This document shows positions 1 through 64,000 of a stretch of DNA of 64,000 nucleotides, one piece after another. The position numbers were made by a program, and so were the translations under genes. The notes under the pieces are model-generated. The model worked only from the letters and a program-made list of their open reading frames with translations, did not search any database and was not told where the DNA came from. Origin of the DNA: Polaromonas sp. JS666 (GTDB lineage Bacteria > Pseudomonadota > Gammaproteobacteria > Burkholderiales > Burkholderiaceae_C); NCBI RefSeq assembly GCF_000013865.1, contig NC_007948.1, positions 3,658,001-3,722,000 of the forward strand. The letters are read 5' to 3'. The number at the start of each line of letters is the position of its first letter. Positions within the stretch are counted from its first letter, which is position 1.

Positions 1-1
1 C

Positions 2-25
2 GCTGGAGGTACGCCTGGGGAGTAA
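2..25 (+). CDS. 3' end of an upstream gene, unidentified
   Basis: One forward frame is open from the window edge to a TAA at 23-25 and ends in Gly-Gly-Thr-Pro-Gly-Glu. It lies just before an ABC-2 exporter pair, where a HlyD-type membrane fusion subunit is often encoded, so it may be the tail of such a gene. Eight codons are too few to identify it. Confidence 0.25.
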   Translation, partial: AGGTPGE

Positions 26-43
26 AGCCGCGGGGCGGGCGCC

Positions 44-151
44 ATGAGCCGCCGGGCCGCTCCCAAGGCGAATGGCACCGCAGCGCGTAGCGCGGAGGTT
101 ACCCCATGAACCGCCGGGCCGCTCCCAGGGCGAATGGCAGCGCGGAGGTTA
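44..151. repeat. Two direct copies of a GC-rich intergenic repeat
   Basis: Copy one (44-101) and copy two (106-151) both begin ATGAnCCGCCGGGCCGCTCC and end GCGGAGGTTA. Copy one carries a short extra segment before the end. The GGAGG at the end of copy two lies 8 bases before the ATG at 156, so the repeat supplies the Shine-Dalgarno sequence of the next gene. Similar elements are common between genes in Comamonadaceae (family knowledge, not searched here). Confidence 0.75.
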
Positions 152-155
152 AGCG

Positions 156-1127
156 ATGAGCGCCGAGGTCGATCCATCTCCGCTGATTGACGTGCGGGGC
201 CTGACCAAGCGCTACGGCAACCGGGTGGTGGTCGACAACTTCGACATGCGCGTTCCCAAGGGCCGCATCTACGGCTTCCTCGGCCCCAACGGCAGCGGCA
301 AAACCACCACCATCCGCATGCTGTGCGGCCTGCTCACGCCCGACGCGGGCGAAGGCACCTGCATGGGCTACAACATCCGCACCCAGGCCGCGCTGATCAA
401 GCGCGAGGTAGGCTATATGACGCAGCGCTTTGGCCTGTACGAAGACCTGACGATCGCGGAAAACCTCGATTTCATTGCGCGCGTCTACGCCGTGGAGGAC
501 CGCCCCCGCAAGGTACGCGAAACGCTGGAGCGCCTGGGCCTGGCCACGCGCGGCGACCAGCTGGCCGGCGCACTGTCGGGCGGCTGGAAGCAGCGGCTGG
601 CGCTGGCCGCCTGCCTGATCCACAGCCCCCGGCTGCTGCTGCTGGACGAGCCCACCGCAGGCGTGGACCCGGCCGCCCGCCGCGACTTCTGGGATCAGAT
701 CCACGATCTGGCCGCCGCCGGCCTGACCGTGCTGGTCTCCACCCATTACATGGACGAGGCCGAGCGCTGCCATGAGCTGACCTACATCGCCTACGGCAAG
801 CTGCTCACGCGCGGCACCGTGGCCGAGGTGATTGCCGGCGCCGGGCTGGTGACCTGGGCCATTTCCGGCGCCAACCTGATCGAGGTGGCGCACCGCCTGC
901 GCAAAGCCACGGATATTCGCACGGTAGCGCCCTTCGGCTCCACGCTGCACGTGAGCGCCTCCAGCACCCAGGCTATCGAGGATGCGCTGGCCGCGCTGCC
1001 CTTTGAAGGGCTGGCGGTCGAGGCTATCGAGCCCAGCCTCGAGGACGTGTTCATCGCGCTGATGCAGGACGCGCAGGACAACTATTCCGTTGAAAAAACA
1101 GGAGAAAAAACAGGAGCAAAGGCATGA
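156..1127 (+). CDS. ABC-2 type exporter, ATP-binding subunit
   Basis: This is a 323-residue nucleotide-binding subunit of an ABC-2 exporter of the YbhF/CcmA (DrrA-like) type. It energises export of an unknown compound, probably a drug or lipophilic substrate. Visible motifs are the Walker A GPNGSGKTT near residue 45, the signature LSGGWKQR near 147, Walker B LLLLDEPTAG near 165 and the H-loop STHYMDEAE. About 90 residues follow the ATPase core, as in DrrA-type proteins. The start is set by GGAGG 8 bases upstream, inside the preceding repeat. It overlaps the permease gene by 4 bases (ATGA), so the two are translationally coupled. The substrate cannot be read from sequence. Confidence 0.92.
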   Translation: MSAEVDPSPLIDVRGLTKRYGNRVVVDNFDMRVPKGRIYGFLGPNGSGKTTTIRMLCGLLTPDAGEGTCMGYNIRTQAALIKREVGYMTQRFGLYEDLTIAENLDFIARVYAVEDRPRKVRETLERLGLATRGDQLAGALSGGWKQRLALAACLIHSPRLLLLDEPTAGVDPAARRDFWDQIHDLAAAGLTVLVSTHYMDEAERCHELTYIAYGKLLTRGTVAEVIAGAGLVTWAISGANLIEVAHRLRKATDIRTVAPFGSTLHVSASSTQAIEDALAALPFEGLAVEAIEPSLEDVFIALMQDAQDNYSVEKTGEKTGAKA

Positions 1128-2248
1128 GCTGGTCCCGCTTCCTCGCCATCCTGATCAAGGAATTTCGCCAGGTCCGCCGCGACCGCCTGACCTTCGGCAT
1201 GATGGTGGGCGTGCCCATCATCCAATTGCTGCTGTTCGGCTTCGCCATCAACAGCGACCCCAAACATTTGCCCGCCGCCATCGTCGTGGCCGACCAGAGC
1301 GAGTTTTCGCGCAGCTTCGTGGCGGGCCTGGAGAATTCGGAATACTTTCGCATCACCCACCGACTGCAAAGCGAGGCCGAAGGCGACGAACTGCTGGCCA
1401 CCGGCCAGGTGCAGTTTGTACTGGTGGTGCCGCCGGACTTCTCGCGCAAGCTGATACGCGGCGAGCACCCGGTCATACTGCTCGCCGCCGATGCGACCGA
1501 CCCCTCCGCCACCGGCAACGCCATCGCGGCGCTGAGCGGCATCGGCCAGCGCGCCATCGGCCGCGAGCTGTACGGCCCACTGGCTTCGCTGCGACCGGCT
1601 GACGCGCCATTCGAGGTGCGCGTGCAGCGCCGCTACAACCCCGAAGGCCTGACCAGCTACAACGTGGTTCCGGGCCTGATCGGTGTGATCCTGACCATGA
1701 CCATGGTGATGATGACCTCGCTGGCGATGACGCGCGAGCGCGAGCGCGGCACCATGGAAAACCTGCTGGCCACCCCGGCGCGCCCGCTGGAGGTGATGCT
1801 GGGCAAGATCGTTCCCTACATCTTGATCGGCTACGTGCAGGTGATCGTGATCCTGATCGCCGCGCGGCTGGTTTTCAACGTGCCCATGGTCGGCAGCCTG
1901 GTGCTGCTCTCGGTCGTGCTGGTGCTGTTCATCGCGGCCAACCTGGCGGTTGGCTTCACGTTCTCCACCATCGCGCGCAACCAGTTGCAGGCGATGCAAC
2001 TCACTTTTTTCTTTTTCCTGCCGTCGATGCTGCTGACCGGTTTCATGTTCCCGTTTCGCGGCATGCCGGCCTGGGCGCAAGCCATCGGCGAACTCCTGCC
2101 GCTGACGCACTTCCTGCGCATCGTGCGCGGCATCATGCTCAAGGGCAATGGCATCGTGGAAGTGACCGCGCAGCTGTGGCCGATCGCCCTGTTCATGCTG
2201 GTGGCAGGGCTCGTAGCCCTCAAGCGCTACCGGCAGACCGTGGACTGA
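1124..2248 (+). CDS. ABC-2 type exporter, permease subunit
   Basis: This 374-residue membrane subunit is of the YhhJ/YbhR type and partners the ATPase encoded just upstream. One N-terminal membrane segment (about residues 22-42) is followed by a large periplasmic domain. Five closely packed C-terminal segments begin near residue 175. The conserved ABC-2 stretch RERERGTMENLLATP lies between the first two of these segments. No second permease gene follows, so the exporter is probably a homodimeric permease with two ATPases. The start overlaps the preceding stop. Confidence 0.9.
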   Translation: MSWSRFLAILIKEFRQVRRDRLTFGMMVGVPIIQLLLFGFAINSDPKHLPAAIVVADQSEFSRSFVAGLENSEYFRITHRLQSEAEGDELLATGQVQFVLVVPPDFSRKLIRGEHPVILLAADATDPSATGNAIAALSGIGQRAIGRELYGPLASLRPADAPFEVRVQRRYNPEGLTSYNVVPGLIGVILTMTMVMMTSLAMTRERERGTMENLLATPARPLEVMLGKIVPYILIGYVQVIVILIAARLVFNVPMVGSLVLLSVVLVLFIAANLAVGFTFSTIARNQLQAMQLTFFFFLPSMLLTGFMFPFRGMPAWAQAIGELLPLTHFLRIVRGIMLKGNGIVEVTAQLWPIALFMLVAGLVALKRYRQTVD

Positions 2249-2335
2249 GGGTGAACCGAGCATCGCCTGGGACCAGCCCAGTTAACATGGCGCCACAACA
2301 AAGTTAATGGATTCTTGATCCGCTGAGGGAATTTT

Positions 2336-3658
2336 ATGCAACGCATCGTCATCGTCGGCGGGGGCGCGGGAGGGCTGGCCCTGGCGACCCAACTGGGCAA
2401 GCGCCTGGGCAAAAAAGGGCTGGCCGAGATCACCCTGGTGGATGCGGCGCGCACCCATGTCTGGAAGCCACTGCTGCACCAGCTGGCTGCAGGCAGCTTT
2501 GACACGCATGCCGAAGAAATCGAATACCTGGCGCAGGCCCGCTGGAACCACTTCAAGTTCCGGCTCGGCAGCCTGGTCGGCATTGACCGTCACAGCAAAA
2601 CCCTGCAGCTGGCCGCCAGCCATGACGCAGCGGGCCGCGAGATCACGCCAGCCCAACAACTGGGCTACGACACGCTGGTGATTGCAGTGGGCAGCCAGAC
2701 CAACGACTTCGGCACACTCGGCGCTGCCGAGCACACCATCAAGCTGGACAGCCCGCAAGCGGCCCAGCACTTCAACGACCGCCTGATCAACGCCTTCATT
2801 CGCGCGCAAACCGTGCCGCGCACGGCCGGCAGCGGGCGCCTGACGGTGGCGATCGTGGGCGGCGGCGCCACCGGCGTGGAACTGGCGGCCGAGCTGCACG
2901 CCGCAGCGCGCGTGCTGGCCAACTACGGCTTTGACCATATTCATCCCGAAAAGGATTTGCAGATTGTGCTGGTGGAGGCAGCACCGCGCCTGCTGGCGCA
3001 ATTGCCGGAACGCCTGAGCGAATCGGCCCTGCGCGAGCTGCGCAAGCTGGCGATTGAAGTGCACACCAATGAGAAAGTGGTTGAGGTCACCGCGGACGGC
3101 CTGAAGATGGCCAGCGGCAAGGTGGTGCCGTCCAGCATCACCGTGTGGGCGGCCGGCGTGAAGGCGGCTGATTTTTTAAAGACCATTGGCGCGGGGCCCG
3201 ACGGCGCGGAGCCGCTGGAGACCAGCAGGCTCAACCAGCTGATCGTCAACGGCAACCTGCAGACCACCCGCGACCCGAGCATTTATGCCTTTGGCGATTG
3301 CGCCGCCTGCCAGCAGCCTGATGGCACCTGGGTGCCGCCGCGCGCACAGGCCGCCTACCAGCAGGCCATGTACCTGGCCCGGGCGCTGCCGCTGCTGGGC
3401 GCGGGCAAGACAGTGAGGCCCTTTGTCTTCAGGGACCAGGGCTCGCTGGTGTCGCTGGCCGAATATTCGTCGGTGGGCAGCCTGATGGGCAGCCTCTCCC
3501 ACGGCAGCTTTTTCATCGAGGGCCAGCTGGCCAAACTGATGTACTGGGCGCTGCACAAACAGCACCAGCTGGCACTGGGCGGCCTGAAGAAAACCCTGCT
3601 GATCACACTGTCTGAAATGATTGACCGGACGCACCGGCCACGCATAAAGTTGCATTGA
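2336..3658 (+). CDS. ndh: Type II NADH dehydrogenase (NDH-2), FAD-dependent
   Basis: The product is a 440-residue pyridine nucleotide-disulfide oxidoreductase fold protein, best read as the non-proton-pumping NADH:quinone oxidoreductase. The FAD-binding motif IVGGGAGGLALA is at residues 5-16 and the NADH-binding motif IVGGGATGVELAAEL is near 174. A second FAD contact, YAFGDCAA, lies near 318. The C-terminal 90 residues hold amphipathic or hydrophobic stretches, as in NDH-2 membrane anchors. It stands alone between the exporter and a small-protein pair. A sulfide:quinone reductase is the main alternative, but the Cys pattern of that family is not seen. Confidence 0.88.
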   Translation: MQRIVIVGGGAGGLALATQLGKRLGKKGLAEITLVDAARTHVWKPLLHQLAAGSFDTHAEEIEYLAQARWNHFKFRLGSLVGIDRHSKTLQLAASHDAAGREITPAQQLGYDTLVIAVGSQTNDFGTLGAAEHTIKLDSPQAAQHFNDRLINAFIRAQTVPRTAGSGRLTVAIVGGGATGVELAAELHAAARVLANYGFDHIHPEKDLQIVLVEAAPRLLAQLPERLSESALRELRKLAIEVHTNEKVVEVTADGLKMASGKVVPSSITVWAAGVKAADFLKTIGAGPDGAEPLETSRLNQLIVNGNLQTTRDPSIYAFGDCAACQQPDGTWVPPRAQAAYQQAMYLARALPLLGAGKTVRPFVFRDQGSLVSLAEYSSVGSLMGSLSHGSFFIEGQLAKLMYWALHKQHQLALGGLKKTLLITLSEMIDRTHRPRIKLH

Positions 3659-3689
3659 TAATCAGGACTCAATCTAACCGGAGAATGCC

Positions 3690-3830
3690 ATGGCAAAAGG
3701 TCAACAAAACAGCAACAAGATGGTCAAGAAGCCCAAGAAGGACTCGTCACCACCCAAACCGGTGTCACCCGATGCGGTTCGCCCGACCATCGTGACCCAG
3801 GTACCGCTGCGGGGCAAGCTGAAAAAGTAG
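3690..3830 (+). CDS. Small basic protein, 46 residues, unknown
   Basis: A 46-codon reading frame begins at ATG 3690. The product is rich in Lys, Pro, Ser and Gln (start [17 protein letters not shown], end PLRGKLKK) and should be disordered and basic. It ends 7 bases before the VF530 gene, and the pair look co-transcribed. Short proteins of this composition recur in Comamonadaceae and may bind nucleic acid, but that is inference. No domain is recognisable. Confidence 0.6.
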
Positions 3831-3837
3831 GCCAGCC

Positions 3838-4137
3838 ATGGCTGCGCCCTCCTCCGCTGCGCCTCCGGCCGTTCCACCGCAGCCGGGCAACCCGCTGCAT
3901 GGCGTCACGCTGGAAGCCATCGTCACCGCGCTGGCGGAGCACTATGGCTGGGAAGACCTCGGGCAGCGCATCAATATCCGCTGCTTCACCAGTGAGCCCA
4001 GCGTGGCGTCGAGCCTGAAGTTTTTGCGCAAGACGCCCTGGGCGCGCGAGAAGGTGGAAAGTCTGTACCTCTTCATGTTGCGCGAAAACCGGCGCGCCAG
4101 CCCGCCCGTGCACAACTTTCCGCCTCCGCGAACCTGA
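3838..4137 (+). CDS. VF530 family (DUF2132) DNA-binding protein
   Basis: The 99-residue product carries the complete VF530/DUF2132 core from about residue 17. It includes [40 protein letters not shown] and [14 protein letters not shown]. Members are small helical proteins with a structure resembling SAP-like DNA-binding folds; their cellular role is unknown. Short Ala/Pro-rich and Arg/Pro-rich tails flank the core. It directly follows the 46-residue basic protein, which suggests a joint nucleoid-related role (inference). Confidence 0.88.
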
Positions 4138-4262
4138 CACACACTGCACCCAAACGCGGGAGAGTCGGCGTCCCTCAGTCCGCCGCGCCGCGACATCCTG
4201 GCTAGCACCAATACGGCTCCGTCAAGTTATTCACCCTGAATCGGAATGACCAACACCTTGAC

Positions 4263-4320
4263 TTGTCATTGCGGGCCTGACCCGCAATCCATGGATCCCG
4301 GATCAAGTCCGGAATGACAA
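4263..4320. repeat. Nested palindromic intergenic repeat
   Basis: The element is bounded by perfect inverted ends TTGTCATT (4263-4270) and AATGACAA (4313-4320). Inside are two further hairpins, GCGGG-CCTGA-CCCGC at 4271-4285 and CCGGA-TCAAG-TCCGG near 4298-4312. The result is a three-way junction fold. Very similar elements are abundant between genes in many alphaproteobacteria and some betaproteobacteria. It fills the 237-base gap between VF530 and the pseudouridine synthase, which holds nothing else recognisable. Confidence 0.75.
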
Positions 4321-4374
4321 ACCAGGGGCAAGGGCTTCACTGAACCGTATTGGGCCTAGCCCCTGCCCCCCTCG

Positions 4375-5046
4375 ATGCCGAACACCGACTCCCTGTCTGC
4401 CCCACTGGAAATCGTCCACACCGACGATCTTTTTCTGGTGCTCCGCAAACCCAGCGGCCTGCTCGCGGTACCGGGGCGCGGCGAGGACAAGCAGGACTGC
4501 CTGAGCACGCGCGTGCAACAGCAGCATCCCGAGGCTTTGGTGGTGCACCGGCTGGACATGGGAACCTCTGGCCTGGTGGTCATGGCGCGCAGCCGCGAAG
4601 CCCAGCGCGCCCTCAGCAAGGCCTTTGCAGAACGCGCCGTGCACAAGCGCTATGTAGCGGTGGTCGACGGCCTGATGGCAGCGCCTGCGGATTCGCCCGA
4701 CGGCTGGGGCCGGATCGATTTACCCATCATCGTGGACTGGGCCCGGCGGCCCTTGCGGGTGATAGACGCCGAACGCGGAAAACCCAGTGTGACGCGCTGG
4801 CAGATCCAGCATCATGACCGGCAGCGCAATACCACCCGCCTGCTTCTTGAGCCTGTGACGGGCCGCTCGCATCAGCTGCGCGTCCATCTGCAGGCGATCG
4901 GGCACCCGATCGTAGGCGACGCGCTGTATGCGACGCCCGCCGTGGCGGCCGGTGCCGGCCGGCTTTTACTGCACGCCTGCCGGCTTGCTTTTGCCCATCC
5001 GCTGGGTGGACAATGGATGCAATTTGAAAGCCCGCCGCCCTTCTGA
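4375..5046 (+). CDS. RluA-family pseudouridine synthase
   Basis: This 223-residue RNA pseudouridine synthase has the diagnostic RluA catalytic motif HRLDMGTSGLVVMA at residues 58-71, with the catalytic Asp in HRLD. Other conserved blocks are KPSGLLAVPG near 24 and GRSHQLRVHLQAIGHPIVGD near 163-182. It isomerises uridine in rRNA or tRNA. Its length and lack of an N-terminal S4 domain match RluA/TruC-type enzymes, which act on 23S rRNA position 746 plus tRNA 32, or on tRNA 65. Which of these it modifies cannot be decided from the sequence. Confidence 0.9.
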   Translation: MPNTDSLSAPLEIVHTDDLFLVLRKPSGLLAVPGRGEDKQDCLSTRVQQQHPEALVVHRLDMGTSGLVVMARSREAQRALSKAFAERAVHKRYVAVVDGLMAAPADSPDGWGRIDLPIIVDWARRPLRVIDAERGKPSVTRWQIQHHDRQRNTTRLLLEPVTGRSHQLRVHLQAIGHPIVGDALYATPAVAAGAGRLLLHACRLAFAHPLGGQWMQFESPPPF

Positions 5047-5109
5047 GCCTTTTTGTGAATCGCCTGCTCAGACGGGGTTCGCGATCTCCGGAAAAAATGG
5101 AGCATCGTC

Positions 5110-5760
5110 ATGCGTCCAAAGCCTCCTGACCGGCCAGCTCCATCGGGCTGGAACCGCCGTGCCGTTGCGCTGGCGCTGGTTGCCTCGCCTGTTGTGTGGA
5201 CAGGCGCCCGCGCCCAGCCGGCTCGTCCGCGGCGCGCAACACCCAGCCAGACCGAAGGCCCGTTCTACCCGCTCACCCTGCCGCAGGACGCAGACTTTGA
5301 CCTGCTGCGCAACGGCGCGCTGAATTACACCCAGGGGCAGCCAAGCTGGCTCGAAGGCTCGGTTACCGACCTGAACGGCAAGCCCTTGCGGGGCGCCCAG
5401 GTTGAAATCTGGCAATGCGACCACGCCGGCCACTACGATCACCCCGGCGACGGCGGCCGTATCGACAGGGCGTTTCAGGGTTTCGGCCGCGTGACGGTGA
5501 ATGCACAGGGCGAGTACCGCTTTCGCACCATTCGTCCGGTGGCTTACGGGAGCCGCACGCCGCACATCCATGTGAAGGTCAAGCTCGGTGGCCGCGAGTT
5601 GCTGACGACGCAACTCTATGTGGCCGGTGAGCCGCTGAACCAGCGTGATTTTTTATGGCGCAACCTGCGGGACGATGACGCCCGCGCAGCACTCACCGTG
5701 CCGTTCACCCCTGTGCCGGACGGGCTGCGGGCGCAGTTCCCGCTGGTGGTGGAGGTCTGA
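5110..5760 (+). CDS. Secreted intradiol ring-cleavage dioxygenase-like protein
   Basis: The 216-residue product resembles the beta subunit of protocatechuate 3,4-dioxygenase. All four Fe(III) ligands expected of the family are present: Tyr in CDHAGHYDHPGD (near 113), Tyr in GEYRFRTIRP (near 138) and the two His of TPHIHVKV (near 152 and 154). A basic N-terminus followed by a hydrophobic stretch ending AQA indicates an exported protein, unlike classical cytoplasmic PcaH. No partner PcaG or aromatic catabolic genes are nearby, so its substrate is uncertain. It is probably a free-standing periplasmic dioxygenase of unknown aromatic substrate. Confidence 0.83.
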   Translation: MRPKPPDRPAPSGWNRRAVALALVASPVVWTGARAQPARPRRATPSQTEGPFYPLTLPQDADFDLLRNGALNYTQGQPSWLEGSVTDLNGKPLRGAQVEIWQCDHAGHYDHPGDGGRIDRAFQGFGRVTVNAQGEYRFRTIRPVAYGSRTPHIHVKVKLGGRELLTTQLYVAGEPLNQRDFLWRNLRDDDARAALTVPFTPVPDGLRAQFPLVVEV

Positions 5761-5813
5761 AGCTGGCGGTGGAAGCTGGCCACCCGGAACCCGGGCACCC
5801 TAATCTCGGCGTG

Positions 5814-6251
5814 CTAATCGCGCACAACCAGCACCGGCAAATGGGCATGTGACAGCACCTGGGCCGTAACACTGCCCAGCACCAATTTTTCCAGTCCACG
5901 GCGGCCGTGGGAACTCATGACGATGAGATCGGCACCCACTGATTTCGCTGCTTCAAGGATGCCGCGGTAAATCGCATGGCCCTCAACAATAGAAGCCGTC
6001 ACGGTGATGCCGTGCTCCAGGAAGGCCTGCTTTGCGACCTTGATCGCTTCATTGGCCTCGGAGGTGGCAGCACCGAGATATTCGGCCTGCCCATAGGAGA
6101 AATCTGTTCCCACTCCGGTGAAAGCATACGGGTCTATGACGTAAATGACCGTCACCGCGCTCTTGAACGCCTCGGCAATGGCAATCGCCGTCCCGGTCGC
6201 CTGACTAGCGGTAGACGAACCGTCTACGGGCACCAAGATGTGTTTGAACAT
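5814..6251 (-). CDS. Universal stress protein (UspA family)
   Basis: The 145-residue product begins MFKHILVPVDGSS, the normal start of UspA proteins, and ends with the ATP-binding motif in VMSSHGRRGLEKLVLGSVTAQVL followed by HLPVLVVRD. The G-2x-G-9x-G(S/T) pattern suggests an ATP-binding member. An in-frame ATG 16 codons upstream is rejected: AAGGAG lies just before the ATG at 6251, and family alignment starts there. It stands alone, convergent with the dioxygenase gene. A perfect inverted repeat lies 45 bases upstream. Confidence 0.92.
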   Translation of the reverse strand: MFKHILVPVDGSSTASQATGTAIAIAEAFKSAVTVIYVIDPYAFTGVGTDFSYGQAEYLGAATSEANEAIKVAKQAFLEHGITVTASIVEGHAIYRGILEAAKSVGADLIVMSSHGRRGLEKLVLGSVTAQVLSHAHLPVLVVRD

Positions 6252-6295
6252 GACGCAATCTCCTTGAGAGTCATGAGAAGATTCTGAGGCACGAA

Positions 6296-6313
6296 CCATT
6301 GTTCGGTCAATGG
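6296..6313. promoter_or_regulatory. Inverted repeat upstream of the stress-protein gene
   Basis: CCATTG (6296-6301) and CAATGG (6308-6313) form a perfect 6-base inverted repeat with a 6-base spacer. It lies about 45 bases before the universal stress gene start. It could be an operator or part of the 5' leader; no known regulator site was recognised. Confidence 0.35.
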
Positions 6314-6433
6314 CTGTAGTTGGCCTGCCTGCGTGTAACTTCGCCCTTTCTTATTTTCCGATCTTGACTAAAGCGGAGGGTAAACCCACCCCTGCGCTAC
6401 TGAAGTCTGGGAGCCAGCGCGAACGCTGACCGT

Positions 6434-6715
6434 TCAGGGCTCGATTTTCACGCCCTTCCAGAACGCCACGCGGCCCTTGATCTCCTCCGCCTCGGGCTTG
6501 GGGTCGGGGTAATACCAGGCTGCGTCGGTATTCATTTCGCCATTGACCAGCAGCGAGTAGTAGCTGGCCTGGCCTTTCAAGGCGGACATGGTGTGGTGGT
6601 TGCTGAACGTCACGTAGTCGCGGTTGAGCGAGCTCTCGGGGAAATAGTGGTTGCCCTCGACCACCACGATGTCATCGCTCTGCGCTATCACTACGCCGTT
6701 CCAGATTGCTTTCAT
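6434..6715 (-). CDS. DUF427 domain protein
   Basis: The 93-residue product is a DUF427 (beta-tent fold) protein: MKAIWNGVVIAQSDDIVVVE, then EGNHYFPESSL and YYSLLVNGE, with AAWYYPDP and GRVAFWKGVKIE at the C-terminus. DUF427 proteins are widespread small cytoplasmic proteins of unsettled function. The frame is open much further upstream, but GAGGAAAA sits just before the ATG at 6715 and family similarity begins there. That makes the compact length correct. Confidence 0.9.
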   Translation of the reverse strand: MKAIWNGVVIAQSDDIVVVEGNHYFPESSLNRDYVTFSNHHTMSALKGQASYYSLLVNGEMNTDAAWYYPDPKPEAEEIKGRVAFWKGVKIEP

Positions 6716-6884
6716 TGATTTTTTCCTCAAATTTGCTGAAGTGCAGTCAATCTTCGCACAATGCCGGCCAAAAACCGCAGCTGACCGGGGCTCGCCGTGG
6801 CTGCAAGCGCAAACGCCGAGCCCATAAAAAAAAGCGCTGGTGGCTAGCACCGGCGCCTTCAGGAAGATCGAGTGAACGCGCGAC

Positions 6885-7316
6885 TCAATCGTCGTGATCG
6901 CCCTTGCCATGGCCTTTGCCGTGATGCTTGTCCTTCTTTTCCTTGTAGTCCCTGTGTTCCCTGTATTTGACGCGCTCGTAGTCGTCATCGCCATCGACCC
7001 TGACGAAGTACACAGGCTGGCCGCAGGCGTTGTACCTGGCGCAATGCTTGGACCATTTTTTGGCGTGGCCGGGCGGCACGTGCAAATACAGCGGCTGCTG
7101 CACCATAACCGGCGAGCGCTGAATGACGACGGGCTGGGTGTAGATCAGCGGTGGCGGCGGCGCATTGCCGATGTCAATGCGGCCGTACACGCCCGGTGCC
7201 AGCGCACCTTCGACGGTGGCGCTCACGTACGGAGTGGCGGCCTGGGCGGCACCGACCCACAAGGCGGACAGGACGACAAGGTTCGCGATCAGCAGGGGTC
7301 TGACAAATATTTTCAC
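6885..7316 (-). CDS. Exported basic protein, unknown
   Basis: The 143-residue product has a clear signal peptide (hydrophobic stretch about residues 8-22, ending GAAQA-ATP). The mature part opens with YVSATVEGALAPGVYGRIDIG and a Pro-rich PPPPLIYTQPVVI segment. A region with two Cys (SKHCARYNACGQPVYFVRVD) follows, then a Lys/His/Asp-rich tail ending GKGHGKGDHDD. Similar exported proteins of unknown role occur in Comamonadaceae. The two Cys may form a disulfide and the His/Asp tail could bind metal (inference). Confidence 0.7.
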   Translation of the reverse strand: MKIFVRPLLIANLVVLSALWVGAAQAATPYVSATVEGALAPGVYGRIDIGNAPPPPLIYTQPVVIQRSPVMVQQPLYLHVPPGHAKKWSKHCARYNACGQPVYFVRVDGDDDYERVKYREHRDYKEKKDKHHGKGHGKGDHDD

Positions 7317-7338
7317 AGTGTTGCTCTTTCCGGGTTAA

Positions 7339-7992
7339 TCAGCCGGCGGCCGATGCTGCAGGCGCCAGCCGAAGCGTATTGCCTTCGACGACCACCCGCG
7401 AACCGACAGCGATCGCGCTCCCATGTTCCAGGGTGCGTACGGACCCGTTGTGCATGCGCACGCGTGTCTGGTAAACGGTGACCTTCTTCATATTCTTCTC
7501 GATGGTGTTACCGGCGTAGGCGCCGCCTGCGACGCCGAGCACCGTCATGGCGGTCTTGCCATTGCCGCCGCCGACCTGGTTGCCCAGCAGGCCACCGACG
7601 ACACCGCCGGCGACGGTACCCAGGCCCACCGTGGTGCCGCCAACGGCAACACCGTTGACCTGGCCCTGGCGTTCCACCGCGACCACCGACTCCACCGTGC
7701 CGCAATTGGCGCAACTTTCGGCCTTGGGCGCCTTGGCCACCACGACGGGTGCGTTCCTGGCGCCGGTTGCCGGCGTGTGAGCGGTTTTGGCTGGCTGCTG
7801 CTCGGTCTGGGCAACGGCTTCGGTACCGCCGGGCTGCGCCTCGGTACGGCTGACCACCAGCGCGGCCGCCAGTGCCAGCACGGTCACGCCCATAACCGCC
7901 ATGGTCGGAATGAGCGCCTTGCTGTTGCGCAATTTATCGCCAAAAGCTGGCTCGTTGGCTGGATTGCCGACTGCTTGTTTGTTGTTCTCCAC
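7339..7992 (-). CDS. Glycine-zipper 2TM domain protein
   Basis: The 217-residue product has one N-terminal transmembrane segment (PTMAVMGVTVLALAAALVV) and an Ala/Pro-rich linker with a CANCG motif. A glycine-zipper membrane domain follows (VGLGTVAGGVVGGLLGNQVG, then AYAGNTIEKNMKK), with a short C-terminal beta domain. Such proteins resemble SlyB/OmpA-anchoring 17-kDa antigens. The chosen start is the GTG at 7992, with AGGAG 7 bases upstream. In-frame ATGs at 8019, 8046 and 8226 lack a ribosome site and would add an unlikely tail. It is probably an envelope protein; its partner is unknown. Confidence 0.8.
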   Translation of the reverse strand: MENNKQAVGNPANEPAFGDKLRNSKALIPTMAVMGVTVLALAAALVVSRTEAQPGGTEAVAQTEQQPAKTAHTPATGARNAPVVVAKAPKAESCANCGTVESVVAVERQGQVNGVAVGGTTVGLGTVAGGVVGGLLGNQVGGGNGKTAMTVLGVAGGAYAGNTIEKNMKKVTVYQTRVRMHNGSVRTLEHGSAIAVGSRVVVEGNTLRLAPAASAAG

Positions 7993-8158
7993 GAGGGGAC
8001 TCCTGTTTAAGAATCCCATTTGTAACAAACGCGGCTGATCCGCCATGTAGGAGAAGGTGACAATCGTAAGTAAAGTTTGCAGTCGCGCCGGGCAAGCGGT
8101 ACGTTTCACGCTGTTCATCGGCCTTTGAAACAGGCCGCCATACCCGCTCACTTCGCGC

Positions 8159-8677
8159 CTACACGCCGCCGTGGGGGTGAGTGGGGTCCACCCACAACAC
8201 AGTGACGGGCTTCTCGACCGGTTCAATGTCCAAATTCACGGCCACCGCCTCACCGTCGCTGCGGCACAACACACATTCCAGTGTTTCGGTCGGACTGGCA
8301 TTGATTTCCTGGTGGGGCACATAGGGCGGTACATAAATAAAGTCACCCGGCCCGGCTTCAGCCGTGAATTCCAGGTGCTCGCCCCAGCGCATGCGGGCCT
8401 TGCCCTTGATCACGTAGATCACGCTTTCCAGATGACCGTGATGGTGGGCACCGGTCTTGGCATTCGCATGAATCGTCACGGTGCCGGCCCACAGTTTCTG
8501 GGCACCCACGCGGGCAAAGTTGATCGCCGCGCGGCGGTCCATGCCCGGTGTCTGCGCGGTATTGCTGTCGAGCTGGTTGCCCGGAATCACCCGAACGCCA
8601 TCATGCTTCCAGGCCGGCTCTGGTGCTTCATGCGTATGCGCAGGGTCGTGGGGGCCGTGTGTGTGATCAATGCTCAT
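8159..8677 (-). CDS. Cupin domain protein
   Basis: The 172-residue protein has a single cupin barrel. Motif 1 is visible as GAHHHGHLESVIYVIKGKARM (two His, Glu, then Gly) and motif 2 as GDFIYVPPYVPHQEIN, giving a 3-His/1-Glu metal site. An extra His-rich N-terminus (DHTHGPHDPAHTHE) precedes the barrel. Cupins of this size include many small metal-dependent oxygenases, isomerases and regulatory proteins, so the substrate is unknown. It is transcribed toward the glycine-zipper gene and lies 26 bases downstream of the DUF2855 gene, with which it may share an operon. Confidence 0.82.
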   Translation of the reverse strand: MSIDHTHGPHDPAHTHEAPEPAWKHDGVRVIPGNQLDSNTAQTPGMDRRAAINFARVGAQKLWAGTVTIHANAKTGAHHHGHLESVIYVIKGKARMRWGEHLEFTAEAGPGDFIYVPPYVPHQEINASPTETLECVLCRSDGEAVAVNLDIEPVEKPVTVLWVDPTHPHGGV

Positions 8678-8703
8678 GTCAGCCGCCGGTGATGTGCAAA
8701 TTA

Positions 8704-9843
8704 TTAGCGTACACCATCCTCAGGCGCTCCGTCCAGCACCACCACATGACCCTGCTGCGGATCCAGGCGGCCGCCATGCAGGTCATCAATCAGGGCCTGC
8801 GCGGCTTCAAATCCACGGTGTTCCACCACCTGCATCCAGGGCTGCTGCGCATCGCTGATGCGCCGGATGAAGGCCAGCTGCGCTTCGTTGAAGCGCTGGT
8901 TCACCACGGCATGTCCCCAGTCGGCATTTCGTTTGCGGATTTGTACCGGTGCAAAATAAAACTGCGGTGCGGGCCCTGGCAGGTCGAGCGGGCGCAGGAA
9001 CTGCGTGTTCTGCGCCGAACCGGCATAGCAGTCGTACACCAGCGATTCGCCGAAGTGCTCGTGCACCGCCCGGCGCAGGTCTTCGTCACCCGAGAAATCG
9101 ACATACAGGGTGAGTTTTCTGCGGTCAAGCCGCGGCAATGCCTCATAGCTGGCGACCTCGCCATAGCAGCCCAGGCCTTCGACAAAGCGCTGGTTGCGCG
9201 CCGAGGTCAGCGCCACGCGGTGGATCGCTGGATACGCCTCCAGGCAAAAGGCTGTTCCATAGGCAGTTTTGCTGGACGCGCTGGAAAACACCACCTGCGC
9301 CGCCCCAAAGAAAGCGTTGTCCTGCAGAAAATCGGCGAGCATGAACGAAGTGATGAACAACGGCCGCACCAGCATCTGGCAGTTTTCGTCGGCCTCGCGC
9401 CAGGCGGCATCGGCGCTGCAGCGCATGTACTGGTTGTAGGCCGAAGTCAGGGTTTGCCGGTGTGCGGCGCCGTCATAAAAGCCGCGCTCCGTCACCCGCT
9501 GCGGCTGCACGCGCAGATGGCTCGCAATGGGAAAGTAGCCGTAAAAGCGCTCGCCCACTTCCAGGCCGGGCACACCGGAGCTCACCACGTCGGCAAAACC
9601 CCAGACCGGCATGTGGCCCCACCCGGCCTCACCGGTCGGGAAAAAATCCCAGTACTGCATGGCCTCGCCGAACGCGGCGTAGGTGATGTTGTTGGTGGTG
9701 AGGGCGACGCGCCGGATTTTCAGCAGCGCCTCGCCGGCAGCCGCGTGGAGGGTGTCTCCTGCGGGCTGTTCAACCGCAATGCGGGTGTGATTCAATGCAT
9801 CTTTGCGCGTGAGCAGCCGTGTCAGCGTGGCCGGATTGTTCAT
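8704..9843 (-). CDS. DUF2855 family protein
   Basis: The 379-residue protein matches DUF2855. Its N-terminus (ALTTNNITYAAFGEAMQYWDFF, then GWGHMPVWGFADVVSS) resembles the GroES-like part of medium-chain dehydrogenases. VVFSSASSKTAYGTAF resembles a degenerate nucleotide-binding loop. It is therefore a likely zinc-free reductase-like enzyme of unknown substrate. It is transcribed divergently from a TetR regulator gene, with a 69-base gap holding a tandem operator-like repeat, so TetR control is likely. Confidence 0.85.
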   Translation of the reverse strand: MNNPATLTRLLTRKDALNHTRIAVEQPAGDTLHAAAGEALLKIRRVALTTNNITYAAFGEAMQYWDFFPTGEAGWGHMPVWGFADVVSSGVPGLEVGERFYGYFPIASHLRVQPQRVTERGFYDGAAHRQTLTSAYNQYMRCSADAAWREADENCQMLVRPLFITSFMLADFLQDNAFFGAAQVVFSSASSKTAYGTAFCLEAYPAIHRVALTSARNQRFVEGLGCYGEVASYEALPRLDRRKLTLYVDFSGDEDLRRAVHEHFGESLVYDCYAGSAQNTQFLRPLDLPGPAPQFYFAPVQIRKRNADWGHAVVNQRFNEAQLAFIRRISDAQQPWMQVVEHRGFEAAQALIDDLHGGRLDPQQGHVVVLDGAPEDGVR

Positions 9844-9882
9844 GGTCGTTCTTCCTTTGGATCATCTGGAATTTGATCAAGC

Positions 9883-9904
9883 GATCAGTACATGATCAGT
9901 ACAT
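9883..9904. promoter_or_regulatory. Candidate TetR operator: tandem 11-base repeat
   Basis: GATCAGTACAT occurs twice with no spacer (9883-9893 and 9894-9904), and a further TGATCA lies just upstream near 9874. The array is centred in the divergent intergenic space between DUF2855 (start 9843) and the tetR gene (start 9913), partly over the latter's leader. This suits an autoregulating TetR repressor that also controls DUF2855. Confidence 0.55.
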
Positions 9905-9912
9905 GACAACCA

Positions 9913-10566
9913 ATGTATAGCCGGCCACCTTCTTCCGGGTTCGGAAAACCCGCTGCAGCCAAACCCCGCAAACGCCCCACGCAGGCCCGCGCGGTGTTCA
10001 CCGTGCAGGCGATTTACGACGCCTTTGTTCGGATTTGGCGCCAGCACGGATGGGCCGGCGTGACCACCCGTGCGGTGGCGCTGGAAACCGGCGTGTCGGT
10101 CGGCACGCTCTATGACTATTTCCCCAACAAGACGGCGCTGCTCTCAGGCTATGTGCGCCATTGCATGGAGCAGCTGCTGCAGGCCATTGAGCAGCAGGCG
10201 GTGGCGCCGCCTCACCTCCCGTGGCAGGCACGGCTGCAGACGCTGGTCCGCCTGGTCTGTGGTGTGAACGCGCCGGAACTGCCCTGGTTTGACGCGGACA
10301 TGCTGGCCCTGGAAGCCGGGATTGCCGAAGTGAAACACCACCGGCGCGCGCACGAGGAACTGCTCGCGGCGTGGACCCGGGTGTTTGATGCCTGCAACGA
10401 CCTGCCCGCGCGGCCCTCGCGCGAAGCGATCCAGGCCATACACCTGGCGGTCTGGGGCGCAAGGCGCTACGGCCTGCTGATTGGCCTGAGCGACGCCGAA
10501 ACCGCCCAATGGGCCCTGCAGATGGAGCGCCTGTGCCTGGCGATGGTGGAAGCCGGCCAACCCTGA
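9913..10566 (+). CDS. TetR family transcriptional regulator
   Basis: The 217-residue protein has a TetR helix-turn-helix: RIWRQHGWAGVTTRAVALETGVSVGTLYDYFPNKTALL at about residues 40-77. A C-terminal ligand-binding helical domain follows. It lies divergent from the DUF2855 gene and probably controls it and itself through the tandem repeat in between. The start at 9913 is nearly on top of that operator. The inducer is not predictable. Confidence 0.9.
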   Translation: MYSRPPSSGFGKPAAAKPRKRPTQARAVFTVQAIYDAFVRIWRQHGWAGVTTRAVALETGVSVGTLYDYFPNKTALLSGYVRHCMEQLLQAIEQQAVAPPHLPWQARLQTLVRLVCGVNAPELPWFDADMLALEAGIAEVKHHRRAHEELLAAWTRVFDACNDLPARPSREAIQAIHLAVWGARRYGLLIGLSDAETAQWALQMERLCLAMVEAGQP

Positions 10567-10597
10567 GGCGCCCGCCCTCCCTTGCCTGATGTTCCGG

Positions 10598-11629
10598 CTA
10601 CTTGTAGCGCTCGCGTGCCAGTGCGGCACCTTGCGCCAGCGCCTGCAGTTTTTTAAGCGCCACGTCACGGTCCATCGGCGCCAGGCCGCAATTGGTGCAA
10701 GGCAGCAGGCGGTTTTTGGGCACATACTGCAGCGCCTTGCCAATGGTGTCGGCCACCTGCTCCGGTGTTTCAATCTCGTCACTGGCCACGTCTATCACGC
10801 CGACCATCACATCCTTGCCTTCGAGCAATGCCATCAGGTGCGCAGGCACATGCGAGTGGTAGCACTCCAGGCTCACCTGCTGGATGCTGCTTTTGGCCAG
10901 TGCCGGAAACACGGTCTCATACTGGCGCCACTCTTCGCCCAATGAGGCCTTCCAGTCGGTATTGGCCTTGATGCCGTAGCCGTAGCAGATGTGCACGGCC
11001 GTTGTGCAGGTCAGGCCCTGCGCGGCACGCTCCAGCGCCTTCACGCCCCAGTCGGCGGCTTCCTTCATATAGACATTGAAGGCCGGCTCATCAAACTGGA
11101 TGATGTCCACGCCGTCGGCCTGCAGGGCCAGCGCTTCCTGGTTCAGCAGTTCGGCAAATGCCATGGCCATCTTGACCTTGTCGCCGTAAAACTGGTCGGC
11201 GACCGTGTCGACGATCGTCATCGGCCCGGGCAGGGTGAACTTGATTTTTTTGGCGGTGTGGGCGCGCAGCAGGCGAGCCTCGGTGGCATGCACGCGGCCC
11301 TTGAGTTTCAGTTCAGCCACCACCTTCGGCACCATGGCGTCATAGCGGTTGTCGCGTATGCCCATCCTGACCTTGTGATCAAAGTCAATGCCGGCCACCT
11401 GCTCCAGGAAGCCATGCACAAAATGCTGGCGCGACTGTTCGCCGTCACCGATCACATCCAGGCCCGCGTCCTCCTGCGCCTTGATCCAGAGCAGCGTGGC
11501 GTCGGCCTTGGCCTGTTTAAGCTCTTCGCCTTCGGCCTTCCACTGCGGCCAGAGTTTGTTGGTTTCCGACAGCCATCCGGGCTTGGGCAGGCTGCCGGCA
11601 ATGGTGGTGCTAAAGAGGGGGGATGTCAT
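10598..11629 (-). CDS. Short MetE-like (core) methionine synthase
   Basis: The 343-residue protein corresponds to the C-terminal catalytic barrel of cobalamin-independent methionine synthase MetE. It lacks the N-terminal folate-binding duplicate. The zinc-site elements are visible: HICYG near 213, LECYHSH near 250 and PCTNCGLAPMDRD near 311. It opens MTSPLFSTTIAGSLPKPGWL, typical of this core family. Short MetE proteins are reported to use methyl donors other than polyglutamyl folate, and one class needs a DUF1852 partner; none is encoded nearby. It is convergent with the TetR gene. No B12 riboswitch was recognised upstream. Confidence 0.85.
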   Translation of the reverse strand: MTSPLFSTTIAGSLPKPGWLSETNKLWPQWKAEGEELKQAKADATLLWIKAQEDAGLDVIGDGEQSRQHFVHGFLEQVAGIDFDHKVRMGIRDNRYDAMVPKVVAELKLKGRVHATEARLLRAHTAKKIKFTLPGPMTIVDTVADQFYGDKVKMAMAFAELLNQEALALQADGVDIIQFDEPAFNVYMKEAADWGVKALERAAQGLTCTTAVHICYGYGIKANTDWKASLGEEWRQYETVFPALAKSSIQQVSLECYHSHVPAHLMALLEGKDVMVGVIDVASDEIETPEQVADTIGKALQYVPKNRLLPCTNCGLAPMDRDVALKKLQALAQGAALARERYK

Positions 11630-11695
11630 TCAGAGTCCTCGGTTGTCTCGGTTGGTATTTTTCGGTCCGTTATTTTTTCGGCTTGAAATTCTGCC

Positions 11696-12697
11696 TCACA
11701 CAAACTCGCGGGCCAGCAATTCGTAGGAGCGCCGGCGCGCCGCCGGATCGTGGGTCCAGGTGATCACCGCCAGTTCTTCAACCTCCAGTGTATCGGCCAG
11801 GCTGCGCAGCCTCGCGGCCACCTGCGGCCCGCTGCCCACCAGCGCAGTCTGCCTGAGTTGGGCAAGCTCCGGCTGCTCGGCTTCGCTATAGGGCCGCAGC
11901 GCCACCTCGGCTGGAGAAAGCAGCGGCCCCAGCGCGCCTTTGTTCCTGTCGATTTTCCAGCGCTCGCGGCCCGAAAAATGATGCCAGGCCTCTGCCTCGG
12001 TATCGGCCGCCAGGGCCCAGACGCACAGCACAGCCTGCGGCTCGGGATGGCGCGGGCTGGGCTGGTACAGCCGGCGATATAAATCCAGCGCCTGCTGCGC
12101 ACCCCGTCCGTCGGTGATGAAGTGCGCAAAGGCGTAGGGCAGGCCGTAGTGTGCCGCCAGCTGCGCACCATAGTCGGAGCTGCCCAGCATCCACAACTCG
12201 GGGGTGGTGGGCCCCATGGGGTTGGCGGTGACGCCATGCCCGGGATGACCTTCCGGCAAATCGACCCCCGACACCCAGGCCTGCAACTCGCGCACCTGCA
12301 CCGGAAAATTTTCCGCCGCCTGGTGCGGGTCAGCCCTCAAAAGCCGCGCGGTGCGCATGTCCGAACCTGGCGCGCGCCCCACGCCCAGGTCAATGCGCCC
12401 GGGCGCCAGCGCCTCCAGCACACGAAACTGCTCGGCCACCTTGAGCGCCGCATAGTGCGGCAGCATGACGCCGGCGCTGCCCACGCGCATGCGCTGGGTG
12501 GTGGCGGCAATCGCCGCCATCAGCACCTCGGGGGCCGAGCCGACGATGCTGGGGTGACTGTGGTGTTCGCTCACCCAGAAGCGGTGGTAACCCAGGGCTT
12601 CACAGTGCCGGGCCAGCGCCAGGGTTTCACGGATGGAGGCATCTTCAGTACGGCCGCTGACGGCCACCGACTGGTCAAGAACAGACAGGCTAAGCAT
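11696..12697 (-). CDS. LLM-class flavin-dependent oxidoreductase
   Basis: The 333-residue bacterial luciferase-like monooxygenase starts MLSLSVLDQSVAVSG and carries RFWVSEHHSHPSIVGSAPEV and RIDLGVGRAPGSD, both typical of the MsnO8/YhbW subgroup. It uses FMNH2 from a separate reductase. The open frame extends 30 codons further upstream, but family alignment starts at the ATG at 12697. It lies 66 bases upstream of the methionine synthase gene on the same strand and may be co-transcribed, though the two have no known functional link. Confidence 0.87.
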   Translation of the reverse strand: MLSLSVLDQSVAVSGRTEDASIRETLALARHCEALGYHRFWVSEHHSHPSIVGSAPEVLMAAIAATTQRMRVGSAGVMLPHYAALKVAEQFRVLEALAPGRIDLGVGRAPGSDMRTARLLRADPHQAAENFPVQVRELQAWVSGVDLPEGHPGHGVTANPMGPTTPELWMLGSSDYGAQLAAHYGLPYAFAHFITDGRGAQQALDLYRRLYQPSPRHPEPQAVLCVWALAADTEAEAWHHFSGRERWKIDRNKGALGPLLSPAEVALRPYSEAEQPELAQLRQTALVGSGPQVAARLRSLADTLEVEELAVITWTHDPAARRRSYELLAREFV

Positions 12698-12808
12698 CGG
12701 CAGACTATAGCCAGACTGGAAAAAACGCGCTCGGCAGGGCTTACGCCGCCGGCTCTGTTCCAATAGCGGGTTATCTCCAGCACTCACTCGTCAAAGAAAC
12801 CCCACACC

Positions 12809-13366
12809 ATGGCACTCAAGGCCACCATCTACAAAGCCCAACTGCAAATCACCGACATGGACCGCGGGGTGTATGCCGACCACGGCGTGATCATTGCCCG
12901 CCACCCGTCCGAGGCGGATGAACGCATGATGATCCGCCTGCTGGCCTTTGCGCTGAACGTACCGGCCGATGACAAGCAGGGCAAGCTGGAATTTGCCAAG
13001 GACCTGTGGGACGTGGATGAACCCGCCCTGTGGCACAAGGACTACACCGATGCCGTGCAGCACTGGATCGATGTGGGTCAGCCCGACGACAAGCGCCTGA
13101 TGCGCGCCGCGGGCCGGGCCGAACGCGTGAGCGTCTACAGTTTTTCCAGCAGCACACCGGTGTGGTGGAAAAATATCGAGACCAAGCTCACACGTGCAGC
13201 CAACCTGGTGGTGTGGCAGATCGAGGCGGCGCAAAGCCAGGCACTGGCCAGGCTGGCAGAGCGCAGCATGCAGCTGCAGGTCACGATTCAGGACGGCACG
13301 CTATGGATGAGTACCGATGCCGGCTCGGTGGAAATCACGCCGCGCCGGCTCACTGCCGGCGACTGA
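12809..13366 (+). CDS. yaeQ: YaeQ family protein
   Basis: The 185-residue protein matches YaeQ over its whole length: MALKATIYKAQLQITDMDRG, ARHPSEADERMMIRLLAFAL, and WIDVGQPDDKRLMRAAGRAE. It has a PD-(D/E)XK nuclease-like fold. The enterobacterial homologue was described as affecting haemolysin expression, but the biochemical role is unsettled. It stands alone, convergent with the acyl-CoA ligase gene. Confidence 0.92.
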   Translation: MALKATIYKAQLQITDMDRGVYADHGVIIARHPSEADERMMIRLLAFALNVPADDKQGKLEFAKDLWDVDEPALWHKDYTDAVQHWIDVGQPDDKRLMRAAGRAERVSVYSFSSSTPVWWKNIETKLTRAANLVVWQIEAAQSQALARLAERSMQLQVTIQDGTLWMSTDAGSVEITPRRLTAGD

Positions 13367-13424
13367 AGCCTGGGCGCGATCAGGCGGCAGCCTCGCGCCG
13401 GCCCCAGGGCCACATCAGGCTTTC

Positions 13425-15188
13425 TCAGCCATTGCCGCCCTCACTTTCCGCCTCCTGCAGGATGCGCCACATGACCTTGCCCGCGCCGCTTTTGGGCAAC
13501 GCATCGACGAACTGGACGATGCGCGGGTATTTGTACGCCGCCATGTTCTGCTTGCACCAGTCGATGATGTCGTCCTCGCTGGTCTTGCCCCTGGCCTCGG
13601 CGCGCAGCACCACCACCGCCTTGACGGTTTCGCCGCGGTAGGCATCGCTGCTCGAAATGATGCAGGCCTCCTGAATGGCCGGGTGCCGGAACATCAGGGC
13701 TTCGACCTCCGCCGGCCAGACCTTGAAGCCCGACGCGTTGATCATGCGCTTGAGCCGGTCGGTGAGGAAGAAGTAACCCTGCTCGTCCATTCGCCCCAGA
13801 TCGCCCGAGCGAAAAAAGCGTTTGCCGTCCAGCTCGATGAACGCGGCGGCCGTGGCGTCCGGGCGCTTCCAGTAGCCCTGGAAGTTCTGCGGCCCGCACA
13901 TGATGATTTCACCCTGCTCGCCCTGCGGGACTTCCTGCAACGTCTCGGGGTCGATCACGCGCGCATCGGTGCTGACAAAAGGCACGCCCAGGCATTGCTG
14001 CCGGGTCGCATCATAGGGATTGCTGTGCGACGGCCCGCCGGTTTCGGTCAGGCCATAGCCTTCGGCATAGCGCAAGCCGTACTGCTCCCATAAGCGCTGG
14101 GCCACGGCCTGCGGCATGGCCGCGCCGCCGCCGCCAATGTACACAAGGCTGCTCAAATCAAAACTGGCGAAGTTGGGACTGCCCAGCAGGTCAATCACCA
14201 TGGTCGGGATGTTGGTCCAGTGCGTCACGTGCCAGTGCGAGATCAATCGCCCGGCCAGTTCGCGGTCCCAGCGCGGCATGATGACCAGCGTGCCGCCGCC
14301 ATAAATCGTCGCATGCAGCACCGACACCATGCCGGTGATATGGAACATGGGCACCACCGACAGCGTCACGTTTTCAAAGGTGCTGTTGCCCCACAAAATA
14401 CTGGCCACCGCGTTGTGCATGATGCTGGCATGCGTGTGCATGCAGCCCTTGGGCAGGCCTGTTGTGCCGCTGGTGTAGGGCAGCACCGCCAGGTCCTGCG
14501 GTGTGGCCGTGTGCGCCGGCAATTCACTACCGCCGTCGCCATCGGCCAGCGCATCGGCCCAGTGCATCACAGAGCCACCCTCAAGTGCGGGCAACGCATG
14601 CCGGCTGCCCAGCCAGTCGCGCCAGGCTTCAGGCAGGGCGACGCCGTTTTCGCCGGCATCGGCATCAAAGGCATCGCTGTAGTGCGTCACGATCAGGTGC
14701 GCCAGCCGTTCGCCGGGCGCCAGTTCGGCGTTGGCCCGGGCCAGTTCGGGCGCCAGGTCAGCCGCCGTGATGGCGACCCTGGCGTCGGGGTCCGTGATGT
14801 AGTGCTTGAGTTCCTCGGCCCGGTTCATCGGGTTGACGGGCACCACGACGGCATTGGCCCGCAGGATGGCAAAGTGCGCAATCACCCACTGCGGGCAATT
14901 TTGCATGTTGAGCACCACGCGGTCGCCCTTGCGCACGCCCAGCCGGTGCAAGGTGGCAGCCAGCCGCTCGGCTTGCCGCAGCACTTCGGCATAACTGAGC
15001 ACTCTGTCAAAAAACACCAGCGCCGGCTTGTCGGGAAAGCGCAGCGCGCTGACGGCGAGGTTGTGCCACAGCGATGTGGCCGGAGGCGTGATGCTGCGCG
15101 GCAAGCGCCTGGGCCAGACCTGGTAGTGCAGGTCGTGGCGCGGGGCCGCATCGGGCAGGGAGGCGTCGGCAGAGGGGAGTGAAGGCAA
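13425..15188 (-). CDS. Acyl-CoA synthetase (AMP-forming)
   Basis: The protein (587 residues from the preferred start) is an ANL-superfamily long-chain or aryl fatty acid-CoA ligase. Motifs are the P-loop YTSGTTGLPKGCMHTH, the YGLTETGG core and the RSGDLGRMD/DRLKRMI hinge. A C-terminal Lys region (PKSGAGKVMWR) binds the adenylate. The start is taken as TTG at 15188, which has GGAG 7 bases upstream. An in-frame ATG at 15278 would add 30 Arg/Pro-rich residues and abut the oppositely oriented Bug gene leader. It probably activates a fatty or aromatic acid for catabolism. Confidence 0.86.
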   Translation of the reverse strand: MPSLPSADASLPDAAPRHDLHYQVWPRRLPRSITPPATSLWHNLAVSALRFPDKPALVFFDRVLSYAEVLRQAERLAATLHRLGVRKGDRVVLNMQNCPQWVIAHFAILRANAVVVPVNPMNRAEELKHYITDPDARVAITAADLAPELARANAELAPGERLAHLIVTHYSDAFDADAGENGVALPEAWRDWLGSRHALPALEGGSVMHWADALADGDGGSELPAHTATPQDLAVLPYTSGTTGLPKGCMHTHASIMHNAVASILWGNSTFENVTLSVVPMFHITGMVSVLHATIYGGGTLVIMPRWDRELAGRLISHWHVTHWTNIPTMVIDLLGSPNFASFDLSSLVYIGGGGAAMPQAVAQRLWEQYGLRYAEGYGLTETGGPSHSNPYDATRQQCLGVPFVSTDARVIDPETLQEVPQGEQGEIIMCGPQNFQGYWKRPDATAAAFIELDGKRFFRSGDLGRMDEQGYFFLTDRLKRMINASGFKVWPAEVEALMFRHPAIQEACIISSSDAYRGETVKAVVVLRAEARGKTSEDDIIDWCKQNMAAYKYPRIVQFVDALPKSGAGKVMWRILQEAESEGGNG

Positions 15189-15432
15189 GGAAGGGCTCCG
15201 GATAAAGATCGGTTCACCACAGCCTACCCGCACTTCGCGCCGCCTGCATCGGGGAAGCTCCCGATAAAACAGTGTCACCTGCGTGACCCGGCGTCTCTAT
15301 GATGAAAGCGCCCCCGACCGCTGCGCACAGGCCATTGACAACCATTTCATCACCCGTCCCTGTCACCTAATGGCCAATGAGCCAATGGCGCGCAACGTCC
15401 CGCATTGCCTTGCACACAAAAACAGGAACACC

Positions 15433-16425
15433 ATGAGCCACCTTTCCCTGCCCACCGTTTTGTTGAAGCTGCCCCGCACCTTGATGACGACGCTGCTGCT
15501 GCTCGCCAGCGCCGCGGCGTTCGCCGCATTTCCCGACAAGCCGATTCGCGTGGTGATCGGATTCCCGGCAGGCGGCCCCCTTGACCAGCATGCGCGACTG
15601 CTGACCGAGCGGCTGCAGGCGGTGCTGGGCCAGCCCATCGTGATTGACTACAAGTCGGGCGCCGGCGGTACGGTGGGCGCCCAGGACGTGATGAAGGCAG
15701 CGCCGGACGGCTACACGCTGATGCTCGCCAACACCGGCGTGATGGTCATCAACCCGGCCCTGTACACCCGCCTGCCCTACAGCACCCTGAGGGACTTCAC
15801 GCCGATTGCGCGTACCGCCATGCAGCCGCTGGCGCTGCTGGTGAACCCCAAACTGCCGGTTAACACGCTGCGGGAGTTTGTGGACTACACACGCGCGCGG
15901 CCCGGCCAGGTCAACTACGGCTCTGCCGGCAACGGCGGCATCAGCCACCTGGTGCCCGAAATGTTCAAGAACGCCACCGGGCTCTTCATGGTTCACATTC
16001 CCTATCGCGGCAGCGCACCGGCCTTCACCGACCTGATGGCCGGGCAGGTACAGTTCATGGGCGAGTCCATCCCCCAGGCGGCCAACTACCACAAGCAAGG
16101 CAAGGTGCGGGCGCTGGCCGTCACCAGCCGTGAGCGCAACCCCGCCCTGCCCGAGGTGCCCACCGTCATCGAATCAGGCTTCAAGGGTTTTGAGGTGGTG
16201 GGCTTTTACGGCTTCCTGGCGCCTGCCGGCCTGCCCAAGGACATCACGGCCAAATTGAGCGACGCGTTCAAACAGGTGATGAACAGCCCGGACATCCGCA
16301 GCCGCATGGTGACGCAGGGCGCCGACCCGGCCTTCATGGGCAGCGACGAATTCGCCCAGTTCCTGGCAGCCGAAATGCCGCGCTGGGCCCAGGCGGTCAA
16401 GGCCTCGGGCGCGAAGCTCGACTGA
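15433..16425 (+). CDS. Bug-family tripartite tricarboxylate transporter binding protein
   Basis: The 330-residue periplasmic binding protein has a signal peptide ending SAAAFA and a typical Bug start FPDKPIRVVIGFPAGGPLDQ. It also has YKSGAGGTVGAQDVMKAAPDGYTL and the late motif YGFLAPAGLPKDI. The start is the ATG at 15433 with AGGAA upstream; the frame is open 50 codons further back without a signal peptide. No TctB/TctA membrane genes are adjacent, as is common for the many orphan Bug proteins of Burkholderiales. The ligand is probably a carboxylate. Confidence 0.88.
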   Translation: MSHLSLPTVLLKLPRTLMTTLLLLASAAAFAAFPDKPIRVVIGFPAGGPLDQHARLLTERLQAVLGQPIVIDYKSGAGGTVGAQDVMKAAPDGYTLMLANTGVMVINPALYTRLPYSTLRDFTPIARTAMQPLALLVNPKLPVNTLREFVDYTRARPGQVNYGSAGNGGISHLVPEMFKNATGLFMVHIPYRGSAPAFTDLMAGQVQFMGESIPQAANYHKQGKVRALAVTSRERNPALPEVPTVIESGFKGFEVVGFYGFLAPAGLPKDITAKLSDAFKQVMNSPDIRSRMVTQGADPAFMGSDEFAQFLAAEMPRWAQAVKASGAKLD

Positions 16426-16461
16426 CCCGCCGCGAGAGAAGAAGGACGAAGAGGAGCGCGA

Positions 16462-16590
16462 TCACCGCGCGGGCGATGCCTTGGCGCGACGCTTCGCTCC
16501 ACCCGGCCAGCAAATCGGGCAAGGACCCGGGCCGCGGTACTTGTGCCCGCGGCGGCAGGTTTTCCAGCCACCGCGATTGGGTTGTTCCAT
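16462..16590 (-). CDS. Small CxxxH/CPIC zinc-ribbon-like protein, 42 residues
   Basis: The 42-codon gene starts at ATG 16590 with AAGGA upstream. The product carries TCRRGHKYRGPGPCPICWPG at residues 11-30. Cys12, His16, Cys24 and Cys27 could bind one zinc ion, and the ends are basic. The pattern GHKYxGPxPCPxCWPG recurs in tiny uncharacterised proteobacterial proteins (family memory, not searched). The frame stays open far upstream, but only this stretch looks protein-like. It sits alone between the Bug gene and the gntR operon. Confidence 0.68.
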   Translation of the reverse strand: MEQPNRGGWKTCRRGHKYRGPGPCPICWPGGAKRRAKASPAR

Positions 16591-16800
16591 GGCTGCTTCC
16601 TTTCGAGTCATCACTCGAAATTCAGGCGCAGGAAAAATGGTACCCCTGCTATTCCTGACCGGCAACGCCTTCGTTTGGTGCAGCCCGAACCAAAAAGCCG
16701 CAGTTTGATGCACCAGCACACCACACAGGTGCACATATCTTGTATACCAGCCAGTTAAACCAGTCCAGAACCCTGGCACGGGATATGCACTGCTTCCTGC

Positions 16801-17580
16801 ATGACCACGGCCTCCCACATCAGCAACCGCATCATTGAAGCCGTGATGGCGCAAAAGCTGGCGCCTGGCGCTCGCCTGGGTGAGCAGCAGCTGGCCATAC
16901 TGTTTGACTGCAGCCGCACCATCGTGCGGGAAGCCCTGACCCACCTGGCCGCGCGCGGCATCGTCACGGTCAGCGCGCGGCGGGGCTGGTATCTCATTGA
17001 GCCCTCCAGGGAGGAAGCGCGTGAAGCCTTCGAGGCGCGGCGCGTGATCGAGATGGGACTGATTCGCTGCACACGCGACGTCAGCAAGTCCGCCATCAAG
17101 CAGCTCAAAAGCCACCTGACCCGCGAAAAAGCGGCGGTCAAGGGAGAAGACATCGGCTTGCGCAGTTTTCTGTTGGGCGACTTCCATGTGTGCCTGGCCG
17201 AATGCCTGGGCAACAACCTGCTGGCTGACACCCTGCGCGACTTCACCGCACGCACCACCCTGATCGCCATGCTGTACCAGTCCTCGCACGATGCGGCCCA
17301 GTCCTGCGAGGAGCATGTGCGCATTGTGCAGGCCCTTGAAAAAGGCGACCTCGTGCTGGCCGAACAACTCATGCAGGCGCATATCGGCAGCGTGCAGGCG
17401 GGCCTGCAGCTACAGGCTGCGGGCGGCGATCCGCTGGCGCACCTGCGCAGCGCGCTGAGCCCGCTTTCGCCCGCAAAGGCCAGATCGGCACAAGAGTTGC
17501 ATACAAGTGTTCGCAAAACCGGCCGGCGCCCGGCCAAACCCCCTGAAGAATCCTCAACCTATCTAGGAGCCCTGCTATGA
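16801..17580 (+). CDS. GntR family (FadR/FCD type) transcriptional regulator
   Basis: The 259-residue protein has a GntR winged helix at the N-terminus (LAPGARLGEQQLAILFDCSR, then TIVREALTHLAARGIV and RRGWYLI). An FCD effector domain follows, with the His/Asp metal-ligand type of C-terminal helices (residues about 80-215). It is the first gene of a polar amino-acid ABC operon. Its stop overlaps the start of the binding-protein gene (ATGA), so it probably regulates that transporter in response to its substrate. The last 35 residues are low complexity. Confidence 0.9.
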   Translation: MTTASHISNRIIEAVMAQKLAPGARLGEQQLAILFDCSRTIVREALTHLAARGIVTVSARRGWYLIEPSREEAREAFEARRVIEMGLIRCTRDVSKSAIKQLKSHLTREKAAVKGEDIGLRSFLLGDFHVCLAECLGNNLLADTLRDFTARTTLIAMLYQSSHDAAQSCEEHVRIVQALEKGDLVLAEQLMQAHIGSVQAGLQLQAAGGDPLAHLRSALSPLSPAKARSAQELHTSVRKTGRRPAKPPEESSTYLGALL

Positions 17581-18377
17581 AGTTACCCCAACTCTCCAAA
17601 CGCCTGTTTTCCCTGAGCATGATGTCGGCCGCCTTGCTGGTGGCAGCGGGCGTGCAGGCACAAACGGCGCTGGACGACGTGATGAAGGCCAAAAAAATCA
17701 CCATCGCCATCCCGACCGACTTTCCGCCGTATGGCTTTGTCGGCCCCGACCTCAAGCCGCAGGGCCTGGACATCGACATGGCCAACTACATCGCCGCCAA
17801 GCTCGGCGTCGAGATTGAGCTGACACCTGTCAGCAGTGCCAACCGCGTGCCTTACCTGCAAACCCGCAAGGCTGACCTGGTGATCTCCACGCTGGGCAAA
17901 AACGCCGAGCGCGAGAAAGTCATCGACTTCACGGCCGCTTACTCGCCTTTCTTTCAGGCTGTCTTTGCGCCCAAGTCCATGAGCATCAAGAGCTTTGCCG
18001 ACCTGTCAGGCAAGAGCATTGGCGTGACGCGCGGCGCGATTGAAGACCAGGAACTGACCAAACTCGCCCCGGCGGGCGCAGACATCAAACGCTTTGAAGA
18101 CAACAACGCCACCGTGTCATCGTTCGTCGCAGGCCAGGTGCAACTGATTGCCACGGGTGCCTCAGTCGCCGGCAACATGATGGCCAAAAACCCGAAACTC
18201 GCTGCCGAGTACAAACTGCTGCTCAAGGACTCGCCCAACTTCATTGGCGTGGGCAAGGGCGAAGACAAGCTGCGCCTGAAGGTCAATGAAATCATCGCAA
18301 CGGGCAAAAAGGCAGGCGACATTGACAAGATGGCCGTGAAATGGCTGGGTCGCCCTGCCGGTGATTTGCCACAGTAA
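17577..18377 (+). CDS. Polar amino-acid ABC transporter, periplasmic binding protein
   Basis: The 266-residue family 3 solute-binding protein has a signal peptide (SMMSAALLVAAGVQAQ). Its binding core runs ITIAIPTDFPPYGFVGPDLK, QGLDIDMANYIA, and RKADLVISTLGKNAEREKVI. It delivers an amino acid or related amine to the two permeases encoded downstream. The gene overlaps gntR by 4 bases and is separated from the first permease gene by a 300-base triple repeat. Confidence 0.9.
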   Translation: MKLPQLSKRLFSLSMMSAALLVAAGVQAQTALDDVMKAKKITIAIPTDFPPYGFVGPDLKPQGLDIDMANYIAAKLGVEIELTPVSSANRVPYLQTRKADLVISTLGKNAEREKVIDFTAAYSPFFQAVFAPKSMSIKSFADLSGKSIGVTRGAIEDQELTKLAPAGADIKRFEDNNATVSSFVAGQVQLIATGASVAGNMMAKNPKLAAEYKLLLKDSPNFIGVGKGEDKLRLKVNEIIATGKKAGDIDKMAVKWLGRPAGDLPQ

Positions 18378-18380
18378 ATG

Positions 18381-18667
18381 TTGCACACCCCCGTTGGGGC
18401 TCGCTTTGCGTAGCCCCCTCCCCCCTTGCAGGGGGCGCCGCTGGTGGTCCGGCAAAGCCGGTTCCACGGCGGCAGGAGTTGCACACCCCTGTTGGGGCTC
18501 GCTTTGCGTAGCCCCCTCCCCCTTGCAGGGGGCGCCGCTGGTGGCCCGGCGAAGCCGGTTCCACGGCGGCAGGAGTTGCACACCCCTGTTGGGGCTCGCT
18601 TCGCGTAGCCCCCTCCCCCTTGCAGGGGGCGCCGCTGGTGGCCCGGCAAAGCCGGTTCCACGGCGGC
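18381..18667. repeat. Three tandem copies of a 97-98 base GC-rich repeat
   Basis: Units start at 18381, 18479 and 18576, each opening TTGCACACCCCnGTTGGGGC and closing GGTTCCACGGCGGC. The first unit is 98 bases, the second 97, with a handful of substitutions among the three. Each holds a strong hairpin around GCCCCCTCCCCCTTGCAGGGGGC (arms GCCCCCT/AGGGGGC). The array lies inside an ABC operon between the binding-protein gene and the first permease gene. It could lower or stabilise downstream expression. Confidence 0.9.
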
Positions 18668-18720
18668 CTGGTAGAGATGCAGAAGAGACTGTCGTTACTT
18701 TTTAGAAGGAGTGAAGCCAG

Positions 18721-19383
18721 ATGCGGGTTGAGTTGGACTTCATCTCGGTCTTGAGTCAGTGGCCCTTGCTCGCCAAGGGCGTGCTCTGGACAGTGGGCCT
18801 GACGGTCATCTCTGCGATGATGGGCGTGGTAGCGGGCGTGGCGTTTGCCTGGGTCCGCTCGCACGGCGCACCCTGGCTGAAATGGGGCGTGGGCACCTAT
18901 GTGGAACTCATTCGCAACACGCCCTTCATCGTGCAGCTCTTCTTTGTATTCTTTGGCCTGCCTGCGGCGGGCATCAAGCTCTCGCCCGAGGTTGCTTCCA
19001 TCATCGCGATGGTGATCAACCTGAGCGCCTACGCGACAGAGATCATTCGTGCCGGGATTGACGCCACGCCCAAAGGGCAAATTGAGGCCGCGATGAGCCT
19101 GGCGCTGAACCGCATGCAGACCTTTGTGCGCGTGGTCTTGCCGCCCGCACTCCGAAAAGTATGGCCTTCACTCGTCAGCCAGATCATCATCGTGATGCTG
19201 GGCTCGGCGGTGTGCGGGCAAATTTCGACCGAAGAGCTGAGCTACGCCGCCAACCTGATTCAAAGCCGCAACTTTCGCGCCTTTGAGGCTTACATCGTGG
19301 CCACGCTGGTTTACCTGACGCTGGCTGTCGGGGTACGGCAACTGCTCAACTGGCTGGGTCCGCGTTTCCTTTTTGGCAGATAA
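18721..19383 (+). CDS. Polar amino-acid ABC transporter permease 1
   Basis: The 220-residue HisM/GlnP-type permease has about five membrane segments. The family entry pattern VELIRNTPFIVQLFFVFFGL is near residues 61-80. The cytoplasmic EAA loop is IEAAMSLALNRMQTFVRVVLPPALRK near 121-146. GAAGGAGTGAAGCC lies before the ATG. It partners permease 2 to make a heterodimeric channel for the amino acid delivered by the upstream binding protein. Confidence 0.92.
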   Translation: MRVELDFISVLSQWPLLAKGVLWTVGLTVISAMMGVVAGVAFAWVRSHGAPWLKWGVGTYVELIRNTPFIVQLFFVFFGLPAAGIKLSPEVASIIAMVINLSAYATEIIRAGIDATPKGQIEAAMSLALNRMQTFVRVVLPPALRKVWPSLVSQIIIVMLGSAVCGQISTEELSYAANLIQSRNFRAFEAYIVATLVYLTLAVGVRQLLNWLGPRFLFGR

Positions 19384-19424
19384 ATAAATATGCCCCCACA
19401 CTTACTCACTACGTGTAGTTCGCT

Positions 19425-19461
19425 GCCCCCCGAGGGGTCGCAGGCCTGCTTGGGGCGGCCC
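19425..19461. repeat. GC-rich repeat between the two permease genes
   Basis: The 94-base gap between the permease genes carries CCCCCCGAGGGG (19425-19436) and CTTGGGGCGGCCC (19449-19461). Both motifs recur at 20166-20198 in the start of the ATPase gene: CCCCCGAGGGG in the same sense and the second motif inverted. This marks a repeat family spread through the operon. Confidence 0.6.
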
Positions 19462-19477
19462 GGCGCGAGGCCTGACC

Positions 19478-20128
19478 ATGGTTGAATTTTCCGTCTGGGA
19501 CATTTTTCGCAACCTTTTGCTGGCCGCGCGCTGGACGGTGGTGCTGTCACTGATCGCCTTTGTCGGCGGCGGCATTGTTGGCCTGCTCTTGCTGGTGGCC
19601 CGGCTTTCCAAATTACGCGGCATGAACACGCTGGTCGGTGGCTATGTGCAGCTGTTTCAGGGCACGCCGCTGTTGATGCAACTTTTTCTGGCTTACTTCG
19701 GCCTTGCGCTGTTTGGCATCAAGACCTCTGCCTGGGTTGCCGCGTCGGTCGCGCTCACGCTGTACACCAGCGCTTTTCTGACCGAAATCTGGCGCGGCTG
19801 TGTGGCGGCTATTCCCAAGGGGCAATGGGAGGCGGGCCAAAGCCTGGCGCTGAGTTTTCGCGAGCTGCTGCAGCATGTGGTGGTGCCGCAGGCCCTCAAA
19901 ATCGCCATCCCACCCACCGTCGGTTTTCTGGTGCAGGTAGTGAAGGGCACCGCGCTGGCCTCGGTGATCGGTTTCATCGAGTTGACCAAGGCCGGCACCA
20001 TGATCACCAATGCGACCTTCAAGCCCTTTGTGGTCTACAGCTGTGTGGCGCTGCTCTACTTTGCGCTGTGTTTTCCGGTGTCGCTGTATGCCCGCCGGCT
20101 CGAAAGGAAATTGAGGAATGGACGTTAA
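19478..20128 (+). CDS. Polar amino-acid ABC transporter permease 2
   Basis: The 216-residue HisQ/GlnP-type permease has the pattern VQLFQGTPLLMQLFLAYFGL near residues 57-76. The EAA loop is WEAGQSLALSFRELLQHVVVPQALK near 117-141. It is the second half of the channel. Its stop lies 8 codons inside a frame-shifted start of the ATPase gene, so the two are coupled by an 11-base overlap. Confidence 0.92.
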   Translation: MVEFSVWDIFRNLLLAARWTVVLSLIAFVGGGIVGLLLLVARLSKLRGMNTLVGGYVQLFQGTPLLMQLFLAYFGLALFGIKTSAWVAASVALTLYTSAFLTEIWRGCVAAIPKGQWEAGQSLALSFRELLQHVVVPQALKIAIPPTVGFLVQVVKGTALASVIGFIELTKAGTMITNATFKPFVVYSCVALLYFALCFPVSLYARRLERKLRNGR

Positions 20129-21041
20129 AGAGGAAACCAATCAGACCGCTCACCAATTTTCCGACGGGCCGCCCCAAGGAAAATTAGCCCCCGAGGGGCT
20201 GACGTCCGCGGCTCCAAGCCTGCCTGCGCAGGCTTGGACGGACGGAAGAGCCGTTGCGTCTCGCAGCGGCACGTCCAGCGCATTACACGCAGTGAAAAGC
20301 GTGGGGGCAAACACCTTGGTGGAAATCAACCAGCTGCGCAAAAGCTTTGGCAGCCATGAGGTGTTGAAAGGCATTGACCTTGAAGTCAAGGCTGGCGAGG
20401 TGATTGCCATCATCGGCAAGAGCGGCTCGGGCAAGAGCACGCTGCTGCGCTGCATCAACGGGCTGGAGGAGTTCCAGAGCGGCACGCTGCGCGTGGACGG
20501 CAAGCACCTGCTGCACGACAACCCGCATGTGATGCGCGACCTGCGCCAGCGCGTCGGCATGATCTTCCAGAGCTTCAACCTGTTCCCGCATCTCACCGTC
20601 GGCAAAAACATCATGCTGGCCCCGACGCTGGTCAAGAAGACGGCCGGTGCACCGGCGCAGGAGCAGGCCCGTGCGCTGCTGCAGCGGGTCGGTCTCGCCG
20701 AAAAATTCGATGCCTGGCCCGACCAGCTCTCGGGTGGCCAGCAGCAGCGCGTGGCGATCGCCCGCGCGCTGGCGATGCAACCCTCAGTGCTGCTGTGTGA
20801 CGAAATCACGTCCGCGCTCGACCCGGAACTGGTGGGAGAGGTGCTGCAGGTGGTGGAAAGCCTGGCGGCCGAGGGCATGACGCTGCTAATGGTCACGCAT
20901 GAAATGAACTTTGCCCGCAAGGTCGCCGACCGGCTGGTCTTCATGCACCAGGGCCGGGTGCATGAAATCGGCCCGCCGGACGAGGTCTTTTCAAACCCGC
21001 AAACGCCTGAGCTGAAGCAGTTTCTCGGGATGATCCAATAG
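20118..21041 (+). CDS. Polar amino-acid ABC transporter ATP-binding protein with repeat-derived N-terminus
   Basis: The core from about residue 67 is a GlnQ/HisP-type ATPase: Walker A GKSGSGKS at 100-107, Q-loop FQSFNLFP, signature LSGGQQQR, Walker [13 protein letters not shown] (the usual Pro is Ile) and the H-loop MVTHEMNFA. Family members have about 240-250 residues; this one has 307. The first 66 residues are low complexity and are encoded by a GC-rich repeat (20166-20240) including a perfect palindrome at 20214-20237. The ATG at 20118 has AGGAAATTGAGG upstream and overlaps the permease stop. An alternative start near GTG 20302 cannot be excluded. Confidence 0.88.
20166..20237. repeat. 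Repeat element inside the 5' coding region of the ABC ATPase
   Basis: The segment holds GGGCCGCCCCAAG (inverse of 19449-19461), CCCCCGAGGGG (20188-20198) and the perfect inverted repeat CCAAGCCTG/CAGGCTTGG at 20214-20237. It matches the operon's intergenic repeats but is read through in frame at the start of the ATPase gene. Confidence 0.65.
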
Positions 21042-21409
21042 GCTGGATGCTGGGTGTCAGCAGGCCGGGTATTGGCGGACACCCGGGCCGGTGATCTCAT
21101 TGACAAACCGCGTTCTGGGACGGGGAAGTCCCGTATTCAGACCCCATCGGCCCCATCGCGGCGTCGCACGCAGCCCCCCCTCATCCGGTCACAATCACCG
21201 GATGTGCGCACGCCCACCGGCATCCCCGGGTAGAAAACGCGCCCGGTCCAACGACGGCCGGCTCCCGCCATTCGTGGGTCAGGGTACGATTTCATGGCCT
21301 GTTCTTGCGGTTTCGATGCCGTCCGCGCAAGCCATCGGGCACTGATCTTCCTCGTCCCCTCTTCCCTCTTCCCTCTTCCCTCTTCCCTCTTCCCTCTTCC
21401 CTAATATCC
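21042..21409. other. Intergenic region ending in a 7-base tandem repeat
   Basis: No gene was recognised in this 368-base stretch. A GC-rich hairpin, GGCCGGGT (21063-21070) with ACCCGGGCC (21081-21089), follows the ABC operon but has no T-tract. Six perfect copies of CTTCCCT occupy 21361-21402, ending 7 bases before the MFS start codon, where a ribosome binding site would be expected. Confidence 0.6.
21361..21402. repeat. (CTTCCCT)x6 tandem repeat
   Basis: Six uninterrupted 7-base units lie directly before the ATG of the disrupted MFS gene, leaving no Shine-Dalgarno sequence. A 7-base unit in a leader can vary by slippage. Confidence 0.9.
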
Positions 21410-21921
21410 ATGCCCCCCGTTCTCTATTTTTCCGCGTTGTGCAACCTCGTCATTGGCAGCGGCGCTTTTGTGCTGGGCGGCATTCTGGAGCCGATGAGCG
21501 AATCGCTGAACATCAGCGTGGCCGCAGCGGGCCAGGCCATGACCGCCTACGCCACCGCCACGGCCGTGCTGGCACCGCTGCTGATCATCCTGACCGCCAG
21601 ATGGACCCGCAAGCGCGCCGTCCAGCTGGCGCTGTTGCTCTTTGCAACGGACTGCCTGCTGTGTGCACTGGCGCCCAGCCTGGCTGTCCTTCTGCTGGGG
21701 CGGGTGCTGATGGGTGCGGGCGCCATGTTCACGGCAGCCGCCTCCGCGCTGGCCGTCAGCATGGTGGCGCCCTCGCAGCGCGGCCGTGCGCTGTCCATCA
21801 CCTTCCTCGGCATGAGCATCAGTTACGCCGTGGGGCTGCCAGTGGATGCCTGGCTGGGTTTTGAATACGGCTGGCGCGTGCCGGTGTGGCTGTCGGCCGC
21901 GGCCAGCTGGCTGATCCCGGC
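21410..21921 (+). pseudogene. MFS transporter, 3' part lost to an IS remnant
   Basis: The frame begins MPPVLYFSALCNLVIGSG and encodes about the first 170 residues of a major facilitator of the DHA1 (AraJ/YdhP-like) type. It covers about five membrane segments, with the motif A region ARWTRKRAVQL between TM2 and TM3. Full members have about 390-400 residues and twelve segments. Similarity stops near 21921, where an antisense IS481-type transposase fragment begins. The frame runs on through that fragment to a stop at 22018. No 3' part of the transporter is found beyond the element, so it is a pseudogene. Confidence 0.8.
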
Positions 21922-22161
21922 CACGATGGCCAGTGCTTTGGCCGCATCGATGGCCCGTGGCGAGCAGGCCGGTCGTGACGAAGCATCGGCCAAACCCGCC
22001 TCACCCAGCGCCAGGTAACGTCCCAGCCACTTGCGTGCCGTTGGGGCTGTGACCCCGTGCATCCGGGCGGCATTGCAGGCGCTCAGCCCACGCAAAGTAA
22101 TGTCTTTGAGCATCTCGATTCGACGGGCCAACGTAAGTCGGGCATTCTTATGGATGTTCAT
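21922..22161 (-). pseudogene. IS481-family transposase, 5' remnant
   Basis: The reverse strand begins MNIHKNARLTLARRIEMLKD and carries a helix-turn-helix with ARKWLGRYLALGEAGLADAS and SSRPACSPRAIDAAKALAIV. This is the N-terminus of IS481-type transposases. These proteins are normally over 300 residues and end in a DDE integrase domain; only about 80 codons remain before the sequence becomes the MFS gene. The catalytic DDE part is absent, so the copy is inactive. Confidence 0.8.
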
Positions 22162-22240
22162 CTGGTTGGGTTCCTTGAGAGTTCTGGGGGTTTGGCGATT
22201 CCCAGTTTCTCAAACTCAATTCAGATGAACACATACAACC
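21922..22240 (-). mobile_element. IS481-type insertion sequence remnant
   Basis: The remnant comprises the transposase start and its upstream end. CAGATGAACA (22222-22231) and TGTTCATCTG (22155-22164) form an inverted repeat between the presumed element end and the start of the transposase. The outer boundary near 22240 is approximate. The other end is deleted together with most of the transposase and the 3' part of the MFS gene. Confidence 0.6.
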
Positions 22241-22333
22241 TATTGGACCTTCACACCTAGCGCTGAAGGGACACCGGCTGAAGGGACACCGGCCATCCAG
22301 GCCTCCACAGGACCACGTTTCTACAATAACGCC

Positions 22334-22612
22334 ATGACCGCGCAAGACCAGCTCAACACTTTGCACACCGCGCTGCAGCAACTGCGGGCCGACACCCTGG
22401 GTGTTGCCGCTTTTTCGCAGTTTGCGGCGCAACAGCAAACGCTGGCAGCCGCACTGCCGCCACGTTTTTCCGAGGTGCTTGGGCAACTGCTCAACCGGCT
22501 GGAGTCCAGCGCCCTGTTCACCGAAGAAAGCTGCTCCTTCAGCCAGCAGGATCTGCTGGACAGCCTGCAGCTGTGGATTGACAAGGCGCAATGGCAGCTT
22601 CAAAAAAGCTGA
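22334..22612 (+). CDS. Hypothetical helical protein, 92 residues
   Basis: The predicted 92-residue protein is almost wholly helical, with Gln, Leu and Ala dominating (LNTLHTALQQLRADTLGVAA, then LGQLLNRLESSALF) and one Cys. No domain was recognised. The product looks protein-like in composition and lies alone between the IS remnant and the convergent cadR. A short tandem 15-base duplication (22262-22291) lies upstream. Confidence 0.55.
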   Translation: MTAQDQLNTLHTALQQLRADTLGVAAFSQFAAQQQTLAAALPPRFSEVLGQLLNRLESSALFTEESCSFSQQDLLDSLQLWIDKAQWQLQKS

Positions 22613-22642
22613 AGCTCTTCAGGCGCTTCAACCGCTTCAGCA

Positions 22643-23113
22643 TCAGACGTGCCGCTTGACGGCTTCGGGGCGCTTGACCGGCACCGGCAGGGCATCGGCC
22701 CGCTCGTGCAGCGCCTCGATGATGTGGCAGTGCGCGTCGGTGCCATCGCAGCGGTCGCGCAAGGCCTTCAGGTCTTTTTCAAGGGCCTTGAGTTCCGCCA
22801 GGCGCGCGCGCACATGGGCCAGGTGCCCGTCGAGCGACTCCCGCGCCGTGGCGCAATCGGTCTTGAGGTTGAGGTCCAGTCCCAGCAACGTGCGCACTTC
22901 GTCCAGTGACATGTCCATGGCGCGGCACAGGCGGATGAAGCGCAGCTGGTGCACATCGCCAAGGCTGTAACAACGATAGCTGTTTTCGCTTCTCCCATGC
23001 GGACTCAGGAGCATTTCCTTTTCATAAAACCGGATGTTGGCAGCGGACACGCCGCTCAGGGCGGCCGCCTCGCTGATGCGGTACGGTGCCGGGATCGCAC
23101 TGTCAGTGCGCAT
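22643..23113 (-). CDS. cadR: CadR-type MerR regulator (Cd/Pb/Zn responsive)
   Basis: The 156-residue MerR protein has the winged helix YRISEAAALSGVSAANIRFY and Cys87, Cys122 and Cys129. Their spacing (35 and 7 residues) matches the metal ligands Cys77, Cys112 and Cys119 of CadR. The start is ATG 23113, with AAGGAG upstream; an ATG 18 codons earlier is less likely. It lies 4 bases after the EamA exporter gene on the same strand. A MerR-type promoter lies before the divergent CDF gene, so it probably activates both units in response to divalent soft metals. Confidence 0.9.
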   Translation of the reverse strand: MRTDSAIPAPYRISEAAALSGVSAANIRFYEKEMLLSPHGRSENSYRCYSLGDVHQLRFIRLCRAMDMSLDEVRTLLGLDLNLKTDCATARESLDGHLAHVRARLAELKALEKDLKALRDRCDGTDAHCHIIEALHERADALPVPVKRPEAVKRHV

Positions 23114-23117
23114 GTCG

Positions 23118-24254
23118 CTACTCCTTTCGGTGGTCATGACGGTGGTGGGCATCGGGGTAATGCGCATGGCTGTGGGTCATGGGCTCGTGGCGGTGACGAT
23201 GCGAATGCTGCCCTTCGACCGCGGGCACATGCTCATGCGCATGGTGCTCATCATGCGCATGCAGGTGCTCGTGTTCCAGCGCCTCGTGCCGGTGCGTATG
23301 TGCATGGTGTTCGGTCAGGTGCAGCCAGATCCCGAGGCCCATCAGGGCTGCGGCAGCGAGCAACTGCCAGGTGACGGGCTCACCCAGAAAAATCACCGCG
23401 CACAGCGCGCCGACAAATGGCGCGGTCGAGAAATAAGCGCCGGCGCGCGAGGCACCCAGGTGCCGCAGGCCCACTACAAAGAGGGCCAGGCTGACGCCAT
23501 AGGCCAGCAAACCGACCAGCATGGCAACCGACACCTTGGCCAGCCCGGGCAGCGCCGCGCCCGCCACAAAGGCCAGCAGCAAATTCGTGCTGCCGGCCGC
23601 CAGGCCCTTCACGCAGGCAATCCACGACGCATCGGCCAGCGCCACCTTGCGCGTGAAATTGTTGTCCAGCGCCCAGAAGAGGCAGGCCAGCGTCACCGCC
23701 AGCGCGGGCCACAACGCTGTCAGCGAGGTTGGCACCTGTGCACCAGGTGCGCCCTGCTGAGGCCAGCTCAGCAACACGGCGCCCGCCACAATGACGGCCA
23801 TGCCGGTGGCAATGCGCTTGTCGAAGTTCTCGCGAAACACAACCCAGGCCAGAAGCGCCGTCAGCACGGCTTCAGCATTGAGCAGCAAGGCCGCATGGCT
23901 GGCCGGCATCGCCGACAGGCCCCACATCAGCAGCACCGGGGCGATGCCACCGCCACACACCACCGCCGCGACCAGCCACCCTGCTTCACCCGGATTAAGG
24001 CGGGGTGTGGTGGCACCCCGCAGTCGGCGATACAGAGCCAGGCCCAGGCCCGACCCCAGGTAAAGCAGCCCGGCCAGCATCCACGGGCTGACCTGGTCCA
24101 GCAGCCATTTGGCCAACGGTGTGCCGGCACCAAACAGGAAGGCCGACGCCAGGGCCGCAACGACCCCCGGTTGCCAGCGCGCAATTTGCATTTTCAAGTT
24201 CTTGACTCCTTGTGCCTTCAACAAAAAACACTCAAACACTTGTTCATTGGACAC
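23118..24254 (-). CDS. EamA/DMT-family exporter with a His-rich C-terminal tail
   Basis: The protein has ten predicted membrane segments in two EamA repeats, from about residue 28 to 308. A cytoplasmic tail of about 65 residues is dominated by His with Asp/Glu (HAHTHRHEALEHEHLHAHDE and further runs). Such tails bind Zn, Cd, Ni or Co. The gene directly precedes cadR, which suggests metal export. Start choice is open: ATG 24254, or a TTG/ATG pair around 24191-24197 with GGAG upstream, which gives a more usual N-terminus. Confidence 0.85.
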   Translation of the reverse strand: MSNEQVFECFLLKAQGVKNLKMQIARWQPGVVAALASAFLFGAGTPLAKWLLDQVSPWMLAGLLYLGSGLGLALYRRLRGATTPRLNPGEAGWLVAAVVCGGGIAPVLLMWGLSAMPASHAALLLNAEAVLTALLAWVVFRENFDKRIATGMAVIVAGAVLLSWPQQGAPGAQVPTSLTALWPALAVTLACLFWALDNNFTRKVALADASWIACVKGLAAGSTNLLLAFVAGAALPGLAKVSVAMLVGLLAYGVSLALFVVGLRHLGASRAGAYFSTAPFVGALCAVIFLGEPVTWQLLAAAALMGLGIWLHLTEHHAHTHRHEALEHEHLHAHDEHHAHEHVPAVEGQHSHRHRHEPMTHSHAHYPDAHHRHDHRKE

Positions 24255-24331
24255 CGCTTGCCGGAGTGCCAGAGCGCCGGCCAGTGAAACCGCTTATCCC
24301 CGGCAAATGCGGGGCCATTCAGGCTGCTGGC

Positions 24332-24362
24332 TTGACCTTGAAGTGGGTCCAGGGTTTCCAAT
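24332..24362 (+). promoter_or_regulatory. MerR-type promoter for the CDF-like exporter
   Basis: A -35 TTGACC (24332-24337) and -10 TCCAAT (24357-24362) are 19 bases apart, the long spacer that MerR activators untwist. The spacer region carries the imperfect dyad ACCTTGAAG-TGGG-TCCAGGGT, like CadR/PbrR/ZntR operators. It points toward the gene at 24395; the EamA-cadR operon is divergent. Confidence 0.72.
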
Positions 24363-24394
24363 CTTGCCATCAACCCTGAATTTGGAGAAGCCCC

Positions 24395-25036
24395 ATGTCG
24401 GCCCACTGCTGCGACCACGACCAGAACGCCATGAACAGGGCCCTCAGCCCACGCTACAAAAAAATCCTGTGGATCGCACTCGCCATCAACCTGGTCATGT
24501 TCGCCGTGGAGGTGGCCGCGGGCCTGCGTTCCGGCTCCGTGTCCCTGCTGGCTGACGCGATTGATTTTTTTGGCGACGCAGCCAATTACGGCATCACGCT
24601 GGCGGTGCTGTCCGCAGGCCTGGTCTGGCGCGCCCGGGCGGCCCTGCTCAAGGGGGCCAGCATGCTGCTGTTTGGTGTGGTTGTGATGGGCAGGGCGCTG
24701 TGGATGGTCGCGCAAGGCGGCACACCCGAGGCGTTGACCATGGGTACCATCGGTTTGCTGGCACTGCTGGCCAATGGCGGGGTTGCCGCGATGCTGTACG
24801 CGTGGCGCGACGGAGACGCGAACATGCGTGGCGTCTGGCTCTGCACACGCAACGACGCCATCGGGAACATCGCGGTGATGCTGGCCGCGCTCGGCGTATT
24901 CGGCACCGGTACGGCCTGGCCCGACCTGGCGGTAGCGGCCGTGATGTCGGGACTGGCCATCACCAGCGGCTGGGCGGTGCTGCGGCATGCACTGCAGGAA
25001 CTCAATATTGCCCGGTCCGCCGCCAGGCCAAGCTAA
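24395..25036 (+). CDS. CDF-like cation transporter
   Basis: The 213-residue membrane protein has about six segments. It resembles cation diffusion facilitators but lacks the cytoplasmic C-terminal domain. The N-terminus carries HCCDHD. Segment 2 has DFFGD (DxxxD) and segment 5 has NDAIGN, where the usual HxxxD is DxxxN. Conserved stretches are RSGSVSLLADAIDFFGDAAN and GVWLCTRNDAIGNIAVML. GGAGAAG precedes the ATG. It probably exports Zn, Cd, Co or a related metal under CadR control. The changed site leaves the ion uncertain. Confidence 0.82.
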   Translation: MSAHCCDHDQNAMNRALSPRYKKILWIALAINLVMFAVEVAAGLRSGSVSLLADAIDFFGDAANYGITLAVLSAGLVWRARAALLKGASMLLFGVVVMGRALWMVAQGGTPEALTMGTIGLLALLANGGVAAMLYAWRDGDANMRGVWLCTRNDAIGNIAVMLAALGVFGTGTAWPDLAVAAVMSGLAITSGWAVLRHALQELNIARSAARPS

Positions 25037-25366
25037 ATACAGGCTGAAGCATTGAAGCTCAGCCCTGAAGTCCCCGCTTTGCGCCCAGGTTGCGCATTGA
25101 TGAAGTTTGCAAGGATTGGTGGAAGTTTTGTCTTTGCTTTTTGTCTTTACATCCGCATCTCGCCACCCCGTCACTTTGGGCGCATTGGAGTCCATTGCCG
25201 GCCACTTTCCCCGCTCGCCATGCCGATCTGGTGCAGGTGACGAGGGGTTAGCCGGTCGTGGCGGACGGCGGAGCCGGTGAAACACCGTCTCACGCTGGAC
25301 GCAGAACGCGGCGCCTCAATATCAAATAAAATGAACCTTTAACGACCGCTCCTGTCACATCAACCC
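25037..25366. other. Intergenic region before copper block 1
   Basis: No gene or RNA was recognised in these 330 bases. The final 50 bases are AT-richer (around ATCAAATAAAATGAACC) and probably hold the promoter of the copper operon. No CueR-type dyad was seen here. Confidence 0.5.
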
Positions 25367-25789
25367 ATGCGCCACCTGTTCCTCATCCTCCTGATCGCGT
25401 TGCTGCCTGTGCGCGGCTGGGTCGGTGATGCGATGGCGACCGGGATGGCTGGCACCCCGGCGCAGCACCAGCAACAAGTCGCTGCAAAAATGGTAGCTGA
25501 ACATGTTCATGAAGTTGGGGCGCAAGGCCATTTTGACCATGACGCCGTGGTGGCAGAGGCTGGTCAAGCCGCTGCCGACTGCACGGGCCATACCTCCGGT
25601 GTGGCGTCTCACGCGGCAAGCACGCACTGCGAGTCCTGCACCGCCTGTCAGGCTTGCCACACGGTCGCGTTGTCCCAATTTGCGCCTGTCTTGAGCCCCG
25701 TTGTCAGGGGGCTCACGCTCTCCAGCATCGCAGCAGACCAGTTTTCCAGTGCCGAAGCTGCACTGGGTCAGAAACCACCCATCTCCTGA
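25367..25789 (+). CDS. Exported Cys/His-rich protein at the head of copper block 1
   Basis: The 140-residue protein has an N-terminal hydrophobic export sequence and a His-rich middle part (EHVHEVGAQGHFDHD). A Cys cluster, HCESCTACQACH, lies near residues 87-98. The composition is that of a soft-metal binding periplasmic protein similar in layout to CopL/DUF2946-type leader proteins of copper operons. It is the first gene of the 25.4-31.3 kb cluster. Role inferred: copper binding or expression control; no domain was firmly recognised. Confidence 0.65.
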   Translation: MRHLFLILLIALLPVRGWVGDAMATGMAGTPAQHQQQVAAKMVAEHVHEVGAQGHFDHDAVVAEAGQAAADCTGHTSGVASHAASTHCESCTACQACHTVALSQFAPVLSPVVRGLTLSSIAADQFSSAEAALGQKPPIS

Positions 25790-25899
25790 GCTCCCGGCCC
25801 GAATTGGGTCTGTACTCGCCGCCGGCAGGGTCTTGTGGACCCGCATTGCCCGGACATTGCGATTTCAACATCGCACTGCTTGTCATTCAGGAGATTTTC

Positions 25900-26247
25900 G
25901 TGAACTTCCGCTTTATTTCAAATGCGGCCGTGCGGCTGGCCGTAATGGCTCTACCGCTATGGACCTATTCGGCCAATGCGCAGGGGCCTGCGCCATCATC
26001 GACATCGTCCTCCCCCCAAACGATGACACAAGCTGCGCCAGCCGCCTTTCGCTCGGCGCTGGAGGGCTACAAGCCTTACACCGACGAAAAAACCGTCAAC
26101 TGGAAAGAAGCCAACGACACTGCTGGCCGAATCGGTGGTTGGCGCGAGTACGCCAAAGAGGCCAGTCAGCCCGAGTCCGGGGCCAGGCCGCCAGCGGCTG
26201 ATGTCGCGACCAAGCCCGGCCCTGGCGCAGTGCCTGCCAAACCGTGA
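25900..26247 (+). CDS. Exported protein of copper efflux operons, unknown
   Basis: The 115-residue product has a signal peptide (VRLAVMALPLWTYSANAQ). The mature part carries FRSALEGYKPYTDEKTVNWK and EANDTAGRIGGWREYAKEA. Such short proteins recur beside TolC-type genes in copper clusters of betaproteobacteria (family memory). The start is GTG at 25900, with CAGGAG 6 bases upstream. It lies 11 bases before the TolC lipoprotein gene, so the two are co-expressed. Function unknown. Confidence 0.7.
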   Translation: MNFRFISNAAVRLAVMALPLWTYSANAQGPAPSSTSSSPQTMTQAAPAAFRSALEGYKPYTDEKTVNWKEANDTAGRIGGWREYAKEASQPESGARPPAADVATKPGPGAVPAKP

Positions 26248-26258
26248 CAGGAAACGCC

Positions 26259-27677
26259 ATGAAAACGATTTTTCGATTGAGCGCCCTGGCCACGGCAGGC
26301 CTTGTGCTGGCAGGCTGCGCATCGGTCAACGTTGACCAGGTCGTGCGTGACACCAATGACACAACCAACACCTTTACCCAAGGCAAGCTGGAGCTCAGCC
26401 GTACCGAGCAGCAGGGGCAAGCCAGAGCCAAGCTGAGCAGTGAACTGCTGGCCAAGCCTTTAACGATGGACGATGCCGTACAGCTGGCTTTGTCCAACAG
26501 CCCGGCCGTGCAGACCTTGTTGGCGCAAAGCTGGGCCGACATGGCCCAGGCCAACCAGGCGGGCCGGATTGCCAACCCGCTCTTCACGTTTGAACGGATG
26601 CGCTTTGGCGATGAGCTTGAGCTGGGTCGTCTGCTGTCATTTGGCCTGCTGGATATCCTGACGCTGCCGCGGCGGCAGGCCATTTCGCGCAGCCAGGGCA
26701 GGCAGGCCAAGGTGCAGCTCAGTGCCAATGTGGTCGAGCAGGTCACGCAGGTACGCCAGGCCTGGGTGCGAGCCGTGGCCGCGCAGCAGACGCTGCAATA
26801 CGCAGGCCAGGTCAACAGCACCGCGCAGGCGAGTGCAGAACTTGCCCGGCGCATGCAGCAGGTGGGCAACTTCACCAAGCTGCAGCGGGCGCGCCAGCAG
26901 GTGTTCTATGCGGACGCTACCGCACAGCTGGCGTCAAGCCAGCATGCGGCCACCGCCGCCCGCGAAGAGCTGACGCGCCAGCTGGGCCTGACCGACGCGC
27001 AAGCCGGGCAATTAAAGCTGCCTGAACGCCTTCCCGACCTGCCGAAAGAACCGCGCCAGGCAGCCGTGGTGAGCGCCAACGCCACGCAGCAGCGCCTGGA
27101 CGTGCAAATGGCACGTAACCAGCTCGACGTGGCGGGGCAATCCCAAGGCTTGAACTTGATCACCAGCCTTGTTGACGTGGAGCTGGGCATTCGCCGCGAC
27201 ACGGTGTTTGACAACGCGGCCGGCACGAGCACGCCACGCAGAGGTTACGAGCTGGGCATTCGCCTGCCAATCTTTGATTGGGGCTCCGCGCAGCGTGCCG
27301 CGATGAACGCGCAGTCGCTGGCCGCCGCCAACCGCTATGAAAGCACGGTGCGCAACGCCTCGTCACAGCTGCGGGAGAGTTATTCGGCTTACCGCACAGC
27401 CTATGACGTGGCCCGGCATTACCGCGACGAGATTGTGCCGCTGCGCAAGACCATGGCCGACGAAAACGTACTGCGCTACAACGGCATGCTGATAGGCGTG
27501 TTCGAGCTGCTGGCCGACAACCGCGAGCAGATCTCCAGCGTCATCGCCGCGATCAACGCCTATCAGCAGTTCTGGCTCGCCGATGCTGCGCTTGCCGCGT
27601 CCATGACCGGCAAGCCAACCGCCACGCTGATGGCAGCGCCCACGTCAGGTGGCGGCGGCGACGGGGCCGGTCACTGA
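26259..27677 (+). CDS. TolC-family outer-membrane lipoprotein
   Basis: The 472-residue outer-membrane efflux protein has a lipoprotein signal: LVLAGC with Cys at residue 19. The helical hairpin repeats typical of TolC/CusC follow. Two OEP domains are suggested by repeated long amphipathic helices. No inner-membrane pump is encoded next to it, so it may serve the CusBA encoded at 31.7-36.5 kb or another pump. It may also share a role with the multicopper oxidase encoded 34 bases downstream. Confidence 0.85.
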   Translation: MKTIFRLSALATAGLVLAGCASVNVDQVVRDTNDTTNTFTQGKLELSRTEQQGQARAKLSSELLAKPLTMDDAVQLALSNSPAVQTLLAQSWADMAQANQAGRIANPLFTFERMRFGDELELGRLLSFGLLDILTLPRRQAISRSQGRQAKVQLSANVVEQVTQVRQAWVRAVAAQQTLQYAGQVNSTAQASAELARRMQQVGNFTKLQRARQQVFYADATAQLASSQHAATAAREELTRQLGLTDAQAGQLKLPERLPDLPKEPRQAAVVSANATQQRLDVQMARNQLDVAGQSQGLNLITSLVDVELGIRRDTVFDNAAGTSTPRRGYELGIRLPIFDWGSAQRAAMNAQSLAAANRYESTVRNASSQLRESYSAYRTAYDVARHYRDEIVPLRKTMADENVLRYNGMLIGVFELLADNREQISSVIAAINAYQQFWLADAALAASMTGKPTATLMAAPTSGGGGDGAGH

Positions 27678-27711
27678 TGACCCGCCGCACAGACCAATCA
27701 ATGGAATCGAC

Positions 27712-29127
27712 ATGACAAACAGAAGAAATTTTTTGACCGGCGCGGGCGCACTGACCTCCGCCGTGGCCGCAGCAGCAGTCAGCCGGGTGGCGATGGCCGC
27801 CCTGCCGGAACCGGTCCTGCAGACAAAACCCGACACCATGCCGCCGCTCGTTCCCGCCACGGGCCGCCCCTACAACCCGGTGGTCACGCTCAATGGCTGG
27901 ACGCTGCCCTGGCGCATGAACAATGGCGTCAAGGAATTCCACCTGGTGGCCGAACCGGTGGTGCGCGAGATGTCACCCGGATTCAAGGCGCACCTCTGGG
28001 GCTACAACGGCCAGAGCCCCGGCCCGACCATTGAAGTGGTGGAAGGCGACCGGGTGCGCATTTTTGTTACCAACAAGCTGCCCGAGCACACCAGCATTCA
28101 CTGGCACGGCCAGCGCCTGCCCAACGGCATGGACGGCGTGGCGGGCCTGACCCAGCCCGCCATTCCGGTCGGCAAGACCTTTGTCTACGAATTCGTGGCC
28201 CGGCGCCCGGGCACCTTTATGTACCATCCGCATGCCGACGAGATGACGCAGATGGCCATGGGCATGATGGGCTTCTGGATCACCCACCCGAAAGCGAAGC
28301 ATCCGCTGATCGACGAGGTCAACCGTGACTTCGTGTTCCTGCTCAATGCCTATGACATAGACCCCGGCGCCTACACGCCCAAGATCATGACCATGCTCGA
28401 CTTCAACCTCTGGAGCTGGAACAGCCGGGTCTTTCCGGGCATTGACCCGCTGGTGGTGCGCAAGAACGACAAGGTGCGCATCCGCATCGGCAACCTGACC
28501 ATGACCAATCACCCGATGCACCTGCATGGGCATGAGTTTCTGGTGACCGGCACCGATGGCGGCCCCACCCCAAAATCAACCCGCTGGCCCGAGGTGACGA
28601 CCGATGTCGCTGTCGGCCAGATGCGGCAAATCGAGTTCCTGGCCGACGAAGAGGGCGACTGGGCTTTTCACTGCCACAAGAGCCACCACACCATGAACGC
28701 CATGGGCCATGACGTGCCGACCCTCATTGGCGTAGACCACCGCAAAGTGGTGAAGGACATCACCAACGTCATCCCCGACTACATGGTGATGGGCGAGCGC
28801 GGCATGGCCGACATGGCCGAGATGGAAATGCCTTTGCCGGACAACACCGAAAGGATGATGACCGGCGCAGGCCCCTTCGGCTCAGTCGAAATGGGCGGCA
28901 TGTTCAGCATGGTCAAGGTACGCAAAGACCAAAAACCCGGCGACTACAAAGACCCTGGCTGGTACAAGCACCCGGTGGGTGAAGTCGCCTATGAATGGAC
29001 AGGTTCGCTGCCCAATCCGGCACGCTTTGCAGCCGAGGGCGGCCAATCCATGAAAGCACAGAACATGCCCCTGAAAGAAGTCGAAGTTCAGGTCCGCAAG
29101 CCCTCCATGGGCAACATGAAGCATTGA
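27712..29127 (+). CDS. Multicopper oxidase, Tat-exported, two-domain spacing
   Basis: The 471-residue protein has a Tat-type signal (NRRNFLTG) and all four copper-ligand blocks: HWHG (His130, His132), HPH (His172, His174), NHPMHLHGH (His267-His272) and HCHKSHHTM (His320, Cys321, His322, with His326 and Met331). Only about 75 residues separate the first and second halves, so the core resembles two-domain oxidases rather than three-domain CopA/CueO. About 130 unassigned Met-rich residues follow the last ligand. Probable role: oxidation of periplasmic Cu(I) to Cu(II). Confidence 0.88.
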   Translation: MTNRRNFLTGAGALTSAVAAAAVSRVAMAALPEPVLQTKPDTMPPLVPATGRPYNPVVTLNGWTLPWRMNNGVKEFHLVAEPVVREMSPGFKAHLWGYNGQSPGPTIEVVEGDRVRIFVTNKLPEHTSIHWHGQRLPNGMDGVAGLTQPAIPVGKTFVYEFVARRPGTFMYHPHADEMTQMAMGMMGFWITHPKAKHPLIDEVNRDFVFLLNAYDIDPGAYTPKIMTMLDFNLWSWNSRVFPGIDPLVVRKNDKVRIRIGNLTMTNHPMHLHGHEFLVTGTDGGPTPKSTRWPEVTTDVAVGQMRQIEFLADEEGDWAFHCHKSHHTMNAMGHDVPTLIGVDHRKVVKDITNVIPDYMVMGERGMADMAEMEMPLPDNTERMMTGAGPFGSVEMGGMFSMVKVRKDQKPGDYKDPGWYKHPVGEVAYEWTGSLPNPARFAAEGGQSMKAQNMPLKEVEVQVRKPSMGNMKH

Positions 29128-29159
29128 CAGAGTTGAAGCAATATCCTGGAGGAAATGTC

Positions 29160-29792
29160 ATGAAAATTGTCATGAAAATCTCAAAAGCCACTCAAAAAGC
29201 CACTCAATTAGCAGCGGCGTGCACCCTGGCTGTCTGGACCAGCGCCTCTTTTGCGCAACACACCGGGCATGCGCACAGCAGCGCCGCCAAGGCAACCGCG
29301 CAAGCCGACACCCCGGCATCTCCGTACGCGGGAGAGCAGACCCGCGACATCAAGTCACTTTCTGCAAGTGATGTAACGAGCCTCCTGTCGGGTGCCGGCA
29401 TGGCCTATGCGAAAGCCGCCGAGCTTAACGGCTACCCGGGCCCTGCACATGTGCTGGAATTGTCGTCGCAGCTAAGGCTCAATGGCGATCAGCACAGCGC
29501 CACCAGAACGTTGATGGATCAGCACAAATCCAGGGCACGCACCCTGGGGGCTCAGCTGCTGGAGGCTGAGCGTTCGCTGGACGGGGCTTTTGCCTCACAA
29601 CAAATCGATGCTCAGCGCGTTGAAGACCTGACCCGCCAAATCGGCACGCTGCAAGCCCGGCTGCGCGCGGAACATTTACAGACCCACCTGGCGCAAACCG
29701 CGCTGCTCAGCCCACAGCAAATTGCCAGCTACCAGAGATTGCGGGGTTATGACCGGACGACGACAGGAAAGGAACCAAGCTCTCCTCAATAA
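29160..29792 (+). CDS. Spy/CpxP-like periplasmic protein
   Basis: The 210-residue product has a signal peptide (CTLAVWTSASFAQ) and a His-containing linker. A helical domain carries GPAHVLELSSQLRLNGDQ and TALLSPQQIASYQRLRGYD. The latter is the LTxxQ-like motif of Spy/CpxP/CnrX-type proteins, which bind metals or act as periplasmic chaperones. GGAGG lies upstream. It lies between the oxidase and cupredoxin genes, consistent with copper or unfolded-protein stress. Confidence 0.7.
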   Translation: MKIVMKISKATQKATQLAAACTLAVWTSASFAQHTGHAHSSAAKATAQADTPASPYAGEQTRDIKSLSASDVTSLLSGAGMAYAKAAELNGYPGPAHVLELSSQLRLNGDQHSATRTLMDQHKSRARTLGAQLLEAERSLDGAFASQQIDAQRVEDLTRQIGTLQARLRAEHLQTHLAQTALLSPQQIASYQRLRGYDRTTTGKEPSSPQ

Positions 29793-29898
29793 GGTCTCAT
29801 CCGGCTTCACGCAAGACCAAAACCCCATTCATTTCCCGAACCCGATGACTACCCTGGTCACCGTCTATTTTTCAATCACCCCGTTTAAAAGGTATTTC

Positions 29899-30411
29899 AT
29901 GAAATCACATAATGTCCTGCTCGCGCTCCCTTGCGTTCTGTTTTCCCTGTCCGCGCTGGCGGCTGGCAACCATACAGGTAGTCATGGAGACGACGCGATC
30001 GGCAAGCCCGGCATCGCATCCAGGGTGACACGCACGGTGGTCGTCGACATGACCGATGACATGCGCTTCCATACCTCAAAAGTTCCCGTCAAGCAGGGTG
30101 AGACTATCCGCTTCGTCGCCAGGAATCTTGGCCAGGTCAAGCACGAAATGGTGCTGGGCTCGGAAAAAGACCTGAAGGACCACTACGAAGTGATGAAGAA
30201 AAATCCGGAAATGGAGCATGAGGACGCCAACATGGTGACGGTCGCGCCGGGCAAAAGCGGCGAGATCATCTGGCAGTTCACCAGGGCAGGCAAGGTCGAC
30301 TTCGCCTGCCTGCAGCCCGGGCACTATGACGCCGGCATGAAGGGGCTGGTGAATGTGGCAAGCAGCAAGGTACTGATCAAAGGAGATGGCCATGCAGATC
30401 ACAAGCGTTGA
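29899..30411 (+). CDS. copI: CopI-like periplasmic cupredoxin
   Basis: The 170-residue protein has a signal peptide ending LSALAA and a single cupredoxin domain. Candidate type 1 copper ligands are His in QVKHEMVLG (near 93) and Cys, His and Met in FACLQPGHYDAGM (near 139-149). A Met/His-bearing insert (KKNPEMEHEDANM) adds possible Cu(I) sites. It resembles CopI of betaproteobacterial and gammaproteobacterial copper operons. It is encoded in the run between the Spy-like and DUF411 genes. Confidence 0.82.
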   Translation: MKSHNVLLALPCVLFSLSALAAGNHTGSHGDDAIGKPGIASRVTRTVVVDMTDDMRFHTSKVPVKQGETIRFVARNLGQVKHEMVLGSEKDLKDHYEVMKKNPEMEHEDANMVTVAPGKSGEIIWQFTRAGKVDFACLQPGHYDAGMKGLVNVASSKVLIKGDGHADHKR

Positions 30412-30910
30412 CATGGTTTCCCGTCGTATGGCGTTGCGGTTGCCGCTGGCGGCACTTGCGACGGCAGCGCTCCTCACTCAACCGCTGCGCGCGCTGGCTC
30501 GCAGCAGCCAGCCCCAGATCACGGTCTGGAAGGACCCGGACTGCGGCTGTTGCCAGGACTGGGTCAAACACCTGGAAGCCGGCGGCTTTCAGGTGAAGGT
30601 GAATAACGGCGGCAATACCGCGGCCAGGACCCGGCTCGGTGTGCCTGACAAGTTGGGCTCCAGCCACACAGCACTGGTGGGCGGCTATGCCATCGAGGGC
30701 CATGTACCCGCCCGGGAAATTCACCGTCTTTTAAAAGAACGCCCATCGGTCATCGGTCTGGCCGTGCCCGGCATGCCCGTCGGCTCACCGGGCATGGATG
30801 CGCCGGTGTATGGCGGGCGCAAGGACCCGTACGACGTGCTGCTCATCAACCGCGATGGCAGCAGCCGTGTTTATCAAGCTTATCCCTCCCAATCTCCCGC
30901 TAAATCCTGA
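30392..30910 (+). CDS. DUF411 metal-binding protein
   Basis: The 172-residue protein has an export signal with Arg-Arg (VSRRMALRLPLAALATAALL) and the DUF411 core: VWKDPDCGCCQDWVKHLE, LGSSHTALVGGYAIEGHVPA and GMPVGSPGMD. The CGCC motif is the probable metal or thiol site, as in CopG-like proteins of copper clusters. The preferred start is ATG 30392, 6 bases after AGGAG; an in-frame ATG at 30386 abuts that site. It overlaps copI by 20 bases. Confidence 0.85.
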   Translation: MQITSVDMVSRRMALRLPLAALATAALLTQPLRALARSSQPQITVWKDPDCGCCQDWVKHLEAGGFQVKVNNGGNTAARTRLGVPDKLGSSHTALVGGYAIEGHVPAREIHRLLKERPSVIGLAVPGMPVGSPGMDAPVYGGRKDPYDVLLINRDGSSRVYQAYPSQSPAKS

Positions 30911-30918
30911 AAGAAATC

Positions 30919-31275
30919 ATGATGAAAACCCTGAAAACCCTGTTGATCCTCACGGCCATGGCTGGCGCTGCGTCCGCTTACGCGGCATCGCATGCAGGCG
31001 CACCCATGGCGATGGGGGAAGCCAGCAAAGAAGCCGCCATGGCTGCCCCCACCGATATGGCCGACGGCGAAATTCGCAAAGTTGACATGGCCACCAAAAA
31101 GATCACCATCAAGCACGGCGAGATCAAAAACCTGGACATGCCTGGCATGACGATGGTGTTTCAGGTGAAGGACCCCGCCCTGCTGGACAAGGTCAAAACA
31201 GGTGACAAGATCCGCTTCAAGGCAGAGAAAGCCAGCGGCGCGATTGTGGTGACCGAAATTCAGCCGGCCAGGTAA
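30919..31275 (+). CDS. cusF: CusF-like periplasmic copper-binding protein
   Basis: The 118-residue exported protein has a signal peptide ending ASAYAA. Its CusF fold runs GEIRKVDMATKKITIKHGEI, then LDMPGMTMVFQV and GDKIRFKAE. The metal site is His in IKHGEI with the Met pair in PGMTM; the Trp of classical CusF is not in the same place. It is the last gene of copper block 1 and is followed by a terminator. It probably carries Cu(I)/Ag(I) to the Cus pump. Confidence 0.87.
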   Translation: MMKTLKTLLILTAMAGAASAYAASHAGAPMAMGEASKEAAMAAPTDMADGEIRKVDMATKKITIKHGEIKNLDMPGMTMVFQVKDPALLDKVKTGDKIRFKAEKASGAIVVTEIQPAR

Positions 31276-31286
31276 GTCGTTCAAGG

Positions 31287-31316
31287 AACTACCGGGGACT
31301 TCGTCCGGGGTAGTTT
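31287..31316 (+). terminator. Hairpin terminator after copper block 1
   Basis: AACTACC (31287-31293) pairs with GGTAGTT (31309-31315). An inner GGAC-TTC-GTCC stem and a short T-rich run follow. It lies 12 bases after the cusF stop and before the convergent cus operon, so it may act in both directions. Confidence 0.65.
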
Positions 31317-31354
31317 CTTACGGCCTTGATGCAGTAAGGGTACGGCGACGGACC

Positions 31355-31693
31355 TTACCGGACTGTCGTCATGACATAGTCCTCACCTTCCTTCACAAAC
31401 CCGAAGTCCACTTTTTTGCCGACCGTCAGCTTGTCGAGCAGGCTCTTATTTTTGACCTTGAAACTCATGGTCATGGGTGGCCAGCTCAGACTGTTAACCG
31501 GCCCATGCGTAATCGTTGCCCAGCCTTTTTGAGCATCGATCTTCTTGATGGTGCCGTTCGCTTCATGTGTAGTCTGAGCGGTGGATACAGATTTCATGAC
31601 CGTGTCCATGCCCTTCATATCGCCCATTTTTGACTGGGCAAACGCGATGGATGCTGCGACAAAAACCAGGGAAGCGATTGCGATTTTCTTCAT
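31355..31693 (-). CDS. cusF: CusF-like periplasmic chaperone, second copy
   Basis: The 112-residue exported protein has a signal peptide ending SIAFA. Its CusF domain carries GTIKKIDAQKGWATITHGPV (His in THGPV) and WPPMTMSFKV, with the Trp and two Met of the classical site. The start at ATG 31693 has CAGGAG upstream. It is the last gene of the cusCBA operon and delivers Cu(I)/Ag(I) to CusB. It resembles the CusF domain fused to CusB in this operon more than the block 1 copy, judging by [18 protein letters not shown]. Confidence 0.88.
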   Translation of the reverse strand: MKKIAIASLVFVAASIAFAQSKMGDMKGMDTVMKSVSTAQTTHEANGTIKKIDAQKGWATITHGPVNSLSWPPMTMSFKVKNKSLLDKLTVGKKVDFGFVKEGEDYVMTTVR

Positions 31694-31740
31694 GAAAAAC
31701 TCCTGTTGAGAGTGGCTAATAAAACGGTCGAGAATTAAGT

Positions 31741-34700
31741 TCAACTGGCGGGAATGCGTTGCTCCCGGAAAGGCCTGCCTGTGGCTTGGCGCTCGCGCGG
31801 CCGCCGCATCAGCAGATACGCCGCCGGAATCACGAACATCGACAGCAGCGGAGCAGTGATCATGCCGCCGACCATGGGCGCGGCAATGCGCTGCATCACC
31901 TCGGAGCCCGTCCCCGTGCCCCACATGATCGGGAACAGGCCGGCCAGAATGACGGCCACCGTCATGGCCTTGGGCCGCACGCGCAACACCGCGCCTTCAC
32001 GGATGGCGTCCAGCAAGTCAGAGGCACTGGTTTTTCCTTGCTCGAGCCGATCGTCCCAGGCAGACTTCAGGTACAGCAGCATGATCACGCCGAACTCGGC
32101 AGAGACCCCGGCCAGTGCGATGAACCCAACAGCGCCGGCCACCGACAGGTTGTAGCTCAGCAGGTACAGCAGCCAGATGCCCCCCACCAGCGCAAATGGC
32201 AGCGTGGACAAGATCAGCAGAGCCTCGTCGAAGCGCTTGAACGTCAGGTACAGCAGCACGAAGATGATCAGCAGCGTAAACGGCACCACCACTTTGAGCT
32301 TGGCCGTGGCGCGTTCCAGGAACTCGAACTGACCCGACCAGGAGATCGAATAGCCCGGCGGCAGCTTGACCTTTTCGGCCACTGCTTTCTGCATGTCCTG
32401 CACCGCAGAGCGCAAATCCCGACCTCGAATATCAACATACACCCAGCCCGACAGGCGGGCGTTTTCGCTGCGCAGCATGGGCGGGCCATCGGTGATGCGG
32501 AGATCGGCCACGTCAGACAGCACCAGGCGCTGGCCGCGTTCCGTCACAAACGGCAGGCTGCGCAGCTTCTCCAGAGAATCCCGGATTTCCCGCGGGTAAC
32601 GCATGTTGATGGGAAAGCGCTGCAGGCCTTCGACCGTCTCACCGATGTTCTCGCCGCCCACCGCCGAGCTGATGACCGACTGTACGTCGGCAATGTTTAA
32701 TCCAAAACTGGCTGCCGCCTCTCGGCGGATGTTGACGTCCACATAGCGTCCGCCCGTCAGGCGCTCGGCCAGTGCGCTGCTGACGCCGGGAACGTCCTTC
32801 AGCGCGCGCTCAATCTCCCCGGTGAGGCGGTCAATCGTTACGAGGTCCGTGCCGGCAATCTTTACGCCTACCGGGCTCTTGATGCCGGTGGCCAGCATGT
32901 CGATGCGGTTGCGGATGGGTGGTACCCAAATATTTGAAAGGCCTGGCACCTTGACGATGCGGTCGAGCTCTTCCACCAGCTTGTCCTGGGTCATGCCGGC
33001 TCGCCACTGGTCGCGCGGCTTGAACTGGATGGTCGTTTCGAACATCTCCATCGGCGCCGGGTCGGTCGCAGTCTCTGCACGCCCAGCCTTGCCATAAACG
33101 CTGGCGACCTCGGGCACGGTCTTGATCAGCCGGTCGGTTTGTTGCAGTAGCTCGCCCGCCTTGCCGGCCGACAGGCCTGGTAACGCTGAGGGCATGTAGA
33201 GCAAATCGCCCTCGTCAAGCCGCGGCATGAACTCGCCGCCGATATGCTGCAGCGGCCAGAGACTGATAACAAGGATGACAGCAGAGGCCAACAGAGTGAG
33301 CTTGGGCGCACGCAACACGATATCCAGCAACGGCCGGTAGGCCGCGATCAGCAAGCGGTTCAGCGGATTGCTCTTCTCATCGGGGATTCGACCCCGAATC
33401 AGGTAACCCATTAGCACCGGAATCAAGGTTACTGACAGCCCGGCCGCTGCGGCCATGGCGTAAGTCTTGGTAAACGCCAGCGGTGAGAACAGCCGTCCTT
33501 CCTGGGCCTCCAGCGTAAACACCGGGATAAAGGACAAAGTGATGATCAGCAGCGAGAAGAACAGCGCCGGGCCCACTTCCGCCGCTGCGTCACCGATGAC
33601 CCGCCAACGCGCCTCGCCCTGCAGCGTTTCGCCCGGATGATCGTGACCCCAATGCTCCAGGTGTTTGTGGGCGTTTTCGATCATCACCACCGCCGCATCG
33701 ACCATGGCGCCAATGGCGATCGCAATGCCGCCCAGTGACATGATGTTTGCGTTTACCCCTTGGTAATGCATCACGATAAAGGCGGCGAGGATGCCCAGCG
33801 GTAGCGAGATGATCGCGACGAAGGCCGAGCGCAGGTGAAACAGGAAGATGAAGCACACCACGGCCACCACGAGAAATTCCTCCAGCAGCTTGTGCGTGAG
33901 GTTGTCCACCGCGCGCTCGATCAGGCCCGAGCGGTCGTAGGTGGGCACAATTTCCACGCCCTTGGGCAGGCTGGCTTGCAGCGTCTGAATCTTGGCCTTG
34001 ACGGCGGCAATGGTTTCCAGCGCGTTCTTGCCCGAGCGCATGATGATCACGCCGCCGGCAGCCTCGCCCTCACCATCGAGCTCGCCGATGCCGCGACGCA
34101 TTTCCGGGCCGATCTGGATGCGTGCCACATCACCGAGGCGCACCGAGACGCCGGCAGGTGTGGTCATCAACGGTACGGCACGGAAATCCTCCAGGCTTTG
34201 CAAATAGCCCGAGGCCCGCACCATGTATTCCGCTTCACCGAGTTCCAGGACAGAGCCACCGGTTTCCTGGTTGGCCTTCTGGATGGCTTCGACCACCTTG
34301 GTATGCGCAATGGCATAGGCTGCCAGCTTCTCGGGATCTAACACGATCTGGTACTGGCGCACCATGCCGCCCACCGACGCCACTTCCGCGACGTTAGGAA
34401 CAGTTTTCAGCTCGTACTTGAGAAACCAGTCCTGCAGCGCGCGCAACTGCCCGGCGTCCTGCGTGCCGCTGCGGTCGATCAGCGCGTACTGATAAATCCA
34501 TCCCACGCCCGTCGCATCCGGCCCCAGCGAGGCCTTGGCCGCTGGAGGCAGGCGTGACTGCACCTGATTGAGGTACTCCAGCACCCGCGAGCGTGCCCAG
34601 TACAGGTCAGTACCGTCCTCGAACAGCACGTAGACGAAGGAGTCGCCGAAGAAGGAGTAGCCGCGCACCGTCTTGGCGCCAGGCACCGAGAGCATGGTCG

Positions 34701-34911
34701 TGGTCAACGGGTAGGTGACCTGGTTCTCGACAATGCGCGGTGCCTGCCCGGGGTAGGTGGTGCGGATGATGACCTGCACGTCCGACAGGTCGGGCAAGGC
34801 GTCCAGTGGCGTCCTGAGCACCGAGTACACGCCCCAGGCACTCACCATGAGCGTAGCCAGCAGCACCAGGAAGCGGTTGGCGATAGACCAGCGAATCAGA
34901 CGGGCGATCAC
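31741..34911 (-). CDS. cusA: CusA-type heavy-metal RND pump (Cu(I)/Ag(I))
   Basis: The 1056-residue inner-membrane proton antiporter has the HME-RND start [19 protein letters not shown] and the TM4 proton-relay stretch [20 protein letters not shown]. Twelve membrane segments are arranged as in the family. Candidate copper-binding Met residues lie in [32 protein letters not shown] and [12 protein letters not shown], matching the three-Met site of E. coli CusA. It overlaps cusB by 4 bases. It exports monovalent copper or silver through CusB and CusC. Confidence 0.95.
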
Positions 34912-36545
34912 TTCTTGCCCCCTGCGGAAGCTGGCGTGGAGCCTGGCGCGGAAGCCAGAGGCGAGACACGGGTCAACTGGGGCAGTCCGTCCGCATCCAT
35001 GTAGAACTCAAAGCTCACCCGGTCGCCGGCCTCCAGGTTGCGCGGTAGCGCTTGTGGGGGCGGTGACTTGAAGTCCATGGTCATAGCCCCCCACTTCAGT
35101 GAGGGGATTGGCCCATGCGACAGAGTGATCGCGTCCTTGCCAACTGCCTCGATCTTCGCCTCTCCTTCGTGCCGCGGCGCGGTATTGCCCGCGACCGGCT
35201 TGGGCGCCTCGTTGAGCCGGGCTTCGACCCCTTTGAGGCTGGCTTCGGAATCGATCAGGAACTGTGAAGACACCACGACGCGCTGGCCAGCCTGCAGCCC
35301 GCGCTTGATTTCAGTTTGACCGCCGGCCTCGATCCCGGCTTCCACGTCAACCGGCCGAAAGCGTCCGTTTTCCTCGGCCAGCATGACGACCGTACGCTTG
35401 CCCGTCTGGATGACGGCTTCGGTGGGCACCAGCAATGCCTTCTCGGCGCGCATGTCCATGAACTGCATGGATACGAACATGCCAGGCACCAGACGTGCGC
35501 CCGGGTTGGCCAGTTCCATCCTGGCCCTGAGCGTGCGTGTGGCCGGGTTGACCTCGGGCAGGATCGCCTGCACCTTGCCGTTGAAGGTGGTGCCCGGCGC
35601 CGCCGGGCTGCGCGCCTGCACCTTGGCGCCCGGGCGCAGCAGGGCCGACTGGCTCTCAGGCACCTCGGCGTTAGCCCAGACGGTGGACAGGCCATTGATG
35701 CGAAACAGAGTGGTGCCGGCCATTACCGTCATGCCTTCGCGCGCCATTAGTTCCACCACCACGCCGCCTAGCGGCGCCGTCACGGTAATACGAGCCTGCG
35801 TCCTTCCGCTGGCTTCAACCTGGCGAATTTGCTCATCGCTCATGCCAGCTTGTCGCATACGCTGGCGGGCGCCGTCCACCAGTGACGCCAGGTCATTCCC
35901 TTGCATGCGTTTGATGGCCAAAAACTCTTCCTGGGCAGCCACCCAGTCCGGCACATAGAGATCTACCAGCGGCTGACCCTTCGCCACCCGGTCCAACGTG
36001 GCCCGCACATGAAGCCGCTCCACATAGCCGGTGGCGCGGGCCTGGACGGTGGCCTGATCACGCTCGTTGTAGGCAATGCTGCCTACAGCGGAAACCTGGG
36101 GCGACAGCGTGCCCTCGGTAACCGTCGCGGTACGCACCCCCAGGTTCTGCTGGATGCGCGGGCTGACGGTGACCTTGCCTTGATCGGCGTCGCCACTCGC
36201 ATAGACCGGCACCAGCATCATGTCCATAAAAGGCGACTTGGCCGGCTTGTCGAACTTGCTGCTTGGCACCATGGGGTCGTGGTAGTAAAGAATCTTGCTG
36301 CCGGTAATCGGATCGGTATCCCCCGCTTTGAGGCCTGCGCTGATATGGCGGCGGGTCGCCTCTTCACCATCGGCGACGCTCTGGGGAGCGGCCGCGGGCG
36401 CAGCACTTTGGCTGCCAGCGTTGGCAGGTGCACTGGCGGCAGGCATGGTGCCGCCCTTTTTCACCCCCAGGGTGTACAGACCGTAACCGGCGGCGCCAAG
36501 CACGCCCGCAGCAAGCAGCGCGGCAATGAGATATTTCTTGTTCAT
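34908..36545 (-). CDS. cusB: CusB-type periplasmic adaptor with fused CusF domain
   Basis: The 545-residue membrane fusion protein has an N-terminal anchor and a heavy-metal-binding segment ([20 protein letters not shown], then [11 protein letters not shown] near 106-115). The HlyD-type hairpin and barrel domains follow. Residues about 459-526 form an additional CusF-like domain with [21 protein letters not shown]. coli CusB (about 400 residues) lacks this domain, so chaperone and adaptor are joined here. The gene overlaps cusA and cusC by 4 bases each. Confidence 0.94.
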
Positions 36546-37828
36546 GGTTGGTCCTTGGCGGGTGCGGAAATGTGGAGGTCGGGGATCAGAAAGTTGAGCT
36601 GCGCCCAGGAACGCGCCGTTTCCATCTCCAGGGTCAGGGCCTGCATGCGGACATCAATTTCGTCGCGGCGTGCTGACAGCCCAGCAGCCAGGTCGCTTTT
36701 GCCAATGCGATAGGCCGTGAGCGTCGCCTCGGAGCGCTGTCGGGCGGTGGGAATCAGCTCATCACGGTATCGGACCAGCCGGTCCTTACCCGTCTGCCAT
36801 TCGTTGAGCAGGCTGCGGACTTCAGCTTCGTTCTTGCGCAGCAAGTCCTCGTATCTGGCCTTAGCCTCATCGACCATGGCCAGCTTGGCGCCTAACTCAC
36901 GGTTCTGGCGATTTTTGGGGTCCCACTGCAAGGGGATGGATACCCCGATGGAGAGCATGTTGGAGAAGGCTGGGCCGCGCTGAGCGTAGCTCGCCTCCAC
37001 GCTGATGTCGGCCTTCTTATTAGCCTGAGCAAGCCGGACTTCAGTTTCAGCGGCATCAATCTCGGCACTTATTATCAGCAGATCAGGATGCCGCTTGAGG
37101 GGTTCGCTCGAAATATCACCCTGTAGCGGCGTGCTTTGCCAGGGTGGCGAGCCAGAGCTTGGTCGTTCAACGGCAGAAGCACCCACCCACCGGGCCAGCA
37201 TCAGAGCAGCGCTGCGCGACTGGCGATCAATTTGGCTGAGGCGGTCTTGCAGCATGATCACTGCGGCGCGGGCTGCGAACACGTCAGCCTGGCTGCCCCG
37301 GCCGGTGCGAAAGGCGCTGTCTGCGGCTTGAACCTGCAGTCGGGTTTCCTCAATTTGTTGCTGCAACAATTCACGCTGGGCTTGAGCGTAATAACGATCC
37401 AGCCAGGCCAGCGCCGTGTCGCGCTGCACGTTGGCCAGCGTCAGTTGCCGCTGCGCCCTCACTCGCTCAGCGTCGCGTTCAAACTTTTCCGCCCTGAGCT
37501 GGCGTTTTTCGGCGCGCGGAATCTCCTGCATGACGCCAATGCGGCGCATGGTCATGAAGTCACGCGTCAGGCTGAGACGGTCTGGGCCATTGGCCGGCAG
37601 GTTGTCAATGCCCAGCTTGAGCACCGGGTCGGGCAACTGGCCGGCAGCCACGGCCTGCTCGCGGGCGGCGGCAGTAAGCGCGTTTTGAGCGACCAATTGC
37701 TGGGAACGGCCCACCGCAATGCGCTGCGCCTCCGCCAGGGTCAACGGGTCAGTTGCCCATGATGGCGACCCCATGGCAACGAACAGAGCGGCAACGGCAG
37801 CCCGGCAAATCGGAAACGAAATAGACAT
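36542..37828 (-). CDS. cusC: CusC-type outer-membrane efflux protein
   Basis: The 428-residue TolC-family protein has a Sec signal ending GSPSWA and no lipobox, unlike the block 1 TolC protein. Two OEP repeats are visible, with conserved features such as VGRSQQLVAQNALTAAAREQ and QEIPRAEKRQLRAEKFERDA. It forms the outer-membrane duct of the CusCBA pump. GGAGG precedes the start. It lies 76 bases after a Cys-containing exported protein and overlaps cusB. Confidence 0.92.
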   Translation of the reverse strand: MSISFPICRAAVAALFVAMGSPSWATDPLTLAEAQRIAVGRSQQLVAQNALTAAAREQAVAAGQLPDPVLKLGIDNLPANGPDRLSLTRDFMTMRRIGVMQEIPRAEKRQLRAEKFERDAERVRAQRQLTLANVQRDTALAWLDRYYAQAQRELLQQQIEETRLQVQAADSAFRTGRGSQADVFAARAAVIMLQDRLSQIDRQSRSAALMLARWVGASAVERPSSGSPPWQSTPLQGDISSEPLKRHPDLLIISAEIDAAETEVRLAQANKKADISVEASYAQRGPAFSNMLSIGVSIPLQWDPKNRQNRELGAKLAMVDEAKARYEDLLRKNEAEVRSLLNEWQTGKDRLVRYRDELIPTARQRSEATLTAYRIGKSDLAAGLSARRDEIDVRMQALTLEMETARSWAQLNFLIPDLHISAPAKDQP

Positions 37829-37904
37829 AAAACCTCCAGAGCACGAATAACGACCTGTCGATGCACCAGGAATGCATCAGACAGGAGCTAAGTGGTCTGA
37901 GAGG

Positions 37905-38303
37905 TCAAATGCGGAAGCAACAGTTCCGGATGGCCACAGGCGGAGCTGTGGTGCGCTTCAGGTCGGGCACCAGCAGCGGCGCACCTGAAAACACCGGGCC
38001 AATGGGTGGCGATGTGAAATCAGAAGGCAGAGCACTGATGGCTACCGGCGACGGGAATTCGTACTTGTCGGCGGTTTGCTGGCCAGTCTGGCAGTGCGCC
38101 TGGCACAGGTTGGGCTGCGTGTCGTCCATGTTCAGCGACATGGGTTCGGCGCAGGGCATACGGGCGTCGGCCATCGCGGCGACTTCCGCGACCGTTGACG
38201 CAGCACCTGGACAAGCATAGCTGGCCACCGCCAACTGCATGAACAGCAGGCTGACCAGTGCAAAAAGCACTGTGATCAGGCGGGTGCGGCGGTTCCAAAT
38301 CAT
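37905..38303 (-). CDS. Cys-containing exported protein at the head of the cus operon
   Basis: The 132-residue product has a signal peptide (ITVLFALVSLLFMQLAVASY) and several Cys (YACPGAA, ARMPCAEP, NLCQAHCQTG, IRNCCFRI) with interspersed Met. The spacing suits a secreted copper-binding peptide such as the CopL/DUF2946-like leader proteins of copper operons. It precedes cusC and is read with it. The function is inferred from context only. Confidence 0.65.
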   Translation of the reverse strand: MIWNRRTRLITVLFALVSLLFMQLAVASYACPGAASTVAEVAAMADARMPCAEPMSLNMDDTQPNLCQAHCQTGQQTADKYEFPSPVAISALPSDFTSPPIGPVFSGAPLLVPDLKRTTAPPVAIRNCCFRI

Positions 38304-38486
38304 GGGCTAAAGTACGAAGGAGGGCGATAAGTAAGTTGTGGGAACGGGAAGTTTAACTGACGTGACCCGGTACGGCGACAAAAGTTCTCAAGGGCAGCCG
38401 TCCGATGGACGCTTCTTGTTCCGGATGGGCGGGCACGGATGACGCCTTGTTTATCGGTTGTGGACCCACCTCCCACCGACGCTCGC

Positions 38487-38888
38487 TCACTCGGCGAGCT
38501 CATCGAGGATCGGACAGGCTGGCCGCTCGTCGCCATGACAGGACGCGGCCAAGACCTCGATCGTGTGCTTCATCGACACCATCTGGCTCACTCGGCGCTC
38601 CAGGTTGGCGATGTGGACCAGAGCGATGCGTCTGACATCGGCGCTCGCCCGGTGACGGTTCTGCCAGAGCTTGAGCAACTCGGCGATCTCGTCCATGCCA
38701 AAGCCGAGGTTCCGCGCGCGGCCAACGAAGCGCAGCGTGTGGACTTCGCTGTCCCCGTACTGCCGGTAGCCGGCCTCTGTGCGGGCCACGGGGGACAGCA
38801 AGCCCATGGATTCGTAGTAACGGATCATCTTGGCCGTCACGCCGGAGCGTGCGGCCGCCTGGCCTATGTTGAACCGCTGCGCGTTCAT
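38487..38888 (-). CDS. cueR: CueR-type copper-responsive MerR regulator
   Basis: The 133-residue protein has the winged helix FNIGQAAARSGVTAKMIRYY and a long dimer helix. The C-terminal loop is CHGDERPACPILDEL. The Cys-7x-Cys spacing followed by PI equals CueR Cys112/Cys120, the linear Cu(I)/Ag(I)/Au(I) site. The start is set at ATG 38888, where MerR alignment begins. It follows the deleted copA in one transcription unit. Two CueR-type promoters lie upstream at 39.3-39.4 kb. Confidence 0.93.
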   Translation of the reverse strand: MNAQRFNIGQAAARSGVTAKMIRYYESMGLLSPVARTEAGYRQYGDSEVHTLRFVGRARNLGFGMDEIAELLKLWQNRHRASADVRRIALVHIANLERRVSQMVSMKHTIEVLAASCHGDERPACPILDELAE

Positions 38889-38965
38889 CGGCGCCGGCGT
38901 TCGGTGACGACCGTATCCTGCCGGCTTGCTGGCGGCCCGTTCTTGCCGTGGTGCGGTGTTGTACA

Positions 38966-39241
38966 TCATGGTCGATCTCCTTTCCAGTGGCGCAGCGTCA
39001 AGGCATTGGCAACCACGCTGACGCTGCTGAACGCCATGGCCGCGCCGGCAACGACCGGGCTCAGCAGCCCCAGTGCCACCAAGGGAGTCGCCACCACGTT
39101 ATAGGAGAACGCCCAGAACAGATCGTTGAGCGCCCAGTGTTCGTTAAACACGCAAGATGCACAGGTCATGCCCTCGATCGGAAACGACCGGACCGCCAAG
39201 CCACCGATTGCGGTGGGCGCGAGGGTGGCGGTGCTGCTCAT
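38966..39241 (-). pseudogene. copA: copA remnant: N-terminal HMA motif fused in frame to the last membrane hairpin
   Basis: The 91-residue frame begins with the HMA metal site [13 protein letters not shown]. After about seven residues it continues with [20 protein letters not shown], then [20 protein letters not shown], which are the final TM pair and tail of copper P1B-ATPases. The usual 700-plus residues with CPC, DKTGT and the ATP-binding domains are absent. The deletion is in frame and the promoter is intact, so a short membrane peptide with one CxxC could still be made. Transport activity is impossible. Confidence 0.88.
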
Positions 39242-39285
39242 GGGATTCCTGGGTAGGCTAAAGCCGCTTTCGCGGCCGTTGACTC

Positions 39286-39316
39286 AGTCTCGACCTTGCC
39301 ACTGTTGGAAAGTCAA
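39286..39316 (-). promoter_or_regulatory. CueR-type promoter of the copA remnant
   Basis: On the reverse strand, TTGACT (39316-39311) and GAGACT (39291-39286) are separated by 19 bases. The spacer contains CTTTCCAACAGTGGCAAGG, close to the CueR dyad CCTTCC-N6-GGAAGG. It points toward the copA remnant and cueR. Confidence 0.68.
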
Positions 39317-39366
39317 GGGTGCCGCTTCCAATTCAGTGTCGTCATCATGGATATCTTTCGGATCGC

Positions 39367-39397
39367 TTGACCTTCCCACAGTCGGAAGCATCACAGT
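39367..39397 (+). promoter_or_regulatory. CueR-type promoter of copZ
   Basis: TTGACC (39367-39372) and a weak -10 CACAGT (39392-39397) are 19 bases apart. The spacer holds the perfect dyad CTTCC-CACAGTC-GGAAG (39372-39388). It lies 35 bases before the copZ start and faces away from the copA remnant, so the two promoters are divergent and share CueR. Confidence 0.68.
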
Positions 39398-39431
39398 GAA
39401 GGCATCCATTCTTTTCCCAAGGAGCGCCTTC

Positions 39432-39623
39432 ATGATGGAATTCGACCTCCAGTCCATGACCTGCAGCCACTGCGTCAACGCGGCAGCCAAGGCCGTCAAG
39501 TCGGCCGCTCCCGACGCCAAGGTCGAGGTGGATCTGCCCAATCACAAGGTTTCGGTGGAGACCCAGGTGGATCGTGAGACGGTCGTTGCCGCGCTAAGCG
39601 AGGCAGGTTACCGTCCTGACTGA
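39432..39623 (+). CDS. copZ: CopZ-like copper chaperone
   Basis: The 63-residue HMA-domain protein begins MMEFDLQSMTCSHCVNAAAK. Cys11 and Cys14 form the CxxC copper site, and it ends VVAALSEAGYRPD. AAGGAG lies 7 bases before ATG 39432. It carries cytoplasmic Cu(I), normally to CopA, which is deleted next door. It may now mainly buffer copper or pass it to CueR. Confidence 0.92.
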   Translation: MMEFDLQSMTCSHCVNAAAKAVKSAAPDAKVEVDLPNHKVSVETQVDRETVVAALSEAGYRPD

Positions 39624-39843
39624 GTTCGCAGGGGCAGGCAATGTTCTCTCGCTCGCCGTTTTCCTCTGCAGCCCTGTGGGCAGCGGGTGTCTCGTCGCCC
39701 CAGGATCTGGCGGCTGCGCTCTGCAGGCTTGCGCGACGGGGAACCATTTATTGTGCCGATGCATCGAATCACCATGATGACGACCTCGGTCTTCAGGCGT
39801 TTGGTCTGTCGCATGCCGAACTACGGAAAAAAGCGAGGAAATC

Positions 39844-40173
39844 ATGAACTTCAAGTATGTTGTCGCAATTGTCCCGCCTGATGCCGTGAAGTCGCTGGAA
39901 GCGAGACTCATACGCATGGGCGTCGGAGGGATCACACTGACGAAAGTCAAGGGCTTCGGCGAGTACAAGAACTTTTTTACCAGGGACTTGCTCAGTGAAC
40001 ACACCAAAATCGAGATCTTCACGGAGGCATCGAAATTGGAGCCACTGCTCGACGCCTTGCTGGAAGTCGGGGATGCCGACATCCCCGGCTCAGGAATCGT
40101 GGCTGTGATCCCCGTCGACAGGTTCCTCCATCTTCGTACCGGGACCGATGACTTGCCTGCATCGTCAATTTAA
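39844..40173 (+). CDS. PII-like protein linked to metal efflux
   Basis: The 109-residue protein has the PII ferredoxin-like fold: MNFKYVVAIVPPDAVKSLEA, GVGGITLTKVKGFGEY, and GDADIPGSGIVAVIPVDRFL. The T-loop is atypical, lacking the Tyr uridylylation segment of GlnB/GlnK. It fits the PII-NG group, which is known to be encoded near CusA-type efflux systems. It may sense a nucleotide or metal and regulate a membrane partner. It is the first gene after copZ, with a 220-base gap in which no convincing gene was found. Confidence 0.82.
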   Translation: MNFKYVVAIVPPDAVKSLEARLIRMGVGGITLTKVKGFGEYKNFFTRDLLSEHTKIEIFTEASKLEPLLDALLEVGDADIPGSGIVAVIPVDRFLHLRTGTDDLPASSI

Positions 40174-40236
40174 AAGTTCCGCTAACCGGTGCGCAAAGGG
40201 GTTTTCGACCCTGCCCCAGTCTCAAAGGAGAAAAAT

Positions 40237-40491
40237 ATGAAATGCGATTCGAAAATGATGGTGAAGATGGCTCTCGGGCTGGGCGTTGGCCTCGCGGTCG
40301 CGTACTTCGCGCTGCCCGCGGCCCAAGTGCTCATTCTGGCCAGCGCACCCTTCTTGGCGGCACTCATCTGCCCCGTGGCGATGTTCTTCATGATGAAGGG
40401 CATGAATGGCGACAAGAAGGATGAGAGCAGAACGCCAGACCAAAGCAAGGTGAAGTCCGAGACCCGCCATGCCGATCCAGGCAAAGCTTAG
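40237..40491 (+). CDS. DUF2933 membrane protein
   Basis: The 84-residue protein has one or two membrane segments (MALGLGVGLAVAYFALPAAQ, then APFLAALICPVAMFFMMKGM) with a Cys and a Met cluster, and a charged tail. DUF2933 proteins recur in metal resistance islands; their function is unknown. AAAGGAG lies before ATG 40237. It opens the redox run that continues to dsbD. Confidence 0.8.
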   Translation: MKCDSKMMVKMALGLGVGLAVAYFALPAAQVLILASAPFLAALICPVAMFFMMKGMNGDKKDESRTPDQSKVKSETRHADPGKA

Positions 40492-40569
40492 CGAGCAACG
40501 CCCGAATTCCGCATTCACAGGCGGCTGGCCACACATTCCACTCACCCAGGATCCAGGCGAGGCCTTCAA

Positions 40570-41166
40570 GTGTCACACACGGCAACCCCTCCAGACCCTG
40601 CACGTCGCGTGTGGCTCACGGCAGCTTCTGTGGCTGGCGGCGCGGGTATCGTCGCAACGAGCGTACCCTTCGTGGTTTCCATGGCCCCCAGCGAGCGAGC
40701 ACGCGCGCTCGGCGCGCCCGTAGAGATCGACGTTGGGCCCATCAAGCCAGGCGAGCTACAGACCGTGGAGTGGCGCGGCAAACCGGTGTGGGTGCTGCGC
40801 CGCACTACCGACATGCTCGCAACCTTGCGCAGCCATGACGATTTGCTCAGCGACCCGCATTCGAGCCGTCGGGGGCAGCAGCCCGATTACGCCCGCAACG
40901 ACCTTCGCTCGGTCAAGCCGGACATCGCCGTACTGGTGGCGATCTGCACCCACCTGGGTTGCGTCCCGTCCTTCAGGCCAGTGCCGGGTACTGCCGACAT
41001 CGGCGCGTCATGGCCGGGCGGGTTTTATTGCCCGTGCCATGGCTCGAAGTTCGATCTCGCCGGCCGGGTTTTCAAGAACGTGCCCGCTCCCAGCAACCTC
41101 GAGGTGCCGCCGCACCACTACACCGGCGAGTCGAAACTACTCATCGGCGAGGGGCCGCGGGCCTGA
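40570..41166 (+). CDS. Lone Rieske [2Fe-2S] protein of the bc1 type
   Basis: The 198-residue protein has an N-terminal membrane anchor (WLTAASVAGGAGIVATSVPF). Both cluster-binding boxes are present: CTHLGC (Cys126, His128, Cys131) and CPCHGSKF (Cys154, Cys156, His157). It resembles the Rieske subunit of ubiquinol-cytochrome c reductase, but no cytochrome b or c1 genes are adjacent. The start codon is GTG. It is encoded directly before a cytochrome c, suggesting a small dedicated electron path. Confidence 0.87.
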   Translation: MSHTATPPDPARRVWLTAASVAGGAGIVATSVPFVVSMAPSERARALGAPVEIDVGPIKPGELQTVEWRGKPVWVLRRTTDMLATLRSHDDLLSDPHSSRRGQQPDYARNDLRSVKPDIAVLVAICTHLGCVPSFRPVPGTADIGASWPGGFYCPCHGSKFDLAGRVFKNVPAPSNLEVPPHHYTGESKLLIGEGPRA

Positions 41167-41181
41167 TCGACGAGGCTCCAG

Positions 41182-41859
41182 ATGGCTCTTGTAAGCTTCG
41201 TCCGCATCGCCCTCCTGGGGATCGCCGGGGGGGTCTCGTTCGTTGCCCCGTCTTATGGTGCAGAAGACGTCGAGCGCGGCGCACAGGTGTCGCGTTCCTG
41301 CATGGCCTGTCATTCGTTCTCGCCCGGGCGCCACATGACCGGCCCGAGCCTCGCAGGGGTGTGGGGCCGCCGGGCGGGCACCGCCGCCGGGTTCAGCCGC
41401 TATTCGGATGCGCTGAAGCGCTCGGAAATCGTCTGGACCGAGAAGTCCCTGGATGCATGGCTCCGAAAGCCGGCGGCGTTGATTCCGGGCAACACCATGC
41501 TCTTCGATGGCATACCGGACCCGGGTACGCGCGCCGATCTGCTGGCATATCTCCAGGCCGTGTCCGAAGGTCGCGCTTCGGCACCGGAGCGCGGGCTGCC
41601 GAACCTCAAGCGCGTCGACGCGTCCAGCCAGGTGACCGCGATCCGCTATTGCGGCGATGCCTACCGCGTCCTCACCGGCGACGGCAAGAGCCGCACCTGG
41701 TGGGAATTCAACCTGCGGTTCAAGACCGACGGCAGCCCCGACGGGCCGTCGACCGGCAAGCCGGTCATCGTCGGCAGCGGCATGCAGGGGGACCGGGCCG
41801 CGGTCGTCTTCTCGCGCCCCGAGGAGATATCGATGTTCATTCGAAGGGAGTGCCCGTGA
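41182..41859 (+). CDS. Exported class I cytochrome c with C-terminal extension
   Basis: The 225-residue protein has a signal peptide (LLGIAGGVSFVAPSYGA) and one heme site, CMACH (Cys40, Cys43, His44). The candidate distal Met lies in IPGNTMLFDGIPDPG. After about residue 125 there is an extension of about 100 residues with two further Cys and a beta-rich look. The gene follows the Rieske gene by 15 bases and overlaps tlpA by 4. It probably exchanges electrons with the Rieske protein or the oxidase of the same run. Confidence 0.86.
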   Translation: MALVSFVRIALLGIAGGVSFVAPSYGAEDVERGAQVSRSCMACHSFSPGRHMTGPSLAGVWGRRAGTAAGFSRYSDALKRSEIVWTEKSLDAWLRKPAALIPGNTMLFDGIPDPGTRADLLAYLQAVSEGRASAPERGLPNLKRVDASSQVTAIRYCGDAYRVLTGDGKSRTWWEFNLRFKTDGSPDGPSTGKPVIVGSGMQGDRAAVVFSRPEEISMFIRRECP

Positions 41860-42527
41860 AGGACAGAACAACGGGCCGCCCGGAGGTCGCCGCTATTGAC
41901 CCCGCCCACGCCGTGCAGGCGAAGACGGCGCGGCCGCGCGCCGCGGCAGGAAGAAGGGCCTTGCTCGTGCTGCCCATCGTGGCAGGACTGTTTGCCGTTG
42001 TGCCGCTGCTTGATCGAATGCGTAGTCCGCAATCCGCCGGCCTCGACCTCGTCCTTCATGCGCGCCCGAAGGAATTGCCGAATCTGCGGTTCTCCGATGG
42101 GGGAACGCAGACGAGCCTGGCCACCTTCCGAGGCAAGGTCGTGCTGCTCAACGTGTGGGCCACATGGTGCCCGCCGTGCCTCGAAGAAATGCCGGCCCTG
42201 GATCGTTTGCAGGCCGCGCTGGGTGGGCCGCACTTCGAAGTCGTCGCACTCTCAATCGATCACGGTGGCCTGCCGGTCGTGCAGGCATTCTTCGATCGCA
42301 CAAGCATCAAGCACCTGCAGTCATACATGGACACGTTCGGCGACGCATCTTCGAATCTCGGTGTGGCCGGTGTTCCGCTGACGCTGCTCATCGACCGGGA
42401 GGGCCGCGAGATCGGCCGCAAACTCGGTCCGGCGGCGTGGGACGACCCGCGGATGGTCCAACTGATACACAGCCACATGGCGCCTGGTGCGGCGCCATCG
42501 CAACCCGAAGGTAGACCATGGCCCTGA
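41856..42527 (+). CDS. TlpA/ResA-like membrane-anchored thioredoxin
   Basis: The 223-residue protein starts with GTG and has one membrane anchor (LLVLPIVAGLFAVVPLL). The thioredoxin domain has WATWCPPCLEEMP with Cys105 and Cys108. GVAGVPLTLLIDREG carries the cis-Pro. TlpA/ResA proteins reduce disulfides of apocytochromes and copper proteins in the periplasm. It is encoded immediately after a cytochrome c gene, which suits a role in its maturation. Confidence 0.88.
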   Translation: MKDRTTGRPEVAAIDPAHAVQAKTARPRAAAGRRALLVLPIVAGLFAVVPLLDRMRSPQSAGLDLVLHARPKELPNLRFSDGGTQTSLATFRGKVVLLNVWATWCPPCLEEMPALDRLQAALGGPHFEVVALSIDHGGLPVVQAFFDRTSIKHLQSYMDTFGDASSNLGVAGVPLTLLIDREGREIGRKLGPAAWDDPRMVQLIHSHMAPGAAPSQPEGRPWP

Positions 42528-42622
42528 GAGCATTTCCTGTCGTCGCGCTCGTGCTACTCGTGGTCGCCTGCGGCGAGCGCACGGGCGGTTCAACGTCGCC
42601 GGTCAAGTCAGCCGACATATAA
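42518..42622 (+). CDS. Mini-lipoprotein, 34 residues
   Basis: A 34-codon gene overlaps the tlpA end by 10 bases. The peptide is a lipoprotein signal with lipobox LVVAC (Cys18) followed by only 16 residues (GERTGGSTSPVKSADI). A mature lipopeptide of 17 residues is predicted. Small lipoproteins of this form occur in oxidase and denitrification operons, but none of known function was recognised. Its tight fit between tlpA and the next gene supports it as real. Confidence 0.6.
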   Translation: MALRAFPVVALVLLVVACGERTGGSTSPVKSADI

Positions 42623-42633
42623 CAAGGATCAAT

Positions 42634-43545
42634 ATGCGATTCAACAAGCCCACCCTCCACGCCGCCCTGCTCGCGCTGGTGCTCGGCGTCTGCACGACCA
42701 CCCAGGCTCGCGCCGGCGAACCTGTCACATTGATGCACGTCCACGGGCTGTCCTACAGCGCTGACGGCAAACAGCTCCTGATCCCCAGCCACCATGGCCT
42801 GGCCGTGTACGCGGACGGGCGCTGGTCCAAGGCCGCAGGGCCGGCGCACGACTACATGGGCTACTCCGCCACGCGCGACGCGTTGTACAGCAGCGGGCAC
42901 CCGGCACCGGGTTCCGGACTGACCAACCCTTTCGGCCTGATCAAGAGCCGCGACGGCGGCAAGAACTGGCAGCAGTTGGGGCTCACAGGCGAGTCGGACT
43001 TCCATATGCTGGCGACCAGCTACGCGACCAACGCGGTGTACGTGCTCAATCACCAGCCGAACTCCCGCATGAGCCAGGCCGGCATCTACTACACACTAAA
43101 CGATGGCCTGAAGTGGACGCGCGCCGCCGCCAAGGGGCTGGGTCCCAAGCTCAACAGCCTGGTCGTGCACCCCACGGACGCCAAAGTCGTCGCTGCCGGC
43201 ATGGACGACGGGCTGTATCTGTCCCGGGATTCGGCCGAGAGCTTCGAGCGGCTGGCGGGTGGCCAGCGCGTACTCGCCCAAAGCTTCGACCTGGACGGGC
43301 AGCATCTGTGGTTCAGCACCCATGCAGGCAAGGCGGCGCTGGCGAGGATCGCATTGAAGGGTGGGGGCAAGGCCGAAGAGGTTCCGACCCCGGCACTGAC
43401 GGAGGATGCCGTGGCGTACATCGCGCAGAACCCCGTCCGGCGATCCGAGATCGCCATCGCGACCTTCAAACGAAGCGTGTTTCTCAGCAAGGACCAGGGG
43501 CGGACCTGGACGCTGATCGCGAAGGAGGGATCGACCCATGAGTGA
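42634..43545 (+). CDS. F510_1955-type exported beta-propeller protein
   Basis: The 303-residue exported protein has a signal peptide ending TQARA. Repeated BNR/Asp-box motifs follow: SRDGGKNWQQLG, TLNDGLKWTRAAA, SRDSAESFERLA and SKDQGRTWTLIA. The family is named F510_1955 glycosylhydrolase by similarity, but catalytic activity is unproven. Several His and Met sites near the N-terminus (LMHVHGLSYS) may bind metal. It is found in copper and silver clusters. It overlaps the next small gene by 8 bases. Confidence 0.8.
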   Translation: MRFNKPTLHAALLALVLGVCTTTQARAGEPVTLMHVHGLSYSADGKQLLIPSHHGLAVYADGRWSKAAGPAHDYMGYSATRDALYSSGHPAPGSGLTNPFGLIKSRDGGKNWQQLGLTGESDFHMLATSYATNAVYVLNHQPNSRMSQAGIYYTLNDGLKWTRAAAKGLGPKLNSLVVHPTDAKVVAAGMDDGLYLSRDSAESFERLAGGQRVLAQSFDLDGQHLWFSTHAGKAALARIALKGGGKAEEVPTPALTEDAVAYIAQNPVRRSEIAIATFKRSVFLSKDQGRTWTLIAKEGSTHE

Positions 43546-43672
43546 CGTACAGAATAGCAGCGCACCCAAGATCGTTGTGGGCGTACTCGCGGTCACTGGT
43601 GGCTTTGCAATCCTGGGCGCCATCGGCATGGCGGCGATGCATTTCGGAATGATGGGTCGCTGGAGCTGCTGA
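43538..43672 (+). CDS. Single-span membrane peptide, 44 residues
   Basis: The 44-residue peptide overlaps the end of the upstream gene. One membrane segment (VVGVLAVTGGFAILGAIGMA) is followed by MHFGMMGRWSC, rich in Met with His and Cys at the presumed membrane face. The position between the propeller gene and the oxidase gene suggests a copper-binding or complex-stabilising subunit. No family was recognised. Confidence 0.6.
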   Translation: MSDVQNSSAPKIVVGVLAVTGGFAILGAIGMAAMHFGMMGRWSC

Positions 43673-43716
43673 CAGGTCCCGTTCCCCGCACCAAAACCAG
43701 ATCGGAGGCGTCCCAC

Positions 43717-45372
43717 ATGAACAATCAAAGGCGCCGCATCCTGATCCGTTCAGCCGCCACTGCGGCGGTCGCTTCGCTCGGCCTGCGGGCGTTAAGCACA
43801 AGGGCCGGCAACGAAGAGCACACCGCCGCCGGCATCGATGTGCACATCGAACTGCATGCGGTTCAAGATAAGGTTGCCATCCGCCCGGGTGAGCAGACCC
43901 AGGTGTGGCGCTACCGGGGCAGGCTGCTGCACGGCGACGCGAGCGCGCTCAATACGTGGGCCAGCAACTACCTGGGGCCCATCATCCGAGTGCGCCGGGG
44001 TCAGCGGGTGCGCATCGACCTGATCAACGCGCTGCCTGAGTCGACCATCACTCATTGGCACGGACTGCACGTGCCGGAGGCGATGGATGGCCATCCGCGC
44101 TACGCGATTGCGCCGGGCGAGCGCTACGTCTACGAGTTCACGGTCGTGGATCGGGCCGGCAGCTACTGGTTCCACCCGCACCCCCATGGCCGGACGGGCA
44201 AGCAGATCTACTTCGGCCTGGCGGGCCTGTTCCTGGTAAGCGACGACGAGGAGGCTGCCCTTGATCTGCCCACCGGCCCGCACGACCTTCCGCTGGTGAT
44301 CCAGGACCGCACGTTCGACGACGACAACCAGCTCGTCTACCTGTCGGAGAGCGCGGCCGGTGCTGTATCGCAGGGCACTGGCCAACACGGGATGATGGGC
44401 GGCGGCATGATGGGTGGAGACGGCCGCAGCGGTGCCATGGGTGCCATGGATGCCATGGGCGGCATGGGCCAGATGATGGCCCGCATGATGGGCGTGCTCG
44501 GGGACAATATCCTCGTTAACGGCAGACCCGGCGCGAACCTGGAGGTCGAGCGCCGCCCCCATCGCCTGCGCTTGCTCAATGCCTCGAACACTCGCATGTA
44601 CAAGCTGGCGTGGCATGACCAGTCGCCGCTGACGGTGATCGCGACCGACGGCGGCTTGCTGGCGGCGCCGCTGCAACGCGACTACGTCATGCTCTCGCCG
44701 GCCGAGCGCGTCGACTTGTGGGTGGACTTCGGCCGCTGGACCGCGGGCACAGAACTGACGCTGCAAAGCCTCGCCTTCGCGGGCGGCATGGCCATGGGCG
44801 GAATGATGGATGGAACGGCGCTGCCCGATGGCGCGCCGTTCCCAGTGCTCAAGCTGCGGGTCGAGGGTGGCACGAGAGGCCGCGCCGCGCTGCCACAACG
44901 CCTGTCCCAGTTGCGGCGCCCGCAACCGCGCGCTGCCGTCAACTTCAACCACCCCAAGGTGTTCAATCTCACCATGGGCATGATGGTCTGGGGCATCAAC
45001 GGCCAAAGCTTCGACATGCTCGGTGCGAGCCCGCTTGAAACCGTCAAGCTGGGCACCCACGAGGTCTGGGAGTTTCGCAACGATGCCGCGAGCGGGATGA
45101 TGGATATGACGATGCCCCACTCGATGCACGTGCACGGGTTGCAGTTCCGGGTCATCGGGCGCTCCGTTGCCGGCAAGTTCTCGCGGCAACACGGCACGGT
45201 GAAGGCCGGCTTCGTCGACGAAGGGTGGAAGGATACGGTGCTGGTGATGCCGGGCGAGCGCGTGCGCCTCCTGCTGGGCTTCACCGACTACCCGGGGCTG
45301 TTTCCCTACCACTGCCACATGCTGGAGCACGAGGACTCCGGCTTGATGCGCAACTACCTCGTCAAGGAGTAG
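43717..45372 (+). CDS. CueO-like multicopper oxidase, Met-rich
   Basis: The 551-residue protein has a Tat signal (QRRRILIRSAATA). Copper-ligand blocks are HWHG (His113, His115), HPHPHG (His163, His165), HSMHVHG and YHCHMLEHEDSGLM. The full three-domain layout is like CueO/SufI. A Met/Gly-rich insert at about 226-268 (GMMGGGMMGG and similar) resembles the Cu(I)-handling Met loop of CueO. It probably oxidises Cu(I) in the periplasm. It lies 3 bases before dsbC. Confidence 0.92.
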   Translation: MNNQRRRILIRSAATAAVASLGLRALSTRAGNEEHTAAGIDVHIELHAVQDKVAIRPGEQTQVWRYRGRLLHGDASALNTWASNYLGPIIRVRRGQRVRIDLINALPESTITHWHGLHVPEAMDGHPRYAIAPGERYVYEFTVVDRAGSYWFHPHPHGRTGKQIYFGLAGLFLVSDDEEAALDLPTGPHDLPLVIQDRTFDDDNQLVYLSESAAGAVSQGTGQHGMMGGGMMGGDGRSGAMGAMDAMGGMGQMMARMMGVLGDNILVNGRPGANLEVERRPHRLRLLNASNTRMYKLAWHDQSPLTVIATDGGLLAAPLQRDYVMLSPAERVDLWVDFGRWTAGTELTLQSLAFAGGMAMGGMMDGTALPDGAPFPVLKLRVEGGTRGRAALPQRLSQLRRPQPRAAVNFNHPKVFNLTMGMMVWGINGQSFDMLGASPLETVKLGTHEVWEFRNDAASGMMDMTMPHSMHVHGLQFRVIGRSVAGKFSRQHGTVKAGFVDEGWKDTVLVMPGERVRLLLGFTDYPGLFPYHCHMLEHEDSGLMRNYLVKE

Positions 45373-45375
45373 ACG

Positions 45376-46089
45376 ATGATGGAGCGTCTGCTGATGGTCA
45401 TCGCGGCGGCGACCGTGGCAACGGTTGCCCGCAGCGACGACGCCGCGGTGCGCGCCACGTTGCAGCGCACCTTCCCGCAAAGCCCGATCCAGAGCCCTTC
45501 GAAGACCCCGGTTCCGGGCGTTCTCGAAGCGGCGATCGAAGGCCAGATCATCTACATCACGGAGGACGGCCAATACGTTCTTGGCGGTCCGCTACTCGAC
45601 GTCAAAGCGAGCCGCAACCTCACCGAAGTCCGGCTCGAACAGATCAATGCGATTCCCTTCGACAGCCTTCCCCTCGATTGGGCCTTCAAGCGGGTCAAGG
45701 GCACCGGTGCGCGCAGGATCGCGATCTTCGAGGATCCCGACTGTCCGTACTGCAAGATGCTGGAGCAGACGCTTGAGGGCATGGACAACTTGACGGTGTA
45801 TGTCTTTCTGTATCCCATCGACCAGATCCACCCCGACGCTGTGGCCAAGTCCAAGGCGGTCTGGTGCGCGAAAGACCGGGTCAAGGCGTGGGACGATGCC
45901 ATGCGTCCCGGCACCGTGCCCACTGGCGCGGCGAACTGCGACAACCCGATTGCGAAAATCATCGACTTCGCGAAGCGGCACCGTATCACCGGCACCCCGA
46001 CGACAATACTCGCGGATGGGCGCCGATTGGTCGGCGCCGTCCCTCGCGCCGAGCTGGAAGCGCAGCTGCAGAAAGCGGCAAAACGATGA
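45376..46089 (+). CDS. dsbC: DsbC-like disulfide isomerase
   Basis: The 237-residue protein has a dimerisation domain (VPGVLEAAIEGQIIYITEDG) and a thioredoxin fold with CPYC (Cys123, Cys126) after FEDPD. A second Cys pair (Cys165, Cys184) lies in AVWCAKDR and GAANCDN. TGTPTTILADG carries the cis-Pro. It corrects wrong disulfides, a damage type copper causes in the periplasm. Its stop overlaps the dsbD start, so DsbD is its likely reductant source. Confidence 0.9.
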   Translation: MMERLLMVIAAATVATVARSDDAAVRATLQRTFPQSPIQSPSKTPVPGVLEAAIEGQIIYITEDGQYVLGGPLLDVKASRNLTEVRLEQINAIPFDSLPLDWAFKRVKGTGARRIAIFEDPDCPYCKMLEQTLEGMDNLTVYVFLYPIDQIHPDAVAKSKAVWCAKDRVKAWDDAMRPGTVPTGAANCDNPIAKIIDFAKRHRITGTPTTILADGRRLVGAVPRAELEAQLQKAAKR

Positions 46090-48014
46090 CCTCACGATCA
46101 TTGCGCTGCACCTCGGCTCGCGTCGCACGCTGCCTTCCTGGACTGCTGCTTGCCGCGTCTGCTGCGGCCTATGCCCAATCCGATGCATCCGCGCCCCCTG
46201 TGTCGCCGCCGCCCGGATTCTCGGCCGCAGCGTCGGGGCCGATTGACTCGATCCGGAAGTGGTTGAATGTTCCCAGCTCGGAGCCCGAGTTGCTGCCACC
46301 GGAACAGGCGTTCCAGATTGCGGTGCGGGCGAGCGATGCGAACAGGCTGGTCGCCGAATTGACGCCGGCGCCGAACTACTACCTCTACCGCGACCGTATC
46401 AGCTTCAGCGTTGTCCAACCACCGACGGTCGCCATCGCCAAGGTGACGCTGCCCAAGGGGGAGCCCAAGACCGATCCCACGTTCGGGACGGTGGAAGTGT
46501 TCCGCCGCCCGGTCGAGGCAATCATTGACTTGAAGCGGCCGGATGGGCAAGAGAGCCCGATCCAGCTGCGCACCACGTACCAGGGCTGCAATGAACCGCT
46601 GGGCGTTTGCTACCCGCCGATCGAGAAAACGTTCACCGTAGCGCTACTTGGCATCGCCTCGCCCGCTGAACCTTCGCCGGTGCCTGTGGCCGATGCATCG
46701 GGCTTGCCGACCGGCGGTCCGTCGGACGACGGGCATATTCGCCAGCTGTTCATGCGCGGCAGTGTCTGGGCGCTGGTCGCAGCCTTCTTCGGCTTCGGTC
46801 TGTTGCTGGCGTTCACGCCCTGCATGCTGCCGATGATCCCCATCCTGTCCGGCATCATCGCCGGACAGGAACCGCACATGACGCGGCGCCACGCCCTCGG
46901 CCTGTCGTTGGTTTACGTTCTGGGGATGGCGATCACCTACGCGCTGGCCGGCGTGGCGGCGGGGCTCGCGGGCACGCTGCTGTCCGCGTACCTGCAAAAC
47001 CCCTGGGTGCTGGGCGGCTTCGCCGCGATCTTCGTGCTGCTGGCGCTGTCGATGTTCGGCCTGTTCGAACTGCAGTTGCCCGCATCCCTGCAAAGTCGGC
47101 TGGCCCGTGCGGGCAGCCGGCTCAAGGGAGGCAGGGTGGCCGGCGTGTTTCTGATGGGGGTACTGTCGGCGGTGATCGTCGGGCCCTGCGTCGCCGCCCC
47201 GCTAGCGGGCGCGTTGCTGTACATCGGTCAGACGCGCGACATCGCCCTGGGCGGCGTGGCTTTGTTCTCGCTGGCCATCGGCATGGGTGCTCCGCTGCTC
47301 GTGGTCGGCGCCACGGCCGGCACTTTGCTGCTGAAGGCCGGCGCCTGGATGGAGTCGGTCAAGCGGCTCTTCGGCGTGGTGATGCTGGCGGTGGCGATTT
47401 ATCTCGTCTCACCAGTGATTCCGGTCGTCGTGCAGCAACTGCTGTGGGCGGCTCTGCTGGTGGTGTCGGCCATCTACTTGCACGCCCTCGACCCGTTGCC
47501 GACCGACGCGCCGGGCTATAGGCGCCTTTTCAAGGGTGTGGGCGTGCTGGCGCTGCTGACGGGTGCGGCCCTGATGGTAGGCGTGCTTTCGGGCCATCGC
47601 GAGATCCTGCGGCCGCTGGCTGGCATCCGTGGCACCGCCAACATCGAGCGACGGGAACTCACTTTCCAGCCCGTGAACAGCGTGTCCGAACTGGAGAGCC
47701 GGCTGGGGGCGGCCCGGGGCCAGGTCGTGATGCTGGATTTCTGGGCCGAGTGGTGCGTGTCGTGCAAGGAAATGGACCGCTTTACCTTCAGCGATCCGCG
47801 GGTTCAGACCCGCTTGAAGGATGCGGTACTGCTGCGTGCCGACGTCACCGCCAACACCCCGGATCACCACGCGCTGCTGCAGCGGTTCTCGTTGTTCGGA
47901 CCACCGGGCATCGTGTTCTTCGACAAGCAGGGCCGGGAGGTGGCCTTCCGCGTGATCGGGTACCAGGCTCCGGAGCAGTTCATGGCATCGCTGGACCGGG
48001 CGCTGGCGCCGTGA
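46086..48014 (+). CDS. dsbD: DsbD thiol:disulfide interchange protein
   Basis: The 642-residue protein has a signal peptide and an N-terminal alpha domain with its Cys pair in YQGCNEPLGVCYPP. The eight-span membrane domain has Cys in FTPCMLPMIPI and VGPCVAAPLAG. A C-terminal thioredoxin domain has WAEWCVSCKEMD. It carries electrons from cytoplasmic thioredoxin to DsbC and TlpA-like proteins. The start at ATG 46086 overlaps the dsbC stop by 4 bases. It is the last intact gene of the redox run. Confidence 0.94.
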   Translation: MTSRSLRCTSARVARCLPGLLLAASAAAYAQSDASAPPVSPPPGFSAAASGPIDSIRKWLNVPSSEPELLPPEQAFQIAVRASDANRLVAELTPAPNYYLYRDRISFSVVQPPTVAIAKVTLPKGEPKTDPTFGTVEVFRRPVEAIIDLKRPDGQESPIQLRTTYQGCNEPLGVCYPPIEKTFTVALLGIASPAEPSPVPVADASGLPTGGPSDDGHIRQLFMRGSVWALVAAFFGFGLLLAFTPCMLPMIPILSGIIAGQEPHMTRRHALGLSLVYVLGMAITYALAGVAAGLAGTLLSAYLQNPWVLGGFAAIFVLLALSMFGLFELQLPASLQSRLARAGSRLKGGRVAGVFLMGVLSAVIVGPCVAAPLAGALLYIGQTRDIALGGVALFSLAIGMGAPLLVVGATAGTLLLKAGAWMESVKRLFGVVMLAVAIYLVSPVIPVVVQQLLWAALLVVSAIYLHALDPLPTDAPGYRRLFKGVGVLALLTGAALMVGVLSGHREILRPLAGIRGTANIERRELTFQPVNSVSELESRLGAARGQVVMLDFWAEWCVSCKEMDRFTFSDPRVQTRLKDAVLLRADVTANTPDHHALLQRFSLFGPPGIVFFDKQGREVAFRVIGYQAPEQFMASLDRALAP

Positions 48015-48204
48015 ACTTGCGAGCCCTACAGAACCCACGTGCCCAAGCGGCCTCATCTGCCGAGTGCTCGACGCTGCACGGCCACGCTGCTGACAGAGCC
48101 CAACGATCGCGATGCCGGTCACAGACGCGGGTATCGATGTGTCGTCGAGCTGCCTGGGCACTATTCGACGTTAAGGAAGTGCACCAGCCCCACATCCGTC
48201 GTTG
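48015..48204. other. Degenerate spacer after dsbD
   Basis: No gene was recognised in these 190 bases. They may be the decayed upstream part of the cusA remnant that follows. Confidence 0.4.
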
Positions 48205-48436
48205 GAAGGCAGCGAGACCGCCCTGCTCAATGCGCTCCGGGAAATATCTGTGTTGCACGTGCGTCCCAAGGCCATGACAGTGACGGTGACGGTGACGGTG
48301 ATTCTGGGGGATGCTCCCCATCATGTGGGGGCAGCGACACCGGCTTGGAGGTGATGCAGCGCATCACGGCGCACTGCAGTCGATATTTGTGATTCCGGCA
48401 GACTACTGGCTCATGCGACGGAACAAGGGTCGTTGA
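48205..48436 (+). pseudogene. cusA: Second cusA, decayed 3' end
   Basis: Three forward frames together spell the C-terminus of CusA. ETALLNALREISVLHVRPKA then MTVTVTVTVIL is followed, one frame on, by MLPIMWG. GSDTGLEVMQRITA comes next, and SIFVIPADYWLMRRNKGR then leads to a stop. The intact CusA of this window has [21 protein letters not shown] and [15 protein letters not shown] in the same order. Frameshifts, a GACGGT run and deletion of about 10 residues show decay. It marks an older or second Cus system once present here. Confidence 0.82.
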
Positions 48437-48581
48437 AATGGCGCCGCAGATGCAGGCGCAAACCTCGTTCGCTATAATTATCATAGCTAATAGCCTATAT
48501 TTTTTCTGGTCTTCAGGTGTTTTTACCAATAGAAAATCTCTGGGGGTACGCCGCGGCACGCCACATGCTATGGTTCACAGC

Positions 48582-49952
48582 ATGCCGAAAACCATACGCT
48601 ACACCCTGCTGTCGCTGCGCGATCTGGCGGTCTCTGCCGGTCCCTTCATTTTGCTGGCCGCCACGCTGCTGGTGCTGGCCTACTGGTGGCTGGACCCCAA
48701 CCCGCCCAAGCGGGTGGTACTGGCCACCGGCCCGGCACAAAGCGCCTATGAAGAATTTGGCAAGCGCTACGCGCGCATTCTTGCGAAAGACGGCATCGAG
48801 GTCGTGCAGCTGCCTTCGGAAGGGTCGGCAACCAATTTGCAGCTGCTGCGCGAGGGCAAGGCCGATCTCGGTTTTGTGCAGGGCGGCACCAGCGAGGCAG
48901 GCATCGAAAATGACGGGCAGCTGGAATCGCTGGGCAGCCTGTTTCTGGAACCGGTGTGGCTGTTTTACCGGGAGGCGGCTGCGCGCAAAGTCGCATCCGC
49001 AGCGCCGCGCGGCAATGCCTCGGCAGACGGTGCCGCCGCCGGCTCTACCCTCAGCGCCCTGACACAACTGCAAGGCTTGCGCGTCAACGTCGGCACACCC
49101 GGCAGCGGTGTGCCCAACCTGGTGAACAAATTGCTGGAGAGCAACCGCATTGACAGCAGCACCCTGAAAATCTCCCGGCTGGAGCAGACCCCGGCCACCG
49201 TGGCCTTTCTGGGCGGCGAGCTGGACGCCATTGTGTTCGCCTCGGCACCCGAATCGCTGATGGTGCAGATGCTGCTGCAGACACCCGGCGTCAAGCTGAT
49301 GGATTTTGCGCAAAGCGAAGCCTACTCGCGGCGCTTTGAGTTCCTGAGCCCCGCGGTGCTGCCGCGCGGCGTGGTGGATCTGGCCACCAATATTCCGCCG
49401 CAGGATGTCCGCCTGGTGGCGCCCACCACCACCCTGCTCACGCGGGCCGGCACACACCCGGCGCTGCTGCAGCTGTTTGCACTGGCCGGTAACGAGATCC
49501 ACGGCAGTGCCGGCTGGTTCAAGCGGGCGCGCGAATACCCGAATGTGAAGAACAACGAATTGCCGGTTGCCAAAGAAGCCGAGCGCAGCATTCAGGCCGG
49601 TGCGCCGCTGCTGCAGCGCTACCTGCCCTTCTGGGTGGCCAACCTGGTCGAGCGCATGTGGCTGGTCATGGGCATCATCATCGCGGTGCTGTTGCCGCTG
49701 TCGCGCATTGTGCCGCCACTCTACGAGTTTCGAGTACGCTCGCGCATTTTCAGGTGGTATGGCCAGTTGCGTGATATTGAAAGCCGCATTGAGAGCACGG
49801 GCGAAAACACGCGCAATAGCGCGCTGCTCGAAGAACTCAACAGCCTGGAAAATCGCGCTGAAAAAATCAGCGTGCCGCTGTCATACACCGACGAGCTGTA
49901 TGCGCTGCGCAGCAATATTCATCTGGTGAGGAAGAAGTTGCAGAGGTTGTAG
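48582..49952 (+). CDS. TAXI-family TRAP-type solute-binding protein with membrane anchors
   Basis: The 456-residue protein has an N-terminal membrane segment (AGPFILLAATLLVLAYWWL). A TAXI binding domain follows: RVVLATGPAQSAYEEFGKRY, GSATNLQLLREGKADLGFVQ, LRVNVGTPGSGVPNLVNKLL. A second membrane segment (WLVMGIIIAVLLPLSRIVPP) and a C-terminal coiled coil end the protein. Classical TAXI proteins are soluble and paired with a fused TRAP membrane protein, which is missing here. The start at ATG 48582 is the one that leads into the first segment. Ligand unknown, possibly glutamate-like. Confidence 0.82.
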   Translation: MPKTIRYTLLSLRDLAVSAGPFILLAATLLVLAYWWLDPNPPKRVVLATGPAQSAYEEFGKRYARILAKDGIEVVQLPSEGSATNLQLLREGKADLGFVQGGTSEAGIENDGQLESLGSLFLEPVWLFYREAAARKVASAAPRGNASADGAAAGSTLSALTQLQGLRVNVGTPGSGVPNLVNKLLESNRIDSSTLKISRLEQTPATVAFLGGELDAIVFASAPESLMVQMLLQTPGVKLMDFAQSEAYSRRFEFLSPAVLPRGVVDLATNIPPQDVRLVAPTTTLLTRAGTHPALLQLFALAGNEIHGSAGWFKRAREYPNVKNNELPVAKEAERSIQAGAPLLQRYLPFWVANLVERMWLVMGIIIAVLLPLSRIVPPLYEFRVRSRIFRWYGQLRDIESRIESTGENTRNSALLEELNSLENRAEKISVPLSYTDELYALRSNIHLVRKKLQRL

Positions 49953-50585
49953 CCGGCATATTCGACCGCCTGCTTTCGCCAGATTCCGGCTCGCCGCGTT
50001 CCGGTGCTGCCGGCGATTGAAGTCTGCAACATCACCGGCGGGAAAGGTTTGACCCGCAGCGAACGTTTCGCGGAGCCCTTTGGCGGCTGCCACTGCGATC
50101 GCCTGCTTCACCCGAAATCGTGTGCGGTCCAAAGCTCTGCCGCGATGGCCGTCTTCAGTGCCACGGCCAACCCGCTCCTCACTCGTTCCTCCTGGCCGGA
50201 CCGGCCTGGCCGCGGCCAGACAGCAAGCAACTATTGCCCTAGACGCACCACAACATTGCGCCCATAATGCCCAAACTAACTGCAATCCAGTGCGGTCCAG
50301 CCCCAAGAGCCAGTCATAACCATAGGCTCGCTGGCGATGATCGAATAGAGCAAGGGAGAGCTGAATGCAGCGTATGGCCTTATCAGGGCAGCGATTGGCG
50401 CATGTTGAGCAGGCGCCGCGCTGTCGTTTCTCCACCCCGCAGGCACCACCCAGCGCCGACCCCATGCGCAGCCGAAATGTGCCCGCGCGTAGCCGCACGA
50501 GCCGATGGTGTGGCACCCAGCATTTTCATCGAGGCGCGATAGCGACCGCGGCTCATTCGCCAACCCCTCTCGGGAGGAGCCTCAA
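49953..50585. other. Large intergenic region, no gene recognised
   Basis: No convincing coding frame, RNA or repeat was recognised in 633 bases. Short open frames on both strands have no family resemblance and no ribosome sites. The last 20 bases hold a strong GGGAGGAG ribosome site for the PAS gene at 50586. The promoter of the signalling cassette should lie here. Confidence 0.5.
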
Positions 50586-52250
50586 ATGGATGCTCGTGCC
50601 AAGACAGTAAAGGAGCGCAATGGCGCGCCAATAACGCCACCAGGAGAGCAATCGGTTTTCCTGCAAAACATCCTCGAATCGTCGACCGAGTATTCGATCA
50701 TCGGCAAGGATCTCAGCGGCAAGATCCAGCTCTGGAACGCCGGTGCACGGCGCCTCTATGGCTACGAGCCGGAAGAAGTCATTGGCAAGGCCAACTCGTC
50801 CATGCTCCATACGCCGGAGGACCTTGCCGCCGGCAAGCCGGCCCAGATCATGGACGCCGCCTTGCAAGCCGGCAAATGGGAAGGTACCCTCACGCGATGC
50901 CGCAATAACGGCGAGCGATTCACCGCGCGCGTCGTCATCACGCCACGCCGCGATGCCACCGGCAAGCCCATCGGCTTCCTGCTGATCTCGAAAGACATCT
51001 CGGATGAAATCCGCCTGACGGAAGAACTCAAGGCCACGCAGTTCTACGCGCGCAGCCTGATCGAGGCCTCGCTCGACCCGCTGGTCACCATCAGCCCTGA
51101 AGGCAAGATCACCGATGTCAATGAAGGCTCGATCAAGGTCACCGGCGTGCCGCGCGAGAAGTTGATCGGAGCCGACTTCTCCGACTACTTCACCGAGCCG
51201 GAAAAGGCCCGCGAAGGCTACCAGCAGGTTTTTTCCAAGGGTGCCGTCACCGACTACCCCCTGACGATCCGGCACAAGGACGGGCGCCTCACCGACGTGC
51301 TCTACAACGCCTCGGTGTACAAGGACGCGCGCGGAAATGTGCTGGGCGTGTTTGCGGCAGCGCGCGATGTGACGGAAAGCCGCAGGGCGGAACAGAGATT
51401 CCGGACCCTCATCGAGTCGGCGCCGGATGCGATGGTGCTTGCCAACCGGGAAGGAATCATCCTGCTGGTGAACAACCAGACCGAAAGCCTGTTCGGCTAT
51501 GCGCGCGAAGAGATGCTTGGGAAGTCGGTTGATCTCTTCGTTCCCAGCCGCTACCGCAGCGCCCATCCTGGAAATCGGGCGAAGTTCTTCGGCGAACCGC
51601 GCCTGCGTCCCATGGGCGCGGGCCTGGAACTCTGGGGTGCTCGCAAGGACGGAAGCGAGTTCCCGATCGAGATCAGTCTCAGCCCGATCGAAAGCCCCCA
51701 GGGTTTGTCTGTCGCGGCGACGATTCGGGATGTCACGGTGCAAAAGACATCCTCCCAATATGCCCGCAGCCTGATCGAGGCTTCGCTCGATCCACTGGTC
51801 ACCATCAGCACGGAAGGCAAGATCACCGACGTCAATGAGGGATCGATCAAGGTCACCGGCATCTCGCGCGACAAGCTGATCGGGACCGACTTCTCCGACT
51901 ACTTTACCGAACCGAAAAAAGCGCGCGAAGGCTACCAGCAGGTGTTCGCCGAGGGCTTCGTGACCGACTACCCGCTGACAATCCGACACAAGGACGGGCG
52001 CCTCACCGACGTGCTCTACAACGCCTCAGTCTACAAGGACACACTCGGCAACGTGTTGGGCGTGTTCGCCGCCGCGCGTGACGTGACGGCGCAGAAGAGG
52101 GCCGAGGCCGAGGTCGCCGAACAGCGCAACAAGGAGTTGGAGCGGCTGGCGGAACTGGAGCGTTTCCAGCGGCTTACCGTCGGACGGGAGCTCAAGATGA
52201 TCGAGCTCAAGAAGGAGATTGAAGAACTCAAGAAAACCGGGGCCAGGTGA
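50586..52250 (+). CDS. Four-PAS protein without kinase domain
   Basis: The 554-residue cytoplasmic protein holds four PAS domains (about 25-142, 154-263, 268-384 and 392-501) and a C-terminal coiled coil (505-550). PAS2 and PAS4 differ at only 11 of 110 positions, a recent internal duplication. There is no membrane segment, histidine kinase, GGDEF or output domain, so it must act through a partner. The best candidate is the kinase encoded 6 bases downstream, whose PAS resembles PAS3. GGGAGGAG precedes the start. The sensed signal (redox, small ligand) is unknown. Confidence 0.87.
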   Translation: MDARAKTVKERNGAPITPPGEQSVFLQNILESSTEYSIIGKDLSGKIQLWNAGARRLYGYEPEEVIGKANSSMLHTPEDLAAGKPAQIMDAALQAGKWEGTLTRCRNNGERFTARVVITPRRDATGKPIGFLLISKDISDEIRLTEELKATQFYARSLIEASLDPLVTISPEGKITDVNEGSIKVTGVPREKLIGADFSDYFTEPEKAREGYQQVFSKGAVTDYPLTIRHKDGRLTDVLYNASVYKDARGNVLGVFAAARDVTESRRAEQRFRTLIESAPDAMVLANREGIILLVNNQTESLFGYAREEMLGKSVDLFVPSRYRSAHPGNRAKFFGEPRLRPMGAGLELWGARKDGSEFPIEISLSPIESPQGLSVAATIRDVTVQKTSSQYARSLIEASLDPLVTISTEGKITDVNEGSIKVTGISRDKLIGTDFSDYFTEPKKAREGYQQVFAEGFVTDYPLTIRHKDGRLTDVLYNASVYKDTLGNVLGVFAAARDVTAQKRAEAEVAEQRNKELERLAELERFQRLTVGRELKMIELKKEIEELKKTGAR

Positions 52251-52256
52251 CAGACT

Positions 52257-53576
52257 ATGCCGGCGAACATGGCGCACAGCGTGGACACCGAGCAGCCGTT
52301 CAGTACCGCCGACTATGCGAAGGCGGTTCTCAATATTCTTGAAGACGCCGCCGCCGAAAGGACACGTTTGAAAGACACACAGCGGGCGGTGATCAACATC
52401 CTGGAGGATGCGGCCGGCGAACGATCGTTGCTGGAGATGACGCAAAAGGCCGTTCTCAACATACTGGACGATTCCGGTACCGAGAAGCTGCGCCTTGAAG
52501 AGATGCAGAAAGCGGTGCTTAATATCCTTGACGATCTGGCGGGCGAGATGGGCGAGCGCACGCGCCTGGAGGCGCAGTTCCGTCTGCTGGAAACCTCGCC
52601 GGATGCGATCGTCATCGTCAATGAGGCGGGCCGCATAGTCCTGCTGAACGCGCAAACGGAAAAGCTGTTCGGCTACGCGCGCAGCGAGCTGCTGGGCCAG
52701 ATGGTCGAGATGCTGTTGCCGGAACGCTTCCGGGCGCGCCACCCTCAGCAGCGGATGGATTTTGGCGCCGACCCGCGAGTCCGCACGATGGGTGCCGAAC
52801 TGGATTTGTATGGGCTGCGCAAGGACAGTACCGAGTTTCCGGTTGAAATCCTCCTCAGCCCGGTGCAGACGGATGAGGGCGTCCTGATCTCTGCGGCCAT
52901 TCGCGACGTCTCGCGCACCAAGGACATCGAGCACCAGATCCGCACCTCGCTGAAGGAAAAGGAGGCGCTGCTGCAGGAGATTCACCACCGGGTGAAAAAC
53001 AACCTGCAGATCATCGCCAGTCTGCTCTCGCTGCAATCGGGCTACATCCGCGATCCGCGGACGCTCATGCAGTTCCAGGAAAGCCAGGGGCGCATCCGTT
53101 CCATGGCCCTCATCCATGAAAAGCTTTACCAGTCGGAGACGCTGGCGACGGTCGATCTGGCGGACTACGTGCAGACCCTGGTGAGTATTCTCATGCGCAC
53201 CTACACCGCCAATGCCAAGGTGAAATTGGAATGCCGGCTCGATCCGGCGACGGTGAACATCGATACCGCGGTGCCGGTGGGGTTGATGCTCAACGAACTC
53301 GTGACCAACGCACTCAAGTACGCGTTCCCCAACAGCCGTCCGGGGCGCCTGCTGGTGACGCTCGACGCGGTCGCGGACGGCGGGTTCGTGCTGGGCGTGC
53401 ACGACGACGGCGTCGGGCTGGCGCCAGACTTTCAGCTGGAGCAGGCCAACACGCTGGGCCTGCGACTGGTCAGGATGTTCACCAAACAATTACGCGCCAA
53501 CGTGACACTGCAATCCGGGTCCGGTCACACCGGATTCGACATTCAATTCAAGGAGGCGGCGGCAAGGTCGCCATGA
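52257..53576 (+). CDS. HisKA_2-type sensor kinase with four 21-residue repeats
   Basis: The 439-residue kinase begins with four tandem 21-residue repeats (residues 21-104) of the form [21 protein letters not shown]. A PAS domain (about 108-220) and a HisKA_2 dimerisation domain follow, with [11 protein letters not shown] and phosphoacceptor His244 likely. The ATPase domain has [18 protein letters not shown] and TLGLRLVRM. No membrane segment is present. The repeats should form a coiled-coil stalk of three heptads per unit. It is probably activated by the upstream PAS protein and passes phosphate to receivers encoded downstream. Confidence 0.9.
52317..52568 (+). repeat. Four 63-base in-frame repeats
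   Basis: Four consecutive 63-base units encode the 21-residue repeats of the kinase (units at residues 21-41, 42-62, 63-83 and 84-104). The central motif KAVLNILDD or its variants occurs once per unit. Confidence 0.85.
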
Positions 53577-53582
53577 CCGACC

Positions 53583-55148
53583 ATGGAACAAGTGCTGAAC
53601 AAAATTCGTGTCCTCGTCGTGGAGGATGAAATCGTCGTATCGGAAGACCTGCAGCAACGGCTGTCGGGGCTCGGGTACGAAATCACCGGCGCGGCGGACA
53701 CCGCGGCCGCTGCGATCCGGCTTGCCGCATCGCAGCGGCCCGACGTGGCTCTGATGGATATCATGTTGCACGGCCGGCCCGAGGGTATCGACGCTGCCGA
53801 ACACCTGCGCGGCGAGCTGGACATTCCGGTCATCTATCTCACCGCACACAGCGATACGGCCACCCTGCATAGAGCCAGGTTCACCGACCCTTCGGGCTAC
53901 ATCGTCAAACCGTTCGATGACCAGCAACTGCGCGTCGCCATCGAACTGGCGCCGTTTCGCCATGAGATGGAGCGCAAGGCTCGCCGGGTCGCCCGCTGGA
54001 TGACTGCCACGCTGACGAGCATCGGCGACGCCGTCATCGCCACCAACACCCATTCAGAAATTCTGCTGCTCAATCCTGCCGCGGAGAAGCTGACCGGCTG
54101 GACGCAGGATGAGGCTACCGGAAAGCCATCCGGCGAAGTGGTGCGCCTGGTGAACCAGAAAACCCGCCAGCCTCTGGAAGACCCGGCCACACGCGCCCTG
54201 CGCGATGGCCTGGTCGTTCGTTTGGACCCGGACACCGTGCTGATCACGCGCGAGGGCGGAGAACGCTTTGTGGATGACAGCGCTTCGCCCATTACCGACG
54301 AAACCGGCAAGGTCCTGGGCGCTGTCGTGGTGCTGGTCGATGCCACGGGCCGGGTCGCCGCGCAGAACCGCGTGGATACCTTGACGCGCCAGGTGAAGGG
54401 GCTGCTCGCCGAGAAGGACAACTATGAACTGAAAGGCGCTGAACTCGAAGCCTTCGCCACTGCCGTGAGCCACGACTTGCGGGGGCCGCTGCAGGCCATT
54501 GCCGGCTTCTCCGAGCTTCTGGCCCGGTCGCAGCGCGAGCGGCTCGACGCCTCGGGACAACTGTTCCTCGATCGGGTTCACGCAAGCGCGCTGCAAATGG
54601 GCTGCATGGTGGAGGACTATCTGGGCTTTTTGAAATCGAATCGCGAGCAAACACTTAGCGTGACAGAGCTGGACCTGAAGCACCTCGCGCACGCAGTGTT
54701 TGCCGAACTCGCCCTCGTGCCGGGCCAGAAGCCGGCGCAGTTCGTGTGCGAGGAATTGCCGCGGGCCTGGGGCGACGAGGCCATGCTCCGGCAGGTGCTC
54801 GTCAACCTGATCGGCAATGCGCTCAAGTATTCGGCGCAGCGGGAGCATCCGATGGTGGAAGTCGGCGCGATAGCAGGTGAAGAAGCGGGCGAGGACTGCC
54901 ATACCTTCTTCGTCCGTGACAACGGTGCGGGCCTGGATCTCGCGAACGCAGCGAAACTCTTCGAGCCGTTTCAACGCTTCCACAGCACGGCCGAATTCCC
55001 CGGCACCGGGGTGGGCTTGGCCATCGTCAAACGCATCGTCGAACGCCACGGTGGCCGGATGTTGGCCGAGAGCCAGCCTGATGCCGGCGCCACGTTTTTC
55101 TTCACCTTGCCGTCGAAGGCTCCCGGCATGACGGCGGCCCTGCAATGA
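53583..55148 (+). CDS. Receiver-PAS-histidine kinase hybrid
   Basis: The 521-residue soluble protein begins with a receiver (VVEDE at 12-16, phosphoacceptor Asp59 in ALMDIML, Lys109 in VKPFD) and a PAS domain (about 140-258). A HisKA domain has AVSHDLRGPLQAIAGF (His297), and the ATPase has NLIGNALKY, DNGAGL and GTGVGLAIVKRI. The receiver-first order lets an upstream kinase regulate this one. It overlaps the next gene by 4 bases. It belongs to a phosphorelay with the other five genes of the cassette. Confidence 0.9.
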   Translation: MEQVLNKIRVLVVEDEIVVSEDLQQRLSGLGYEITGAADTAAAAIRLAASQRPDVALMDIMLHGRPEGIDAAEHLRGELDIPVIYLTAHSDTATLHRARFTDPSGYIVKPFDDQQLRVAIELAPFRHEMERKARRVARWMTATLTSIGDAVIATNTHSEILLLNPAAEKLTGWTQDEATGKPSGEVVRLVNQKTRQPLEDPATRALRDGLVVRLDPDTVLITREGGERFVDDSASPITDETGKVLGAVVVLVDATGRVAAQNRVDTLTRQVKGLLAEKDNYELKGAELEAFATAVSHDLRGPLQAIAGFSELLARSQRERLDASGQLFLDRVHASALQMGCMVEDYLGFLKSNREQTLSVTELDLKHLAHAVFAELALVPGQKPAQFVCEELPRAWGDEAMLRQVLVNLIGNALKYSAQREHPMVEVGAIAGEEAGEDCHTFFVRDNGAGLDLANAAKLFEPFQRFHSTAEFPGTGVGLAIVKRIVERHGGRMLAESQPDAGATFFFTLPSKAPGMTAALQ

Positions 55149-56299
55149 CGCCAGCCACACTTCTTATCGTGGAAGACCAGGCGGTCGTCGCGGCCGATCT
55201 GGGGGACCGCCTGGTACGCCATGGCTACAAGGTGTGCGGCGTGGCCGCCTCGGGCGAGGAAGCGCTGGCCCTGGCGCACCAGCATCGGCCCCGGCTCGCG
55301 CTGATGGACATTCGGCTCCAGGGTGAAATGGACGGCATCCAGACCGCCGAGATGCTGCGGCACGAACTGGACCTGCCGGTGATCTTCCTGAGCGCGCATT
55401 CCGACGAGCCGACACTCCAGCGGGCCAAGAACGCGGCGCCTTACGGCTTTCTCATGAAGCCCTTCGATGAGCGCGAACTGCAACTTAACATCGAAGTGGC
55501 CCTGCACAAGCACGAGGGTGAACGCCAGCTCGCCGTCGCACATCTGGAAATCCGTCACCTCAACGCCAGCCTCGAACAAGGTGTGCGCGAGCGGACGGCG
55601 GAACTGGAAGCGGCGCTGACGGAGATCGAGGGCCTCGTGCACGCCGTCGCGCATCACCTGCGCTCGCCGCTGCGGGCCATGGAAGGCTATTCGCATTTGC
55701 TGCTGACCCGGTACGCCGCCAACCTTCCCGAGCCGGCCTCGCGATTTCCAGAAGTGATTGCCGGCAGTGCCCGGCGCATGGCGCGCCTGGTGGACGACTT
55801 GCTCTCGTTCGTCAACCTGCGGCAACAGGCCTTGAGTCCCGCGCGCGTGGATATCGCCGCTGCCGCACGCGAAGTCATGGGCGAGTTGATCGCCGCGCAA
55901 CCCGGCCGCTCCGTGGACACCCACATCGAGGAACTGCCCGCCTGCCAGGCCGACCCCGAACTACTGCGGCGGCTCCTGGTCGAGCTGCTCTCCAACGCGC
56001 TCAAGTTCAGCCGCGACCGCCAGCCGGCGATCATCACGGTGGGTGTCCGGCCGGGCCCGGATCAGCCGGACCAGCATGTCTATTTCGTTCGCGACAACGG
56101 CATAGGCTTCGACCCTCTCTATGCCGACAAGCTGTTCAAACTGTTCAGCCAACTGAATCTGCCCGAAGCCTACGAAGGCACCGGCGCGGGACTGGCAATG
56201 GCCCTGCGTATCACCGAACGCATGGGTGGCCGCATCTGGGCGGAGTCATCTCCCGAGCAGGGCGCCACGTTTTTCCTCAACCTTCCAAGCCCACCATGA
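55145..56299 (+). CDS. Receiver-histidine kinase hybrid with HH phosphorylation box
   Basis: The 384-residue protein has an N-terminal receiver (VEDQA, Asp55 in ALMDIRL, Lys105 in MKPFDE), a coiled-coil linker and a HisKA domain. Its box reads AVAHHLRSPLRAMEGYSHLL (His170), with His in place of the usual Asp/Glu after the phosphorylated His. The ATPase domain has ELLSNALKFS, DNGIGF and GTGAGLAMALRI. The missing acid may change kinase or phosphatase balance. It overlaps both neighbours by 4 bases. Confidence 0.88.
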   Translation: MTPATLLIVEDQAVVAADLGDRLVRHGYKVCGVAASGEEALALAHQHRPRLALMDIRLQGEMDGIQTAEMLRHELDLPVIFLSAHSDEPTLQRAKNAAPYGFLMKPFDERELQLNIEVALHKHEGERQLAVAHLEIRHLNASLEQGVRERTAELEAALTEIEGLVHAVAHHLRSPLRAMEGYSHLLLTRYAANLPEPASRFPEVIAGSARRMARLVDDLLSFVNLRQQALSPARVDIAAAAREVMGELIAAQPGRSVDTHIEELPACQADPELLRRLLVELLSNALKFSRDRQPAIITVGVRPGPDQPDQHVYFVRDNGIGFDPLYADKLFKLFSQLNLPEAYEGTGAGLAMALRITERMGGRIWAESSPEQGATFFLNLPSPP

Positions 56300-56748
56300 G
56301 CATTTTCACGCTAGACATCTTGCTGGTTGAAGACAGTCGAAGTGACGTCGAGCTGTTCATGCTCGCCCATCAGGTGAACGGGTCGGCTGCGACCATCAGG
56401 GTCGCGCGTGATGGCATGGAGGCGGTGGAAGTCCTCCTCGGTGGCGAGGGCCGATCCGGGGACGCCCAGGGCGCCCTGCCCCGACTGGTGTTGCTTGACC
56501 TGAACATGCCAAGGCTTAACGGGTTTGAAGTGCTGGAGCGGCTGCGCGCCGATGAGCGCACACGGCAGCTTCCTGTGGTGATCTTCAGTGCGTCCGATCA
56601 AAGCTCGGACATACTTGAGGCCAAGCGTCTGGGCGCCAATGGCTACGTCCGCAAGCCTGTGGGTTTCGAGAATCTGTGCGCGACCCTGGCGCAGTTCGAA
56701 CGCGACTGGCTGAGCGCCGACCTTGCTCCACGGCATCCGGCAGGATGA
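56296..56748 (+). CDS. Single-domain response regulator 1 (Rcp1-like)
   Basis: The 150-residue receiver is of the Rcp1 subclass: LLVEDSRSDVELFMLA, phosphoacceptor Asp68 in LVLLDLNMPRLNG and Lys in VRKPVGFENL. It has no output domain, so it acts as a phosphate shuttle or binds a partner. It overlaps the kinase gene upstream by 4 bases. Rcp1-like receivers usually serve a phytochrome-type kinase, but no phytochrome is encoded in the window. Confidence 0.92.
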   Translation: MSIFTLDILLVEDSRSDVELFMLAHQVNGSAATIRVARDGMEAVEVLLGGEGRSGDAQGALPRLVLLDLNMPRLNGFEVLERLRADERTRQLPVVIFSASDQSSDILEAKRLGANGYVRKPVGFENLCATLAQFERDWLSADLAPRHPAG

Positions 56749-56769
56749 CTGTGCAATTGGGCCCTCATC

Positions 56770-57222
56770 ATGAACATTTCCGCGCCTGACATCCTGCTGG
56801 TTGAAGACAGCCCCACTTCAGCCGAACTATTCGTGTTCGCCCTCGAGGCCAACCAGTCGGCCGCCACCATCCAGGTCGTGCGCGACGGTGTGCAGGCCCT
56901 GGACTTCCTGCTGGGTGGCGCCACCCCATCCGGGAGCGCTGGCAACGCCCTGCCTCGTCTGGTGTTGCTGGATATTCACATGCCGAGGCTTAACGGGTTC
57001 CAGGTGCTGGAGCGCCTGCGTGCCGATGAGCGGACGCGGTTTCTTCCGGTGGTGGTCCTTAGTTCCTCCGACAAGGAGTCGGACAGGCGCGAGGCCTATC
57101 GGCTTGGTGCCAATGGCTGCATCTCCAAGCCCATGGGGTTCAAGGACTCTTGCGAAGCTATCGCCCAGCTCGAACGCGAGTGGCTGGGGGCGGTCGTGCC
57201 TGCGCAGAATCCACCGGAATGA
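56770..57222 (+). CDS. Single-domain response regulator 2, sister of regulator 1
   Basis: This second 150-residue receiver has the same layout: LLVEDSPTSAELFVFALEAN, Asp68 in LVLLDIHMPRLNG, Lys in ISKPMGFKDS. It is clearly a duplicate of the gene 21 bases upstream, sharing long runs such as FNGF-type linkers and VLERLRADERTR, but has diverged at the dimer and partner surfaces. The pair may serve different kinases of the cassette, or compete for one. Confidence 0.92.
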   Translation: MNISAPDILLVEDSPTSAELFVFALEANQSAATIQVVRDGVQALDFLLGGATPSGSAGNALPRLVLLDIHMPRLNGFQVLERLRADERTRFLPVVVLSSSDKESDRREAYRLGANGCISKPMGFKDSCEAIAQLEREWLGAVVPAQNPPE

Positions 57223-57269
57223 CTATGCAATTGCTCTCCCCATCTGCGACATGATCACGAAAATTTCAC

Positions 57270-58235
57270 CTAGGCAGCCTGCCGCTGCAGGATGCTGTCG
57301 CGCAGCGCGTGCAGAAAGCCCTTCACCGCGGGCGACAGGTCTTTTTTTCTGCGCGTGATGATGCCCAGCTTGGCCATGGACATCGGCAGTTCCACCGGCA
57401 AGATCGCGACCAGCCCATAGTTCGCATAGTGCTGTGCCACGTCCAGCGGAACCACCGAGATCATGTCGCTGGCCTCCAGCAGCGAGGTGGTTGCGAGGAT
57501 GGACGAGGTCTCGACGATGTCGGGGGGCGCCGCCAGGCCGGCGTGCTGCAGCGCCTGCTCGACGCGGCGCCGCATCGGGCTGCCCAGCGGATGCAGGATC
57601 CAGGTTTGCGCGACCAGGTCGGCCAGCGTCACCTTGGCGAGGTCAAGCAGCGGATGGCCCGGCCGCGCCACCACGCTCATCGGTTCGCCCTCCAACTGCT
57701 CGATCTCCAGATCCTCGTCATAAAACTGGTCCGGCAGGCGCCCCAGCACCACATCGAGGTCACCGCGCAGCAGCGCCGGCATCAGCAGGTCGCTGGTGTC
57801 GACCTGCAGGGAAACGCGCACGCGCGGGTGGCCGGCCTTGAAGCGCGCCAGGCCCTGGGTGAGCAGGACTGGCGTGGCGCCCATGACGCTGCCGATGCGC
57901 ACCAGCCCGGCCGCCCCTGCAGCCAGGGCCGCCATTTCGTCACCGGCGTACTCGAAATCGTGCAGCACGCCGCGCGCGTAGCGGATCATCACCTCACCGT
58001 ACACCGTGGGCTCCATGCCGCGCGAGTGCCGCTCAAACAGCGCCACGCCCAGGCCTTCTTCGAGCTGCTGCAGCAGCGCCGTGGCAGCGGGCTGGGTGGT
58101 ATGAATGGCCGCCGCCGCCCGCCGGAGGTTGCGGTGCTCATCCAGGGCGTTCAGCAGCATGATTTGCCGGCTCTTGATGCGCAGCCGGCGAAACAGGTTG
58201 GCGGGAACGGGTGGGCTATCGGTGATCGGGTCCAT
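57270..58235 (-). CDS. LysR-type regulator of the L-fuconate locus
   Basis: The 321-residue LysR protein has a helix-turn-helix with IMLLNALDEHRNLRRAAAAI and ATALLQQLEEGLGVALFERH. A C-terminal periplasmic-binding-like effector domain follows. The start at ATG 58235 fits the family; an open frame reaching 58427 on this strand is antisense to fucD's leader. The start codon touches one arm of a palindrome, consistent with autoregulation. It is divergent from fucD and probably activates it in response to a sugar acid. Confidence 0.9.
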   Translation of the reverse strand: MDPITDSPPVPANLFRRLRIKSRQIMLLNALDEHRNLRRAAAAIHTTQPAATALLQQLEEGLGVALFERHSRGMEPTVYGEVMIRYARGVLHDFEYAGDEMAALAAGAAGLVRIGSVMGATPVLLTQGLARFKAGHPRVRVSLQVDTSDLLMPALLRGDLDVVLGRLPDQFYDEDLEIEQLEGEPMSVVARPGHPLLDLAKVTLADLVAQTWILHPLGSPMRRRVEQALQHAGLAAPPDIVETSSILATTSLLEASDMISVVPLDVAQHYANYGLVAILPVELPMSMAKLGIITRRKKDLSPAVKGFLHALRDSILQRQAA

Positions 58236-58294
58236 TGTGATATCAAAAATAGTATCGCAATATACCAAAATAAGATTGGATTGATATCGCCAAT
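58234..58294. promoter_or_regulatory. Two LysR-type palindromes between the regulator and fucD
   Basis: Palindrome 1 is ATTGTGATA (58234-58242) with TATCGCAAT (58253-58261), one mismatch. Palindrome 2 is ATTGG (58275-58279) with CCAAT (58290-58294) around a central GATATC. Their spacing of about 37 bases suits the recognition and activation sites of LysR regulators. The first overlaps the regulator's start codon. Confidence 0.65.
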
Positions 58295-58347
58295 CTTTAT
58301 AAGCTGTGCCATCCATTTCAACCATTTCAACCACAGGCAAGGCAAAC

Positions 58348-59649
58348 GTGACTACAACCATCACCCGGCTCTCGGTTCGCGACATCCGCTTCCCCACCTC
58401 GCGCTCGCTCGATGGCTCGGACGCCATGAACGCGGCGCCCGACTATTCGGCCACCTACGTGGTGCTGCACACCGACGCCGCGCAAACGCTGGAAGGCCAT
58501 GGGCTGACCTTCACGATTGGCCGCGGCAATGAAATCTGCGTGGCGGCCGTCAACTCGCTGGCTTCGTTCGTGGTGGGCCGCACGCTCGAAGACATCACCG
58601 CCGACATGGGCGCGTTCTGGCGCAACATCACCAGCGGCGACAGCCAGCTGCGCTGGCTGGGCCCCGACAAGGGCGTCATGCACCTCGCGACGGCAGCCAT
58701 CGTGAACGCCGTCTGGGATCTGTGGGCCAAATCGCAGGGCAAGCCGGTGTGGAAGCTGCTGACCGACATGAGCCCGGAGCAGCTGGTGCGCTGCCTGGAC
58801 TTCCGCTTTGTCACCGACGCGCTCACACCCGAGGAGGCCGTGGCCCTCCTGCGCCGCCAGGCGCCAACCAAGGCCTTGCGCGAGAAGGAAATGCTGGCGC
58901 AGGGCTACCCGGGCTACACCACGTCGGCCGGCTGGCTCGGCTATTCCGAAGACAAGGTGCGCCGCCTGGCCCGCGAAGGCGTGGCTGAAGGCTGGACGCA
59001 CTTCAAGCAGAAGGTCGGCGGCAACATCGAGGAAGACATCCGCCGCGCCACCATCCTGCGCGAAGAGATAGGCTGGGACCGCAAGCTGATGATGGACGCC
59101 AACCAGGTGTGGGAAGTGGACGAGTCCATCACCAACATGCGGCGCCTGGCCGCCTTCGAGCCCTGGTGGATCGAGGAGCCGACCAGCCCGGACGACATCC
59201 TCGGCCATGCGGCCATCCGCGCGCGCATCGCACCGATTGGCGTGGCGACCGGCGAACACTGCCACAACCGGGTGATGTTCAAGCAGTTGCTGCAGGCCAA
59301 GGCCATCGATTTCTGCCAGGTCGACGCGGCCCGCCTGGGTGGCCTGAACGAAGTCCTGCTGGTGGTGCTGATGGCTGCCAAGTTTGGCGTGCCGGTGTGT
59401 CCGCATGCCGGCGGCGTGGGCCTGTGCGAGTACGTGCAGAACGTGTCGCTGTTCGATTACATCGCAGTCTCGGGCTCGCTGGAGAACCGTGTGCTGGAGT
59501 ACGTGGACCACCTGCATGAGCACTTCATCGACCCGGTGGTCATCCGCAAAGGCCGCTACATGCCGCCGCAACGACCGGGCTACAGCATCGAGATGCATGC
59601 CGCGACCCTCAAGGAGTTCGAGTTCCCGAACGGCTCCGCCTGGGCCTGA
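58348..59649 (+). CDS. fucD: L-fuconate dehydratase
   Basis: The 433-residue enolase-superfamily enzyme matches L-fuconate dehydratase closely. The N-terminus has RDIRFPTSRSLDGSDAMN. HFKQKVGGNIEEDIRRA carries the KxK base, LMMDANQVW and WWIEEPTSPDD the Mg ligands, and GVATGEHCHNRVMFKQL the third ligand. The His base is in VCPHAGGVGLCEYVQN. It dehydrates L-fuconate to 2-keto-3-deoxy-L-fuconate. Start: GTG 58348 gives the family length; an ATG at 58306 has no ribosome site. The later pathway genes are not in the window. Confidence 0.92.
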   Translation: MTTTITRLSVRDIRFPTSRSLDGSDAMNAAPDYSATYVVLHTDAAQTLEGHGLTFTIGRGNEICVAAVNSLASFVVGRTLEDITADMGAFWRNITSGDSQLRWLGPDKGVMHLATAAIVNAVWDLWAKSQGKPVWKLLTDMSPEQLVRCLDFRFVTDALTPEEAVALLRRQAPTKALREKEMLAQGYPGYTTSAGWLGYSEDKVRRLAREGVAEGWTHFKQKVGGNIEEDIRRATILREEIGWDRKLMMDANQVWEVDESITNMRRLAAFEPWWIEEPTSPDDILGHAAIRARIAPIGVATGEHCHNRVMFKQLLQAKAIDFCQVDAARLGGLNEVLLVVLMAAKFGVPVCPHAGGVGLCEYVQNVSLFDYIAVSGSLENRVLEYVDHLHEHFIDPVVIRKGRYMPPQRPGYSIEMHAATLKEFEFPNGSAWA

Positions 59650-59712
59650 AGATCCTGAACTTCACGTTCCTTCAAATTATCACGACATCGCTACTAACAA
59701 AGAGAGACAAGC

Positions 59713-60669
59713 ATGAAGACATTCACTTCCCGCATCCTGGCTGGCCTGCTGTGCGCCCTGGCCCTGCCTGCCGCCGTGCTGGCCCAAGCCACCTACCCCA
59801 GCCGGCCAATTGAGCTGATCGTGCCCTACCCGGCCGGCGGCGGCACCGACGTGCTGGGCCGGGCCTTCGCGCTGGCGTCGGTCAAGCACCTGCCGCAGAA
59901 CCTGATCGTGGTCAACAAGCCCGGCGCCAGCGGCGCCATCGGCTGGGCCGACGTCATCAATGGCAAGCCGGAGGGCTACAAGGTCGCCCTGCTCGCGACC
60001 GACCTGATGACGCAGCCCAACATGGGCCTGACCAAAATCACCCATGAGGACTTCATCCCGATCGCCCGCCTCAACTACGACCCGGCGGCCATCACGGTGC
60101 GCGCTGATGCGCCGTGGAACACCGTCGAGGAATTCCTGGCGGCTGCGAAACAGGGCGACTTCCGCGTGGGCAATGGCGGCAACGGCTCGACCTGGCATCT
60201 TGCCGCCGCGGCCGTGGAAGACAAGACCGGGGTGAAGTTCAACCACATTCCGTTTGCCGGCGCTGCACCGGCCGCGCTGTCCCTGCTGGGCGGGCACATC
60301 GAGGCCATCACGGTGAGCGCGGCGGAAGTCTATGCCTACACCTCGACGGGCAAGCTGAAAACGCTGGCCGTGATGTCCGAGCAGCGCATCAAGGGCTTCG
60401 AGAAAGTGCCGACGCTCAAGGAACGCAACATCGACATTTCCATCGGCACCTGGCGCGGCCTGGCCGTGACCAAGGGCACGCCGCCCGAGATTGTCAATGT
60501 GCTGCGCGCAGCGACCGCGAAGATCGTGACCGAACAAAGCCTGCGTGACGCGCTGGACCGCCAGAACATGGGCTACGCCTATGCCGAAGGCGAGGCCTTT
60601 GGCGCCGTCATGGCCAGGGACCATGCTTTTTACAAAGGCCTGATCAACAAGCTCGGCCTGAAGCAGTAA
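59713..60669 (+). CDS. Bug-family binding protein of the fuconate locus
   Basis: The 318-residue protein has a signal peptide ending LPAAVLA. The Bug core runs TYPSRPIELIVPYPAGGGTD, VVNKPGASGAIGWADVIN, and GNGGNGSTWHLAAAAVED. Like other orphan Bug proteins it has no adjacent TctA/TctB genes. Its position after fucD suggests it binds a sugar acid such as L-fuconate (inference). A strong terminator follows its stop. Confidence 0.87.
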   Translation: MKTFTSRILAGLLCALALPAAVLAQATYPSRPIELIVPYPAGGGTDVLGRAFALASVKHLPQNLIVVNKPGASGAIGWADVINGKPEGYKVALLATDLMTQPNMGLTKITHEDFIPIARLNYDPAAITVRADAPWNTVEEFLAAAKQGDFRVGNGGNGSTWHLAAAAVEDKTGVKFNHIPFAGAAPAALSLLGGHIEAITVSAAEVYAYTSTGKLKTLAVMSEQRIKGFEKVPTLKERNIDISIGTWRGLAVTKGTPPEIVNVLRAATAKIVTEQSLRDALDRQNMGYAYAEGEAFGAVMARDHAFYKGLINKLGLKQ

Positions 60670-60689
60670 GCACAAAGCAACCACAACGC

Positions 60690-60720
60690 AGAAAAGAGGC
60701 AGGGTTCCTGCCTCTTTTCT
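60690..60720 (+). terminator. Rho-independent terminator of the fucD operon
   Basis: AGAAAAGAGGCAGG (60690-60703) pairs perfectly with CCTGCCTCTTTTCT (60707-60720) around a 3-base loop. A T-rich run follows. It lies 21 bases after the Bug gene stop. Confidence 0.92.
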
Positions 60721-60892
60721 CTTTTCTCTTCTCGTTTGGGTTGCGATCGCTCCAGGGGCATCGCCCGCCGCGATGGCTGTACAGGAAGCCTGCTCGCCGG
60801 CGCTCCGGAAAATACCCGTGGAGCGCCGGCGGTCCAGCCGTTTTTTCTGGCTGCTCAGGCTTCAGGGCCTGCCAGCTTCCTCTTCTGATGAC

Positions 60893-62071
60893 TCAGGGGA
60901 AAGTGAAGTTGGTGGTGATCGTGGCACCAGACGTCAACACAGGGCGTATGGCCGTCTTGTCCGCAAATCCGGTCAGGCTTGCCCGCAGTGTGTATTGGCC
61001 AGCCGCACCCGCGTCGGCCACAAATACCAGCGGGCCGGGTACTACCACGTAGGGCGCCACCTGCGGCGCATCGACGGGCAGCAGGTAAGCGTAATTACCC
61101 AGCCCATCCACAAAGCGCCCCGCCACTTCCACCGTGGTGCCGCCCGTCAGGATCTGTTGCGCACGCACCAGGGTGTCCAGCACCAGCGGTGCGGTGCCGT
61201 TCACTGTGCCGTTCACGGTACCGGTGGCGGAAACCGCCGGGTTGAGCGCGGTGCCGGAGGTATTGAGGGCTGTCACCGTGTCTGTCACCACGGGCACGCT
61301 GGTGACGACGGCCGTGGCGCGGCCCGATCCTGTGAGCACCAGCGTATAGCTGCCCGGGGCAACCGGTTGCAGCAGGAAGGTGCCGTCGCTCCTGGGCGTG
61401 GTGGACTTGATGATGACGCCGCCCTGCTGCAGGGACACCGTGGTCGTGCCGTTCACTATCGACGCGTTCACGAATCCGGACACGCCGGAGATGTAGCGCG
61501 GAATCATGATGAGGACCGGCTTGAGCAGGTATTGACCCGAAGTGCCCGCGTAAACCACGGACTTGCAGGCATCGAAGTCGAGCACGAAATCGGCGAGCCT
61601 GTTCGGGGCGATGTCAATGTCAATATTGGTTTTGAGGCCGGACTGTTGACCGCTCGGTGTCTTGAGCGCCACCTCGGCTTTCGTGTCAGTGAACACCACG
61701 GAATTGGCCAGCGGATTGCTTCCGCTATTGGCAGTCAGGACCAGCCTGAGTTGCGTGTACTTGCCCGCGGGCAAGGGTGTCTGGCCGAGTTCGTCGAGAA
61801 CCCCGTTGGTCAGGTCCAGCAGGTTCACGCGCCTGGCAGGATTGAGCACGATTTCAGCCCAGCCGCCGTCCGCGTCGCCGGCGCTGTCACTCTTGTGCAC
61901 GCGAACTTTCTCTATCGTCACATTGACGGCGTCGTAGCCGCAAGCCGGCGCGTCGGTGAGCGCCAGTCGAAGGGTACCGTTGCTGGCACCGCCGCCACCA
62001 CCGCCGCAGGCCGCGAGGCCCGCCACGAGAAGACCGCCCAGGGCCAGTCTTAGAGATTGAAGTAGCTTCAT
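60893..62071 (-). CDS. DUF4382 lipoprotein
   Basis: The 392-residue lipoprotein has the lipobox LAAC followed by GGGGGGAS, typical of Burkholderiales surface lipoproteins. A DUF4382 domain follows: LRLALTDAPACGYDAVNVTI, VRVHKSD, RVNLLDLTNGVLDELGQT. A carboxypeptidase-regulatory-like or collagen-binding-type beta-sandwich region continues (SDGTFLLQPVAPGSYTLVLT). The start at ATG 62071 is the nearest to the signal. DUF4382 proteins are cell-surface proteins of unknown function. Confidence 0.87.
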   Translation of the reverse strand: MKLLQSLRLALGGLLVAGLAACGGGGGGASNGTLRLALTDAPACGYDAVNVTIEKVRVHKSDSAGDADGGWAEIVLNPARRVNLLDLTNGVLDELGQTPLPAGKYTQLRLVLTANSGSNPLANSVVFTDTKAEVALKTPSGQQSGLKTNIDIDIAPNRLADFVLDFDACKSVVYAGTSGQYLLKPVLIMIPRYISGVSGFVNASIVNGTTTVSLQQGGVIIKSTTPRSDGTFLLQPVAPGSYTLVLTGSGRATAVVTSVPVVTDTVTALNTSGTALNPAVSATGTVNGTVNGTAPLVLDTLVRAQQILTGGTTVEVAGRFVDGLGNYAYLLPVDAPQVAPYVVVPGPLVFVADAGAAGQYTLRASLTGFADKTAIRPVLTSGATITTNFTFP

Positions 62072-62473
62072 GGAACACCTCATTCAGGTTGATTTGTCGG
62101 GACAGTCAGCGGAGCCGGGAGCGAATCCATCGCGCCGCTCGGTAAGCCTACCGATGGCTGCGATACCCGCCCTGTAGGACGCCGCCCCAATCCTGTGCAT
62201 GTTCAATGCGGGTGAAGCCGTCGGCGGATACGCGGCCTGAAAGCCGCCGGGCGAGCCAATCAAAAAGGAATGAGGGGAGTGCGCTGGCCAAAGCAGAAGC
62301 CGGCGTGCCCCGGCAGCGTCATGGCCTCGCCGCGTTCATACGCGACGGGCAGGCCGGGTGGGGCGAACGCCCTGGCTTCGGGAAGCAACAACAGCACCGA
62401 CCGGCTGCGCAATCAGGTCAACACGTCAGCGCATCAGCGCACGCGGCTGACTAATTTGCCTTACCGCCTCGCC
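62072..62473. other. Intergenic region between the DUF4382 and DUF1415 genes
   Basis: No gene, RNA or repeat was recognised. Both neighbours are transcribed leftward. The 402 bases include the promoter of the DUF4382 gene on the left and the end of the DUF1415 unit on the right. Confidence 0.45.
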
Positions 62474-63010
62474 TTACAACCCCAGGGCCTTCCACCCTTG
62501 CAGCCCCAGTTTTTCCAGCGTCGCAATGTTCTGCTCGAAAATCGCATCAGCCTCGGGAAAGGCTGCCACCGCACGCTCCACACTGCCCTCGCGCAGCAAG
62601 TGCAGAATGGCAAACGGCGCGCGGTTGGTGTAGTTGCTGATGTCGTCGGGCTCGGTACCGTCAAACTGGAAGCGCGGGTGGAAACTCGCCAGCTGCACCA
62701 CGCCCTCCAGCCCGTGCTCATCCACCACGCCCTCTGCAACCTCCAGGAAATCATTGAAATCCAGGAAGTCGCCGAACAGCGTCGGGTGAATCAGCAGCGT
62801 GGTGTCCACCTCTTGCGCCGGTGTGGCCACCAGCAGGTCGAGCTCGCGGTCCAGCTCTTCGAGCAGGTCGTCGGCATGGCGCGCATGGCTCACCACCAGG
62901 CGCACCTGGTTCTTGACGTACACCGCCTTGGCAAACGGGCACAGGTTGAGCCCGATCACGGCTTTTTCGAGCCAGTGACGGGTTTGAGTCAGGACTTCGT
63001 CGTCGGTCAT
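62474..63010 (-). CDS. DUF1415 protein
   Basis: The 178-residue protein matches DUF1415: TRHWLEKAVIGLNLCPFAKA, TTLLIHPTLFGDFLDFNDFL, and LASFHPRFQFDGTEPDDISN with YTNRAPFAILHLLRE. The single Cys in NLCPFA is conserved. The family is cytoplasmic and uncharacterised. The start at ATG 63010 fits the family; upstream codons come from a repeat. It lies downstream of ettA on the same strand, separated by repeats. Confidence 0.9.
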   Translation of the reverse strand: MTDDEVLTQTRHWLEKAVIGLNLCPFAKAVYVKNQVRLVVSHARHADDLLEELDRELDLLVATPAQEVDTTLLIHPTLFGDFLDFNDFLEVAEGVVDEHGLEGVVQLASFHPRFQFDGTEPDDISNYTNRAPFAILHLLREGSVERAVAAFPEADAIFEQNIATLEKLGLQGWKALGL

Positions 63011-63044
63011 ACCTATCTCCGCAGAAATTTTGCTCGCATCGGTA

Positions 63045-63170
63045 TTGCTCCCTCTCCCTTTGGGAGAGGGCGGGGGTGAGGGCCTTCGGCCTTCAACCAA
63101 GCACAGTGCAACATCACACGCCGCCAGCCCTCATCCCGACCTTCTCCCAGAGGGAGAAGGAGTGGGCTGC
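63045..63170. repeat. Two inverted CCCTCTCCC-type palindromic repeats
   Basis: The 188-base gap between ettA and DUF1415 holds CCCTCTCCC-TTT-GGGAGAGGG near 63053-63070. A second copy in opposite sense, CCTTCTCCC-AGA-GGGAGAAGG, lies near 63140-63160. Each is flanked by GGGGGTGAGGG or CCCTCATCCC. Together they form a REP-like pair that can fold into a large hairpin and may end ettA transcripts. Confidence 0.8.
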
Positions 63171-63198
63171 TGCGCTCCAGTAGAGCGACCGCGAGAAC

Positions 63199-64000
63199 TT
63201 AATGCAATGCCTTGAAGCGCACGCGCTTCGGCTTGGCGCCTTCTTCACCCAGGCGCTTCTTCTTGTCGGCTTCGTATTCCTGGTAGTTGCCGTTGAAGAA
63301 GGTCCACTGGCTGTCGCCTTCGGCCGCAAGGATGTGCGTGGCAATGCGGTCAAGGAACCAGCGGTCGTGGCTGATGACCATGACGGAGCCGGCGAATTCG
63401 AGCAGTGCGTCTTCGAGCGCGCGCAGGGTTTCCACGTCGAGGTCATTGGACGGTTCGTCAAGCATCAACACGTTGCCGCCAGCAATCAGTGTCTTGGCCA
63501 GGTGCAGGCGCCCGCGCTCGCCGCCCGACAGCATGCCGACGCGTTTTTGCTGGTCGGCGCCGTTGAAGTTGAAGCGGCCCGCATACGCGCGGCTGGGCAT
63601 GGTGAATTTGCCGACGGTGAGCAGGTCGAGGCCGCCCGAGATATCTTCCCAGACGGTTTTTTCGTTGGCCAGGTCATCACGGTGCTGGTCCACAAAAGCC
63701 ATGCGCGCTGTCTTGCCAATCACCACTTCGCCGCTGTCCGGCTGCTCTTTGCCGGCAATCAGCTTGAACAACGTGGACTTGCCCGCGCCGTTGGGGCCGA
63801 TGATGCCGACGATGGCGCCGGCCGGCACCTTGAAGCTCAGGTTGTCGATCAACAGGCGGTCGCCGAAGGACTTGCTGACGCCCTTGAACTCAATGACCTC
63901 ATTGCCCAGACGCTCGGCCACCGGGATGAAAATCTCGTTGGTCTCCACGCGTTTCTGGTATTCAAAATCAGACAGCTCTTCAAAACGTGCCAGACGCGAC
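63199..64000 (-). CDS. ettA: EttA, ABC-F translational throttle (3' part)
   Basis: The reverse-strand frame is open to the window edge, so the 5' part lies outside. Visible are the linker (FEELSDFEYQKRVETNEIFI) and the second ABC cassette: Walker A GPNGAGKST, signature LSGGERGRLHLA, Walker B LMLDEPSNDLD and the H-loop VISHDRWFLDRIATHILA. The C-terminus (GNYQEYEADKKKRLGEEGAK) is typical of EttA. The protein gates 70S initiation complexes according to the ATP/ADP ratio. A GTG near 63948 is internal, not the start. Confidence 0.93.
   Translation of the reverse strand, partial: SRLARFEELSDFEYQKRVETNEIFIPVAERLGNEVIEFKGVSKSFGDRLLIDNLSFKVPAGAIVGIIGPNGAGKSTLFKLIAGKEQPDSGEVVIGKTARMAFVDQHRDDLANEKTVWEDISGGLDLLTVGKFTMPSRAYAGRFNFNGADQQKRVGMLSGGERGRLHLAKTLIAGGNVLMLDEPSNDLDVETLRALEDALLEFAGSVMVISHDRWFLDRIATHILAAEGDSQWTFFNGNYQEYEADKKKRLGEEGAKPKRVRFKALH

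Follow-up and report, generated by a model that had tools for sequence, protein, structure and literature searches.

In the 64,000-nucleotide stretch of Polaromonas sp. JS666 DNA analysed here (the window), ten open reading frames lie head to tail on the forward strand from position 40237 to 48014, overlapping or almost touching, and encode a bc1-type Rieske protein and a two-domain cytochrome c together with a CueO-like multicopper oxidase and thiol-handling proteins. This gene content, its recurrence in largely conserved order among relatives and the paralogy of its Rieske protein are observed directly. The explanation that we favour, tentatively, is that the genes provide a copper-induced kit for the replacement and re-metallation of the bc1–cytochrome c–oxidase segment, beside Cu(I) oxidation. 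A first-pass annotation had reported ten same-strand, overlapping or near-touching genes at positions that agree with ours; its family assignments hold except for the 'mini-lipoprotein', which is discussed below.

Three same-strand features absent from that annotation lie directly upstream: a CueR-type operator/promoter element facing the operon (39367..39388), a gene for a CopZ-like HMA copper chaperone (39432..39623; Pfam HMA, 3.9e-11) and a gene for a PII-family protein (39844..40173; Pfam P-II, 3e-11). Their position and strand imply that the operon probably begins further left, at the CueR-type operator, and takes in the CopZ and PII genes, which would make a unit of probably 12 genes. 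The operator matches the CueR consensus pattern exactly, and a divergent element on the reverse strand (39295..39316) matches it with one mismatch; in each case 0.00 matches were expected in shuffles. Both elements are conserved in a second Polaromonas locus (L012), and the strict pattern was not found in L007–L011, the L007 contig beginning within the PII gene. Judged by this candidate operator, the unit can be classed as a putative CueR-regulated copper operon. To its left, on the reverse strand, lie a gene for a MerR-family CueR-like regulator (38487..38969; Pfam MerR_1 and MerR-DNA-bind; 54% to an annotated CueR) and the remnant of a CopA-type P-type ATPase gene (38966..39241; 48% over 54 amino acids to CopA), in which the HMA start is fused to the C-terminal end, the middle is gone and no Pfam model is matched. 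L012 likewise carries a short CopA-type remnant. Scans returned 0 sigma-70 promoters (1.5 expected) and 6 terminator-like sites (6.2 expected). The PII product is putatively PII-NG-like, judged by its metal context; its gene adjoins that for the DUF2933 small membrane protein (40237..40491, forward strand; PF11666, 3.9e-16) in L007, L008, L010 and L012, and lies two genes away in L009.

Within 400-genome samples, the gene set recurs in six related Burkholderiales loci, with cytochromes that are 64–86% identical. The order is kept in five and rearranged in one (L009), where the Rieske gene sits at the far end. The first-pass annotation would have fallen had no relative conserved the gene order, or had Rieske and cytochrome c genes come to lie beside oxidase genes only by chance insertion; it withstands this check, with support for both the copper link and conserved co-occurrence. 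Not every locus keeps every part. Variovorax L008 retains the Rieske protein and the cytochrome and lacks the operon's oxidase, although a different oxidase (30% identical) is encoded immediately before its PII gene. In L010 and L011 the oxidase and the cytochrome are both present, the Rieske gene being absent from the stretch examined. In comparisons with L007, L012 and L008, dN/dS was 0.14–0.41 for every gene bar three exceptions: DUF2933 against L008 (0.54), the non-orthologous multicopper oxidase match in L008 (0.52) and the 44-residue peptide (1.37, 1.46 and 0.40), whose shortness makes these values unreliable. The strongest constraint against L007 and L012 falls on the Rieske gene. A recent common plasmid origin of the whole unit was rejected, the plasmid collection containing no near match to 40237–48014.

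The Rieske protein (40570..41166, forward strand; TIGR01416, 207.6 bits against a cutoff of 97.4) carries the 2Fe–2S motifs CTHLGC and CPCHGS, a Tat/membrane anchor with an RR motif and a hinge of bc1 length (spacing 40), and its best PDB match is a bc1 iron–sulfur subunit (8smr). Its paralogue in this genome is the bc1 Rieske encoded by petA (57%), and it diverges most strongly from housekeeping copies in the loop 135–147. At the locus it is indeed the 'lone Rieske' of the first-pass annotation; elsewhere in the same genome, petA is followed by a cytochrome b gene (C1:843469 on). No cytochrome b match was found at the window's locus, so the protein is not encoded with cytochrome b and c1 and does not belong to a local bc1 complex. 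The genome's single cytochrome b gene starts at C1:844236, and cytochrome b is present in all 14 checked genomes that have a copper-island Rieske copy. Monophyly of the copper-island Rieskes was rejected (p-AU 2e-45). Because these proteins do not form one clade, bc1-type Rieskes seem, from the phylogeny, to have been recruited about four times into copper islands, although an unrooted tree such as this one does not by itself separate gains from losses. Methylocystis, G789c, Halomonas and B. cenocepacia were left out on account of long branches or unclear context, so the Halomonas protein, which does lie in a copper island, is absent from this count. Metal-resistance genes lie near all eight of the closest Rieskes, whereas none of 13 more distant ones has a multicopper oxidase, CopA or CueR match nearby. 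In G528 (a 4.5 kb contig), the Rieske gene has no cytochrome b gene beside it and only Dsb-like matches. In L116, and in L117 with its contig of 6.2 kb, the Rieske gene adjoins a P-type ATPase gene and no oxidase was recognised.

The CueO/CutO-like multicopper oxidase (43717..45372, forward strand; Pfam Cu-oxidase_3 and _2, with PDB matches) contains a Met-rich insert and, in translation, the motifs HWHG, HPHPHG, HSMHVHG and HCHMLEHEDSGLM, which we take to be copper-ligand motifs. At 277 bits against the 525 required by the NCBIfam CueO equivalog model, it is CueO-like and not CueO itself. Upstream of it are a secreted BNR/sortilin-like propeller of the F510_1955 family (42634..43545, forward strand; NF045728, 267.9 bits, cutoff 175), for which 'glycosylhydrolase' is a family name only and whose PDB matches by sequence are weak ones to Ycf48/HCF136 (E 0.012 and worse), and a 44-residue single-helix membrane peptide with a Met/His/Cys tail (43538..43672, forward strand), which is a conserved gene with relatives in eight other loci. 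The thiol proteins are a TlpA-like membrane-anchored thioredoxin of uncertain start codon (41850..42527; NF047696, 4.6e-41, under that model's cutoff; Redoxin), a DsbC-like disulfide isomerase (45376..46089; DsbC_N and Thioredoxin_2) and the DsbD transmembrane thiol:disulfide reductase (46086..48014; NF001419, 568.7 bits), all on the forward strand. The supposed mini-lipoprotein (42518..42622, forward strand) is not a small gene of its own. Comparison with relatives and a deletion junction identify it as what is left, 34 codons from the 5′ end, of a SCO1/SenC lipoprotein gene that is whole in relatives: a 197-amino-acid frame occupies its position in L007 (backed by Pfam), L010 and L012, and longer frames do so in L008 and L011. 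The stub lacks the thioredoxin-like domain and the CxxxC, both intact in L007, and as a broken gene it is ruled out as a complex subunit. The SCO1 part is therefore dispensable here; the genome has two further SCO genes.

These parts could alternatively belong to a folding and maturation unit for copper proteins, in which the oxidase is matured, and thiols are protected, by TlpA, SCO1, DsbC and DsbD together with the peptide and the propeller, while the Rieske protein and cytochrome are additional cargo used for other purposes. No block of the operon is larger than the thiol set, some relatives add further TlpA-like and PCYCGC genes to it, and Rhodobacter CutO is described in PMC8456105 as requiring a small neighbour protein, CutF. 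We consider this reading rather unlikely, as it leaves unexplained both the roughly four recruitments of bc1-type Rieskes into copper islands and the status of the Rieske as the most constrained gene.

The cytochrome (41182..41859, forward strand) matches no Pfam model and is assigned by profile and fold to class I, with a mitochondrial/c2-type haem domain (residues ~28–130) that has a CxxCH haem site. It is followed by a confidently predicted, undescribed beta domain (~137–225) in which Cys157, Cys224 and Met201 are invariant. Among the listed matches of residues 137–225 to solved structures, none showed a convincing fold, and the matches listed in a search for stand-alone copies came mostly from short-contig proteins. 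The extra domain suggests a role beyond that of a plain spare carrier. Metal-resistance genes surround 23 of the 25 cytochrome loci examined, six of which contain a Rieske gene; the cytochrome gene lies 3′ of CusA and a small peptide gene on Nitrobacter, Rhodopseudomonas and Bradyrhizobium plasmids, and directly 3′ of a multicopper oxidase gene in Roseibium. Such neighbours and the invariant residues would suit a dedicated electron path, from quinol or Cu(I) through the Rieske protein and the two-domain cytochrome to either a terminal oxidase or the multicopper enzyme, that oxidises Cu(I); the carriers are, moreover, all of high-potential types. However, bc1-type Rieskes are subunits that work with cytochrome b, and Rieske, cytochrome and oxidase each occur without the others (L008, L010, L011, L116 and L117), which counts against one fixed wire. 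One first-pass reading, an electron path from the quinone pool or Cu(I) through the Rieske and haem proteins, thus finds no support as a fixed route to the operon's oxidase, and we judge a dedicated electron path unlikely. Chance insertion of the Rieske and cytochrome genes into mobile islands that collect any periplasmic redox genes would fit their variable content and the rearranged L009, yet is very improbable and already disfavoured by the shared order in five of six loci with cytochromes of 64–86% identity, purifying selection, several independent Rieske recruitments and the contrast in neighbouring genes between the closest and the more distant Rieskes.

Under the favoured replacement and re-metallation reading, CueR would control the operon of a copper (silver) island whose periplasmic products have two jobs. 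In detoxification, the oxidase would convert Cu(I) to Cu(II) next to a CusCBA pump. In respiratory upkeep, the periplasm-exposed bc1-to-oxidase segment would receive replacements and re-metallation: the second Rieske would take its place in the cell's one bc1 complex, another cytochrome c of mitochondrial type would be supplied, SCO1 with TlpA would serve the oxidase Cu-A site, and apocytochromes and chaperones whose thiols copper has oxidised would be reduced by DsbC and DsbD. That copper induces the genes, that the Rieske exchanges into bc1 and in which direction electrons flow are inferred. The copper-damage repair role raised in the first-pass annotation is supported indirectly. Several observations weigh against spare parts: orphan bc1-type Rieskes occur in all 13 copper-free control loci, some adjoining cydAB, and are therefore not copper-specific; five of the seven operon loci have the Rieske gene, which the rearranged L009 set carries at its far end; the cytochrome has its extra domain; and SCO1 is deleted here. 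The damage targets given in PMC6247083 also differ, being the cbb3 oxidase and succinate dehydrogenase, not bc1 or its Rieske.

A bolder, somewhat doubtful proposal is that islands carry exchangeable copper-inducible subunits, a second Rieske swapping into the one bc1 under copper or silver and a dedicated cytochrome c handling copper or docking through its new domain, as 'respiration insurance' that moves between bacteria. If true, copper and silver resistance would comprise efflux, oxidation and the swapping of damaged respiratory subunits; both metals would have named targets in cytochrome c and in the Rieske cluster, which is exposed; and the evolutionary mark of such insurance would be that bc1-type Rieske genes were captured repeatedly and independently. 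Metal islands in alpha- and betaproteobacteria encode a mitochondrial-type cytochrome c with an uncharacterised domain fused to it.

The families are individually known. The first-pass annotation knew of no described system with this exact set, and we recognised no description of the combination in the open-access literature, as far as its texts were available. One close likeness is cutFOG of Rhodobacter capsulatus (PMC8456105), whose CueO-like oxidase is also periplasmic, has Met-rich sequence separating domains 1 and 2, and is immediately preceded by a gene for a small protein. However, cutFOG comprises three genes, without Rieske, cytochrome, SCO1, DsbC or DsbD, and CutF has a CXXXC motif that the window's peptide lacks. 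The cup/cop/cus/gig systems of Cupriavidus metallidurans likewise include CusCBA and an oxidase that acts on Cu(I) in the periplasm, and PMC10304878 proposes that Gig may feed the quinol pool with electrons taken from Cu(I); the gene set differs, and 'Rieske' and 'DsbD' each occur 0 times in the main text. The CopA–cupredoxin–DUF2933–ICMT cluster of Alteromonas and relatives likewise places DUF2933 in a MerR-associated copper cluster, whereas the main text of PMC8478169 has 0 occurrences of 'Rieske', 'cytochrome c' or 'DsbD'. The island Rieske resembles the bc1 subunit (TIGR01416; 8smr) in anchor, hinge length and 2Fe–2S ligands, and differs from it in loop 135–147 and in being encoded in a copper operon without cytochrome b/c1.

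All ten ORFs of the operon at 40237-48014 (+), from DUF2933 to DsbD, were found in the window sequence in the order and spacing described by the first-pass annotation. Overlaps of 10 bp occur at cytochrome/TlpA and at TlpA/stub, of 8 bp at propeller/peptide and of 4 bp at DsbC/DsbD, and the remaining intergenic gaps are 3 to 78 bp. Pfam and NCBIfam searches identified DUF2933, a bc1-type Rieske (TIGR01416), a TlpA-like protein, an F510_1955 propeller, a CueO-like multicopper oxidase (MCO), DsbC and DsbD; the two-domain cytochrome matched no Pfam model and only one NCBIfam model, for cytochrome c-550, with a score under the cutoff. DUF2933 is preceded on the same strand by genes for a PII protein and a CopZ-like HMA protein, and these in turn by two predicted CueR-type operators placed back to back, one per direction. 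The pattern scanned for, which we take to be the CueR-type consensus, gave two matches at ≤1 mismatch in the window and none in shuffled sequence; a similar pattern is present at both sites in the Polaromonas relative L012 and was not found in loci L007–L011. Because these genes precede DUF2933 on its strand and the operators lie before them, the unit probably reaches left to CopZ and would read CopZ-PII-DUF2933-Rieske-CytC-TlpA-(SCO1 stub)-propeller-peptide-MCO-DsbC-DsbD.

Its neighbours are CueR, a CopA remnant and CusCBA. The window also holds a second copper cluster (26244-31275, +), with TolC, another multicopper oxidase, cupredoxin, DUF411 and CusF-like genes, and a 132-residue protein without a Pfam match (37905-38303, −), just ahead of TolC-CusBA. 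This protein has a PP motif close to its C-terminus as well as a CxxxC motif (CQAHC); a passage of PMC8456105 gives both as marks of CutF-like proteins.

The mini-lipoprotein (42518-42622, +) had been presented as a small gene in its own right, a view that fails on comparison with relatives. Its start opens a 197-residue SCO1/SenC-type frame with CPDVC in L007, L010 and L012 (Pfam SCO1-SenC, 2.1e-48, in L007), and longer SCO1/SenC-type frames occupy the position in L008 and L011. The alignment with L007 runs to 42618 and resumes at 42621, the intervening 527 bp of L007 being missing from the window. This break, together with the whole frames in relatives, indicates that the 34-codon ORF is a deletion stub of a SCO1/SenC gene. 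Two further SCO genes (46% and 38% identity) lie elsewhere in the source genome.

With the cytochrome as query and one genome per species, eight loci were recovered. Two (L013, L014) are partial matches without the gene set; all six full-length relatives (L007–L012, 64–86% identity) have it, five in the same order, which bears out the expected co-occurrence. In the rearranged L009, propeller and peptide precede DUF2933, and DsbD is followed by SCO1, TlpA and Rieske. L007 has an extra propeller 3′ of the Rieske, L008 has a cut DsbC, and L012 has frameshifts. Counting the window, DUF2933, cytochrome, TlpA, propeller and DsbD are present in 7/7 loci; MCO (missing in L008), peptide (none found in L010), DsbC (none found in L011), PII (missing in L011) and intact SCO1 (a stub in the window) in six each; and the Rieske in five, the L010 and L011 genomes having a copper-type copy at another site. 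In certain relatives the DsbC and DsbD genes flank an additional TlpA-like or PCYCGC gene. The cytochrome is scarce: counting the own genome each time, it was found in 6 of 399 sampled order genomes (E≤1e-50) and in 6 of 399 sampled family genomes (E≤1e-30), where the match in G275 is partial.

G528 contig 8 (L056, L057) carries the two-domain cytochrome twice, ~16 kb apart, each with its own metal-resistance gene set. A second, 92% identical propeller copy in the source genome (C1:1663305-1664253, L004; L036 8297-9208) is directly followed 3′ by a CopA-type ATPase fragment from the C-terminal end (L036 9271-9648). The propeller lies on nine P. aeruginosa plasmid records (context examined in one), and in L053 (6953-7858) sits immediately 3′ of an RND efflux operon and a gene for a copper-binding protein. 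Alphaproteobacterial plasmids encode Met-rich 44–45-residue membrane peptides between CusA and a copper-island cytochrome (L040 6625-6762, L041 11798-11935, L044 11855-11989), which differ in sequence, as judged by eye, from the window peptide.

A second Rieske in the source genome (5.9 Mb in three contigs), at C1:843469, is 57% identical to the window copy and adjoins the only cytochrome b gene. Rieskes were found in 377 of 399 family genomes at E≤1e-40, and the own copy and eight others scored at least 290 bits. All eight (L116–L122, L082) lie near metal-resistance genes, the metal being unsure in L118–L121, where the evidence consists of weak matches (P-type ATPase 40–41%, MerR 32–33%, oxidase 27–32% identity). 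Of the next 18 by rank, 13 had their surroundings examined, and none of these showed MCO, CopA, CueR or cytochrome b; two showed only a distant RND pump, and five had a TlpA-like match. All 13 represent a different kind of orphan Rieske, in certain cases beside cydAB or a CcoG-like gene, as identified by eye. Translations read by eye likewise show orphan bc1-type Rieskes of Burkholderiales at sites without copper genes: in L123, L124 and L130 the neighbours are cytochrome bd oxidase genes, and in L129 a CcoG-like gene. In the other five, cytochrome b lies alongside in four and is absent within 3.6 kb in L106. Plasmid relatives number 30 records, and nine were examined (eight of the 30, plus C. 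oxalaticus). Two of these have the Rieske in a conventional bc1 locus (Legionella, Alteromonas). A copper island with a lone Rieske was seen in five (C. gilardii, C. oxalaticus, B. contaminans, P. fungorum, Halomonas), and in two more (Methylocystis, B. cenocepacia) the Rieske is lone in a context not clearly copper-related.

Cytochrome b is encoded in all 13 other genomes counted with a copper-type Rieske (one gene in 12, two in one), a count that left out G789, whose bc1 Rieske (L079) adjoins cytochrome b. Both cluster motifs are kept in every copy compared. Tat motif and hinge are separated by 40 in the copper copies, and by 40 or 41 in the bc1 ones, wherever both patterns were recognised, that is, outside C. 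oxalaticus, Halomonas, the G387 island copy and G528. The chief difference from bc1 copies is loop 135-147, in a comparison that counted G528 as bc1.

On an unrooted tree of 49 Rieskes, with rows labelled by gene context after earlier trees had been seen, the copper label required five changes, each of them forced by starred branches. Of these, one is a Rubrivivax row of unknown context (contig end) within the main clade; four remain, corresponding to a Comamonadaceae-type group including the window, a Cupriavidus pair, a Burkholderia/Paraburkholderia pair and G387. Placing all copper rows and the Rubrivivax row in a single clade cost 100.8 log-likelihood units (p-AU 2e-45). Because the tree is unrooted, label changes are not proven gains; derivation of bc1 copies from island copies would be the less likely direction. 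In G387 the island Rieske lies directly 3′ of genes for propeller, peptide and MCO, and its sister is the Ramlibacter bc1 Rieske (L076), which adjoins cytochrome b.

The recurring parts, other than Cu(I) oxidation, act in a single segment of the respiratory chain. The Rieske would belong to its bc1 part, and the cytochrome c, or the HiPIP that adjoins MCO in two islands, to its carrier part. DsbC and DsbD would supply thiol reduction, which is used for cytochrome c and Sco. SCO1 and TlpA would act in oxidase Cu-A assembly; a passage of PMC6696091 describes TlpA as reducing Sco and COX II in Bradyrhizobium. Because these parts share one segment, we favour the operon as a putative copper-induced replacement and re-metallation kit. 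The alternative, a wire carrying electrons from the Rieske to the operon's own oxidase, is weakened because its genes occur without one another.

Searches of open-access literature found no description of the gene combination or of copper-island Rieskes. All operon families are already known except the extra domain of the cytochrome, for which Pfam, NCBIfam and PDB gave no match. We rate this as a copper-resistance operon whose unusual parts are the apparent repeated capture of a Rieske and the extra cytochrome domain.
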